Below are positions 1-36,699 of a stretch of DNA of 36,699 bases, piece after piece. The notes beneath the pieces were generated by a model, which was not told the DNA's origin, ran no database searches, and was given only the letters and a program-made list of their open reading frames with translations. Numbering within the stretch: the stretch's first letter is position 1; each line of letters begins with the position of its first letter. Source of the stretch: a virus. Location of the stretch: positions 1 through 36,699 of IMG/VR virus record IMGVR_UViG_3300042922_000438; one strand, written 5' to 3'. The translations under genes were made by a program, and so were the position numbers.

Positions 1-968
1 CTAACGGTAGCCCAATAACTGGTACAATGCCTAATCGCTCTGGTAACGAATACCATATTGCGGCTGGCTATTCTATAAACGGAAACAATCTTCATTTCCA
101 TATTCCTTACAACGGGTACTACTCCACGTATAATAAGATATGGTTAGAAGAGCCCAACTGGCAACCAAATAACATTCGTAAAGGAACTTCCATATTCGGT
201 AAGACAGGCACTATGGTGGAGGGGCCTAACTTTGATAGCTCTATTTCTTTTACTATGTTAGGCAATGAGAATATGGTATATATAAATAATAGCGGTGGAT
301 ATGCTTACGGTTTTAATGTAAGATCCAATGCTAATGGGTACTATCTTAGTAAGGACTTACTCAGTCCACCTAACGGTACGCTAGTCAGCTCTGAAATACT
401 TGCCTATTTACCTTACCCTGGTGAATCTAGCTCTTGGGGAGTGTATGTGTTTAGAGAAACAGTGGTACTGTTCAAGTTTACTTATGATAGCGAAGCAATG
501 TATGGCACTCGCATCATAAGCTATACTTACTCAGGTGCGGTAGTGTATGACACAGGCGATATTTCTTATTCTTCTTTAAACGGGCCTGGTCAACCACAAC
601 TGTATAATGGATACTTCACTAAGCAAGGTGCTTATGTGTCATCTAATTACCAATATGTTGGTGTATGGGCTAGAAATGGCGTACCTCTTGTAAACCTAAA
701 CATGGGTAGTAATGTTTTTATACGCAATCAGGGCGGTGGACAATACAGTTATGTAAGAAGGGCCTCTTGGTTTCAAATAGCGGATACTAAGCTGTTTGCA
801 GAGCTGGCTGTATCAAACAGTAGCCACAATACTGGTGCACTTGAGGTAACGGTTAGCACTGATGGTATGTCAGCCTCTGCTACATCTGCTACATGGTCCG
901 CGGTACAAGGTGGCGACGACAATTTTCAAAACGTTATCATTGGATACGTCAAAAAATACTTTGTTTAG
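1..968 (+). CDS. Tail fibre / tail protein, 5'-truncated by the window edge
   Basis: The frame is open from the first bases, so the gene begins upstream and only the C-terminal 321 residues are visible. It is rich in Gly, Asn, Ser and Tyr and has short beta-type segments, as expected of a phage adhesin. Near its visible start it has two related GT-type repeats, PITGTMPNRSG and IFGKTGTMVEG, a motif pattern I associate with Firmicute phage tail fibres. The rest has no recognisable enzymatic motif. The position just upstream of small tail proteins and the lysis cassette supports a distal tail role. Family-level function is inferred from composition and context, not from a full domain match. Confidence 0.6.
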   Translation, partial: NGSPITGTMPNRSGNEYHIAAGYSINGNNLHFHIPYNGYYSTYNKIWLEEPNWQPNNIRKGTSIFGKTGTMVEGPNFDSSISFTMLGNENMVYINNSGGYAYGFNVRSNANGYYLSKDLLSPPNGTLVSSEILAYLPYPGESSSWGVYVFRETVVLFKFTYDSEAMYGTRIISYTYSGAVVYDTGDISYSSLNGPGQPQLYNGYFTKQGAYVSSNYQYVGVWARNGVPLVNLNMGSNVFIRNQGGGQYSYVRRASWFQIADTKLFAELAVSNSSHNTGALEVTVSTDGMSASATSATWSAVQGGDDNFQNVIIGYVKKYFV

Positions 969-981
969 GAGCGTGCTTGTT

Positions 982-1326
982 ATGTACCTTTGTGTAGAAA
1001 ATTTATTAGACAGGGCCGGTCAAGCTAATTATAAAGGACTTGATATTTATAATATTCAGTCTGGCTCTTTTATTCATCTTGCTGAGTTAAACAAAGCCTA
1101 TTTCTATTACAACGGGCAGATTGTAAGCAACCATCCTGATATTGTAGAAATAACTAAGGAAGCATATGACTCTGCTAAAAATGCTGTACAGCGGCCTCCT
1201 GAAAATCCTACGCTGGCTAGAGTTAAGCTTCTTGAACAAAAGAATGCAGAACTAATCGCGGCGGATCTTGACAACAAAGAATTGATTGTAGCTCTGTATG
1301 ATATGCTTATGGGAGGTGCTGAGTAA
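982..1326 (+). CDS. Small tail-associated protein (hypothetical)
   Basis: This is a 114-residue protein. The same frame stays open further upstream inside the tail-fibre gene, but ATG 982 has an AGGAG site at 967-971 with 10 nt spacing, so I choose it. The C-terminal half (LARVKLLEQKNAELIAADLDNKELIVALYDML) is an amphipathic helix of the kind seen in short proteins that follow tail fibres in Bacillus phages (XkdW-like position). It overlaps the next gene by one base (TAATG). No catalytic motif is visible. It probably acts in tail-fibre assembly or as a fibre accessory, by position only. Confidence 0.7.
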   Translation: MYLCVENLLDRAGQANYKGLDIYNIQSGSFIHLAELNKAYFYYNGQIVSNHPDIVEITKEAYDSAKNAVQRPPENPTLARVKLLEQKNAELIAADLDNKELIVALYDMLMGGAE

Positions 1327-1451
1327 TGGCTGTCAACTTGACTCTGTTGGCTAAGATGTGGCTTGATCTTGTAAGGGCCGGTCGTAAGCAGGAAGCGGAT
1401 GTACCTGCGTATCTACAGGAAGAATATACACGACTAAAGGAAGAAGCTTAA
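1326..1451 (+). CDS. XkdX-like mini-protein
   Basis: This is a 41-residue protein starting at the ATG that shares a base with the preceding stop codon, so it is probably translationally coupled. It begins MAVNLTLLAKMWLDLVRAGR, with an aromatic/hydrophobic N-terminus followed by charged residues ending in EEYTRLKEEA. Size, position (after a fibre accessory gene and before xhlA) and the W-L-x-L-V-x-x-G core resemble the XkdX family of PBSX-like phages. That assignment is by pattern and gene order only. The 70 bp downstream hold only a 12-codon reading frame that I do not regard as a gene. Confidence 0.6.
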   Translation: MAVNLTLLAKMWLDLVRAGRKQEADVPAYLQEEYTRLKEEA

Positions 1452-1524
1452 TATGCCGTTTACCCTGGCTGCGGGGGTGAAAACCTGCTAAACTGAGTAA
1501 GTTACACAGGAGGCGAATCTTCCA

Positions 1525-1839
1525 ATGGAAGAAATAAAAGAAATGGCACGGGACATTACAAAGGTCTTAGTGGCACTAGGCAAGATTGAGACAGAACTCA
1601 AGCAGCTTGTGAACCTGCCAGATAAGGTTGATGCAATGTCCATTGCCATTGTGGGGCTGGAGCGTGATGTCAAGGCACTAACAAATGACGTAGAAAACAT
1701 CAAGGCAGACGTTAGCGCACTTGAATCAAGATATGAGAACGAGAGAAAAGCTGGCAAGGAAGACCGCAAATGGCTACTCGGCTTCCTTGTTGCTGCAATC
1801 ACCTTTTTGTGGAAGGTTGCAGACGAGCTAACCAAATAG
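1525..1839 (+). CDS. xhlA: XhlA-family haemolysin/holin-associated protein
   Basis: This is a 104-residue protein. Residues 1-75 form a long charged coiled coil (KIETELKQLVNLPDKVDAM, then heptads with V, L and A), followed by a single membrane helix (WLLGFLVAAITFLWKVA, about 84-100). This matches haemolysin XhlA (PF10779), a membrane protein that in PBSX works with holin and amidase to lyse cells. A GGAGG site lies at 1510-1514, 11 nt before the ATG. It heads the lysis genes but is separated from the endolysin by a long fibre-like gene. Confidence 0.8.
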   Translation: MEEIKEMARDITKVLVALGKIETELKQLVNLPDKVDAMSIAIVGLERDVKALTNDVENIKADVSALESRYENERKAGKEDRKWLLGFLVAAITFLWKVADELTK

Positions 1840-1852
1840 TCGGAGGTACCTT

Positions 1853-3460
1853 ATGAGTTTACTTTTCGTAGCCTACCAAAGTGATACACGTTCAATAATC
1901 CTGGATATACTGGATGGCATCAACGTAATCATGGACCCTATCGGTCTGCCATTTGTACAGGTCGATACTACAGTGGTAAGACCTGACCCAGTGCCCGGCG
2001 TTGATCATGTAGGCTACGTAAACCTACTGACCAAGGCTGTATGGTTTGAAGAAGTACCCAGAGACCTTACTGATACAGAAAAGCTTAATCAACTATCTGT
2101 AGGCTATATTGGAAACTTCGCTGTGTACCCCAGAGACTATGTTGGGGTACATTCTCCTTATAATTTTGCTGTAGTTACCGGTCACCGCGACACAGTTCCG
2201 TTTACTGAAATATGGATATTAATCAACGCTAGATATGATCATGCAACCCAACGCTTCAAGCGCATAAATGTTGATAATTTCTCTTTTGGCTGGCAGATGA
2301 TGGGTGGTGGAACATATCCTGGCGAGGGTTCTATAGGTGACTTCATAAATCAGGGTATAAACTTATGGAAGGCCAATGGCAAGAAGGCTTACGCCGAGGG
2401 CGACCCGATGCGTGATTTAACCGGCGAGGATATAGGAGCAGAGCAGCCCGATGGTTCCTGGAGAGAATACGGAATTATGCTCGGCTGGAATAATCACTTC
2501 ATGCTTGATGCATATGGTGGTATGACCATAGGTGGGGCCGGCTTTGAGATAGATGGTTCAGGCACTTCGCCATTTAAGCGTGTATCATTAGGTAAGTTTT
2601 CAGGAGGTAGCCAAAATAGTAACAGGCCTATAACTGATTACCAATTTGCTTACAACGGCACCTTATGGAACACGCAACATGGCTTATTCAATAAAGATGA
2701 AGACCAGCTTGATGGCTATTATTATGGCATGCAGTCACCTATAAATTTCTATGACCAAAGTGAAACTGAAGTTAACCTTGGTTCTAACCGTGCAATGATG
2801 AACCAAATGAAGTTCACGTTTAAGAAGCTTCCGGGATACTTGCGCCCTCATGTAGAAAATTGGCATGACTTATTTGAAGTAGATCAGAATGGTAAGATGA
2901 CCCTGCACGGTGAAGAAACTATTGCTACATTCTCTAGAGACGACAATCCCGCTGGCGCTACGACGCTGCTGATACCTTTCCCTGATTCATCATGGAATAA
3001 AGATAACATGATACTCACAAGCTTCATAGGCACTACTCTGTACTACACCGAGCACATGAAAAACAAGCCACAGACCTGGACCCCTACAGGATTGCTGCTT
3101 GACCTTCAGTTTGGTTACTACACAAATATTCATACTTCATTCAAGAAAGTAAAACGTACTACAATGCAGTTTACACCTGGGACAGGAATAACTGTAGATG
3201 GTGTGCCACTGCAAACCGGCAATACAACTGTCACTGTAGATGCTGACATGATATCTGGAACTACGGATTTCAACATGGCTTATCCAGACTCAACCTGGAA
3301 CAAACACAACACGACTATACTTGCTGTGAAGGGTGTGCTTGCTGATGGTAACCTTAAGCAGGTTGGTGGATTTAACGCTACATTCACGGACTTTGGTGCT
3401 TATGGCTACATTGGAAGTAGTGAGTTTGTGTCTGCCAAAATTGTGCTCATGAAACAATAA
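1853..3460 (+). CDS. Putative receptor-binding / minor tail protein
   Basis: This is a 535-residue protein with GGAGG at 1842-1846 ahead of the ATG. The N-terminal 120 residues look like a baseplate-attachment domain. The middle is rich in G, N, Y and W (for example QMMGGGTYPGEGSIGDF). The C-terminal 170 residues hold two copies of one module: PFPDSSWNKDNMILTSF and AYPDSTWNKHNTTILAV, about 100 residues apart. Internal repeats in a beta-rich C-terminus are typical of receptor-binding tips. No hydrolase motif is visible. It sits between xhlA and the endolysin, where small-genome Bacillus phages often keep tail-tip genes. Function is inferred from architecture and context. Confidence 0.55.
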   Translation: MSLLFVAYQSDTRSIILDILDGINVIMDPIGLPFVQVDTTVVRPDPVPGVDHVGYVNLLTKAVWFEEVPRDLTDTEKLNQLSVGYIGNFAVYPRDYVGVHSPYNFAVVTGHRDTVPFTEIWILINARYDHATQRFKRINVDNFSFGWQMMGGGTYPGEGSIGDFINQGINLWKANGKKAYAEGDPMRDLTGEDIGAEQPDGSWREYGIMLGWNNHFMLDAYGGMTIGGAGFEIDGSGTSPFKRVSLGKFSGGSQNSNRPITDYQFAYNGTLWNTQHGLFNKDEDQLDGYYYGMQSPINFYDQSETEVNLGSNRAMMNQMKFTFKKLPGYLRPHVENWHDLFEVDQNGKMTLHGEETIATFSRDDNPAGATTLLIPFPDSSWNKDNMILTSFIGTTLYYTEHMKNKPQTWTPTGLLLDLQFGYYTNIHTSFKKVKRTTMQFTPGTGITVDGVPLQTGNTTVTVDADMISGTTDFNMAYPDSTWNKHNTTILAVKGVLADGNLKQVGGFNATFTDFGAYGYIGSSEFVSAKIVLMKQ

Positions 3461-3471
3461 GGAGTTGAGCG

Positions 3472-4305
3472 ATGGTGAACATAAGGGAAGCTCTTATTCC
3501 TATTAATGAATACAGTAGGCCTGGCACAAAGATATCAGTAGTCAGGAATACTGTATGGCATTATACAGCTAATCCTGGTGCGTCTGCTAATAACCACTTT
3601 ATTTACTTCGGCAAGTCCATGATTGAGGCTAACAAAGCAAACCTTATCCATAATGCCGCAATGATTAAGCAGTATGGTAAAGAAGAAGCTAAGCGTCTTG
3701 ATCTTCTCGAGGAAATAAGATATGCCTCTGCTCACTATTTCGTGGACCCTGTAGAAACGCTGCTTATCATACCGGAAACTGAGGTTGCGTACCATGCAAA
3801 TCAAGCAAATCCATACAGCATTGGTGTGGAATTGTGTATTGAGAAAGATGGTACATTCCATCCTAATACAGTGAAGCGCGCTGTAGAACTTGGTGAGTAT
3901 CTGGCTAAGAAATATAACCAGAATCCTCAAACTGACTTCTTGCGCCACTACGATGTTACTGGTAAAATCTGCCCTAAACCTTGGGTTGACAAACCGTCTG
4001 ATTGGCAGAGCTTCAAACAAGCAGTAAAAGACAAAATAAAAGGAGTGAATAAACCTATGCAACTCTCTGACGATCAATGGTATCTACTGGCTAAGACACT
4101 TGAGGGCTTCTATGCGAAAGGCATGGAGCTTATGCAGTATGGTGATAATCCTCCGGTAACCAGTTATGAATGGGCTGAAAGGGCATACAAGCATGAAATT
4201 CCTACCGACGAGCTCGCTTGGCTTATCTTTATCATATTGGGCCGCATTGAAGGTTTGAATACTGATCTTGACTTCTTGAAAGGAGGTGGCAAAGTTGTTC
4301 AATAA
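3472..4305 (+). CDS. Endolysin: N-acetylmuramoyl-L-alanine amidase (Amidase_2)
   Basis: This enzyme cleaves the amide bond between N-acetylmuramic acid and the peptide stem of peptidoglycan at the end of infection. The N-terminal Amidase_2 domain (about 1-185) shows WHYTAN with zinc ligand H30, ASAHYFVD at 86-92, IGVELC with E120, and RHYDVTGKICP with H159, K165 and zinc ligand C167. Residues 195-277 form a separate C-terminal domain with no signature I recognise, presumably wall-binding. There is no signal peptide, so export depends on a holin. An AAGGAG site lies about 6 nt before the ATG. The stop codon lies inside the holin gene. Confidence 0.9.
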   Translation: MVNIREALIPINEYSRPGTKISVVRNTVWHYTANPGASANNHFIYFGKSMIEANKANLIHNAAMIKQYGKEEAKRLDLLEEIRYASAHYFVDPVETLLIIPETEVAYHANQANPYSIGVELCIEKDGTFHPNTVKRAVELGEYLAKKYNQNPQTDFLRHYDVTGKICPKPWVDKPSDWQSFKQAVKDKIKGVNKPMQLSDDQWYLLAKTLEGFYAKGMELMQYGDNPPVTSYEWAERAYKHEIPTDELAWLIFIILGRIEGLNTDLDFLKGGGKVVQ

Positions 4306-4519
4306 AACCCGCTTTAGAAATAAGGCCTTGTGGACCAGCCTTGTGGCGCAGAGCTTACTGGTTGTACAAATCGGCGCCAAGCTATTTTTCGACTACACAC
4401 TGACTGAAGACCTGTCAACAAGCATTGTAGCATTCGCTGATGCTGTGCTTGTAGTACTGTCCACGCTTGGTATTATCAGCAACCCTACGAAACCTGACAG
4501 CGACGGTTACAATCTGTAA
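4295..4519 (+). CDS. Holin, phi LC3 type
   Basis: This is a 74-residue membrane protein starting at TTG 4295, placed 8 nt after AGGAGG (4281-4286). An in-frame GTG at 4286 overlaps that ribosome site and is unlikely. The short basic N-terminus (FNKTRFRNKALW) is followed by two membrane helices (about 11-31 and 42-62), and the C-terminal GIISNPTKPDSDGY resembles the G-[IV]-x-[ND]-P-T-x-x-G-x-x-D-S tail of phi LC3-family holins. It overlaps the endolysin by 11 bp, giving coupled expression. It would form the lesions through which the endolysin escapes. Confidence 0.85.
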   Translation: MFNKTRFRNKALWTSLVAQSLLVVQIGAKLFFDYTLTEDLSTSIVAFADAVLVVLSTLGIISNPTKPDSDGYNL

Positions 4520-4534
4520 TGAGGAGGCGAAGCA

Positions 4535-6367
4535 ATGGTTTGGCGTAAAAGATCAAGATCAGGCGACCTCCTGGATTTCCCTGTTATATTACCTCCTGGA
4601 AACTATGTCGCGCAAACTGATTCAGGTAACGTAGCGTTCAGCTCTGCTGCAGCTATTACGCTTGGAACTGTAGCGCCGCCGCCGGCAACGCCAACTGGTT
4701 TTACTGCAATTGCTGCTAATGGCGCTGCAGGCTTCAGGTGGGATAACGTTGTAGGTGTTACATACCGCATCTACAACGGCTCCACTGTAGTCGCAGACAA
4801 TATCACGTCGTCACCGCACCGCATAACTGGCCTTACAAACGGCACGCCGTACAGCTATCAGCTGGTTGCGCTTAACTCACAAGATACTGAGTCTACAAAG
4901 ACACCTGTAGCTAACGTTACACCTGCTGTAGATTCTACAGCACCCGCTACACCTACAGCTGTTCAGACAGAAAACTTCGATACCCGTGTTCGTGTATACT
5001 GGGCTGCTAATACTGAGTCTGACATCTGGGGCTATAACGTGTACAAGGATAACGTTAAGCTCAATTCTACGCCGCTTAAGGTTGCGGAGTACAATGACCT
5101 TGCGGTTACGAACTTCGACACTTACTTCTATAAGGTGTCTGCGGTCGATTTCAGTAATAATGAGTCGGCACTGAGCCTGGCCGTCACTGGTAACCCAATG
5201 CTGCCTGGAGCTGGTTGGGAATGGACTGTGCCTGACGTACGCGGTAACCTTGCAGCATGGCCTGCAATATATAATAGGCTGCAAGAAGCTGCTAGCGACA
5301 TGGTTGTACTCAACTATGTAGGTGACTCCATCACACGTGGTGAGTATACTTCTAACGAGACAACCAAGGCATACTCCATGGTAACACACGACCTGTTGGC
5401 ACAGAGGTTCGGCAGCGCTGGTACTGGTTTTATAGCTGCTCGTGAAGGTCACTCCAGTATAGCAAGCTGGCAAGCCATGTCTGGCCCTGTAGGTGTCAAG
5501 CGTGTGACCTACACCACTGGCTCGCCTACAGGAACTGAGTACACACCGTCCCTTATCGTTACAGGCGGTTACGGTGCTGAAGTAATCCCAGTCGGTAACA
5601 ACAGCATGGTGAACTTCAAGGTGTACGGAAACAAATTCACTCTGCTGTACATGGACCGTCCTGGTGGCAACGGCACTACGCAAGGTCAAATTCTTGTAGA
5701 TGGCGTAGCGGTAGTTACTAACATCGGTAACAATTCTGTAACGTCTGATACGCCTATGGCGCGCACAATCACTACAACAATGGGTGAGCATATTATCTCT
5801 GCAAAGTGTGCTGGCGGTAACTTCCCTATATCTGGCTTGATTGTAGAAAGCGCCACTATCGGTGTTCTTACAAATCGTATGGGTCGTGAAGCTTGGAAGT
5901 CCAATGACTGGGCTAACCGTGGTCCTACGATGAATGCCGCGTGGAATCTTTACAAGCCGGATATTGCTATCCTGGCTCTGTGTACAAATAACGTTAAAGA
6001 CGGTATGGGTACACTTACAACAGCCATGACTATGCTGCAGACTTTGATTCAGCAGCATAAAGCAATGAACGCCCTGCCTATTCTTTACATTATGCATAAG
6101 CCTAACGCCGGCTGGGCTAACTACACTGACTGGCCATCATGGGTTACTGCGATGCGTGACCTCGCGACAACTGAGAACATTCCTTACATCGATGGCTATG
6201 TAGGATTCTTCTCTGACAACATCGAAGCGACGAATCGTCGACTCATGGCAGTTTACCCCAACGACTTCTCCGGTCAATCCGGCTCCGACTTTGTTCACCC
6301 TGGTGACCGCGGTTCCGCATACATCGGCCGCTTGATCTATAAAGCGCTTACCGCTGGCATACTTTAA
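4535..6367 (+). CDS. Two fibronectin III domains plus SGNH hydrolase (surface-glycan esterase/decoration protein)
   Basis: This is a 610-residue protein with GGAGG at 4523-4527. Two FnIII-like domains (about 50-130 and 135-220) show the usual PATPTGFTA openings and Y-x-V-x-A-x-[ND] ends. The C-terminal half is an SGNH/GDSL hydrolase: block I YVGDSITRGE with nucleophile S265, block III LALCTNN (Asn of the oxyanion hole), and block V SDFVHPGDRG with D585 and H588. Such enzymes deacylate glycans, and in phages FnIII domains commonly sit on virion-surface proteins. It is probably a virion component that binds or trims cell-surface polysaccharide. It lies after the lysis genes and before a small gene and the operon terminator. 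Confidence 0.8.
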   Translation: MVWRKRSRSGDLLDFPVILPPGNYVAQTDSGNVAFSSAAAITLGTVAPPPATPTGFTAIAANGAAGFRWDNVVGVTYRIYNGSTVVADNITSSPHRITGLTNGTPYSYQLVALNSQDTESTKTPVANVTPAVDSTAPATPTAVQTENFDTRVRVYWAANTESDIWGYNVYKDNVKLNSTPLKVAEYNDLAVTNFDTYFYKVSAVDFSNNESALSLAVTGNPMLPGAGWEWTVPDVRGNLAAWPAIYNRLQEAASDMVVLNYVGDSITRGEYTSNETTKAYSMVTHDLLAQRFGSAGTGFIAAREGHSSIASWQAMSGPVGVKRVTYTTGSPTGTEYTPSLIVTGGYGAEVIPVGNNSMVNFKVYGNKFTLLYMDRPGGNGTTQGQILVDGVAVVTNIGNNSVTSDTPMARTITTTMGEHIISAKCAGGNFPISGLIVESATIGVLTNRMGREAWKSNDWANRGPTMNAAWNLYKPDIAILALCTNNVKDGMGTLTTAMTMLQTLIQQHKAMNALPILYIMHKPNAGWANYTDWPSWVTAMRDLATTENIPYIDGYVGFFSDNIEATNRRLMAVYPNDFSGQSGSDFVHPGDRGSAYIGRLIYKALTAGIL

Positions 6368-6381
6368 TAGGAGGTGTAAAT

Positions 6382-6660
6382 ATGGCTGACATCAGGATAA
6401 CAGGTACTGGTATTATCGGCACGTTGGCGAAGGGCTTCTTCGAAGGTACAGCCAACCAAACCAAAACGTTCGCCACCACAATGGTCGGTATTTACATCAG
6501 AAATGACAATGCAACCGGCGGCAACCCACTGACTGTAGCTCTTAACAATGGTGAGATATTCAAGGTTCTTGCCAACGAAGATTTCCACGCATACGTTGAT
6601 CCGTTCACGCAGGTCGTCATCACTGCAAACGGGCCGTATCGCGGTTACGGAATGGTATAA
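6382..6660 (+). CDS. Small conserved-looking protein at the end of the late operon
   Basis: This is a 92-residue protein with a GGAGGT site 7-8 nt ahead of its ATG. It is beta-rich (VGIYIRNDNATGGNPLTVALNNGEIFKVLANEDFHAYV) with no Cys, membrane segment or catalytic motif. Compact proteins of this kind encoded beside fibre genes can be decoration or fibre-associated proteins. The adjoining SGNH/FnIII gene makes a virion role plausible, but I cannot name a family. It is the last gene before the late terminator. Confidence 0.65.
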   Translation: MADIRITGTGIIGTLAKGFFEGTANQTKTFATTMVGIYIRNDNATGGNPLTVALNNGEIFKVLANEDFHAYVDPFTQVVITANGPYRGYGMV

Positions 6661-6668
6661 CAAACAAG

Positions 6669-6697
6669 CCCACTGTAGAAATGCAGTGGGTTTTTCT
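6669..6697 (+). terminator. Rho-independent terminator of the late operon
   Basis: A 7-bp perfect stem, CCCACTG (6669-6675) with CAGTGGG (6684-6690), and an 8-nt loop are followed by TTTTTCT. It closes the tail/lysis transcription unit. The structured element A begins immediately after the U-run. Confidence 0.9.
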
Positions 6698-6830
6698 CCG
6701 CACAAATAACACGGACTCGTAATTTAACTCGTTACGTGTACGTGAAGATACCCCTTGCAAACCCCTTACCTTGATATCACGAACGAATTACGAATAACCT
6801 AAACATGCTACGGGTTAAATTTAAGGGGTC
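6698..6830 (+). ncRNA. Structured element, copy A (pairs with copy B at 22795)
   Basis: This is a non-coding block of about 133 bp that aligns over its whole length with 22795-22929. It opens with CCGCAC in both copies, shares the exact 19-mer CGTAATTTAACTCGTTACG (6718-6736, able to form a CGTAA/TTACG hairpin), then GTACGTGA, AAACCCCTTA and CGGGTTAA at matching positions. In this copy the left part can also pair at long range with ATTACGA, AACGA and TCACG segments around 6778-6793, and CCCCTTA pairs with TAAGGGG. Both copies directly follow a hairpin and T-run. It could be a structured RNA or a DNA operator cluster. No open frame starts in it. Confidence 0.55.
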
Positions 6831-6853
6831 TCCGCCGAAATAAAAACCCGAAG

Positions 6854-6912
6854 CTTCTATTATATATAACAGGGGAGGCTCGAGGCATGGGCGCGGTAAA
6901 GAAGAATTACCG
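6854..6912 (+). promoter_or_regulatory. Shared intergenic module: 13-mer plus small hairpin
   Basis: The 13-mer CTTCTATTATATA (6854-6866) recurs exactly at 25358-25370, in both cases about 50-60 bp before a TGTACT/TATAAT promoter. A hairpin CGGTAA (6894-6899) / TTACCG (6907-6912) sits between. The 13-mer could be a second, AT-rich promoter whose transcript begins near the hairpin, or a binding site. This is inferred from recurrence only. Confidence 0.35.
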
Positions 6913-6913
6913 A

Positions 6914-6942
6914 TGTACTTCTACTTAGAAAAGGGGTATAAT
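6914..6942 (+). promoter_or_regulatory. Promoter of the YyaC-like gene
   Basis: -35-like TGTACT (6914-6919), 17-bp spacer and perfect -10 TATAAT (6937-6942). The same TGTACTTCT plus spacing occurs at 25429-25457. The leader is very short, with AGGAGGTG just downstream. Confidence 0.75.
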
Positions 6943-6961
6943 ATCCATAGGAGGTGAGAAA

Positions 6962-7393
6962 ATGATAGACATCTTTTGTATAGGCAATCCAAGAGTCCCA
7001 TTTGATTCTGTAGGGCCTGCTGTCGGGTCGCTATTAACCTGGTATAGCTTACCACAAGGTGTTAGCGTGCTCGGTACTTTGCGAGACCCGATTGTAGATA
7101 CAAGCTTTAATCGCTATTATAAGAAGCTGCGCCGCGACGCCGTGGTAGTATGTGTAGATGCGAGCATCTTCCGTAATGATCCTAGCACACCGCTATACAG
7201 TTGGCAGGTATCCGACAGACCAATCCGTGCTGGTGAGGTTATTGGCTTCCGCGCCCCGGCAGTCGGAGACGTTGCCTACAGGATTAATATGGGAGAGTCT
7301 GTAGATCAAGCGATGGAATGCACAGAAGAACACGCCTACAGGATAGCTCAACGTGTCAGCGCCGCGATACTACACTGGGTTTGGAATCAGTGA
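6962..7393 (+). CDS. yyaC: YyaC/DUF1256-like sporulation protein (GPR-protease-like fold)
   Basis: This is a 143-residue protein with AGGAGGTG 7-8 nt before the ATG. The order of motifs follows the DUF1256 family: FCIGNPRVPFDSVGPAVGS near the N-terminus (IGT-DR...GDSLGP in YyaC), GTLRDPIVD, VVVCVDAS, then PIRAGEVIGFRAPAVGDVAYRINMG (GPLKPGAGV-PPVGDI in YyaC). DUF1256 proteins share the fold of hydrogenase-maturation and germination (GPR) proteases, and B. subtilis yyaC is a sporulation gene. The Asp of DSVGP (about residue 15) and of CVDAS are the likely metal/catalytic positions. It stands alone with its own promoter between the late module and the putative origin. The molecular role of YyaC itself is not settled. 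Confidence 0.75.
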   Translation: MIDIFCIGNPRVPFDSVGPAVGSLLTWYSLPQGVSVLGTLRDPIVDTSFNRYYKKLRRDAVVVCVDASIFRNDPSTPLYSWQVSDRPIRAGEVIGFRAPAVGDVAYRINMGESVDQAMECTEEHAYRIAQRVSAAILHWVWNQ

Positions 7394-7699
7394 GACTTGC
7401 GCTGTTTTACTAAAAGAAAAAGGATATATATGTATAAGAAATATGAATGTTAAAAAGCCTTTCATTAGTATTAGATCTAGATTGATTATTTTTATTAACA
7501 TTTTCAACTTATCAACAAATTGACAAATCAACGTAAAACTCAAAAAATTTTTCGTTTTCGATTTTAAATTTTTGAAAATTAAATTTTGTGATACCCGATT
7601 TTTTAAGGTTTTTCGTCAATTTGTTGATTTGTTGATTTGTCAAAAATGTTGAAAAATTTTACCAAGATTTTCCTGTAGGAAATACGTGAAAAAAGGTGC
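7394..7699. other. AT-rich intergenic region with symmetrical repeats: candidate replication origin
   Basis: About 300 bp of very AT-rich DNA with no gene. Three sequence modules occur on the left and, inverted, on the right of a centre near 7578: TTTTCAAC (7501-7508) / GTTGAAAA (7648-7655); ATCAACAAATTGAC (7511-7524) / GTCAATTTGTTGAT (7615-7628); TTGACAAATCAAC (7520-7532) / GTTGATTTGTCAA (7631-7643). GTTGATTT-type units repeat directly on the right. TTATCAACA (7509-7517) is one base from the DnaA box TTATCCACA. A-tracts and T-tracts fill the centre. Iterons around an AT-rich core at the late/early junction suggest an origin, but this is inference. Confidence 0.45.
7511..7643. repeat. Inverted repeat pair with an interleaved second pair
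   Basis: ATCAACAAATTGAC (7511-7524) is the exact reverse complement of 7615-7628, and TTGACAAATCAAC (7520-7532) that of 7631-7643. The arms are too far apart (about 90 bp) for a terminator, and no U-run follows. Confidence 0.8.
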
Positions 7700-7728
7700 T
7701 TACAAAAGACTTCCCTTTGTGGTATAAT
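7700..7728 (+). promoter_or_regulatory. Promoter of the early operon
   Basis: TTACAA (7700-7705), 17-bp spacer and TATAAT (7723-7728) with an upstream TGG giving an extended -10. This has the best -35 of the promoters in this window. The transcript would begin close to the GGGA/TCCC hairpin at 7740. Confidence 0.85.
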
Positions 7729-7739
7729 ATTAATTGTGA

Positions 7740-7752
7740 GGGAGAAAATCCC
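7740..7752 (+). other. 5'-end hairpin of the early transcript
   Basis: GGGA (7740-7743), loop GAAAA, TCCC (7749-7752). It lies a few bases from the predicted start of transcription and before the AGGAGG at 7764-7769. Similar hairpins follow the promoters at 14058 and 22760. A 5'-terminal stem may stabilise the mRNA. Confidence 0.5.
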
Positions 7753-7775
7753 GCAAAATAAAAGGAGGCAATACA

Positions 7776-8204
7776 ATGTTCAAGAATGTATCCGAGTACA
7801 TCGCTCACCTGGAAGCAAATGAAGTTCCCCAAGCCGAAATCGTGGCTACCCTGAAAGAAATTACTTCCCGGCCGGTTGTAGCATCCACTGGCAAGCGCCG
7901 CGGACAGTTGTCCGGTCTGGCTCTGGAAGACATGACCGAAGAGCAACTGAAGCGCGAAAAAATCAACGCCAATTCCGTTCTTTACAAGGCCACGCAGCGC
8001 GGTGCTTCCGAAGAAACCGTTGCCGCCAACAAGGCTCGCGTTGATGCTGTTACTGCCCGTCTGGAAGCTCTGAAGGGCGCCGCCAAGCCGGCTGAAGCTG
8101 CTCCTGCTGAGGGCACTGTTGAAGCTCCGGTTGTTACCGAAGAAGTGTATCAGGATGAAGCTCCTGTAACTCAGGAAGTCCTGGACGCTCTTAACGAGCT
8201 GTAA
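7776..8204 (+). CDS. Abundant-looking early protein of unknown function
   Basis: This is a 142-residue protein with an ideal AGGAGG site and a strong promoter. Residues 1-75 are helical and charged. Residues 85-142 are Ala/Pro/Glu/Val-rich (AAKPAEAAPAEG) and acidic, like a flexible linker ending in a short helix (TQEVLDALNEL). Codon use (GCC, CGC, CTG, GAA) is more biased than in its neighbours, which fits high expression or separate ancestry. No family is recognised. Its first-gene position suggests an early takeover or nucleoid-type role, which is inference. The gene is followed by the long stem-loop at 8242-8343. Confidence 0.8.
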   Translation: MFKNVSEYIAHLEANEVPQAEIVATLKEITSRPVVASTGKRRGQLSGLALEDMTEEQLKREKINANSVLYKATQRGASEETVAANKARVDAVTARLEALKGAAKPAEAAPAEGTVEAPVVTEEVYQDEAPVTQEVLDALNEL

Positions 8205-8241
8205 GAACATCGGCGGGTGTGCGACTCCACAACGCATACCC

Positions 8242-8343
8242 AGCCTTCACAAAGCACTGTAGGGCGATGAAGTTAATCTTCTACCTCCATTCGGAGCAGC
8301 CCATCTTTGTACCACCTACAGTGCTTTGTGAAGGCTTTCTTTT
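8242..8343 (+). ncRNA. 22-bp perfect stem with branched loop; terminator or small RNA
   Basis: 8242-8263 and 8315-8336 are perfectly complementary over 22 bp, enclosing a 51-nt loop, and are followed by TTCTTTT. Inside the loop, GAAG-TTAAT-CTTC and CTCC-ATTC-GGAG can form two small hairpins, giving a three-way or multi-branch fold. Ordinary terminators have 5-12 bp stems and tiny loops, so this looks like a stable RNA that also terminates transcription. It lies between two genes with no open frame of its own. Confidence 0.65.
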
Positions 8344-8382
8344 CGCCTTCTAGTTTAAAATATTTTAAAAGAGGTGCTGTAG

Positions 8383-8736
8383 ATGAAGTATGGTCATAAC
8401 GCGATGATGAAGCGTCGCAACGAAGCAAATATCGGCAAACCGCCGAAGGGATTCGACATCACGCTGGTACAAGTGATGGATACAATGAACCTTGACAAGT
8501 ATGAGCTGGCGTATCTCGGCCACATGACTTCCCGTGGGTCTGGTTTGGCTCATGCTACAATCGGTAACACAGTATGGTACCGCGAGCGGCAAGTAAAGGA
8601 ATTGATTGTAGGTAACGTGCCGGAGGAGTTCAAGCAGGTAGTTGATCTTCGCGATGGCAAAGGTGCAATTGAAGATCTCGGCAAACCCACCCTTCGCACT
8701 CTTGACAAGAAGTTAGCCAATGGCGAACAAGCTTAA
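8383..8736 (+). CDS. Hypothetical early protein
   Basis: This is a 117-residue protein with an AGAGGTG site 7 nt before the ATG. It is basic at the N-terminus (KYGHNAMMKRRNEANIGKPPKG) and otherwise mixed helix, with no Cys cluster or catalytic motif. Its last 17 bases overlap the SNF2 helicase gene, so the two are probably co-translated. I do not recognise the family. A DNA-binding or helicase-partner role is possible from position only. Confidence 0.75.
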   Translation: MKYGHNAMMKRRNEANIGKPPKGFDITLVQVMDTMNLDKYELAYLGHMTSRGSGLAHATIGNTVWYRERQVKELIVGNVPEEFKQVVDLRDGKGAIEDLGKPTLRTLDKKLANGEQA

Positions 8737-10450
8737 TATCAATGACAGGTACATCGTCATAACCTGTGACAGGGGCGACGCTGACTCTGTGTACCTAGCC
8801 GGCCAAATTCCGTATGTGCACAAGAACCGCCTTAATACTATCTTTCATACTACTGTGCGCAATATCGATCTTGTGCTTAAGCTATTCCGCAACATAGACT
8901 ACAACAACCTCGATAAACTCCCGCCTGCTATCCTCAAGATATACGACCAAGAAATGCGGCGACGAATCTGGACTAAATCTCTGCTAGAGCTGGGACCTGA
9001 GAAGCCTCCCGTAGGTGAAATAACGTTATTTCCTCATCAACAGCTCGGTAGGGAGATTGCCCAAGTAAATGACCGGTGGTGCTTCTTCTACGATACACGT
9101 ACCGGTAAGACTCCAATGTCCCTACAGATCATACAGGATGATGTTGACCTGTACCCTGGCCATCGCTGGCTAGTGTTATGCCCATTGATTCTTATTAAGA
9201 ATGCCTGGCTACCAGATGCTGCATCGCTGTTCCCAAGGCTCAAGGTTATCAATACGCATGGCAAATCTAGAGCCGCGCGTCTGGATGCGTTAAGTACAAC
9301 TGGCCATGCTTACCTCTGTAATATAGAATCGTTTGTAGATATGCGTGAACACCTTGAGAAGATGAACTTCCATGGCGTGATAATGGATGAGAGCTCGGCG
9401 ATGAAGAGCTACTCTTCTAAGTACAGCGTATCTGTAACGGAGTATGCGCAGCTGGTGCGTAAGTGGTATCTGCTTTCCGGCACCCCTGCACCTAACGGTG
9501 AATGGGAATACTACAAGCAACTACAGTCTGTAGATTACTACGGAGTGCATCAGTCCTTTAATCAATTTCAAGCTTACTTTTTTGACAACATATCAAGGAA
9601 CCCACAGTACAAAAAGCTGAGGGTCAAACCTGAGCGTCAGCAAGAGCTGATCTCGGTGCTGCAGAAATACTCGCACTCTGTGAATAAGGAAGATGTGCTC
9701 ACTACTCCTGGGCGTAAGTTCAGCACGGTTGAGTTTAAACTGCCTGATGAACTGAAGGCGCAGTACGACATGCTCAAGCAAGACCTTGCACTTAGTATTG
9801 GCGATAGCCTGACTATTACGTCGAAGAGTACGGCAGGCAATCTCAATAAGCTTAATCAAGTAACGTCCGGCTTCATTATCGACACCGAGGCTGCAATGCA
9901 TAATAAGCGAGTCAAGATTGCGAAAAGTCAGGGTGTAGAAGTACCACCGGAACTCGACTTTGAAAGAGACGAATGGTACTTGCTATCTGATTACCGCGTT
10001 AACGTATTGCAGCGCCTCATCGCCGATCGTATCAAGGATCGTCAAGCAATTATCTGGTGTTATTATCATAAGGAATTTGAACTTATTCAAAAGATGCTTG
10101 GTGATAAGGCATGTAGTGTGTACGGTGCTGTGGCGTATGAAGAAAAGAACAGAAATCTTGCTGACTTCAAAGCCGGTCGCAAGCAATTCCTACTGGCGCA
10201 TCCAGCGTCTGTAGGTAAGGGTCTAACCATGACTAACGCTCACGTCTGTGTGTACTTTAGCATGGGGTATTCTCTGGAGCTGTGGCAGCAATCCATCGAA
10301 CGTATATATGGTGACATATCTAAGCAGCCCAACCCATGTGAGTACTATATCCTAATTGCGAAAGGTACTGTAGACAAAGTAATTTATGATGTAGTAAGGT
10401 ACAAGGGCGACATGAGCGCTGAGGTACTGAGTCACCTCAAAGGAGGTTAA
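8720..10450 (+). CDS. SNF2-type superfamily 2 helicase/ATPase
   Basis: This is a 576-residue protein with SF2 motifs in order: Q-like FPHQQLGREIA, Walker A TRTGKT (126-131), LVLCPLILIKNAW (Ia), DESS (223-226; Walker B), LLSGTPAPNGEWEYYKQL (III), and in the second RecA domain LLAHPASVGKGLTMTNA (V) and SLELWQQSIERIYG (VI). This is the phage SNF2 helicase layout, acting as a dsDNA translocase in replication, recombination or fork restart. The ATG lies inside the preceding gene. The stop is one base before the AbrB-like gene. Confidence 0.9.
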   Translation: MANKLNINDRYIVITCDRGDADSVYLAGQIPYVHKNRLNTIFHTTVRNIDLVLKLFRNIDYNNLDKLPPAILKIYDQEMRRRIWTKSLLELGPEKPPVGEITLFPHQQLGREIAQVNDRWCFFYDTRTGKTPMSLQIIQDDVDLYPGHRWLVLCPLILIKNAWLPDAASLFPRLKVINTHGKSRAARLDALSTTGHAYLCNIESFVDMREHLEKMNFHGVIMDESSAMKSYSSKYSVSVTEYAQLVRKWYLLSGTPAPNGEWEYYKQLQSVDYYGVHQSFNQFQAYFFDNISRNPQYKKLRVKPERQQELISVLQKYSHSVNKEDVLTTPGRKFSTVEFKLPDELKAQYDMLKQDLALSIGDSLTITSKSTAGNLNKLNQVTSGFIIDTEAAMHNKRVKIAKSQGVEVPPELDFERDEWYLLSDYRVNVLQRLIADRIKDRQAIIWCYYHKEFELIQKMLGDKACSVYGAVAYEEKNRNLADFKAGRKQFLLAHPASVGKGLTMTNAHVCVYFSMGYSLELWQQSIERIYGDISKQPNPCEYYILIAKGTVDKVIYDVVRYKGDMSAEVLSHLKGG

Positions 10451-10451
10451 C

Positions 10452-10637
10452 ATGCCGTTCTCACTCAAGTTTGTAAAGGTAACCAATCCTAAGAACGTCG
10501 TTGTTCAGATACCCGGTCATATCGCTCAAAACAAGTGGGCAGTCAAAGAAGGGGATGAGTTGGAGGTATTGGCTAACGATGACAACTCGATTACCATCAG
10601 ACCTAAAGCGCCACCGGCTCGAGGCGTCCCTAACTGA
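10452..10637 (+). CDS. AbrB/SpoVT-like small DNA-binding protein
   Basis: This is a 61-residue protein with AAAGGAGG immediately upstream. The centre (VVVQIPGHIAQNKWAVKEGDELEV... SITIRPK) follows the swapped-hairpin AbrB/MazE pattern: an IP-x-x-[IV] core, then GD-x-[LV]-x-V and a basic end. Members dimerise and bind DNA as regulators or antitoxins. No toxin gene is next to it; its downstream neighbour is a nuclease whose frame starts inside this gene. A regulator of phage or host genes is the likely role. Confidence 0.65.
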   Translation: MPFSLKFVKVTNPKNVVVQIPGHIAQNKWAVKEGDELEVLANDDNSITIRPKAPPARGVPN

Positions 10638-10899
10638 GGACACCAGGAACTGGTTATCACTGCAGCTCGACGTTGCGTTCTACAAAGCCTCTGACAGGTA
10701 CACGATCGGCGTGTCTGACTTTATCATCTGTGTGAGAGGAATTATGGTGTGCGCTGAGCTCAAAGCCGATATGGGCACCCCGTCGCCACAGCAGCTGTCT
10801 TTTATACGAGCATTTGAGCAGGCCGGCGCTGTGTGTGGGGTATGCTACACCCTTGGCGATGTAAAGGACCTTGTAGATAAAGCGAGGTCAATGAGATGA
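10579..10899 (+). CDS. VRR-NUC domain nuclease
   Basis: This small PD-(D/E)XK-type nuclease resembles phage VRR-NUC proteins: LDVAFYKASDRYTIGVSDFIICVRGIMVCAELKADMGTPSPQQLSFIRAFEQAG. The catalytic set is the Asp of GVSDF and the E-x-K of AELKA, with the downstream Q. The start is uncertain: ATG 10579 has GGAGGT at 10562-10567, and ATG 10555 and TTG 10501 are upstream alternatives. From 10579 it has 106 residues and overlaps the AbrB-like gene by 59 bp. It shares ATGA with the following sigma gene. VRR-NUC proteins cut branched or flap DNA, fitting the SNF2 helicase neighbour. Confidence 0.8.
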   Translation: MTTRLPSDLKRHRLEASLTEDTRNWLSLQLDVAFYKASDRYTIGVSDFIICVRGIMVCAELKADMGTPSPQQLSFIRAFEQAGAVCGVCYTLGDVKDLVDKARSMR

Positions 10900-11501
10900 A
10901 TGAAACAAAACGATTGTTGCGCTTACCGCGTACACCGGATATTCTTGACGCTGTAATAAGGTTAAACCTTGGATTGGTATGGAAGCAGATTCACAGGCTA
11001 CACCTCGATAAAGATGATGATGCGCTGAGCATTGGGTACGAAGCATTGTATAGAGCTGCCAAGACGTACGACAGTGATGTCTCGACTAGGTTCTCTACAT
11101 ACGCTACAGTCACAATCTACAACGCCTTATGTGGTCATATTCGTACGCAGCGTACCAAAAGCGCAGCTGATGAAAAAGCTACGCTTTATCTTGACAGCCC
11201 TGTAGGAGAAGGCGCAGTTCTTCGTGATGTCATATCTAATGGCGTGAACGTAGAAGAAACGTTTTTGATTACAGAGCATATTACAGAGGTGCGGCGGGCA
11301 GTTGATATTTGTTTTATGCAGCTTGGTAATAGCTCTTTGAAAAAGGCTATAGTCCAGGAGTGGATTGACTCTGGGTTCTCAATAACTCAGGAAGAAATAG
11401 CCGAGCGTGTAGGATGCACTCAGACGTACACAAGCCATGTGCTAAAAACGTTTCGGCACAAATTGGAGGTATACCTGAATGGACTTTACGGCAATAGCTA
11501 A
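10896..11501 (+). CDS. Sigma-70 family RNA polymerase sigma factor
   Basis: This is a 201-residue protein. Region 2 is visible as SIGYEALYRAAKTYDSDVSTRFSTYATVTIYNAL (about 45-80), and region 4 helix-turn-helix as ITQEEIAERVGCTQTYTSHVLKTFRHKL (about 165-195). The middle is short, so regions 3 and 1 are missing or reduced. It would redirect host RNA polymerase to phage promoters, either the middle or late set. The ATG overlaps the VRR-NUC stop (ATGA), and the stop lies inside the ligase gene. It is clearly different from the second sigma at 30444, which is much closer to sporulation sigmas. Confidence 0.8.
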   Translation: MNETKRLLRLPRTPDILDAVIRLNLGLVWKQIHRLHLDKDDDALSIGYEALYRAAKTYDSDVSTRFSTYATVTIYNALCGHIRTQRTKSAADEKATLYLDSPVGEGAVLRDVISNGVNVEETFLITEHITEVRRAVDICFMQLGNSSLKKAIVQEWIDSGFSITQEEIAERVGCTQTYTSHVLKTFRHKLEVYLNGLYGNS

Positions 11502-12810
11502 TGCGGCGATGCAGCTGGCGAACGCAACAGGCAGAAATGCAAAAATGAGGCTTCTTAAGCACTATGAAACGCTTGAGGGCTTTAAGGATGTAATGAAGTT
11601 CATCTATGACCCGGCTGTAGCTACAGGCATCGCTGACGCAAAGCTTAACAAGAAGGCTGTAGTGTACCAACATCTACAGGCTCCTGTAGTTATCGGGCCT
11701 TATGAAATGATGTCATACCTCAAGACCAATAACACTGGTTCTGACGCTGACGTATCATATTGCTGGCAGTTCATGAACCAACAGCCTACAGATGAAACGC
11801 TTTGGCTGGCACGCGCACTGGTTACACAAAACCTTCGCATAGGTGTCAACGCGTCAACACTGAACGCCGTGTATGGCAAAGGTTTTATCATGAAGATTGA
11901 CATGATGCGCGGTACTCTGTACGGTGATGTTACGAAAACTACCTGGCCTATGATCGCTACTGAAAAGCTCGACGGCCAACGCAGACTCCTGGTAAAAGAT
12001 AACGGCCGTATTACTATCTACACTCGCAACGGACTTATCGACGAGGGGTACGTAGATATTGTAACTGAAGCCATGTTCCTGCCTGATAACTATATGTACG
12101 ATGGAGAGCTGCTGGCTATTGGTAACTTTGCTGACAGCATAGAGCAGCGCCAGGTCACATCATCTCTGGCTTCTAAAGCAGGTATTAAGAAAGATCTTAC
12201 CTACAACATTTTCGATGCTGTGCCGATTGCCGCTGTGCGTGAGGGTTACTACCAAGCCTCTACCAGGCATCGCAAATTGATGTTGGCTGCATGGTTTGGT
12301 GACGTTCAAACTATTGCGCAATTCCGTAATGATGCGGAGGCAGTTGTAAAACAGTATAACCTGCCATTCACGTTTGATCTTATCAAGCCTGTACCTGTGC
12401 TTAAGATAGTGACCAGCGAGGAAGAAATGCTTGAGCTGGCAGAGAAGCTGTGGGCTGGTGGTCGTGAAGGCTTGATGCTTAACAACCCAACGGCTAACTA
12501 CCAATTCAAGCAAACCAAGGACATGCTTAAAGTGAAGCGTGTTAAGGAATACGACTTGCGCGTCATAGACATCTACGAAGGCACCAATGACTTTGTAGGT
12601 ATGATGGGCGGCGTGATCGTGGAATACAAGGGCTACAGAGTTGGGTGTGGCTCCGGGTTTTCTGTTGATCAGCGCAAGCAGTTCTGGGCAAACAAGCGTG
12701 ACATTGTAGGTAAGCTTGTAGAAGTAGAAAGCTTCGGCGAATCGAAGAATAAAACCGGTGGGCTGTCTCTGAACTGTCCTATCTTCAAGCGTATCAAAGG
12801 CGGCGCGTAA
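11479..12810 (+). CDS. lig: ATP-dependent DNA ligase
   Basis: This is a 443-residue protein with GGAGG 10-11 nt before the ATG. Motif I EKLDGQR places the adenylated lysine at K163; motif III YMYDGELLAIG, motif IV EGLMLNN and motif V TKDMLKVKRV follow, then an OB domain (DLRVIDIYEG... VEVESFGESK). The 160-residue N-terminal helical region is typical of phage ligases larger than T7's. It seals nicks in lagging-strand DNA using ATP, and sits with RNase H as an Okazaki-fragment maturation pair. Confidence 0.95.
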   Translation: MDFTAIANAAMQLANATGRNAKMRLLKHYETLEGFKDVMKFIYDPAVATGIADAKLNKKAVVYQHLQAPVVIGPYEMMSYLKTNNTGSDADVSYCWQFMNQQPTDETLWLARALVTQNLRIGVNASTLNAVYGKGFIMKIDMMRGTLYGDVTKTTWPMIATEKLDGQRRLLVKDNGRITIYTRNGLIDEGYVDIVTEAMFLPDNYMYDGELLAIGNFADSIEQRQVTSSLASKAGIKKDLTYNIFDAVPIAAVREGYYQASTRHRKLMLAAWFGDVQTIAQFRNDAEAVVKQYNLPFTFDLIKPVPVLKIVTSEEEMLELAEKLWAGGREGLMLNNPTANYQFKQTKDMLKVKRVKEYDLRVIDIYEGTNDFVGMMGGVIVEYKGYRVGCGSGFSVDQRKQFWANKRDIVGKLVEVESFGESKNKTGGLSLNCPIFKRIKGGA

Positions 12811-12813
12811 ATT

Positions 12814-13335
12814 ATGCCGCCCATGAAGACTAAACAGCAAGCAGCCAAGCGTCGATCAATTAAGGCAGCTAAGCTTATACTTCAGGGCAATACAGTAAGG
12901 GACGTTGCGGATATGCTAGGCATGTCCAAGACGCAAATTCACAAAGACGTGACCTACAACATGAAAGAGTACGACCTTGACCTATATCGTAAGGTTCAAG
13001 CGGCTTTGGCAAATAACAAGCAAGAAGGCTATAGAAAAGCAGGGGAGGCGTTGGCAGCTATGACCAGAAGCTACAAGCGTAATCCACAGCTTGAAGAAGC
13101 TGTTCGTGAAAAGGCTGTGCAGTGTGCGCAGTTAGTAGTTAATGACAAGCTAACTATACGTGAGGTGTGTAGCAGACTTGACATGTCTAGGGCTACTGTG
13201 CATGTGTACCTTACCAAGCAGTTACCGAAATGGTATCCGTTTATGGCTGAGCAGGTCAAGCGACAGCTTGCAATTAATCTTAAAGAAGGCCGTTCATTAG
13301 GTGGCTACAATTCAACGAAAAGAGGTACAAAATGA
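12814..13335 (+). CDS. Tandem SpoIIID-like regulator (two HTH domains)
   Basis: This is a 173-residue protein made of two copies of the SpoIIID fold. Copy 1 has RSIKAAKLILQGNTVRDVAD, followed by MLGMSKTQIHKDVTYNM and a C-helix ending QEGYRKAGEAL. Copy 2 has AVQCAQLVVNDKLTIREVCS, followed by RLDMSRATVHVYLTKQLPKW and a C-helix ending EGRSLGGYNSTKRGTK. Host SpoIIID has one such unit (TVR-IAKEFGVSKSTVHKDL-ERLPE). SpoIIID is a mother-cell transcription regulator that binds DNA as a monomer, so a covalent dimer would recognise a longer or paired site. It overlaps the RNase H start (ATGA). ATG 12823 is an alternative start. Confidence 0.75.
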   Translation: MPPMKTKQQAAKRRSIKAAKLILQGNTVRDVADMLGMSKTQIHKDVTYNMKEYDLDLYRKVQAALANNKQEGYRKAGEALAAMTRSYKRNPQLEEAVREKAVQCAQLVVNDKLTIREVCSRLDMSRATVHVYLTKQLPKWYPFMAEQVKRQLAINLKEGRSLGGYNSTKRGTK

Positions 13336-14018
13336 TCTTATTCGCTATTGACGGAGCATCGCGACGTAACGGCAAACCTGACTGTATTTCTACAGGTAGT
13401 GCCATTATGCAGCGCATGGATACAACTGGTGCTTCTTATTCGCTTCGCTACCGGGTTGAGTACGAATCTACAAACCAGCGTGGTGAGATGAATGGACTCA
13501 TCTGTGCTTTACAGACACTGCTTGACTTGGATGACAGCGAAAAGGAAGTAAGTATCCTCACAGACTCTGAGTACCTGTTCAACTCCATGACCAAGCTCTG
13601 GTACCTCAACTGGGAGCTTAAAGGCTGGCTTACCAAGGATGGCAATCCTGTGAAGAACCAGGACAACTGGGAGTATATAGCTGAGCTTGTAGGTAGAGTT
13701 CAGGACCGTGGCTTTGAGATTACGTACTTCCACATTAAGGGTCACCTTTACCAAATGCCAAAGTCAGTGCAGAAGCAAATGTTCATGTGGCTCAGCGACC
13801 CTGACTCTACAAAGCAGCTGTACGCTATTCTAGTTAATGATATTATTGCTAGCTGGGATGTGCCTGAGTTTGCTGAACGCGTCGCTAATGCCAAAGCAAA
13901 GTTTGTAGAAAACCATGCGCATGAGATTGAAGATAACACTATGTCTCGTTTTATTGCGCTGAACACGATCGCAGATTTATACGCAACTTACACAATTGAG
14001 CAGGCGGTAAATAACTAG
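13332..14018 (+). CDS. rnhA: Ribonuclease HI-like
   Basis: This is a 228-residue protein. RNase HI motifs: FAIDGASRRNG with D7, NQRGEMNGLICAL with E52, SILTDSEYLFNSM with D78, the W-x-L-x-GW...GNPVKNQDNWEYI handle-like segment, and ITYFHIKGH with H138; the last acidic residue is probably D170 in LVNDIIA. About 30 residues separate H138 from D170, more than in E. coli, and a C-terminal extension of about 55 residues follows. It removes RNA from RNA:DNA hybrids such as Okazaki primers, in keeping with the ligase two genes upstream. Confidence 0.85.
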   Translation: MILFAIDGASRRNGKPDCISTGSAIMQRMDTTGASYSLRYRVEYESTNQRGEMNGLICALQTLLDLDDSEKEVSILTDSEYLFNSMTKLWYLNWELKGWLTKDGNPVKNQDNWEYIAELVGRVQDRGFEITYFHIKGHLYQMPKSVQKQMFMWLSDPDSTKQLYAILVNDIIASWDVPEFAERVANAKAKFVENHAHEIEDNTMSRFIALNTIADLYATYTIEQAVNN

Positions 14019-14034
14019 CCCGTGAAAATACTGG

Positions 14035-14063
14035 AACACTGTTGCGTATAAATGTGATATAAT
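14035..14063 (+). promoter_or_regulatory. Promoter of the replication/nucleotide operon
   Basis: TATAAT (14058-14063) with upstream TGA (extended -10), 17-bp spacer and weak -35 AACACT (14035-14040). The stretch AATGTGATATAAT is identical to that at 22753-22765. Confidence 0.75.
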
Positions 14064-14070
14064 TAAAAGG

Positions 14071-14085
14071 TGGCAAAAATTGCCA
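14071..14085 (+). other. 5'-end hairpin of the replication transcript
   Basis: TGGCAA (14071-14076), AAA loop, TTGCCA (14080-14085), starting a few bases after the expected +1 and before AGGAGGG at 14093-14099. It is the same arrangement as at 7740 and 22774. Confidence 0.55.
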
Positions 14086-14105
14086 TACTATTAGGAGGGT
14101 AACAA

Positions 14106-14876
14106 ATGAGCGAAGAGAAGAAGCAACTATCTGAAGGCGCTGAAGAAGAGAAGCAATTATCTACACACCTTGAGGCTCCCATGGGTTTTGAAGACGAAAA
14201 AGATGGCGACTTTATCATTCCCCGCGTTAAGATCATCCAGCTGCTCAGTCCTGAGTTTAAGGAAAAGATTGCCGATGACGGCGATATCCTTAACTCGCTG
14301 ACGAAAGAAAAGCTCAATGGTGCCGTGTTCATCCCTGTCTTCAAGTTCGACAACAACATCAAGTGGAAACCCCGCTCTGAGGGTGGCGGCATTGCCTGCA
14401 TCGCAAAGGATGCAAAGTGCGGCGTGCCTTCCGACGGTTCCCCGTTCCTCCTCTGCCGCGACTGCAAAGCTAATGAGTTTGACAACTCTAAGCAAGGCGC
14501 CGCCTCGTTCCCTACCTGCACTAAATATATTAACTTCTTCGGCTTTATCCAAGGCGAGCCGTTCCCCATCGTACTCAGCTTCGCAAAGACCAGCTACAAC
14601 GAAGGCAAGAAGCTTTACAGCCTGGCTAAGGTTACCATGCAGAACATGTGGAACCATGGCTACAAGCTGACCACCAAGAAAATGGCCAAGGGTGGCAATG
14701 AGTGGTTTGTCCCTGTAGTTACTGCTGCAGGCAAGACCTCTGACGAGGATCGTGCTTACGCCCGTCAAATGTTTGAGAACTTCCGTAACCGTGAGCTCAA
14801 GGTTGACACTGAGGAGTCTGAGGGCTCTTCTGATCAAGGCGGTACTACTGCAAGTGCTGAAGGTCAAGAGTTTTAA
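14106..14876 (+). CDS. Putative phage ssDNA-binding protein with zinc site
   Basis: This is a 256-residue protein, first gene after a strong promoter and hairpin. The acidic N-terminus is followed by DGDFIIPRVKIIQLLSPEFKEK and VFIPVFKFDNNIKWKPRSEGGGI, a pattern found in phage proteins beside replication genes. A Cys cluster (CIAKDAKCG, CRDCK, then TCTKY) could bind zinc. The C-terminal 35 residues are Glu/Ser/Gly-rich and end in GQEF, an acidic tail with terminal Phe like the partner-recruiting tails of SSB and T7 gp2.5. Placement directly before the primase-helicase fits. Assignment is inferred, without a clear OB signature. Confidence 0.6.
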   Translation: MSEEKKQLSEGAEEEKQLSTHLEAPMGFEDEKDGDFIIPRVKIIQLLSPEFKEKIADDGDILNSLTKEKLNGAVFIPVFKFDNNIKWKPRSEGGGIACIAKDAKCGVPSDGSPFLLCRDCKANEFDNSKQGAASFPTCTKYINFFGFIQGEPFPIVLSFAKTSYNEGKKLYSLAKVTMQNMWNHGYKLTTKKMAKGGNEWFVPVVTAAGKTSDEDRAYARQMFENFRNRELKVDTEESEGSSDQGGTTASAEGQEF

Positions 14877-14888
14877 TTAGCTACACGG

Positions 14889-14912
14889 GAGGGGCTCTGG
14901 ATAGGGCTCCTC
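14889..14912 (+). other. Hairpin over the primase-helicase ribosome site
   Basis: GAGGGGCTCT (14889-14898) pairs with AGGGCTCCTC (14903-14912) across a GGAT loop, with one mismatch and one G-T pair, ending 4 nt before ATG 14917. It contains the only good Shine-Dalgarno-like stretch (GGGAGGGG, 14887-14894), so folding would change access to it. No U-run follows, so it is not a terminator. Confidence 0.45.
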
Positions 14913-14916
14913 TTAC

Positions 14917-17898
14917 ATGCAACAAGGGGTGAGTGTCATAAAATGGGCTGATTACCGCAATAAGATTTTACAGGACCTCGACGTTGAGGCTTTCTTTTCA
15001 AGTGAGCTAAAGAATATACAGCGTAGAGGAATGGAAATCAAAGCAGAATGTCCATTCAAGCATCTACACATGGACCAGACCGACAAAACTCCTTCACTCA
15101 CCGTCAACTTGAGGCGTGGCGTTTACATCTGCCAAACCTGTAGGACTAAGGGTAATGCTCATACATTATACAAGTTCTTATACAACCTCACTAGTGAGCA
15201 GGCTTGGCTAGAGCTAGGCGATGAGTTGAAGATCGAGAGACCGGACAGCACTAAGCCGGCTAGACCGGACATTGATGTTGATCTTGTAGCTACCTACCAC
15301 CAAGAGCTTATGAAGTTGACTGGGCCTTTGCGCCAGATATTGCGGGAGCGCCGCGGCTTCACGGATGAGACGCTTAAAAGGTTTCAGCTTGGTTGGGACG
15401 GGGAGCGCGTTACCATTCCTATCTATGATGAGTTCGGTACACTTGTGAACTTTCGTAAGTACAAGTGGAACTCTGATGGGGACCAGTTCAAACTCGTCAA
15501 CTACACCGATGAGCAGGGTAATACTTATGGTGAACTTCGTATATTCGGCATAGAAAATCTTGTCAATGACGAGGTTACTGAAGTAGTATGGTCTGAAGGT
15601 GAAACAGACCGTATCATTGCTGAGCAGTACGGCTTTCATACAGCGTGCCCTACATCTGGTGCAGGTTCTTGGAAGCCTGAGTGGATAAAGTACTTTAGGA
15701 ATAAGAAGCGCGTTTATCTTGCTCAGGATAACGACAGCGCTGGTCATATAGCTAACCAAAAGCTAGCGGCGAAGTTGTGCAGGGTAGTGGAAGTGTTTAT
15801 CGTGCAATGGCCTGACGATTTCCCTGACAAGGGCGACATCACAGACTTCTTTACCAAGTGTGGCTACACAGCTGAGGACTTCCGCAAGCTACTAGATAGC
15901 GCTAAGAAATACGTGGACCCACTTGTAGATACCTCGCTTGCAAACGAAACCGAGACTGTAGATGTTCACCTTGCCGAGTCTGCAAGTGCTAGCCTTTATG
16001 GTAAGCGTATCCAGATACCTGTAATGTTATCAGGTAAGGATACTACACCGTACCTCGCACCTAAGAAGCTCTTCGCCACTTGTGGTGATAATGCTGACTC
16101 TGAGAAGAAACTCTGCCAAAAATGTTCGCTGTGCCCCCTCGCTGGTGAAATGCGTAAAGAGTTCACCGCTGCGGATAAAGGCCTTATGAAGCTTATAAAG
16201 TGTAACGACCGACAGGCTGAAGAAGAACTTATAAATATCCTCGGCATTAATCCTAAGTGTCCTGCGTGGAAAATAGATGTTGAGCAGTACATGAACCTTG
16301 AGGAACTGCGTATGATACCTAAAGCTGACTCTAACTTCGGGTTTGCCAGGGAACATGATTACGTCGTTCGTACGGGGTATTACCTTGGTGAGCAACTCAA
16401 GACTAACAAGCGGTACACCATGGTTGGCCACATGTATCCTGATCCGCATACTATGCAGGCCACATATCTCTTTGATCGGGCGTATCCTGAGAAAGACCTT
16501 GTAGGTGACTTCGACTTATCTGAAGACATTATTGATTCACTCAAGATCTTCCAGCGAAAACCTGGCCAGTCTGTAAAAGACAAGTTTGACGAAATACACC
16601 GTGATATTGAGCGTAACGTTACCTACGTATGGGAGCGGCGTGATGTATCTACAGCTGTTGATCTTGTGTACCATACAGCATTGAATTTTTATTTCCAAGG
16701 ACAGTTCGTAAGAAGAGGCTGGGGAGAACTCCTGATAATTGGCGACTCTGGCCAGGCTAAGTCTACAATGGTGCAACACATCATGGAGCACTATAAACTT
16801 GGCGAAATGCACTCAGGCGAGTCATCTCGTAGAACAGGCCTCGTGTACAACATGCAACAGAATAACAAGCGCTGGTTCTTGGTATGGGGGGCGTTTCCAC
16901 TTAATGACGGAGGACTTGTTTGTATCGACGAGCTATCGGGTATCTCGGAAGACGATCTTGCCTCAATGTCAGACGTACGATCCTCAGGTATTGCAAAGAG
17001 TACAGGAGTTATTACAGCAGAAACTACAGCGAGAACTCGAGCTATCTATATATCGAATCCTCGCAACGGGCAGCAGCTCAAAACCGAGACCCACGGCGTA
17101 TCCTCAATCCTTAAGCTGTTCGGTAAGACCGAGGACGTACGACGTTTGGACCTGGCCGTGTCTGTAGCTTCTGGCGATATCGATGAAGCATTGATCAATG
17201 TCGACATTGAAACTATCCCTGAGGTTCCGCATGTTTACAATTCAGACATCTGCAATACTCGAGTACTATGGGCTTGGTCTCGAAGACCTGAGGATATCAA
17301 GTTCACCCCAGAAGCCGTTTCTACAATTCTTGAAAGAGCAACGGAAATGGGACGAAAGTATAGTTCAAAGGTGCCCCTTGTGGAAGCCGCTGATCAGCGG
17401 ATTAAAATTGCAAGACTTTCAGTATCAGCTGCTGCATGCGTATTTTCCACGGGTGACGGGAAAGACGTTGTTGTTGAAAAAGATCATGTCGACTTTGTAG
17501 TTGAGTTCCTGAACAAGATCTACAGCAGTAAGAGTATGGGCTACGACAAACTCAGTGAAACTGTTTATGCTCAGAGCGATGCCTCTAGAGATAACATTAC
17601 TGAGCTGGTCAAGAAGTTCCTCATCCTGCCGCTGCCTGATCACAACGAAATGATTGACGTGCTCTACAAGCTTGCTTACTTCAATAGGAATACCCTTGAA
17701 GATTACACTGGTCTGTCACGCGATGACCTAAAACTCTTACTTAAGTTCCTCACCATGAACCACCTTGTAGAAAAGTACAAGAGTGACTACAGACGTTTGC
17801 CACTTGGTACAGAGTTCATGGACTACATGATTGCACACCGCGTGACTGACAAAGAGGTTGAAGAGGCGCGTAAGAATCATTATAGCCCTGAATTTTAA
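14917..17898 (+). CDS. Primase-helicase fusion: CHC2 zinc finger, TOPRIM, MCM-like AAA+ helicase
   Basis: This is a 993-residue protein. CHC2 zinc finger: C45, H49 (or H51), C72 and C75. TOPRIM: WSEGETDR (about 226) and LAQDNDSAG (about 270). A second Cys cluster follows in the middle (TCGDNADSEKKLCQKCSLC). The C-terminal half is an MCM-type AAA+ ATPase: Walker A GDSGQAKS (609-616), close to the MCM signature GDPG-AKS; Walker B VCIDE (D671, E672), YISNPRNG sensor (about 711) and EDVRRLDL arginine-finger region. Bacterial and phage helicases at forks are usually DnaB-like, so MCM fused to primase is unusual. The start could also be GTG 14929, which has AAGGGG close by. Confidence 0.85.
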   Translation: MQQGVSVIKWADYRNKILQDLDVEAFFSSELKNIQRRGMEIKAECPFKHLHMDQTDKTPSLTVNLRRGVYICQTCRTKGNAHTLYKFLYNLTSEQAWLELGDELKIERPDSTKPARPDIDVDLVATYHQELMKLTGPLRQILRERRGFTDETLKRFQLGWDGERVTIPIYDEFGTLVNFRKYKWNSDGDQFKLVNYTDEQGNTYGELRIFGIENLVNDEVTEVVWSEGETDRIIAEQYGFHTACPTSGAGSWKPEWIKYFRNKKRVYLAQDNDSAGHIANQKLAAKLCRVVEVFIVQWPDDFPDKGDITDFFTKCGYTAEDFRKLLDSAKKYVDPLVDTSLANETETVDVHLAESASASLYGKRIQIPVMLSGKDTTPYLAPKKLFATCGDNADSEKKLCQKCSLCPLAGEMRKEFTAADKGLMKLIKCNDRQAEEELINILGINPKCPAWKIDVEQYMNLEELRMIPKADSNFGFAREHDYVVRTGYYLGEQLKTNKRYTMVGHMYPDPHTMQATYLFDRAYPEKDLVGDFDLSEDIIDSLKIFQRKPGQSVKDKFDEIHRDIERNVTYVWERRDVSTAVDLVYHTALNFYFQGQFVRRGWGELLIIGDSGQAKSTMVQHIMEHYKLGEMHSGESSRRTGLVYNMQQNNKRWFLVWGAFPLNDGGLVCIDELSGISEDDLASMSDVRSSGIAKSTGVITAETTARTRAIYISNPRNGQQLKTETHGVSSILKLFGKTEDVRRLDLAVSVASGDIDEALINVDIETIPEVPHVYNSDICNTRVLWAWSRRPEDIKFTPEAVSTILERATEMGRKYSSKVPLVEAADQRIKIARLSVSAAACVFSTGDGKDVVVEKDHVDFVVEFLNKIYSSKSMGYDKLSETVYAQSDASRDNITELVKKFLILPLPDHNEMIDVLYKLAYFNRNTLEDYTGLSRDDLKLLLKFLTMNHLVEKYKSDYRRLPLGTEFMDYMIAHRVTDKEVEEARKNHYSPEF

Positions 17899-17909
17899 GG
17901 AGGACTTAT

Positions 17910-18887
17910 ATGGCAATTCTTAGCAAGTTACCTTGCAAGGTTATCTCTACAGTTACTCAGCAAGAAGATGAAGAAGCGTGGCTTAAGGCGCGGAGCCGCG
18001 GCATTGGTGGTTCTGAGATCGGTGCTATCTGCGGCGTCAACAAATACTCCTCTCCTCTGTTGGTTTACCTTAAGAAAGCGCAAGGCTACGAGCCCGAGTT
18101 TTCTGACGCTTCTAAGGAGCGTATGCATTTCGGTCATATGCTTGAGCCTATCGTGGCGCAGGAGTTTGAGGCCCGCACAGGTCAGCGTGTTGCCGAATGT
18201 CCGGCTACTTTGCAGCACAAGAACTATGCCTACATGCTTGCCAACATTGACCGTTTCATTGTAGACGAGGAAGGCAATCCTGTAGGTGTCCTGGAGTGCA
18301 AAACCTCTGATGCTCGCTTGCTCAAGGACTGGGAGGAAGGAGAGTTCCCACGCTCTTACTACTACCAGCTTCAGTGGTACCTGCTTATCACTGGCCTTCA
18401 GTACGGCGCCATTGCATGCCTTGTAGGTGGTAACAGGTTTATCTACTACGAGGTGTATGCGGACGATGATCTACAAGAGGAAATGGTTCATGCTGCTGTT
18501 AACTTCTGGAACGACCATGTGCTTAAGCTTGTAGAACCTGCCATCTCTGGTAACGAAGCCGACAGTGAGTATATGAAGATCAAGCATCCTGAAGCCGTTG
18601 AAAAGAAGGAAGTATCTTACACCGATGTTGACATTGACGCTAAGGCGTCGGAAATTGTTGAACTGAAGCGTAACATCAAAGACCTTGAGGCCGAGCTCGA
18701 GGAAAAGATAAACACTTTCAAAGCGCTCATGGGTGATGCTGAGATTGCTAACACCATCAACCATACCATCAAATGGTCCAATCGCAAACAGAAGCGTGTA
18801 GATACCGAGCGCTTCAAGGTAGAGTATCCTCATATCTACAAGGCTGTTGAGAAGACCATCGAGTTCCGAGTGTTCACAGTTAAGTAA
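17910..18887 (+). CDS. YqaJ-type recombination exonuclease
   Basis: This is a 325-residue protein with AGGAGG before the ATG. Residues 20-210 match YqaJ/lambda-exonuclease nucleases: RSRGIGGSEIGAICGVNKYSSP, MHFGHMLEPIVAQEF, ANIDRFIVDEEGNPVGVLECKTS (Asp and the E-x-K active site) and YYYQLQWYLLITGL. A helical, charged C-terminal region (LKRNIKDLEAELEEKINTF) follows. It degrades one strand of dsDNA to feed strand annealing. No annealase is recognisable next to it, so the SSB-like protein at 14106 could serve as partner (inference). Confidence 0.9.
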   Translation: MAILSKLPCKVISTVTQQEDEEAWLKARSRGIGGSEIGAICGVNKYSSPLLVYLKKAQGYEPEFSDASKERMHFGHMLEPIVAQEFEARTGQRVAECPATLQHKNYAYMLANIDRFIVDEEGNPVGVLECKTSDARLLKDWEEGEFPRSYYYQLQWYLLITGLQYGAIACLVGGNRFIYYEVYADDDLQEEMVHAAVNFWNDHVLKLVEPAISGNEADSEYMKIKHPEAVEKKEVSYTDVDIDAKASEIVELKRNIKDLEAELEEKINTFKALMGDAEIANTINHTIKWSNRKQKRVDTERFKVEYPHIYKAVEKTIEFRVFTVK

Positions 18888-18896
18888 TCATCCGCG

Positions 18897-18921
18897 TCCC
18901 GGTGGTTCAGTGCTGCCGGGA
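18897..18921 (+). other. Hairpin in the gap after the exonuclease
   Basis: TCCCGG (18897-18902) pairs with CCGGGA (18916-18921) around a 13-nt loop. Only TTTA follows, too weak for a convincing terminator, and AGGAGG lies at 18925-18930. It may protect or process the mRNA. Confidence 0.4.
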
Positions 18922-18938
18922 TTTAGGAGGTGCAAGGC

Positions 18939-19094
18939 ATGGACTGGCGTGATAATCGTATAAAGCCAACGTTTTGGACAGTGTCGCTTCAGACATACCA
19001 ATATCTAATAGAAACAGGAGTGGTAAAAGATGCAAGTAAAGTTCGAACTCATAAAGGAAAACGCAAGGCTGCCAGAAAGAGGTCACGACATTGA
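18939..19094 (+). CDS. Small basic protein overlapping dut
   Basis: This 51-residue open frame has a strong AGGAGGTG 7-8 nt before its ATG. It begins MDWRDNRIKPTFWTVSLQTY and ends in a very basic tail (THKGKRKAARKRSRH). It overlaps the dUTPase gene by 65 bp. The strong ribosome site argues for translation; the basic tail could bind nucleic acid, or could simply be the out-of-frame reading of dut. No family is recognised. Confidence 0.5.
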   Translation: MDWRDNRIKPTFWTVSLQTYQYLIETGVVKDASKVRTHKGKRKAARKRSRH

Positions 19095-19536
19095 TGTAGG
19101 CCTGGATGTGTACACACCTGCAGCAGGTATTCTTCGCCCCGGCGTTAACACTATCCCTCTCGGTATCACCTGCCATGTGCCTGTAGGTTATGGCGCATTT
19201 CTGTATCCAAGGACGGGTATGGCGTCTGGCAAAGCGGTATGGGACATGGAAGTTGTTGCTAGCTCTTTGGGTGGTAAGACATTAGTGTCCGACGTTACCA
19301 GCGATGCAGTATCTATCATCGCTCACATGCCACCTATTGATCCAGGGTATACCGGTGAGATTAACGCTATTGTAACTAACAACAGTAATCTGCACATCAG
19401 ATATCCACTGCACACGCGGTTCGGCCAGCTTGTATTCTATCCCATTGCATACGCTGTACCTACACTGGCTGTAGATACATCTCGCGGTACTGGAGCATTT
19501 AACAGCACTGGAGCACAAGAAATAAAGAGGACGTGA
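19030..19536 (+). CDS. dut: dUTP diphosphatase (trimeric dUTPase)
   Basis: This hydrolyses dUTP to dUMP, preventing uracil incorporation and supplying the ThyA-family enzyme. Five motifs are present: HDIDVGLDVYTP (I), LYPRTGMAS (II), DPGYTGEINAIVTN (III), RFGQLV (IV) and RGTGAFNSTG (V; usual form RG-GGFGSTG). At 168 residues it is slightly long because of an insertion between motifs II and III. GGAGTGG precedes the ATG. It sits with dNMP kinase and dCMP deaminase in one operon. Confidence 0.9.
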   Translation: MQVKFELIKENARLPERGHDIDVGLDVYTPAAGILRPGVNTIPLGITCHVPVGYGAFLYPRTGMASGKAVWDMEVVASSLGGKTLVSDVTSDAVSIIAHMPPIDPGYTGEINAIVTNNSNLHIRYPLHTRFGQLVFYPIAYAVPTLAVDTSRGTGAFNSTGAQEIKRT

Positions 19537-19540
19537 TGTA

Positions 19541-19798
19541 TTGAAGCTGGCTAAGGGTAGCGTATCAGACAAGTGCATAGTGCACGAAAGTAATAATATT
19601 CATCGGTTTGAAACATACGTGGCAGTTGGTTTTGATCCTGCACCAAGCGTACATTATGAAGCAGACATCATATCATTATTCGAAGCAGCCATCATCCTCC
19701 GTAGCCTGTGCAACCAGCAATACAACGCTATGACGAAAGAAGAGCAAAAGCAATTCGATAGCGACTGGCAAGAATTATACGGAGGTGTACAACCATGA
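19541..19798 (+). CDS. Hypothetical protein (TTG start)
   Basis: This is an 85-residue protein starting at TTG 19541, with GAGG about 11 nt upstream; the nearby ATG 19536 is in another frame and stops at once. The N-terminal half looks beta (CIVHESNNIHRFETYVAVGF) and the C-terminal half helical and acidic (NAMTKEEQKQFDSDWQELY). Its stop overlaps the ATG of the dNMP kinase (ATGA), so it belongs to the operon. Function unknown. Confidence 0.65.
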   Translation: MKLAKGSVSDKCIVHESNNIHRFETYVAVGFDPAPSVHYEADIISLFEAAIILRSLCNQQYNAMTKEEQKQFDSDWQELYGGVQP

Positions 19799-20268
19799 TC
19801 TACATTGTAGAAGGTCCGGATGGTGCGGGCAAAACAACATTGGTTAATCGGTTGCAAGAAATGTTTGGCTATCCTGTGAAGCATCGCAACAAGCCTAAGA
19901 ACGAAGAAGAAAAGCAAATGATGCTGGCCGGCTACGCTTATGACATTGCAACTGGTGGTAACTTCATTTACGACCGCTGCTGGTATTCTGAGATGGTGTA
20001 TGGTCCTGTGATGCGCGATGCTAGTGTAATTACCGCTGACCAGATGGTAGCCCTCGAAGAAGCAATTGTTCGTAATGGCGGTGGCATCATAATCCACTGC
20101 ACAGATGCTACAAATATCTTGTGGAACCGGTGCACATCCCGCGGTGAAGACTACATTACATCTCGCGATACGCTTGACGATATTCGTGAAGGCTTCGAGC
20201 AATTATTGCATCATACACGTCATCTACTGCCGGTGGTTCGTTATGAGCTTAGTAAGAACATGCACTAA
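19795..20268 (+). CDS. Deoxynucleoside monophosphate kinase (thymidylate-kinase-like)
   Basis: This is a 157-residue P-loop kinase. Walker A GPDGAGKTT lies at residues 7-15, YDRCWYSEMVYG is the base-binding DRxxxS-type segment, and RGEDYI resembles the LID region. It is shorter than cellular Tmk (about 210), as in phage dNMP/deoxynucleoside kinases. It would phosphorylate dTMP or a modified dCMP made by the ThyA-family enzyme, or act as a nucleoside kinase. Sequence alone does not settle the substrate. Confidence 0.8.
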   Translation: MIYIVEGPDGAGKTTLVNRLQEMFGYPVKHRNKPKNEEEKQMMLAGYAYDIATGGNFIYDRCWYSEMVYGPVMRDASVITADQMVALEEAIVRNGGGIIIHCTDATNILWNRCTSRGEDYITSRDTLDDIREGFEQLLHHTRHLLPVVRYELSKNMH

Positions 20269-20896
20269 CTGCTGCGCTACTGCACCAGAAGGAGATCGCG
20301 CTACATTCTGCAAAGTGTGTGGCGCTCTCTACGATCTGTTGTACTGTAGCAAATGTGAAACATTCAAGGAACCTGACGGATTTTATTTCTACAAGAACGG
20401 CAAAAGTGCTGGGCACAAATACTCATACTGTAAGGCCTGTAGTAACAAGCGCCTCGGTGATTACCGTGATAAACAGACAACTGAGATGCGCATCGCTAAG
20501 CAGCAAGTAACGTTTGCTAACCGCCGCAGCGAAAGAGCGGATGACCTTGATACATGGAAAGAGTTCATGGCAAAGGTACCGTTCAGGGCCCTAACTGAGC
20601 AAGAGTGGCTTGAGGCCTGCTCGCTGTTCAAGGGCTGCGCGATATGCGGCTCAGAGACAATAGAGTTGCGCATGCTGTTCTTAAATGCAGATAATGGTGG
20701 TAGGTATACACCATGGAACGTGTTCCCATCATGCTCGTCTTGTGGCACTACCTACCAGAAAGAGCGTAACCCGTTTCTACGCATGGACCACTGGGTACAC
20801 GGCAAATTTCACGGTGCTGGTATGAATGCCGAAAGGCAACGTAAACTACTCGCATACCTTGTAGGTAGAGCGACGAAAGAAGGCGTGACATGGTAA
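20243..20896 (+). CDS. Zinc-binding HNH-like protein
   Basis: This is a 217-residue protein starting at ATG 20243 with GGTGG upstream; its first 26 bases overlap the kinase gene. It has four Cys pairs: CTNCC, CKVCG and CSKCE near the N-terminus and CKACSNKRLGDY, then a C-terminal CAICGS...NADNGGRYTPWNVFPSCSSCG segment that resembles a degenerate HNH/recombination-endonuclease-VII zinc fold (asparagine-rich loop between two CxxC). The usual catalytic His is not evident. It may be a DNA-binding protein rather than an active nuclease. Confidence 0.6.
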   Translation: MSLVRTCTNCCATAPEGDRATFCKVCGALYDLLYCSKCETFKEPDGFYFYKNGKSAGHKYSYCKACSNKRLGDYRDKQTTEMRIAKQQVTFANRRSERADDLDTWKEFMAKVPFRALTEQEWLEACSLFKGCAICGSETIELRMLFLNADNGGRYTPWNVFPSCSSCGTTYQKERNPFLRMDHWVHGKFHGAGMNAERQRKLLAYLVGRATKEGVTW

Positions 20897-21039
20897 TTCA
20901 CTACACTGCTGTTAACAAGCATCTGGAGCGTATCGCTGAGCGTGGTAAGTTAACCAAGCGCCAGATTCGTATGGCGCATAAGATCAACCTGTGGCACATG
21001 ACTGAAGTAAGGAGAGCCGGCCTATGGATGCAAGGGTAG
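20890..21039 (+). CDS. Small basic helical protein
   Basis: This 49-residue frame (MVIHYTAVNKHLERIAERGK, then LTKRQIRMAHKINLWHMTEVRRAGLWMQG) overlaps the preceding stop by 7 bp and the dCMP deaminase start by 16 bp, the overlapping style of the operon. It is predicted helical and basic. There is no clear ribosome site, so coupling to the previous gene would be needed. Function unknown. Confidence 0.5.
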   Translation: MVIHYTAVNKHLERIAERGKLTKRQIRMAHKINLWHMTEVRRAGLWMQG

Positions 21040-21422
21040 AAGTATTTAAGCGATTCACTCTTGATCTCGCCTCATTATCAAAATGTAAGCAGCGCGGCGT
21101 TGCAGCTATTATAACCGATAGCGAAATGTCTCAGGTGCATAGCATTGGAATTAACGGTGGGCCGAAGAAACTTATCAACTGCATGTGTGATTCAGAGGGT
21201 AAGGGAGGCTGCTTGCATGCAGAAGATAACTGTATCGCAAAGAATAGCTACATGGGCCCTGATAAGATTATGTTCATTACTCTGGCCCCATGTAAGCAAT
21301 GCGCAGCTAGAATCATTAATACACCCGGCGGTTTTAGCCGTGTTTACTACTTCGAAGACTGGAAGGAAGATGTAGGGTTGCGTCTCCTCCGCGCCGCTGG
21401 GATTCAGGTGATAAAGATATGA
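21024..21422 (+). CDS. dCMP deaminase (zinc-dependent cytidine deaminase fold)
   Basis: This is a 132-residue protein with catalytic GGCLHAEDNCIAK (zinc ligand H65, proton shuttle E67) and TLAPCKQCAARI (zinc ligands C90 and C93), as in phage dCMP deaminases. It converts dCMP to dUMP. GGAGAG precedes the ATG. Short Cys-containing segments (CMCDSEGKGGC) may bind a second zinc as in T4 Cd. Together with dUTPase it would feed dUMP to thymidylate synthesis, or lower dCMP if modified cytosine is made. Confidence 0.88.
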   Translation: MDARVEVFKRFTLDLASLSKCKQRGVAAIITDSEMSQVHSIGINGGPKKLINCMCDSEGKGGCLHAEDNCIAKNSYMGPDKIMFITLAPCKQCAARIINTPGGFSRVYYFEDWKEDVGLRLLRAAGIQVIKI

Positions 21423-21625
21423 GTTGCATAATATGCGGCAGTGGTAATAACGCTCTTGGGTATAGACGTGATTATGTAGTTTGCTGGACCTGCATTCGTA
21501 TGCTTAACATAGCCCTAGATGACTTCGCTACCAGGCGCTTGACTGGCGGTAAGTACGAAATATCTGCTACACCTGATCAAGCTAGAAACTGGCTTAGTAA
21601 ACCAAGACAGGAGTGGCCAATATGA
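21419..21625 (+). CDS. Small zinc-ribbon protein
   Basis: This is a 68-residue protein with CIICGS and CWTCIR giving a C-x2-C...C-x2-C zinc ribbon in the first 26 residues, and a helical C-terminus (TPDQARNWLSKPRQEW). The ATG overlaps the deaminase stop (ATGA). Likely a DNA- or protein-binding accessory factor; no specific family recognised. Confidence 0.65.
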   Translation: MSCIICGSGNNALGYRRDYVVCWTCIRMLNIALDDFATRRLTGGKYEISATPDQARNWLSKPRQEWPI

Positions 21626-21915
21626 TAGTACATCGTCTTGTGCACGAAATCCGCGAGCGAGATCCTACAGAAACTTTAGTGCTAGTTATGTTCGATTCGC
21701 TGCATACTTCGCAGTGGGCATTGATACGCGACCATGGATGCACTGTAGTTACTGAGGGCGGACTTAAGCTGGTTGCGGATAGTAAGTTCACATACATCTA
21801 CTGTGTGAACAATGGTCGTGTAAGTAAAGATGTTGTGGCCTTTCTTAAAACACTAAAGAAGGATCGTCTGTCTGCGGTGTACCTGAATAGTACGTACTTC
21901 TGGAACGAGGTGTAG
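21622..21915 (+). CDS. Hypothetical alpha/beta protein
   Basis: This is a 97-residue protein. ATG 21622 has AGGAG 8 nt upstream and overlaps the previous stop (ATGA); GTG 21613 overlaps the ribosome site and is rejected. Alternating hydrophobic strands (ETLVLVMFDSL, CTVVTEG, FTYIYCVNN) and helices suggest a small Rossmann-like fold. There are no catalytic motifs. Confidence 0.65.
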   Translation: MIVHRLVHEIRERDPTETLVLVMFDSLHTSQWALIRDHGCTVVTEGGLKLVADSKFTYIYCVNNGRVSKDVVAFLKTLKKDRLSAVYLNSTYFWNEV

Positions 21916-21918
21916 CTA

Positions 21919-22002
21919 ATGGCCAAAGCTTTTATATTCATGCTGTTTGTGCTTCTGTTACTAGGTATTGGCATCGGCTGGTTAATAGGAGGCGCTTTAT
22001 GA
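21919..22002 (+). CDS. 27-residue single-span membrane mini-protein
   Basis: ATG 21919 has GAGGTG 7 nt upstream. Almost the whole product is one membrane helix (FIFMLFVLLLLGIGIGWLIGG), and its stop overlaps the Nudix ATG (ATGA). The AGGAGG inside its 3' end also serves the Nudix gene. It resembles small phage membrane peptides that act on the host envelope. Function unknown. Confidence 0.6.
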   Translation: MAKAFIFMLFVLLLLGIGIGWLIGGAL

Positions 22003-22400
22003 AAAGGTATAACTGCATTATTGTGTACCACCATGCCATCGACCGTGTGCTTGTATGCAACCGTACTAAGGAGCCATACAACGGCAAACGTAACTTTGTA
22101 GGTGGCAAGGTTGAAGAATATGATGCTAGTTCTATGACTGCTGCATACAGAGAGCTACACGAAGAAACTGGAATCACAAGCGACCTTATTGACTTGAAGC
22201 ATATTATGGACTTTACGTACTATGATTCTGGCATAATTCTGGAATGCTTCGCTGGTAAGCTTAAAGGCTCCGTAGAACTAGCTGAGAGTGAGCATCCATT
22301 AGAATGGGTACACTCTGAGTGGTATTACTTTAATGATATAGACTGGTACGCTGGAGAGTGCAATATGGCTCACATGCTGCTGAATGTGAAGCTGCCATGA
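21999..22400 (+). CDS. Nudix hydrolase
   Basis: This is a 133-residue protein with GGKVEEYDASSMTAAYRELH running into EETGI. The catalytic REL-x-EE-x-G core (R51, E52, E55, E56) is intact, but the upstream Glu of the canonical Gx5E step is Asp/Ala with one extra residue. Nudix enzymes hydrolyse nucleoside diphosphates linked to another group, such as (d)NTPs, NAD or RNA caps. In this neighbourhood nucleotide-pool sanitation or removal of dCTP is plausible. Confidence 0.8.
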   Translation: MKRYNCIIVYHHAIDRVLVCNRTKEPYNGKRNFVGGKVEEYDASSMTAAYRELHEETGITSDLIDLKHIMDFTYYDSGIILECFAGKLKGSVELAESEHPLEWVHSEWYYFNDIDWYAGECNMAHMLLNVKLP

Positions 22401-22729
22401 ACGACAAATTATTCGCATATCTTGTAGACACCGCGTCGCCTCATGACGGCTTTCTAGATGTTGTTGTAGTTCCTGGGTCACAGTACCTCTCCTACGATCA
22501 GTTCTGTTGGCTGCAGAAACTTGACTACAAAGTTATCTTAGCTACTAGCCCACGGGTAGCGGAAAAATTGCGCGGTGTATTGATAAGCCGGTTGTTCATA
22601 TACTGTGAACACATGTGCGAGGTGAATACGCTAATTGTGGCGCGTCACCGCCTCGCTAGAGTAAAGGCGGGTGTATTGTATACCGCGTTCAAAGAAGATG
22701 TAAAGTGGAAAGAGACAAAAGATTTTTAA
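22397..22729 (+). CDS. Hypothetical protein at the end of the nucleotide operon
   Basis: This is a 110-residue protein. ATG 22397 overlaps the Nudix stop (ATGA), and GTG 22358 upstream is a weaker alternative. Strand/helix alternation (GFLDVVVVPGSQYL, DYKVILATSPRVAEKL, RLFIYCEHM, VNTLIVARHRLARV) gives a small alpha/beta fold, loosely similar in layout to the 97-residue protein at 21622. No motif is recognised. It is the last gene before the promoter and element B. Confidence 0.65.
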   Translation: MNDKLFAYLVDTASPHDGFLDVVVVPGSQYLSYDQFCWLQKLDYKVILATSPRVAEKLRGVLISRLFIYCEHMCEVNTLIVARHRLARVKAGVLYTAFKEDVKWKETKDF

Positions 22730-22736
22730 AACAACG

Positions 22737-22765
22737 TGTACGCGGATGTAAAAATGTGATATAAT
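22737..22765 (+). promoter_or_regulatory. Promoter upstream of element B
   Basis: TGTACG (22737-22742), 17-bp spacer, and TGA + TATAAT (22760-22765), an extended -10. Transcription would start near 22772, just before the hairpin. Confidence 0.78.
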
Positions 22766-22773
22766 ATAATTAA

Positions 22774-22787
22774 GGGGCGAAAGCCCC
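22774..22787 (+). other. GNRA-capped 5' hairpin
   Basis: GGGGC (22774-22778), GAAA tetraloop, GCCCC (22783-22787), followed by AAATTTT. It sits at the very 5' end of the predicted transcript. It is either an mRNA stabiliser or, with the short T-run, an early attenuator. Confidence 0.6.
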
Positions 22788-22794
22788 AAATTTT

Positions 22795-22929
22795 CCGCAC
22801 ATATACTACGGACGCGTAATTTAACTCGTTACGAGTACGTGATATTATCGCTTATAAACCCCTTAGGTTGTAAGCACGTACTCGTATAATCGGTTGTGTA
22901 CATGTTGCGGGTTAATTTAGGGAGGACCC
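22795..22929 (+). ncRNA. Structured leader element, copy B
   Basis: This 135-nt element aligns with copy A at 6698-6830 from CCGCAC to CGGGTTAA. It carries the shared 19-mer (22814-22832). A 12-bp perfect inverted repeat, TACGAGTACGTG (22829-22840) and CACGTACTCGTA (22875-22886), encloses AAACCCCTTAGG, and AACCC can pair with the downstream GGGTT. ACTCGTTACGAGT (22824-22836) is itself a dyad. It forms most of the untranslated leader of the winged-helix gene and ends at the AGGGAGG ribosome site, so folding could control translation, or the dyads could bind the winged-helix protein. Confidence 0.6.
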
Positions 22930-22935
22930 TTATGT

Positions 22936-23172
22936 ATGGCCACCATTAATATTAAAATCAACCCAGAAGAAAAAGACACCCTAGTCGAGGTCATCAGAAA
23001 GGTCCAGGGCGAAACGATTGCAGTGTCGAAGTTAGCCAAGCTTGCCGGGTTCAATCCTAACAGAACGCGCTTCATTGTAGAAGAGCTACTGCAGGATGGT
23101 CGTATTGAAAGAACTGTTACTAAGCAGTTCAACGAGCAATACAAACGATATTCCTACAAGGTGGTGCACTAA
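22936..23172 (+). CDS. Small winged-helix DNA-binding protein
   Basis: This is a 78-residue protein with GGGAGG about 10 nt before the ATG; an overlapping ATG 22932 is in a frame that stops after four codons. IRKVQGETIAVSKLAKLAGF, followed by NPNRTRFIVEELLQDGRIER and a wing with KQFNEQYKRYSYKVV, is a winged helix-turn-helix. The structured leader with dyads suggests autoregulation. It heads the DNA polymerase operon and may regulate the early-to-middle switch. Confidence 0.65.
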   Translation: MATINIKINPEEKDTLVEVIRKVQGETIAVSKLAKLAGFNPNRTRFIVEELLQDGRIERTVTKQFNEQYKRYSYKVVH

Positions 23173-23337
23173 ATGAATATAAACGAATTTGACCAAATGA
23201 AGGCAGCAATGAAGGACATTGCAGCATTTAGCGCTGAAACAATGAAGTCACTTGTAGAAGCCGGCTTTACTCGCGAAGAGGCGCTTAAGATGACGCAGCA
23301 TATTATCGTTGCACTGTTAAAACCGGAGGCGAATTGA
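23173..23337 (+). CDS. Small helical protein before the DNA polymerase
   Basis: This 54-residue protein starts directly after the winged-helix stop, with AAGGTGGTG upstream. It begins MNINEFDQMKAAMKDIAAF and continues SAETMKSLVEAGFTREEALKMTQHIIV. The LVEAGFTREEAL motif is common in short accessory proteins of Firmicutes and their phages. Function unknown; probably protein-protein contacts. Confidence 0.7.
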   Translation: MNINEFDQMKAAMKDIAAFSAETMKSLVEAGFTREEALKMTQHIIVALLKPEAN

Positions 23338-23338
23338 T

Positions 23339-25342
23339 TTGGCTGTTCAACCAAAGCGTAAGTCTGTAATAAAGAAAGGCGTAAACTTTTCTTACGACAA
23401 AGCTACGTTTGCGCAGCATAAGTACGAGAACTTTTATGAGACTGACAGAGCTGAAGATGTGCTGGCGCTTATCAAGCCTTTCGAGTTCCTAGGTCGTAAG
23501 TTCATATGCCTTGATACGGAAGATTATCCAACAGCACTGAAAAATCATGAGATTCCCAAAGGGATGGTTCGCCGCTGGATAGGCACAGGCAAGAAGGCTA
23601 AGCCTGTAGATCTTCCGTTCTGCATGAGCTTCTGTGATGGTGTGAATGCGATTACTCTGTATGACTCGCTGGCAAATGGCTACAAAGAAATTAAGAAGAT
23701 GGCCGTGCTGCTGGAAGATCCTACAATCGAGAAGATCTTTCATAACACCAAGTTTGACATGCACATGCTTGCTAACATCAAGATTAAGATGAGAGGCAAG
23801 TTGCATGATACCACGCCTATGGCGAAGATCACCAATGAAAACCGGCCAGACTTTACGCTGTGGGGCCTCGCCGAGCGCCGCAAATGGGGTATAGTGAAGT
23901 TCGAGTATATGGTGGATGCCTACAAGGATACACACAAGGTAACAGACTATCGTATGATACCCCGCGAGCTGATGACGCAATACGCAAATGCTGACGTTAT
24001 GAATCTGTTTAATCTGTTCATGGAAGAATATCAGATTCTTATTGCAGAAGATCTTGTAGGTATTTACGAGCAAGAGCTTGAGGTAATGCTTGCCTGTTGG
24101 GTTATGGAACGTGTAGGTATGCAATCAGACCCTAACTACGAGAAACCGCTTAAGCAAGAGCTGCGTCAGTTAACAGATGATGCTGAAGCTGCTGTGTACG
24201 CTGAAGCCGGTGTGTTTAATATGAACTCAGGCAAGCAAGTATTCACTGTACTTATTAAGCTGGGTGTAGATCCTAAGTTGATTAAGATCAATCCAGATAC
24301 AGGCAACCCAATACTGGATAAGTATGAGCTTGAGAAGCTTGGTGAAGTGCACGGCATTCCTATCGTTAAAAAGATGCTGGATTACAAGAAGTTTGAAAAG
24401 CTCTTAGGAACGTATGCCGAAGGAATCTATGACCAGCGTGATAGTCTTGGTAAGGTGCACAGTAATATCAACCAGACGGAAGCAACTACAGGTCGTATGT
24501 CTATTACCAAGCCGGCCCTACAGACACTGCCTAAGAAAGACAAACGGATACGGAAAATCTTCGTCCCGACATCTGATGAATATGAACTGTGGTTCATGGA
24601 CCTTGACCAGATTGAGTATCGGATATTTGCTCACTACGCTAAGGCCAAGGGGCTCATTGAAGCTATCAAGGCGGGCCATGACGTCCATGCTGCTACAGCA
24701 GCTATTCTGTACAACAAACCTATCGAGGAAGTAACAGAAGAAGAGCGGGGCAGAGGCAAGACGATTAACTTCTCATTGCTGTATGGCCAAGGTAATGAAG
24801 CCTCTATGAACAGCCTTAAGATGTCTATGGCTGAAACTATTCGCTTCAAGCGTCACTACTTTGCCATGATGCCTGAGATGGAACCGTTCATCCAGTCTGT
24901 GCATGCTGTGATTCAGGCCCGCGGCTTTGTAAGGAATCTGTTCGGTAGGAGACGGCGCCTGAAGAAAGAGGAGGCCTACAAGGCACCTAACGCTTTGATC
25001 CAGGGCTGCGCCGCCGATTACATCAAGAACAAGATGACCCTGATGTACCGGTACTTGCTGGCCTACAAGTTCAAGACTCGTCTCATAAATATCGTACACG
25101 ACGAATTGATTCCTGAGGTTCATAAGTCTGAGCGGCACATCGTACCAAAGCTGCGGTGGCTGTTGTCTGACTTCGAAAACTTCCGGTGCCCCATCACCGC
25201 CGGAGCTGAGCGTGGAGGACCTTCATGGGGCGAGAAAGTTACTGTAGAAGACGTCGGCTTCGAACCTCTTACAGAGGAAGAGATGTCCAAAACCAAGGAA
25301 GTCGACGTATGGGACGGCTCTGTATTTGACTTGGTTGCCTAA
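23339..25342 (+). CDS. polA: DNA polymerase, family A, with 3'-5' exonuclease
   Basis: This is a 667-residue protein starting at TTG 23339, 9 nt after GGAGG. The exonuclease domain has ICLDTEDYP (D59, E61), FHNTKFD (D140) and YANADVMNL. The polymerase domain has motif A FMDLDQIEYRIFAHYA (D421), motif B RGKTINFSLLYGQG and motif C IVHDELIPE (D588). There is no 5'-nuclease domain. This is the phage replicative polymerase. Motif A reads DLDQIEYR where DxSQIELR is usual. Confidence 0.95.
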   Translation: MAVQPKRKSVIKKGVNFSYDKATFAQHKYENFYETDRAEDVLALIKPFEFLGRKFICLDTEDYPTALKNHEIPKGMVRRWIGTGKKAKPVDLPFCMSFCDGVNAITLYDSLANGYKEIKKMAVLLEDPTIEKIFHNTKFDMHMLANIKIKMRGKLHDTTPMAKITNENRPDFTLWGLAERRKWGIVKFEYMVDAYKDTHKVTDYRMIPRELMTQYANADVMNLFNLFMEEYQILIAEDLVGIYEQELEVMLACWVMERVGMQSDPNYEKPLKQELRQLTDDAEAAVYAEAGVFNMNSGKQVFTVLIKLGVDPKLIKINPDTGNPILDKYELEKLGEVHGIPIVKKMLDYKKFEKLLGTYAEGIYDQRDSLGKVHSNINQTEATTGRMSITKPALQTLPKKDKRIRKIFVPTSDEYELWFMDLDQIEYRIFAHYAKAKGLIEAIKAGHDVHAATAAILYNKPIEEVTEEERGRGKTINFSLLYGQGNEASMNSLKMSMAETIRFKRHYFAMMPEMEPFIQSVHAVIQARGFVRNLFGRRRRLKKEEAYKAPNALIQGCAADYIKNKMTLMYRYLLAYKFKTRLINIVHDELIPEVHKSERHIVPKLRWLLSDFENFRCPITAGAERGGPSWGEKVTVEDVGFEPLTEEEMSKTKEVDVWDGSVFDLVA

Positions 25343-25357
25343 GCGAAGAGCCCATTT

Positions 25358-25405
25358 CTTCTATTATATAAGGGACTCCATCTACAGAACTTTCAGGTGG
25401 AGTCC
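25358..25405 (+). promoter_or_regulatory. Second copy of the 13-mer module with an 11-bp hairpin
   Basis: CTTCTATTATATA (25358-25370) matches 6854-6866 exactly. GGACTCCATCT (25373-25383) pairs with AGGTGGAGTCC (25395-25405) over 11 bp with one G-T pair and an 11-nt loop. No U-run follows, so it is unlikely to be the polymerase terminator. It may be the 5' end of a transcript starting at the 13-mer. Confidence 0.4.
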
Positions 25406-25428
25406 AAGCAGTGAAAGAAAAATACTAG

Positions 25429-25457
25429 TGTACTTCTCCATAGGGAGGTGGTATAAT
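25429..25457 (+). promoter_or_regulatory. Promoter of the DHFR/sporulation-factor operon
   Basis: TGTACT (25429-25434), 17-bp spacer, and TGG + TATAAT (25452-25457). TGTACTTCTNC is shared with the promoter at 6914. Confidence 0.8.
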
Positions 25458-25482
25458 ATTAATATAAAGGAGGATGGATAAA

Positions 25483-25929
25483 ATGAATAGTATTCATAAA
25501 ATGCAAGCTATTTTGCAAGACGTGTTGTCAAGCCAGATGGACGGTAGTAAGTCCATTACTATCGGTGAGTTTGGTGGTGCGATGTGCACAGTACCGCTTA
25601 CTGAAAACACACTCCAACCGCTTGTAGATGTCATCTGCGTTGCAATGTATGATGAAGCAAACGACATAGGTTTGCTGGATGCCATTAAGTATCTCGGTGA
25701 ACAGCAAAGTGAAGGTTGGCCGAGCACTGATTTGGAAGCACTGATAACTTTCAAGGCATACAACTACGACATACTTAATCCATTCGTTGATGTATCCTTA
25801 AACCAACTGCCAGTTGACCCGCTTGATTACTATGATGCACCGTTTTTCGCAAGCGACTGGTTTAACAAGAAAGCGCTTCAACGCCTAGCGAGAGCTTATG
25901 GAAAGGACTTGAGCGTATGGGTAAAATAG
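25483..25929 (+). CDS. Hypothetical acidic protein
   Basis: This is a 148-residue protein. ATG 25483 lies 9 nt after AAAGGAGG; ATG 25474 abuts that site and is rejected. It is acidic, with mixed helix/strand and many aromatic residues near the C-terminus (DPLDYYDAPFFASDWFNKK). It is the first gene of its operon. No domain is recognised. Confidence 0.7.
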   Translation: MNSIHKMQAILQDVLSSQMDGSKSITIGEFGGAMCTVPLTENTLQPLVDVICVAMYDEANDIGLLDAIKYLGEQQSEGWPSTDLEALITFKAYNYDILNPFVDVSLNQLPVDPLDYYDAPFFASDWFNKKALQRLARAYGKDLSVWVK

Positions 25930-25997
25930 CTGCGTTTGTAGGTAAGAACAAGGACTTCCGCAAGTATCTGGAGGCGTTGCTCAATGGGCAAAAGTAA
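25917..25997 (+). CDS. Possible 26-residue basic peptide
   Basis: This short frame (MGKIAAFVGKNKDFRKYLEA, then LLNGQK) has AAAGGA about 10 nt upstream. It overlaps the previous gene by 13 bp and the next by 14 bp, as is common here. Translation is plausible but unproven. Confidence 0.35.
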   Translation: MGKIAAFVGKNKDFRKYLEALLNGQK

Positions 25998-26220
25998 GAT
26001 AACGGTTGAAAAGGTTGCTAAGGGCCTGAGTATCTTCGTGCCAGAGCGGCAGCTGCGTGAGCTTAAGGATAGCTTGATATCCATCGGTGTAACAAGCAAA
26101 TTGCTAAAGGATTGTGACACAGAAGAAGAGTTTATCAAGCGTATAGTCATGGAGCTAGACGCTAACGACATTATGGGCATCGTGGAGGTGCAGATATTAG
26201 ATGAAGAAAATTTGGGATAA
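25984..26220 (+). CDS. Hypothetical small protein
   Basis: This is a 78-residue protein with GGAGG 7 nt before the ATG. It has a basic N-terminus (GKSKITVEKVAKG) and an acidic helical C-terminus (DTEEEFIKRIVMELDANDIMGIVEVQILDEENLG). It overlaps the next gene by 20 bp. No motif. Confidence 0.65.
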   Translation: MGKSKITVEKVAKGLSIFVPERQLRELKDSLISIGVTSKLLKDCDTEEEFIKRIVMELDANDIMGIVEVQILDEENLG

Positions 26221-26515
26221 CTTCAAACTGACTGCAAAAGTTGCTAAGACAAACAACATGCAATTCCGCGTCGCACTAGCTGCCAAAGATGGCGCTAAGG
26301 GCATTCAAGTAAGTGAGTGGTACATGAAGAAAAGCTCCGGCGAATACAAGCCATCTGGCAAGAACTTGTTCATACCGATAAATGCTACCATCAATGAACA
26401 GCCGTTCGAAGTTGCTGGCACTTTAGCTCACGAAATCCTACAGGCAATTGAAGATGCCAAGGACTTCCCTGTAGAAGACCCGGCCGGTGCTGTGTACGCC
26501 AAGGAGGAGTTATGA
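26201..26515 (+). CDS. PC4-like ssDNA-binding protein (tentative)
   Basis: This is a 104-residue protein with GGAGGTG about 10 nt before the ATG. The core KGIQVSEWYMKKSSGEYKPS followed by GKNLFIPI resembles the PC4/YdbC strand pattern (I-x-E-Y-Y-x-K-x-G-E-x-K-P-x-x-K-G-I), followed by a long helix (VAGTLAHEILQAIEDAKDF). PC4-fold proteins bind ssDNA in transcription and repair. The match is short, so confidence is limited. The stop overlaps the DHFR ATG. Confidence 0.5.
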   Translation: MKKIWDNFKLTAKVAKTNNMQFRVALAAKDGAKGIQVSEWYMKKSSGEYKPSGKNLFIPINATINEQPFEVAGTLAHEILQAIEDAKDFPVEDPAGAVYAKEEL

Positions 26516-26982
26516 TAACCATCATAGCAGCACTTGGCCTTCTTGGTGAGGTTGGTTTGAACGGTGCGTTACCTTGGCACGAACCTGAGGACCTCAGGCA
26601 TTTCCGTAAGGTAACTACAGGCAACACAGTTGTCATGGGCCGTAAAACATTTGAGTCACTTGGCAAGCCGCTGCCTAAGCGCCGTAACGTTGTTATCACA
26701 TCTAATACTTTACGACAACACGAAGGCGTTGAGTTCTACACTTCGCTTTACAAGTTCTTCGAGAACATCGGTGACAAAGAAGTGTTTATCATCGGTGGCA
26801 ACACACTATTCAATCAGTGTGAACCGATTGCCGACAGAATGATCTTGACATACATCATGGGCACATTCGACGCAGATACTTACTGGCAGCCATCTATCGG
26901 TAATTGGAAAATGGTTGAAGAGCAATACGTCACTGGCGAGAATCACAGTATGTACATTACAACATATGAAAAGAGGCGCTAA
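26512..26982 (+). CDS. folA: Dihydrofolate reductase
   Basis: This is a 156-residue protein: MITIIAALGLLGEVGLNGALPWHEPEDLRHF (substrate and Met20-loop region), VVMGRKTFESLGKPLPKRRN, NVVITSN, and VFIIGGNTLFNQC (NADPH-binding GG). It regenerates tetrahydrofolate from the dihydrofolate released by thymidylate synthase-type methylation. Its presence implies that the phage ThyA-family enzyme performs an oxidative methyl transfer and not only hydroxymethylation, although T4 carries both. Confidence 0.95.
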   Translation: MITIIAALGLLGEVGLNGALPWHEPEDLRHFRKVTTGNTVVMGRKTFESLGKPLPKRRNVVITSNTLRQHEGVEFYTSLYKFFENIGDKEVFIIGGNTLFNQCEPIADRMILTYIMGTFDADTYWQPSIGNWKMVEEQYVTGENHSMYITTYEKRR

Positions 26983-26983
26983 T

Positions 26984-27649
26984 ATGGTATATCAAGTTGG
27001 CAAGGAATATTTCTACAAGGGCGGTATTGTAGAGCTTATGGACATGAACATAATGCTTGGCAACGGTAACAAGGCTGCCCTGATCCGTAAGTTTGAGCTG
27101 AAGGACAGACAACTGCGTTTTGTAAGTCCGTATCAAGATGTGGTTATTGAAGACATCGAGATGCTGGAGCCGCTTGCTGAACATAGCTTCAAAGTTGGCG
27201 ATACCGTAGTATCCATAATAGCTGGCCTAACGCAAGATGCACTGCGTGCAACTGTGATCGGCTTCGATCGTGATACCAATGAGGTGCTTATCAAGTCTAG
27301 CAAGCTGAATAACTACAGAGATAAGCGAGTGCGTTACGCTTACGGTCCTAAGGAACTGCGCTTCGTTACAGCAGAAGAAATTGCAGCAGCAGACCGTAAG
27401 ATAAAGTTCGATACCAAGCCTGCTGCTGGTAAAACGTATAAATTCAGCTTTGCGGATGCCACGGACACTATTTTTGTAAGTGGCGATGTAAATAGCACCG
27501 CTGCTAGCACTTACCCTGGCGGCATCCTTATTATTAAAGCATTTGAGCAGTATGTTACGTTCAAAAGCATTGCTGAAAAATGGCTTCAAAAGCAGGGAAT
27601 TGCCAGAAGTAATTATGAGCACGTGAGTATTGAGGAGGTACAAGATTAA
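26984..27649 (+). CDS. Hypothetical beta-rich protein with SH3-like segments
   Basis: This is a 221-residue protein starting at ATG 26984 (AGAGG 9 nt upstream). Two similar small beta modules can be seen: YQVGKEYFYKGGIVELMDMN... and HSFKVGDTVVSIIAG... ATVIGFDRDTNEVLIKSSK, each with the [F/Y]-x-V-G-x-x-[Y/V] opening of SH3/Tudor-like barrels. A third strand-rich region follows. Probably a nucleic-acid- or protein-binding adaptor. It is coupled to the YhaM-like gene (TAATG). Confidence 0.6.
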   Translation: MVYQVGKEYFYKGGIVELMDMNIMLGNGNKAALIRKFELKDRQLRFVSPYQDVVIEDIEMLEPLAEHSFKVGDTVVSIIAGLTQDALRATVIGFDRDTNEVLIKSSKLNNYRDKRVRYAYGPKELRFVTAEEIAAADRKIKFDTKPAAGKTYKFSFADATDTIFVSGDVNSTAASTYPGGILIIKAFEQYVTFKSIAEKWLQKQGIARSNYEHVSIEEVQD

Positions 27650-28596
27650 TGGATACCATCCGCTCTGTAGCTATCGGCAGTACCGCTCGCTTGACACTTT
27701 TGGTTCGTAGTGCTGAAATCCGGCGCACCAAACCTCCTGGTAATAAGCCTTACCTCAACGCTGAGTTCACTGATGGCTACGACGTCATCACTGGAGTGGA
27801 CTGGGACTACGGTGAAAACCCGGCACCGGCTAAAAACTCTGTTGTAGATATCGTGGCTCAAGTAACCGAGTGGTCTGGCAAGAAGCAGCTGAAGGTAATC
27901 AGACTGACAGAAAATAGCGAGATCGGTATCGAATACTTTGCCCCTAAGGGCGACGTTGAAGTTGATGAGTACTGGGAGCGCGCCATTGGATTGATTGATG
28001 AAATCAGGAATGTAAATCTGTGGCACATAGTCAATCAAGCATTCAAAGGTCATGAATCTATGTGGCGCATCGCCCCGTCTGCCAAAGGCATTCATCACGC
28101 ATTTGTTGGTGGCAATCTCAAGCACTCTGTAGATGTTGCTATCAAAGCAAAGGCTATTGCTGAAGTTATGCCGTGGGTTAACGTTGACCTTTGCGTTGCC
28201 GGCGGGCTCCTACAGGACTTTGGCAAGCTCTGGACTTACGAGCTGAACGGTGCCGTTATCGAAATGACAGATGCCGGCCGTATGCAAGAGCACATTGCTG
28301 TAGGTATCTCGAAGCTGGAGCAATACAGAACACCTGACAACTCACACGTAATGGACCTGCTGCTTCATATCGTTGCTTCGCATCACGGCGAGATTGAGTA
28401 CGGAAGCACCGCAACCCCGCTTTTCATCGAAGCCTTACTTGTGTCTGTGGCAGACGGCTGTGATGCAAGAACACAGTCTATCTACGAAGCAAACGCCAAG
28501 AAGTCTGTAGATGACAAGTTCACAGACAAGGTCTGGAATATGAACAATCGGGAATTATACACCCAATACTACATCGACAAAATTATGGGTCAATAA
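27649..28596 (+). CDS. YhaM-like OB-fold + HD-domain protein with altered HD motif
   Basis: This is a 315-residue protein. The N-terminal OB fold (ARLTLLVRSAEIRRTKPPGN...AEFTDGYDVITGVDWD) and C-terminal HD domain resemble YhaM, the Firmicute 3'-5' exonuclease. HD landmarks: GGNLKHSVDVA (H159), LLQDFGK, EHIAVGISKLE, IVASHHGEIEYGS and LVSVADGCDA. The second metal ligand pair, normally HD in LHDLGK, reads Q189-D190 (codon CAG). All other His/Asp positions are kept, so metal binding may be altered or the protein may act as a binder. It may degrade RNA or ssDNA, or act as a nucleotide phosphohydrolase. Confidence 0.75.
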   Translation: MDTIRSVAIGSTARLTLLVRSAEIRRTKPPGNKPYLNAEFTDGYDVITGVDWDYGENPAPAKNSVVDIVAQVTEWSGKKQLKVIRLTENSEIGIEYFAPKGDVEVDEYWERAIGLIDEIRNVNLWHIVNQAFKGHESMWRIAPSAKGIHHAFVGGNLKHSVDVAIKAKAIAEVMPWVNVDLCVAGGLLQDFGKLWTYELNGAVIEMTDAGRMQEHIAVGISKLEQYRTPDNSHVMDLLLHIVASHHGEIEYGSTATPLFIEALLVSVADGCDARTQSIYEANAKKSVDDKFTDKVWNMNNRELYTQYYIDKIMGQ

Positions 28597-28649
28597 TCGC
28601 AGCTTATTCGCACCAGTAGATTCCGCCTAACTTAAAGGAGGGAACTACA

Positions 28650-28787
28650 ATGATCGTGAGAATTAATGGCGAACGCATTGAAGAAGTGCAAAAGATTGAG
28701 GTTGTCAAAACAGACTTCACCAGCCTGGACGCTGCTTTGGTTGTTGCGGCTATTATCTTGGTTGCTGCTGGATGTGGTCTGATATGA
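28650..28787 (+). CDS. 45-residue single-span membrane protein
   Basis: Strong AAGGAGGG precedes ATG 28650. A charged N-terminus (VRINGERIEEVQKIEVVKTDF) is followed by a hydrophobic helix (AALVVAAIILVAAGCGLI). The stop overlaps the next ATG (ATGA). Function unknown; another membrane mini-protein follows two genes later. Confidence 0.65.
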   Translation: MIVRINGERIEEVQKIEVVKTDFTSLDAALVVAAIILVAAGCGLI

Positions 28788-29011
28788 TAGTGCTTATCCG
28801 CCTTGCAGAGCTGTGGGCCATTATGAAGGAAAGGGAGCTCACAGCTTCTGAAAAGAAAGAGTTCGATCAGTGTCTTGAGTGGAATTATCACACGCAACTG
28901 AAGCTAAGTGAGATCAATGCTAAGCTTATGGTAGCAGTAGCGGCTGGTGATATGGCCTGGGAAGTTGAGCTGCTGACACGTAAAGCATTGATTTACGAAA
29001 ATATGCCGTGA
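28784..29011 (+). CDS. Small helical protein
   Basis: This is a 75-residue protein from ATG 28784, overlapping the previous stop. It is entirely helical and charged (LAELWAIMKERELTASEKKE; QLKLSEINAKLMVAVAAGD), like a short coiled-coil protein. ATG 28772 in the same frame is an alternative start. No function can be assigned. Confidence 0.65.
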   Translation: MIVLIRLAELWAIMKERELTASEKKEFDQCLEWNYHTQLKLSEINAKLMVAVAAGDMAWEVELLTRKALIYENMP

Positions 29012-29020
29012 GGTGAAAGT

Positions 29021-29140
29021 ATGGTAGACAAATTGAGTAAGTTCTTCGCCGTTGTGCTTGTTGCTACGCTGGGTTCTGCAGTATGCACAGTTACTATCAT
29101 TGGTGTTGTAAAGCTTGTTATGTGGCTGGTGGGCATATGA
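29021..29140 (+). CDS. 39-residue membrane mini-protein
   Basis: GAGGTG precedes ATG 29021. MVDKLSKFF leads into one long hydrophobic segment (AVVLVATLGSAVCTVTIIGVV) ending MWLVGI. The stop overlaps ATG 29137 (ATGA). Envelope-directed peptide of unknown function. Confidence 0.6.
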   Translation: MVDKLSKFFAVVLVATLGSAVCTVTIIGVVKLVMWLVGI

Positions 29141-29430
29141 AACCACTCGAGTTGTCTGTCATAATAAAGTTTGTAGAAGCTGCGCATGCTGTTAATACGC
29201 AAACTGATTATCTTGTATCTGTTAATGTTTCGGATAACTCTTTGCTGGTGATGGTTTTCGAATCAAAGACTAGAATTAACGATATTTATTTCAAACATAT
29301 ATGCACTCATGAATCCGCAGAAGCTTTTGAAAAGGCCTTGAACGTACTAATCAACATAGCCCAAGGAGGCGGATTCGATGAACGAAGCATTGAAACAACG
29401 CAACATAAAAATGGCACAACGCCTGTGTGA
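29137..29430 (+). CDS. Hypothetical protein upstream of spoIIID
   Basis: This is a 97-residue protein from ATG 29137. Strands (YLVSVNVSDNSLLVMVFES) are followed by a helix (ESAEAFEKALNVLINIA). The last 53 bp overlap the SpoIIID gene, whose AAGGAGG lies inside this gene. No motif is recognised. Confidence 0.6.
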   Translation: MKPLELSVIIKFVEAAHAVNTQTDYLVSVNVSDNSLLVMVFESKTRINDIYFKHICTHESAEAFEKALNVLINIAQGGGFDERSIETTQHKNGTTPV

Positions 29431-29629
29431 AACCCGTGCAACACTGCGCCAGCTGGCCAATGAATTTGGGTGTGCTCCGCAGACTGTACTGTATGGTATT
29501 GAGCGTGTAAAAGAGTTTGATATGACGCTGTACTCGCGCAGTCGCGCAATACTGGACTATCACAAAATGATTCGTCACATTCGCGGCGGAGAAGCTACTA
29601 AGGTCAAGTATAGGAGGAAGTCTGCATGA
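29378..29629 (+). CDS. spoIIID: SpoIIID-family sporulation transcription regulator
   Basis: This is an 83-residue protein with AAGGAGG about 10 nt before the ATG. The helix-turn-helix (TLRQLANEFGCAPQTVLYGI, about 22-41) and the C-terminal ILDYHKMIRHIRGGEATKVKY (58-78) match Bacillus SpoIIID, whose tail reads ILDYHKSIRHLRGGEATKLKY. In hosts SpoIIID is made in the mother cell under sigma-E, activates or represses many genes, and helps switch to sigma-K. The recognition helix (CAPQTVLYGI) is diverged from the host VSKSTVHKDL, so its target sites may differ. It shares ATGA with the ThyA-family gene and lies 0.8 kb from a sporulation-type sigma. Confidence 0.9.
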   Translation: MNEALKQRNIKMAQRLCETRATLRQLANEFGCAPQTVLYGIERVKEFDMTLYSRSRAILDYHKMIRHIRGGEATKVKYRRKSA

Positions 29630-30432
29630 AACAATATCTACAACTTTTGAACAAGGTTCTGACTAAGGGCGAACGCCGTGCGGATCGCACAGGCACCGGC
29701 ACATTGAGCCTCTTTGGTGAAACGTTTTCTCACAACCTCGCCTACGGGTTCCCGCTCGTAACTACGAAGAAGATTCATGTCAAATCTGTGCTTCACGAAT
29801 TGATCTGGATTGTAGGTGGCCATAGTAATATCAAATATCTCAAGGATAATGGTGTCACGATTTGGAATGAATGGGCAGATGAAGAAGGTGAGCTTGGTCC
29901 TGTGTATGGCGTGCAAGCTAGACGCTGGTTACATGTTGGCTTTGACAACAAGAGAAGTACTGTAGACCAGCTGCAAAACGCTATTGACCTCCTCATAAAG
30001 GAGCCTACGTCACGCCGCATCCTGGTTAGTATGTGGAACCCTGGTGAGCTTGATGAAATGGCCTTGCCGCCTTGCCACTACGCTTATCAGTTCTATGTAC
30101 GTGACGGTCAGCATCTCGATATCCTGGTGAATATGCGGTCTGTAGATGTCTTCCTTGGTATGCCATTTGACATTGCACATTACGCATTCCTTACGCACAT
30201 GGTTGCTATGGTAACCGGCTATAAACCAGGCATCCTTAAGATGAACTTTGGTGATACGCACTTATACCTCAATCATGTTGAACAAGCACAACTGCAACTT
30301 ACACGTCAACCGATGCGTCTCTGTGATGTAGAACTGTGCTACAGACCATCTATCGATGACTTCCGCTACGAAGACTTCATTATTAATAACTACAGGTCTC
30401 ACCCAGGTATCAAAGCTGACATCAGCATTTAG
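29626..30432 (+). CDS. thyA: Thymidylate synthase family enzyme (possibly dCMP-specific)
   Basis: This is a 268-residue protein with the full ThyA fold: RTGTGTLSLFGETF, PLVTTKKIHVKSVLHELIW, GPVYGVQARRW, EPTSRRILVSMWNP, ALPPCHYAYQFYV with nucleophile C150, and MRSVDVFLGMPFDIAHYAFL. The Asn that recognises dUMP (PFNI; E. coli N177, L. casei N229) is Asp here (D182, codon GAC). T4 dCMP hydroxymethylase has Asp at this place (D179), and N229D turns L. casei ThyA towards dCMP. The product could be 5-methyl- or 5-hydroxymethyl-dCMP rather than, or besides, dTMP. DHFR in the same operon fits methylation. Confidence 0.9.
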   Translation: MKQYLQLLNKVLTKGERRADRTGTGTLSLFGETFSHNLAYGFPLVTTKKIHVKSVLHELIWIVGGHSNIKYLKDNGVTIWNEWADEEGELGPVYGVQARRWLHVGFDNKRSTVDQLQNAIDLLIKEPTSRRILVSMWNPGELDEMALPPCHYAYQFYVRDGQHLDILVNMRSVDVFLGMPFDIAHYAFLTHMVAMVTGYKPGILKMNFGDTHLYLNHVEQAQLQLTRQPMRLCDVELCYRPSIDDFRYEDFIINNYRSHPGIKADISI

Positions 30433-30443
30433 GAGGCTACACA

Positions 30444-30962
30444 ATGGACGAGGCCAGACAAGCGCTTGTGACTGAGAATATTAAGCTAGCATACTTCGTA
30501 GCAAATAGCTTTGACAATACAGGGCACCACATAGACGACCTCAGATCTGCTTGCTTTCTTGGCCTCGTTAAAGCCGCTCATTCATTCGACGTTAGCAAGG
30601 GAATACAATTCGCAACATACGCTACTAAATGTATGCAAAATGAAGTGCTTATGTTTCTGCGTATAAATAAGAAGCATCTGTACGTAGACCGGCTAGAGGG
30701 TATCATAACTACTGACGTTGACGGCCACGTATTGAAATATGAAGACGTTGTTGGTGAAGAGGATAGCCACTTTCACTTTGAACATGACATACAGAATAAA
30801 TTCATCAGTAAGCTGCATAAGCGTGATCAGCAGTTGATTGCATTAAGGATGCGTGGTTTAACGCAGAAAGAATGTGCTGAAAGGTTGGGTATCTCTCAGT
30901 CTTACATCTCACGAATCTTTAAGAAACTGAAGGTGAGATATGAAAAGATATACAATTCCTAG
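30444..30962 (+). CDS. Sporulation-type (sigma-E/K-like) RNA polymerase sigma factor
   Basis: This is a 172-residue protein with AGGAGG before the ATG. NIKLAYFVANSFDNTGHHID-DLRSACFLGLVKAAHSFDVS-KGIQFATYATKCMQNEVLMFL closely follows region 2 of sigma-E and sigma-K (KFDNTGEDIDDLISIG-IGLIKA...LATYA-RCIENEILM-LR). The DVDGHVLKYEDVVGEED segment matches D-x-x-GNE-x-x-L-x-D-V-x-G of those sigmas, and LTQKECAERLGISQSYISRIFKKL is region 4. It is shorter than host sigma-E because the N-terminal pro-sequence and part of region 3 are missing, so no proteolytic activation would be needed. Confidence 0.85.
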   Translation: MDEARQALVTENIKLAYFVANSFDNTGHHIDDLRSACFLGLVKAAHSFDVSKGIQFATYATKCMQNEVLMFLRINKKHLYVDRLEGIITTDVDGHVLKYEDVVGEEDSHFHFEHDIQNKFISKLHKRDQQLIALRMRGLTQKECAERLGISQSYISRIFKKLKVRYEKIYNS

Positions 30963-31137
30963 GGAACTGCTGGATAGCATGGCAACTGAGCTTGGCCTAC
31001 AACTTGAATGGCGGTCTGATCCATCATCGTGGTCACGTGTTGTAGGCCAAAGAACTTGGAAACGCCGTAGCAATATGTACGCATATCTATATCGTATTAG
31101 AAAGAAGGTCAAGAATGAAGAAGACACATTGGTCTGA
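30940..31137 (+). CDS. Small basic protein
   Basis: This is a 65-residue protein, with AAGGTGAG upstream of ATG 30940 inside the sigma gene. It is basic and aromatic (RVVGQRTWKRRSNMYAYLYR; RKKVKNEED). Overlaps of about 23 bp on each side tie it into the operon. Possibly nucleic-acid-binding; no family recognised. Confidence 0.6.
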   Translation: MKRYTIPRELLDSMATELGLQLEWRSDPSSWSRVVGQRTWKRRSNMYAYLYRIRKKVKNEEDTLV

Positions 31138-31345
31138 TGATGTTCCTGAGAAGTATGGTTTCTTTGAGTACTACACCCGTGGCCCTAGGTCAGTTGTGCG
31201 CGCTATAGCTACAGGGATATTTGGGATGTGGTACTGTAAGCACTGCAATAAATATCACGGTCGTCGTGTCATTAAGTATATCAACCTAAAATATCCGCTT
31301 AAGCTTCATGCATGCTCTAAGGGAGGTGGCGTTGCCGATGAGTAA
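31115..31345 (+). CDS. Small zinc-binding protein
   Basis: This is a 76-residue protein; MWYCKHCNKYHGRRVIKYIN...HACSKGG gives a C-x2-C-x3-H...H-x-C arrangement typical of a treble-clef or ribbon zinc site. AAGAAGGTC lies before ATG 31115. It overlaps the next gene by 8 bp. Function unknown. Confidence 0.6.
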   Translation: MKKTHWSDDVPEKYGFFEYYTRGPRSVVRAIATGIFGMWYCKHCNKYHGRRVIKYINLKYPLKLHACSKGGGVADE

Positions 31346-31922
31346 CTGTCCGGTGTGTCTTAACAACGAAATGTTCAGCGCTGGTTGTCATGTGTTCTGT
31401 AGCAAGTGTGGCTATGCCGCATTCGAGGTAAACCAGGATTACATCGCCGCTTCGACCGTGCTACTTGCAACGCTTGTAGGTAGCTCCAAGTTCGACAGTC
31501 CTAAAGGCGTAGCGGCTACAGTGGAGCTTTATGTAGAGCAACATCTGCCTCTACTGGATGCGTATGTAAGCAGTATGGTTGCCGGCCGTGACAAGTTCAT
31601 CATGCAGCTCACTCAGCGTGTTATGGAACAAGCCAAGAACATGGTTGTAGGTGAAGAGGCCGATCCGGACATGTGCACAGAATGTAACGCAGGTGACAAG
31701 GATATCTATCATCTTGGCAATCTACAGATACGTAAATGCACAAACTGTGATGTGAATTATAAGCTTGATGGTTCCCCGTTCTTCATCTGTAGCTGCGGTT
31801 GCATTCAATATGAATATATTGATACGGAAGAAATGAATGTGCTTGAGCCTGGTATAGTTCAGTGTCCCTCATGCAGCAGACGGTACTGGAATAATAATAA
31901 CGGATCATTTACGATAATGTAA
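31338..31922 (+). CDS. Multi-zinc-ribbon protein
   Basis: This is a 194-residue protein starting at ATG 31338, about 10 nt after GGGAGGTGG. An N-terminal ribbon (CPVCLNNEMFSAGCHVFCSKCG) is followed by a helical middle and three more CxxC knuckles (CTEC, CTNC, FICSCGC, CPSCSRRYW). The arrangement resembles restriction-alleviation (Lar) or RNA-polymerase-type ribbons, but I cannot assign a family. Probably a DNA- or protein-binding factor. Confidence 0.65.
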   Translation: MSNCPVCLNNEMFSAGCHVFCSKCGYAAFEVNQDYIAASTVLLATLVGSSKFDSPKGVAATVELYVEQHLPLLDAYVSSMVAGRDKFIMQLTQRVMEQAKNMVVGEEADPDMCTECNAGDKDIYHLGNLQIRKCTNCDVNYKLDGSPFFICSCGCIQYEYIDTEEMNVLEPGIVQCPSCSRRYWNNNNGSFTIM

Positions 31923-31934
31923 GGAGGCTGCCAG

Positions 31935-32213
31935 ATGGATAAAGAAATGCGCTTGCAATTGTTATCTACGCCGGGTTTAAGAATGCATTCATACTATAGC
32001 ACTTACAGGGGGCTAATGTACAGTGGAGACACCAAAACTGTTTGGAGATACAACGCAACCAGCAGATATGCCAGGTTTTCGAACATGCGGTTCGTGCGGC
32101 AAAAGCAAGCGGCTCGAGGAGTTCTACAAGGACGGCAGATCTTCAGACGGTGCAGACAGGTTCCGTCGGGATTGCAAAGAATGCTATCGTGTAACGCGTA
32201 TGAAAAATGGTAA
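31935..32213 (+). CDS. Possible protein overlapping the next zinc-finger gene
   Basis: ATG 31935 has a strong AAGGAGGCTG site, and the first 29 codons (MDKEMRLQLLSTPGLRMHSY, then YSTYRGLMY) use DNA not used by another gene. From 32023 it runs in a different frame through the zinc-finger gene, and residues beyond that point look like frame-shifted text (Arg/Gln-rich). Either an overlapping gene or a short ancestral gene that has lost its stop. Confidence 0.4.
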   Translation: MDKEMRLQLLSTPGLRMHSYYSTYRGLMYSGDTKTVWRYNATSRYARFSNMRFVRQKQAARGVLQGRQIFRRCRQVPSGLQRMLSCNAYEKW

Positions 32214-32223
32214 AAGGAAGTGA
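32023..32223 (+). CDS. Zinc-finger protein (GTG start)
   Basis: This is a 66-residue protein from GTG 32023 with AGGGGG about 10 nt upstream. FRTCGSCGKSKRLEEFYKDG...DGADRFRRDCKECYRV is a two-knuckle zinc finger often found in phage proteins. The N-terminus of the last gene in this window (36105) has the same module, so the two may share ancestry or partners. Function unknown; likely DNA binding. Confidence 0.65.
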   Translation: METPKLFGDTTQPADMPGFRTCGSCGKSKRLEEFYKDGRSSDGADRFRRDCKECYRVTRMKNGKRK

Positions 32224-32228
32224 GCGAC

Positions 32229-32600
32229 ATGAATGCTAACTGGGGTAAGTCGCAAGAGCGCCGCAAGCAAATAATGGCTGAGCTGAAAGCTCTGAACGTA
32301 TATAGCAAGCGCTTCAAGCTGGTTAGCACTGTAGATTTGATGGATTATCTGCTTACTACTAAGTTAGCCAGGCTGGAAGAAACGCAAGAGAAAATGGCAC
32401 TCGAGTCTTATGACGCCGGCTATGCAGACGGTTCCTACAACATGCTCATCAATCTCCTGGATGCTAAGGTACCAAGCGTCCTGGAGAAGGTTGAGGGCAT
32501 AGGCCCAAAGCGTATGGAAGCTATTAAAGCCGCCTTGGCTGATCTCCGCGCCGCTTTCTTGCAAGAGCGAAATGAGGTCTATGAGGCGCTGAAACAGTGA
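32229..32600 (+). CDS. Helix-hairpin-helix-containing small protein
   Basis: This is a 123-residue protein; ATG 32229 is about 10 nt after AAGGAAG, and GTG 32220 is an alternative. It is strongly helical (QERRKQIMAELKALNVYSKR...ARLEETQEKMALESYDAGYA). KVEGIGPKRMEAIKAALADL is a helix-hairpin-helix DNA-binding motif. Last gene before the next promoter. Confidence 0.65.
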   Translation: MNANWGKSQERRKQIMAELKALNVYSKRFKLVSTVDLMDYLLTTKLARLEETQEKMALESYDAGYADGSYNMLINLLDAKVPSVLEKVEGIGPKRMEAIKAALADLRAAFLQERNEVYEALKQ

Positions 32601-32613
32601 GTAAAAATACCGC

Positions 32614-32642
32614 TGTATATCTTCTCCCTTTTGTGTTATAAT
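32614..32642 (+). promoter_or_regulatory. Promoter of the last operon
   Basis: TGTATA (32614-32619), 17-bp spacer, and TGT + TATAAT (32637-32642). It is followed closely by GGGAGGAGGTG and the 17-codon leader frame. Confidence 0.78.
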
Positions 32643-32667
32643 ATATGTATAGGGAGGAGGTGCGCGC

Positions 32668-32721
32668 ATGTACATCATAGCAACTAGACTGCCGCAGCTG
32701 AAGATGAGATGTACATCATAA
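32668..32721 (+). CDS. 17-residue leader peptide
   Basis: ATG 32668 follows an exceptionally strong GGAGGAGGTG and encodes MYIIATRLPQLKMRCTS. Its first 12 bases (ATGTACATCATA) are repeated at 32709, where the next gene starts, and its stop lies 13 bp inside that gene. The next gene has no good ribosome site of its own, so reinitiation from this leader is likely. It could be a remnant of a duplication of the gene start. Confidence 0.5.
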   Translation: MYIIATRLPQLKMRCTS

Positions 32722-33002
32722 TCACGGAGCCCATAGGAATCGTTACTTTTGACCGAGCAGAAGACGTCATCAAATACGCAGCTACATTGGGTGAGGACAG
32801 CATAAGACGTATACATCGGTGTGGCGAGTACTTTTCAATAAAGTCTTTATTGGAGGCGGCGAAAAATGAAGCCTATGGGCTTGACCGAGTTAATGAAGGA
32901 AGGCGCAGAAACAGAGGCAATCCTAAACGCACTCAAGAAGCACAACAGAGTAATAGCCACACTGCACATGCCGAACGGCAAGAACCACCAAGTCAAGGAT
33001 GA
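32709..33002 (+). CDS. Hypothetical protein, C-terminus overlapping the next gene
   Basis: This is a 97-residue frame. Residues 1-55 (MYIIITEPIGIVTFDRAEDV, then IKYAATLGEDSIRRIHRCGE) look like a genuine small alpha/beta protein; the rest overlaps the next gene in another frame and is Arg/Gln/Ser-rich. Translation probably depends on the leader peptide. Confidence 0.5.
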   Translation: MYIIITEPIGIVTFDRAEDVIKYAATLGEDSIRRIHRCGEYFSIKSLLEAAKNEAYGLDRVNEGRRRNRGNPKRTQEAQQSNSHTAHAERQEPPSQG

Positions 33003-33153
33003 TGACCTCAACAGGCTACTTGTAGATGTTGCGCATTTATACTACAAAAACAAATTCCAGGTCATTCAAGAAACCATCTATGAGCTTGACGACTCTGTAG
33101 ATGCACTGTACAGCAAGAATCTTGAGAAGTCGAAAGGAGATCAAACTGAATGA
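32866..33153 (+). CDS. Hypothetical protein
   Basis: This is a 95-residue protein with GGAGG 8-9 nt before ATG 32866. It is basic and helical at first (TEAILNALKKHNRVIATLHM), with an acidic helical C-terminus (QETIYELDDSVDALYSKNLE). It overlaps the glycosylase ATG (ATGA). No motif. Confidence 0.7.
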   Translation: MKPMGLTELMKEGAETEAILNALKKHNRVIATLHMPNGKNHQVKDDDLNRLLVDVAHLYYKNKFQVIQETIYELDDSVDALYSKNLEKSKGDQTE

Positions 33154-33566
33154 GACTTTGGCACATTGATCTTGTACCTTATCTTCCTGACATGCAATTG
33201 AAAGGCCAGCACCGCGAATGTTGCGCATTGCGTGGCAATGGCTGGGGTAAAAAGCACGAAGTCGTTAATTATGTCTTCACACATCATCCGGCCTTATTGT
33301 ACAACTATCACGTAGCCATCATGAATGAAATGCGTGCACGTGGCGTAAATGTAAATGAAATCTGGTACGACGCAACGCACCGCGGTGACAAGTGCGAGCC
33401 TTACACCCAAGACGAAATCCACTATGAAAATCCCACTCGCTACCCGGAGCACAACGCCGCTTATCTACAGGAATGCATCTTGAACCTGGCTGAGAAAGGC
33501 AACGAGCCGTTTGTGTATGTGGCTAGTAAAGTGTACGGGGTGACATTCAATGTACAGAATCGGTAA
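33150..33566 (+). CDS. Pyrimidine-dimer DNA glycosylase / AP lyase
   Basis: This is a 138-residue protein: MRLWHIDLVPYLPDMQLKGQ followed by HRECCALRGNGWGKKH matches the DenV-like family of pyrimidine-dimer glycosylases, and FTHHPALLYNYHVAIMNEMRARG and YDATHRGDKC follow the same family. It removes UV-induced cyclobutane dimers and nicks the abasic site, repairing phage DNA. UV repair is useful to a phage of a soil spore-former. AAAGGAG precedes the ATG. Confidence 0.9.
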   Translation: MRLWHIDLVPYLPDMQLKGQHRECCALRGNGWGKKHEVVNYVFTHHPALLYNYHVAIMNEMRARGVNVNEIWYDATHRGDKCEPYTQDEIHYENPTRYPEHNAAYLQECILNLAEKGNEPFVYVASKVYGVTFNVQNR

Positions 33567-33870
33567 GGAAATCTACACTGCGATTAGTAGCTGTCACGAC
33601 AAGCTTGCTGCGATTGAAAGTGCTTTAGTTGAAGTACCCTTTGGGCACGCCGCAGATATATTGAAGAAAGAAAAAGCTCAACTGGCAGCCAGGGTTTCTG
33701 AACTTGAGAAGGAAACATGGGTGGATCGCGATACCTACAACGGTCTCAAACGTAGACTGCAGCTGATGTCAGGTTTGCCCGCCGAGCTTATCAATGATAT
33801 CGTTAATGGCCCAGACCCTGGCTTTGAGTCTCAGATATTTCCTACGGAAGGTTACAAAAACAAGTCATAA
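33550..33870 (+). CDS. Hypothetical coiled-coil protein
   Basis: This is a 106-residue protein, with GGGGTGA 7 nt before ATG 33550 inside the glycosylase gene. KLAAIESALVEVPFGHAADI, then LKKEKAQLAARVSELEKE, is a coiled coil; the C-terminus is polar. No enzyme motif. Confidence 0.6.
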   Translation: MYRIGKEIYTAISSCHDKLAAIESALVEVPFGHAADILKKEKAQLAARVSELEKETWVDRDTYNGLKRRLQLMSGLPAELINDIVNGPDPGFESQIFPTEGYKNKS

Positions 33871-33907
33871 TGACGCAAGGGTCGTCTGGCTGGCGGCCCT
33901 TACTGAG

Positions 33908-34216
33908 GTGAGTACCATTGAAGGCTACTATGTAGAGCAAGTACCGTGGCAACCAAAGCTATTGCGTGTCAGGAAGGTTACTGTAGATCGTGCCACTTTC
34001 CATGTAACGACCATCATTCGTGATCCGTTGTATTACGACAAGGATGCCAAGCGTATGATCAACACCGAGAACTTCATACCTAGCAACAAACAAACAGACG
34101 CACTTTATACCCTATACTTACAGCTACTCGCTAAGCAACACGAAGACCCTCGAGTGTATCATCACCGCATCCAGCGCCTATGTATGGAAATGAAAAAACT
34201 AAGGATAAGGTTGTGA
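33908..34216 (+). CDS. Hypothetical basic protein (start uncertain)
   Basis: The frame is open upstream to 33794, but that part overlaps the previous gene. GTG 33908 is the first start after its stop, giving 102 residues: STIEGYYVEQVPWQPKLLRV...RDPLYYDKDAKRM, ending in a basic helix (RIQRLCMEMKKLRIRL). A short 13-codon frame at 33870-33911 ends across this GTG and could couple the two. No family recognised. Confidence 0.55.
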   Translation: MSTIEGYYVEQVPWQPKLLRVRKVTVDRATFHVTTIIRDPLYYDKDAKRMINTENFIPSNKQTDALYTLYLQLLAKQHEDPRVYHHRIQRLCMEMKKLRIRL

Positions 34217-34220
34217 GTGT

Positions 34221-34586
34221 ATGTACATCGAAGAACTCATCCGTAATATCAAGAGCAAGCCGCGCAGTGCCGAAGTTGACCAGCTGGTTGGTATCATCGA
34301 AACGCTTCTCCCCGGTGCCAAGGAAGACCCTCTCTACGTAGTCTGTAGTTACTACAACGGTATTGACAACAGGCCCTCCATGGTGCACAACATCACATTT
34401 GTAGAACCTACACTGCTGTCCGCTAGACTGGGCGAGAACCAAATCGTGCTCAAGGCATCGCCAGCCCTGCGGAAGCTGTACACCGAGTACCAAGAAGCCA
34501 CCGATAAGGACGCGCTATTGCACAATATCGTATCTTTGATTGAGGAGGAATTGTACGATGCTAATACCAGTAACACCTCTCGGTGA
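34221..34586 (+). CDS. Hypothetical protein
   Basis: This is a 121-residue protein starting at ATG 34221, with AAGGTTG upstream. Helices at each end (VDQLVGIIETLLPG; LLHNIVSLIEEELYD) flank a strand-rich centre (LYVVCSYYNGIDNRPSMVHN). Its 3' end overlaps the next gene by 29 bp. Function unknown. Confidence 0.65.
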   Translation: MYIEELIRNIKSKPRSAEVDQLVGIIETLLPGAKEDPLYVVCSYYNGIDNRPSMVHNITFVEPTLLSARLGENQIVLKASPALRKLYTEYQEATDKDALLHNIVSLIEEELYDANTSNTSR

Positions 34587-34788
34587 AGTAATGCGTCTGA
34601 TCAATATTAACTTTGTAGTACATGTCAAGGTGTACGAATCTGATCCTGCAAGACCTGAAATGCCGAAGAGCGTGATTGAGTTCACTGACGGCCGACATAT
34701 GTTGACCAAAGAAGACCCTGGTGAAATCTATCGCATCATCGTTCATACGGCAAATGAAATGAGGCTGGGCAGAGACGGCAACGATTGA
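34558..34788 (+). CDS. Hypothetical beta-rich protein
   Basis: This is a 76-residue protein; ATG 34558 has GAGGAGG 9 nt upstream, so the earlier in-frame starts are rejected. It has strands (MRLININFVVHVKVYES; SVIEFTDGRHML) and a final helix (GEIYRIIVHTANEMRLG). Unknown function. Confidence 0.65.
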   Translation: MLIPVTPLGEVMRLININFVVHVKVYESDPARPEMPKSVIEFTDGRHMLTKEDPGEIYRIIVHTANEMRLGRDGND

Positions 34789-34802
34789 GGAGGTAAAATC
34801 AA

Positions 34803-34988
34803 ATGGACGTGCGTAAAATGAACGACAGACTTGCTGGCGCTATGTTTAAGGACATTCGCTATAAAGACGATAACATAATGATTGAGTTCCATAACGGCAT
34901 GGTTATTCAGGTTGAAGCACTCGATCGGCACATGGCTGACGCAACACTACTTATGAAGCATGTTACCTACACGGAGGTGACTGACTAA
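34803..34988 (+). CDS. Hypothetical small protein
   Basis: This is a 61-residue protein with GAGGAGG upstream. DIRYKDDNIMIEFHNGMVIQVEAL is a beta meander and the C-terminus is helical. It overlaps the next ATG by one base (TAATG). No motif. Confidence 0.6.
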   Translation: MDVRKMNDRLAGAMFKDIRYKDDNIMIEFHNGMVIQVEALDRHMADATLLMKHVTYTEVTD

Positions 34989-35434
34989 TGAAGTGCAAAA
35001 CATTCGAAACATGTATATATCAGGCTGAAGCAGGTGGTAAATGGCAACTAGGTTACTGCTTGGACGATGGTAAACACATCCTTGATCTCGGTGGCGACGA
35101 GGTTGTAGATGTGTACGTCTGGGAGCGTGCTTCTATAAACGACCCTAAGTGGTCATTCGACATTAGCCGTCGCATGGATGGCACGGGCGTACAGATCACA
35201 AACGTACAGGAACGCTACTCATCCGTGTTAGCTACAGACTTCTCCCAGATCGAGCTGCGGCTCCTGGCCACCTCGCCGAAAGACATGGAGTCTCTACAAC
35301 GTGACTGCAACGCGTTCGTTCGCCGCCTGAATGAGCTGAAGCACGAAACTGTTCATTCTGACAATGCAGTGATAAAGGCACAGCTGCATATCTTAACTGA
35401 GGGTGGCACACCAACGTGGGAGGGCACCGAATGA
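34988..35434 (+). CDS. Tandem paralogue 1, with a family A polymerase motif A fragment
   Basis: This is a 148-residue protein. Residues 1-72 align with the next gene: MKCKTFETCIYQAEAG...LGYCLDDGKHILDLGGDEVVDV against MKCKTLETCYYVTEG...YGYCLDGSKILDLSGNLVSDV, with conserved Cys (C3, C9, C24). Residues 80-94 (VLATDFSQIELRLLA) are the motif A consensus of family A DNA polymerases (DxSQIELR), absent from the paralogue and different from this phage's own polymerase (DLDQIEYR). The C-terminal half is helical. Polymerase activity is impossible at this length. Likely a gene fused to a polymerase fragment by recombination. Confidence 0.65.
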   Translation: MKCKTFETCIYQAEAGGKWQLGYCLDDGKHILDLGGDEVVDVYVWERASINDPKWSFDISRRMDGTGVQITNVQERYSSVLATDFSQIELRLLATSPKDMESLQRDCNAFVRRLNELKHETVHSDNAVIKAQLHILTEGGTPTWEGTE

Positions 35435-35841
35435 AATGCAAAACCCTAGAAACTTGTTACTACGTCACCGAGGGTGATCCTGAACTTAAGTACGGCTATT
35501 GCCTGGATGGCAGCAAGATACTTGATCTATCCGGCAATTTAGTCAGTGATGTGCATACCTGGGATATTAACACGCTTAACCACGAGCTTGAAGTTACACC
35601 CAGAGTATTCAATGACGGCGTACTGATTACCGTGCTTCCTCGCCGCGACGCACCTCTCTCTAAGCTCGAGCAAGCCATCGCCGCCGGTACTAAGATCGAG
35701 TTCTTCCATGATGGTGTGACGGACGAAGCTATAACGCTGCCGGCTGACATTGAGAAGCGCATCGCACCAGGTACTTACTTCACGTCAGATGACAGTCCAG
35801 TAGTTGAGGAGGCGCGAGATGATTCCACAAGAGACGCTTGA
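35431..35841 (+). CDS. Tandem paralogue 2
   Basis: This is a 136-residue protein from ATG 35431, with GGGAGGG 7 nt upstream and overlapping the previous stop (ATGA). The N-terminal 70 residues are homologous to the preceding gene, with the same Cys spacing that could bind a metal; the C-terminus (LPADIEKRIAPGTYFTSDDS, then acidic residues) is unrelated to that of its neighbour. The pair arose by tandem duplication. Function unknown. Confidence 0.65.
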   Translation: MKCKTLETCYYVTEGDPELKYGYCLDGSKILDLSGNLVSDVHTWDINTLNHELEVTPRVFNDGVLITVLPRRDAPLSKLEQAIAAGTKIEFFHDGVTDEAITLPADIEKRIAPGTYFTSDDSPVVEEARDDSTRDA

Positions 35842-36112
35842 TTGGTTAGCCTCTGTAGGCGCCAGGAAGTTCGACCAACCTATCTTGTATCACGCAGACA
35901 ACGGTAGGATGCTATACTCTGAGTGCTACCTTGCTGTTACTCCACTTGCTGAGCTGCAGCGCCACTGGTACAACTGTGTGACCAACGCTCCTGATGATGA
36001 TACCGGTTATACCTACACGATACCTGACTACAGCTCCATACTGCGTGGCTCATTGCATGCTGTCTACAGTGAGGAAGACATCAGGATTCTGAGAGGAGAA
36101 CACAATGAGTAA
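35819..36112 (+). CDS. Hypothetical protein
   Basis: This is a 97-residue protein starting at ATG 35819, 7 nt after GAGGAGG. It is Tyr/Asp-rich (HWYNCVTNAPDDDTGYTYTI) without a recognised motif. It overlaps both neighbours by a few bases. Confidence 0.65.
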   Translation: MIPQETLDWLASVGARKFDQPILYHADNGRMLYSECYLAVTPLAELQRHWYNCVTNAPDDDTGYTYTIPDYSSILRGSLHAVYSEEDIRILRGEHNE

Positions 36113-36665
36113 TAGACCATGCGTTCAATGTGGCGAGGTGAAAAACCCAACCCAGTTCAGGCAGTACTACGGTGGGCGCAAAGGTTACTACAAGCGCTGC
36201 AAAGTCTGCGAGAAAGTCAACAACCGTTGGAAGTATCTCTCCAACAAGTCTGACTCAGACAAGGAGCTCACTGAAGCCGAGTCGAACGAACTCTCACAGA
36301 TCATGCAACTGTTCGACCTGCTTGAGCGCCGCGGCTTGGAACCACCCACAGCAGCAGCCAATCGCTTCGACCTTGCAGCTGAGATCGCCCGCCAGCAACG
36401 TCTGCTTGAGAACGATGTCGAAGTTCACCCTGACAACCTGCCTCCTGAGCTCACCTCTTGGCTCAACCGTGACCTAGAGGGCATGACACCTGAACACCTC
36501 GAAGAAGTCTACGATGACCTCCAAGCCAAGTACCGGCCCAGGATCGGATTCGACGCACAGCTGAGGCCCTTGCACGATGACACCTACAGGAAAGTGTTGA
36601 TAGAGATTCTCGCCAGGTTCGATGAGCATGAGGACTCACTTGATGATAGTGAAGGTTTCGAATAA
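36105..36665 (+). CDS. N-terminal zinc-finger protein, end of the early module
   Basis: This is a 186-residue protein with GAGGAGAA before the ATG. RPCVQCGEVKNPTQFRQYYG...GYYKRCKVCEKVNNRW is a two-knuckle zinc finger like that at 32023. The rest is helical and acidic (NELSQIMQLFDLLERRGLEP...LARFDEHEDSLDDSEGFE). A DNA-recognising adaptor such as a terminase small subunit is one possibility given its place at a module boundary, but nothing specific shows this. Confidence 0.65.
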   Translation: MSNRPCVQCGEVKNPTQFRQYYGGRKGYYKRCKVCEKVNNRWKYLSNKSDSDKELTEAESNELSQIMQLFDLLERRGLEPPTAAANRFDLAAEIARQQRLLENDVEVHPDNLPPELTSWLNRDLEGMTPEHLEEVYDDLQAKYRPRIGFDAQLRPLHDDTYRKVLIEILARFDEHEDSLDDSEGFE

Positions 36666-36670
36666 AGAAA

Positions 36671-36699
36671 AAGCTCCCAGTGATTGGGAGCTTCTTTTA
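36671..36699 (+). terminator. Rho-independent terminator of the last operon
   Basis: A perfect 9-bp stem, AAGCTCCCA (36671-36679) with TGGGAGCTT (36685-36693), loop GTGAT, then CTTTTA up to the window end. Confidence 0.92.

What the first reader, a model, noticed from the sequence alone, without database searches (positions are those of the whole stretch)
14917..17898. Primase fused to an MCM-like helicase in a bacterial phage
CHC2 and TOPRIM domains precede an AAA+ domain with the MCM Walker A form GDSGQAKS and ISNP sensor. Phage primase-helicases usually carry a RecA-type (DnaB/gp4) helicase. MCM homologues are known in some Bacillus mobile elements, but the fusion with TOPRIM primase and a second central Cys cluster is notable.
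Basis: partly seen in the sequence, partly recalled or inferred. Interest (0 to 1): 0.65.

Follow-up and report, generated by a model that had tools for sequence, protein, structure and literature searches.

The report
Bacterial primase fused to MCM helicase
A virus of bacteria carries one protein that joins the bacterial kind of DNA primase to the ring helicase that archaea and eukaryotes use (MCM), and relatives of this virus carry the same helicase joined to the unrelated archaeal kind of primase, so phages have exchanged the primase while keeping the motor.

Summary
ORF 14917-17898 (993 aa) is a CHC2-TOPRIM primase followed by a complete MCM-type helicase: OB fold with a Cys4 cluster, AAA+ domain with helix-2 insert and PS1 hairpin, arginine finger, lid and C-terminal winged helix. 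Profiles and folds match MCMs and not other AAA+ clades. Both halves keep their catalytic residues across 82 relatives. The fusion is not unique: 134 sampled loci carry it, and about 47 deposited phages have it, annotated without mention of MCM. Another 63 loci carry the same MCM behind an archaeo-eukaryotic primase (BcMCM-type); none carries both. In MCM trees the window's clade groups with these AEP fusions (99/98), so the fused primase was exchanged at least once; the best tree implies two exchanges, but one is not rejected (p = 0.24). Fourteen related records have one MCM and no DnaB-type helicase. Most likely it is the phage's replicative primase-helicase: a 3'-5' ring whose N-terminal primase primes the displaced strand. 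I found no published description.

The parts
14917..17898 (+). TOPRIM-MCM primase-helicase gene, 993 aa
14959..15246 (+). CHC2 zinc ribbon (residues 15-110; C45, H51, C72, C75)
   Evidence: Pfam PF01807 E 4.9e-9; conservation over 82 relatives
15295..15501 (+). DnaG-like RNA-polymerase (basic) region, residues 127-195 (R164, R180, K192)
   Evidence: NCBIfam dnaG partial match; weak PF08275; R180 82/82, K192 80/82
15580..15906 (+). TOPRIM domain, residues 222-330 (catalytic E229, D271, D273)
   Evidence: PF13155 E 8e-7; E229 and D271 82/82, D273 81/82; PDB profile hits to DnaG and T7 gp4 primase
15952..16506 (+). MCM N-terminal tier: OB fold, residues about 346-530
   Evidence: AF2 models; Foldseek alignments of 550-670 columns to whole MCMs
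16081..16260 (+).
   Evidence: 78-82 of 82 TOPRIM-MCMs; C389, C403, C448 in 23/23 AEP-MCMs
16573..17166 (+). MCM AAA+ core, residues 553-750
   Evidence: PF00493; PDB profile searches
16741..16764 (+). Walker A GDSGQAKS, residues 609-616
   Evidence: K615 82/82 and 23/23
16831..16890 (+). helix-2 insert hairpin (strands 644-649 and 652-657)
   Evidence: AF2 model; alignment with archaeal MCM
16915..16932 (+). Walker B LVCIDE, residues 667-672
   Evidence: E672 82/82
16987..17031 (+). pre-sensor-1 hairpin, residues 691-705
   Evidence: AF2 strands 692-695 and 701-704; K/R within it in 81/82
17056..17058 (+). sensor 1 Asn714 (ISNP)
   Evidence: 82/82
17143..17145 (+). arginine finger Arg743 (RRLD, aligned to the SRFD motif of MCM)
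   Evidence: 82/82 and 23/23
17308..17451 (+). lid / sensor-2 helices, residues 798-845 (R828, K830, R833)
17629..17802 (+). C-terminal winged helix, residues about 905-962
   Evidence: AF2 models; PDB profile match reaches the end of SsoMCM 4fdg_B
14106..14876 (+). conserved upstream neighbour, Pam3_gp34-like, shared with AEP-MCM contigs L122 and L123
   Evidence: PF23977
8720..10450 (+). SNF2-family helicase, part of the same replication module
11479..12810 (+). ATP-dependent DNA ligase
13332..14018 (+). RNase H
17910..18887 (+). YqaJ-type recombination nuclease
23339..25342 (+). family A DNA polymerase with 3'-5' exonuclease, presumed replicase

Best explanation
The protein is the phage's replicative primase-helicase. 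Its C-terminal two thirds form a hexameric MCM-type ring that unwinds the fork by translocating 3'-5' on the leading-strand template. Its N-terminal CHC2-TOPRIM part makes RNA primers. Because the primase is joined to the N-tier, which in MCM/CMG leads at the fork, it would sit where the displaced lagging-strand template emerges, rather than behind a 5'-3' ring as in T7 gp4. A family A polymerase, ligase and RNase H from the same module would extend, process and seal. The MCM ring is a stable chassis whose fused primase has been exchanged between two unrelated classes (TOPRIM and AEP). Shown by computation: architecture, intact motifs, MCM fold, absence of DnaB-type helicases in related records, and the existence of both primase versions. 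Inferred: hexamer, polarity, priming, which strand is primed, and essentiality.
For: Domains. MCM fold: top 50 PDB matches all MCM, E about 1e-23, TM about 0.59. Profile-profile: archaeal MCM E 4e-21 against YifB 1e-5 and MoxR 2e-3. Catalytic residues conserved in both halves: TOPRIM E229/D271/D273 and Walker A K, Walker B E, sensor N, finger R in 81-82 of 82. Fourteen related phage records, five of them named isolates, each hold one MCM match and no DnaB_C, while DnaB_C rings in all 14 cellular controls. The gene lies in a replication module with PolA, ligase, RNase H and an SNF2 helicase. The homologous AEP-MCM type is represented by BcMCM, a demonstrated 3'-5' helicase with primase and polymerase activity (PMC4538821). 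CMG runs 3'-5' on the leading strand, NTD first (PMC12593628). Primase exchange: 134 TOPRIM, 63 AEP, 0 both; the window's clade plus all AEP-MCMs on one side of a branch, 99/98.
Against: No biochemistry is known to me for any TOPRIM-MCM. The PS1 lysine is not fixed at one column. The phage MCMs lie on a very long branch from archaeal MCMs, so mechanism transfers only by analogy. No helicase loader or origin was identified. The window is a 36.7-kb fragment. AEP monophyly, which would mean a single exchange, is not rejected (p = 0.43 and 0.24).
Confidence: 0.8

Rival explanations
1. The ATPase is a non-MCM AAA+ protein (Mg-chelatase/ComM or MoxR type) that only looks like MCM around the P-loop.
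For: The Pfam MCM model also matches all 14 control genomes, so the Pfam hit alone does not discriminate.
Against: Profile-profile E 4e-21 for archaeal MCM over 464 columns against 1e-5 for YifB and 2e-3 for MoxR; fold matches include the N-tier, 550-670 columns, top 50 all MCM; RR[LF]D arginine finger and lid motif align with MCM.
Confidence: 0.02
2. It is an accessory enzyme for restart or repair of stalled forks, and the host DnaB-DnaG primosome replicates the phage.
For: A restart role has been proposed for BcMCM (PMC4538821). Absence of a phage DnaB does not exclude use of the host's.
Against: The phage carries its own polymerase, ligase, RNase H and nucleotide-metabolism genes; every one of 14 related records keeps exactly one such gene; both catalytic halves are under strong constraint.
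Confidence: 0.14
3. The helicase half works but the TOPRIM part no longer primes and serves for DNA binding or loading, as in animal Twinkle.
For: C75 of the zinc ribbon is replaced in 14 of 82 relatives, and Pfam finds no CHC2 in the Krampus and Wollypog proteins.
Against: E229, D271 and D273 are 81-82 of 82, and K192 and R180 are 80 and 82 of 82; the window protein keeps all four zinc ligands.
Confidence: 0.1
4. Evolution: a single TOPRIM-AEP exchange, with the window's TOPRIM clade simply the nearest TOPRIM relative of a monophyletic AEP-MCM lineage.
For: AU tests do not reject AEP monophyly: p 0.43 on AAA+ with archaeal outgroup, 0.24 on the full module. With the N-terminus alone, TOPRIM-MCM phages score best (most 96-113 bits) against 91 or less for the other phage primases listed, which suggests shared descent of the TOPRIM part.
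Against: 0% of bootstrap trees of the full module make AEP one clade; AEP row L124 groups with the window clade at 93/91 and shares a PS1 motif of the form GI-x-K-x-x-GV-x-TAET with it.
Confidence: 0.4
5. The fusion is an assembly or binning artefact.
For: The window is a metagenomic virus contig.
Against: Same fusion in 134 loci and in complete isolate genomes such as BSP7, Krampus, Youna2 and Wollypog.
Confidence: 0.005

Closest known systems
BcMCM and other AEP-MCM proteins of Bacillus prophages (PHROG 18685; phage vB_BboS-125)
   Same: Homologous MCM module over its whole length (about 31% identity; hhalign E 3e-170), in a replication module that also holds a helicase gene and PolA.
   Different: N-terminal primase is archaeo-eukaryotic (PriS/PriL-like), not TOPRIM.
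TOPRIM-MCM proteins of cultured phages: Microbacterium Krampusvirus, Arthrobacter Wollypog, Bacillus BSP7/BSTP, Weizmannia Youna2, Paenibacillus SV21
   Same: Same full-length architecture, 24-31% identity.
   Different: Annotated only as primase or primase/helicase, some wrongly as 'DNA primase small subunit'; their MCM falls outside the group formed by the window clade and the AEP-MCMs.
T7 gp4 and other DnaG-DnaB-type phage primase-helicases
   Same: N-terminal TOPRIM primase fused to a replicative ring helicase; T7 gp4 is among the PDB profile hits for the primase half.
   Different: The helicase is an MCM-type AAA+ ring, not RecA-type; DnaB_C is absent.
Archaeal/eukaryotic MCM (SsoMCM 4fdg, 8x7t)
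   Same: N-tier OB and zinc site, AAA+ with helix-2 insert and PS1, arginine finger, winged helix.
   Different: Has a fused primase; no MCM N-terminal A domain identified; about 15% identity over structural alignments and a very long branch in the tree.
PrimQH-MCM of bacterial integrative plasmids (PMC5862659)
   Same: Primase fused to an MCM-family helicase in a bacterial mobile element.
   Different: The primase is AEP; relation of that MCM to this one was not tested here.

Membership tests
MCM helicase (SF6 AAA+) | AAA+ core with Walker A/B and sensor 1 in MCM form | tested here: met
MCM helicase (SF6 AAA+) | helix-2 insert and pre-sensor-1 beta hairpins | tested here: met
   Predicted hairpins 644-657 and 692-704
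MCM helicase (SF6 AAA+) | conserved lysine at the tip of the PS1 hairpin | tested here: inconclusive
   K/R somewhere in the hairpin in 81/82, but at shifting columns (K694 22/82, K697 51/82)
MCM helicase (SF6 AAA+) | arginine finger in SRFD-like motif | tested here: met
   RRLD/RRFD; R743 82/82 and 23/23
MCM helicase (SF6 AAA+) | N-tier OB fold with zinc ligands | tested here: met
   OB strands 364-524 in the model and Cys4; zinc geometry itself not measured
MCM helicase (SF6 AAA+) | C-terminal winged helix | tested here: met
   Residues 909-960 in the model; profile match to the end of SsoMCM
MCM helicase (SF6 AAA+) | closer to MCM than to other AAA+ clades | tested here: met
   hhalign and fold searches
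MCM helicase (SF6 AAA+) | hexamer, 3'-5' unwinding | not testable with these tools
   needs the purified protein
DnaG-type (TOPRIM) primase | CHC2 zinc ribbon | tested here: met
   PF01807 E 5e-9
DnaG-type (TOPRIM) primase | TOPRIM catalytic Glu and DxD | tested here: met
   E229, D271, D273 conserved
DnaG-type (TOPRIM) primase | C-terminal DnaB-interaction domain | tested here: not met
   Replaced by the MCM module
DnaG-type (TOPRIM) primase | primer synthesis | not testable with these tools
   needs an assay
T7 gp4-type primase-helicase | RecA-type (SF4/DnaB_C) helicase domain | tested here: not met
   No DnaB_C in the protein or in 14 related records
BcMCM / AEP-MCM (PHROG 18685) | homologous MCM module | tested here: met
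   phrog_18685 positions 378-1022, E 1.8e-101
BcMCM / AEP-MCM (PHROG 18685) | AEP primase N-terminus | tested here: not met
   No DNA_primase_S in the protein; N-terminus matches the TOPRIM HMM only

The most novel reading that the evidence does not exclude
One MCM ring lineage of bacterial phages has exchanged its fused primase between the two non-homologous primase classes more than once, including a return from AEP to TOPRIM (or repeated gain of AEP) around the window's clade. That would make primase class a swappable part of a 3'-5' MCM replisome in bacteria, with a bacterial TOPRIM primase working on the lagging strand from the leading (N-tier) face of the ring.
Probability: 0.45. Interest if true: 0.72.

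Novelty: new variant of a known kind. Interest (0 to 1): 0.58.

Why it matters
Textbook replisomes pair TOPRIM primases with 5'-3' RecA-type rings and AEP primases with 3'-5' MCM rings. Here a TOPRIM primase is covalently joined to an MCM, in phages of culturable bacteria, next to sister proteins that carry the AEP version. This allows a direct experiment on how primase class, helicase polarity and strand choice depend on one another, and shows that the primase part can be exchanged while the motor stays. It also gives a likely function to PHROG 18685 (labelled unknown) and corrects 'DNA primase small subunit' labels that were probably carried over through the shared MCM half.

Tried and rejected
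The Pfam MCM hit as sole evidence: rejected, it rings in E. coli and all other controls. Other AAA+ clades: rejected by profile and fold tests. Assembly artefact: rejected, isolate genomes carry the fusion. Deciding whether the window's TOPRIM was inherited or re-acquired: a TOPRIM tree with four other phage primases left its place unresolved (76/87, long outgroup branches), and AU tests left one versus two exchanges open. Literature: no held paper found describes a TOPRIM-MCM fusion; the 2016 survey of viral replication proteins (Kazlauskas et al.) and the BcMCM papers are not held, so prior mention cannot be excluded. Plasmid search: only three matches, two of them phage-like bacterial plasmids and one an archaeal plasmid MCM. 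Viral structure library: only one match close to the PDB scores, I1TI69, unnamed. tRNA and Rfam scans of the window: nothing.

Full report
Observation. The ORF at 14917-17898 encodes 993 residues. Pfam finds a CHC2 zinc ribbon (15-110), a Toprim_2 domain (227-301) and an MCM P-loop domain (568-720), each above its curated cut-off. GDSGQAKS lies at residues 609-616 and ISNP at 712-715. Because the Pfam MCM model also rings in all 14 control genomes, E. coli included, I did not rely on it.

MCM or another AAA+ clade? A profile of the phage module matches archaeal MCMs at E 4e-21 over 464 columns, against 1e-5 over 167 columns for YifB/Mg-chelatase and 2e-3 for MoxR. PDB sequence searches return MCMs, plus DnaG and T7 gp4 primases for the primase half. 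An AlphaFold2 model of the whole protein has mean pLDDT 87.6 and one of residues 339-993 has 90.3 with pTM 0.83. In Foldseek the top 50 PDB matches of both are MCM subunits (E about 1e-23, TM 0.58-0.60 for the best archaeal-type chains, 550-670 aligned columns). The model shows OB-fold strands 364-524, the hairpin of the helix-2 insert (644-657), the PS1 hairpin (692-704), lid helices and a winged helix (909-960). The alignment places R743 (RRLD) on the SRFD arginine finger of archaeal MCM.

The 'second Cys cluster'. C389, C400, C403 and C448 are conserved in 78-82 of 82 TOPRIM-MCMs. C389, C403 and C448 are in 23 of 23 AEP-MCMs. They sit in the predicted OB fold, as the zinc site of the MCM N-tier does, so they are most simply that site. 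I did not measure their geometry.

Catalytic state. Across 82 full-length TOPRIM-MCMs: E229 82, D271 82, D273 81, K192 80, R180 82; Walker A K615 82, Walker B E672 82, N714 82, R743 82. Both halves look active. The PS1 lysine is the one MCM feature that is not fixed.

How common. tblastn finds 153 phage records with a match, 47 covering at least 80% of the query, most at about 30% identity: Microbacterium Krampusvirus, Arthrobacter Wollypog, Bacillus BSP7/BSTP, Weizmannia Youna2, Paenibacillus. They are annotated mostly 'DNA primase/helicase', 'DNA primase' or 'DNA primase small subunit'. IMG/VR gave 12 close relatives (64-69%) and 332 with a profile. The fusion is thus widespread but not described as TOPRIM-MCM in the papers I could search. 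The most relevant survey (Kazlauskas 2016, known to me from memory) is not held.

The same MCM with another primase. Phage vB_BboS-125 and a B. velezensis plasmid align to the query only from residue about 340. Their N-termini are archaeo-eukaryotic primases (DNA_primase_S, with a large-subunit-like part). In 202 sampled loci, 134 have the TOPRIM type, 63 the AEP type, none both, and 5 are truncated or unassigned (some contigs are counted twice because two searches fetched them, and 114 representatives at 85% identity remain). In PHROGs, AEP-MCM is phrog_18685 from end to end, whereas TOPRIM-MCMs match phrog_47 (primase) in front and phrog_18685 behind. The AEP type is almost certainly the family of BcMCM, a tested 3'-5' helicase with primase and polymerase activity (PMC4538821); the BcMCM record itself was not held, so this identification is an inference from architecture, length and host.

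Trees. On the AAA+ domain, phage and archaeal MCMs separate (100/100) by a very long branch; the window's clade (window, L034, L046, L050, L069) and all AEP-MCMs form one group (99/94). On the full module (604 columns, no archaea) the same group has 99/98, and the window's clade pairs with AEP protein L124 (93/91). The best tree therefore needs two changes of primase class, but holding AEP together costs only 2.0 and 8.4 log units and is not rejected (p 0.43 and 0.24). At least one exchange must have happened if the MCM modules are homologous; two are favoured, not shown. The TOPRIM tree cannot say whether the window's TOPRIM was inherited or regained. With the N-terminus alone, TOPRIM-MCM phages are the best matches among phage records, most at 96-113 bits against 91 or less for others listed. 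The direction of exchange depends on a root I do not trust.

Context. Neighbours are an SNF2 helicase, ligase, RNase H, a Pam3_gp34-like protein directly upstream, a YqaJ nuclease downstream, dUTPase and PolA. The Pam3_gp34-like gene is conserved in nearly all of the window's clade and also in AEP contigs L122 and L123. The SNF2 gene recurs in AEP loci L124 and L174 and in several TOPRIM loci. Fourteen related records, five of them named isolates, have exactly one MCM and no DnaB_C, while DnaB_C rings in every cellular control. AEP occurs only in the AEP-type records.

Mechanism. Shown: architecture, fold, intact motifs, lack of a DnaB-type helicase. Inferred: a hexameric ring moving 3'-5' (from homology to MCM and BcMCM), RNA priming by the TOPRIM part, and placement of the primase at the leading face, because CMG travels NTD-first on the leading strand (PMC12593628) and the primase is joined to the N-tier. 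In T7 gp4 the lagging strand itself threads through a 5'-3' ring, so the geometry here should be the reverse.

Verdict. Observation confirmed; interpretation supported with corrections. It is a new variant of a known kind (phage primase-MCM fusion), interesting mainly because one MCM module occurs with two unrelated primases.

Noticed in passing
L121:4635-8825: AEP-MCM of a Fermentibacteria MAG has an insert of about 343 aa exactly after the Walker A lysine, ending VVTHN|S: a probable intein at the MCM P-loop.
   Followed up: partly
L123:8001-9743: In a 175-kb AEP-MCM contig the AEP primase part contains an intein (Intein_splicing E 3.5e-13 and LAGLIDADG_3).
   Followed up: partly
L120:5691-9344: TOPRIM-MCM split into two ORFs at query residue about 544/552 with about 610 nt between; intron, insertion or frameshift not determined.
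   Followed up: no
window 6962-7393, 12814-13335, 10896-11501, 30444-30962: YyaC/DUF1256 spore-protease-like gene, SpoIIID-like HTH gene and two sigma-70-like factors, suggesting a spore-forming Bacillota host and possible interference with sporulation. A 73% identical protein lies in a contig binned as Bacteroidales (L113), so the host is not settled.
   Followed up: partly
H27, H43 (phages BSTP5, Youna2): TOPRIM-MCM proteins are annotated 'DNA primase small subunit', an AEP term; Pfam finds CHC2 and TOPRIM in the Youna2 protein.
   Followed up: yes
PHROG 18685: Labelled 'unknown function' but matches AEP-MCM primase-helicases end to end.
   Followed up: yes
window 19030-30432: Nucleotide-metabolism set: dUTPase, dNK-like kinase, dCMP deaminase, NUDIX, DHFR, HD-domain protein, thymidylate synthase.
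   Followed up: no
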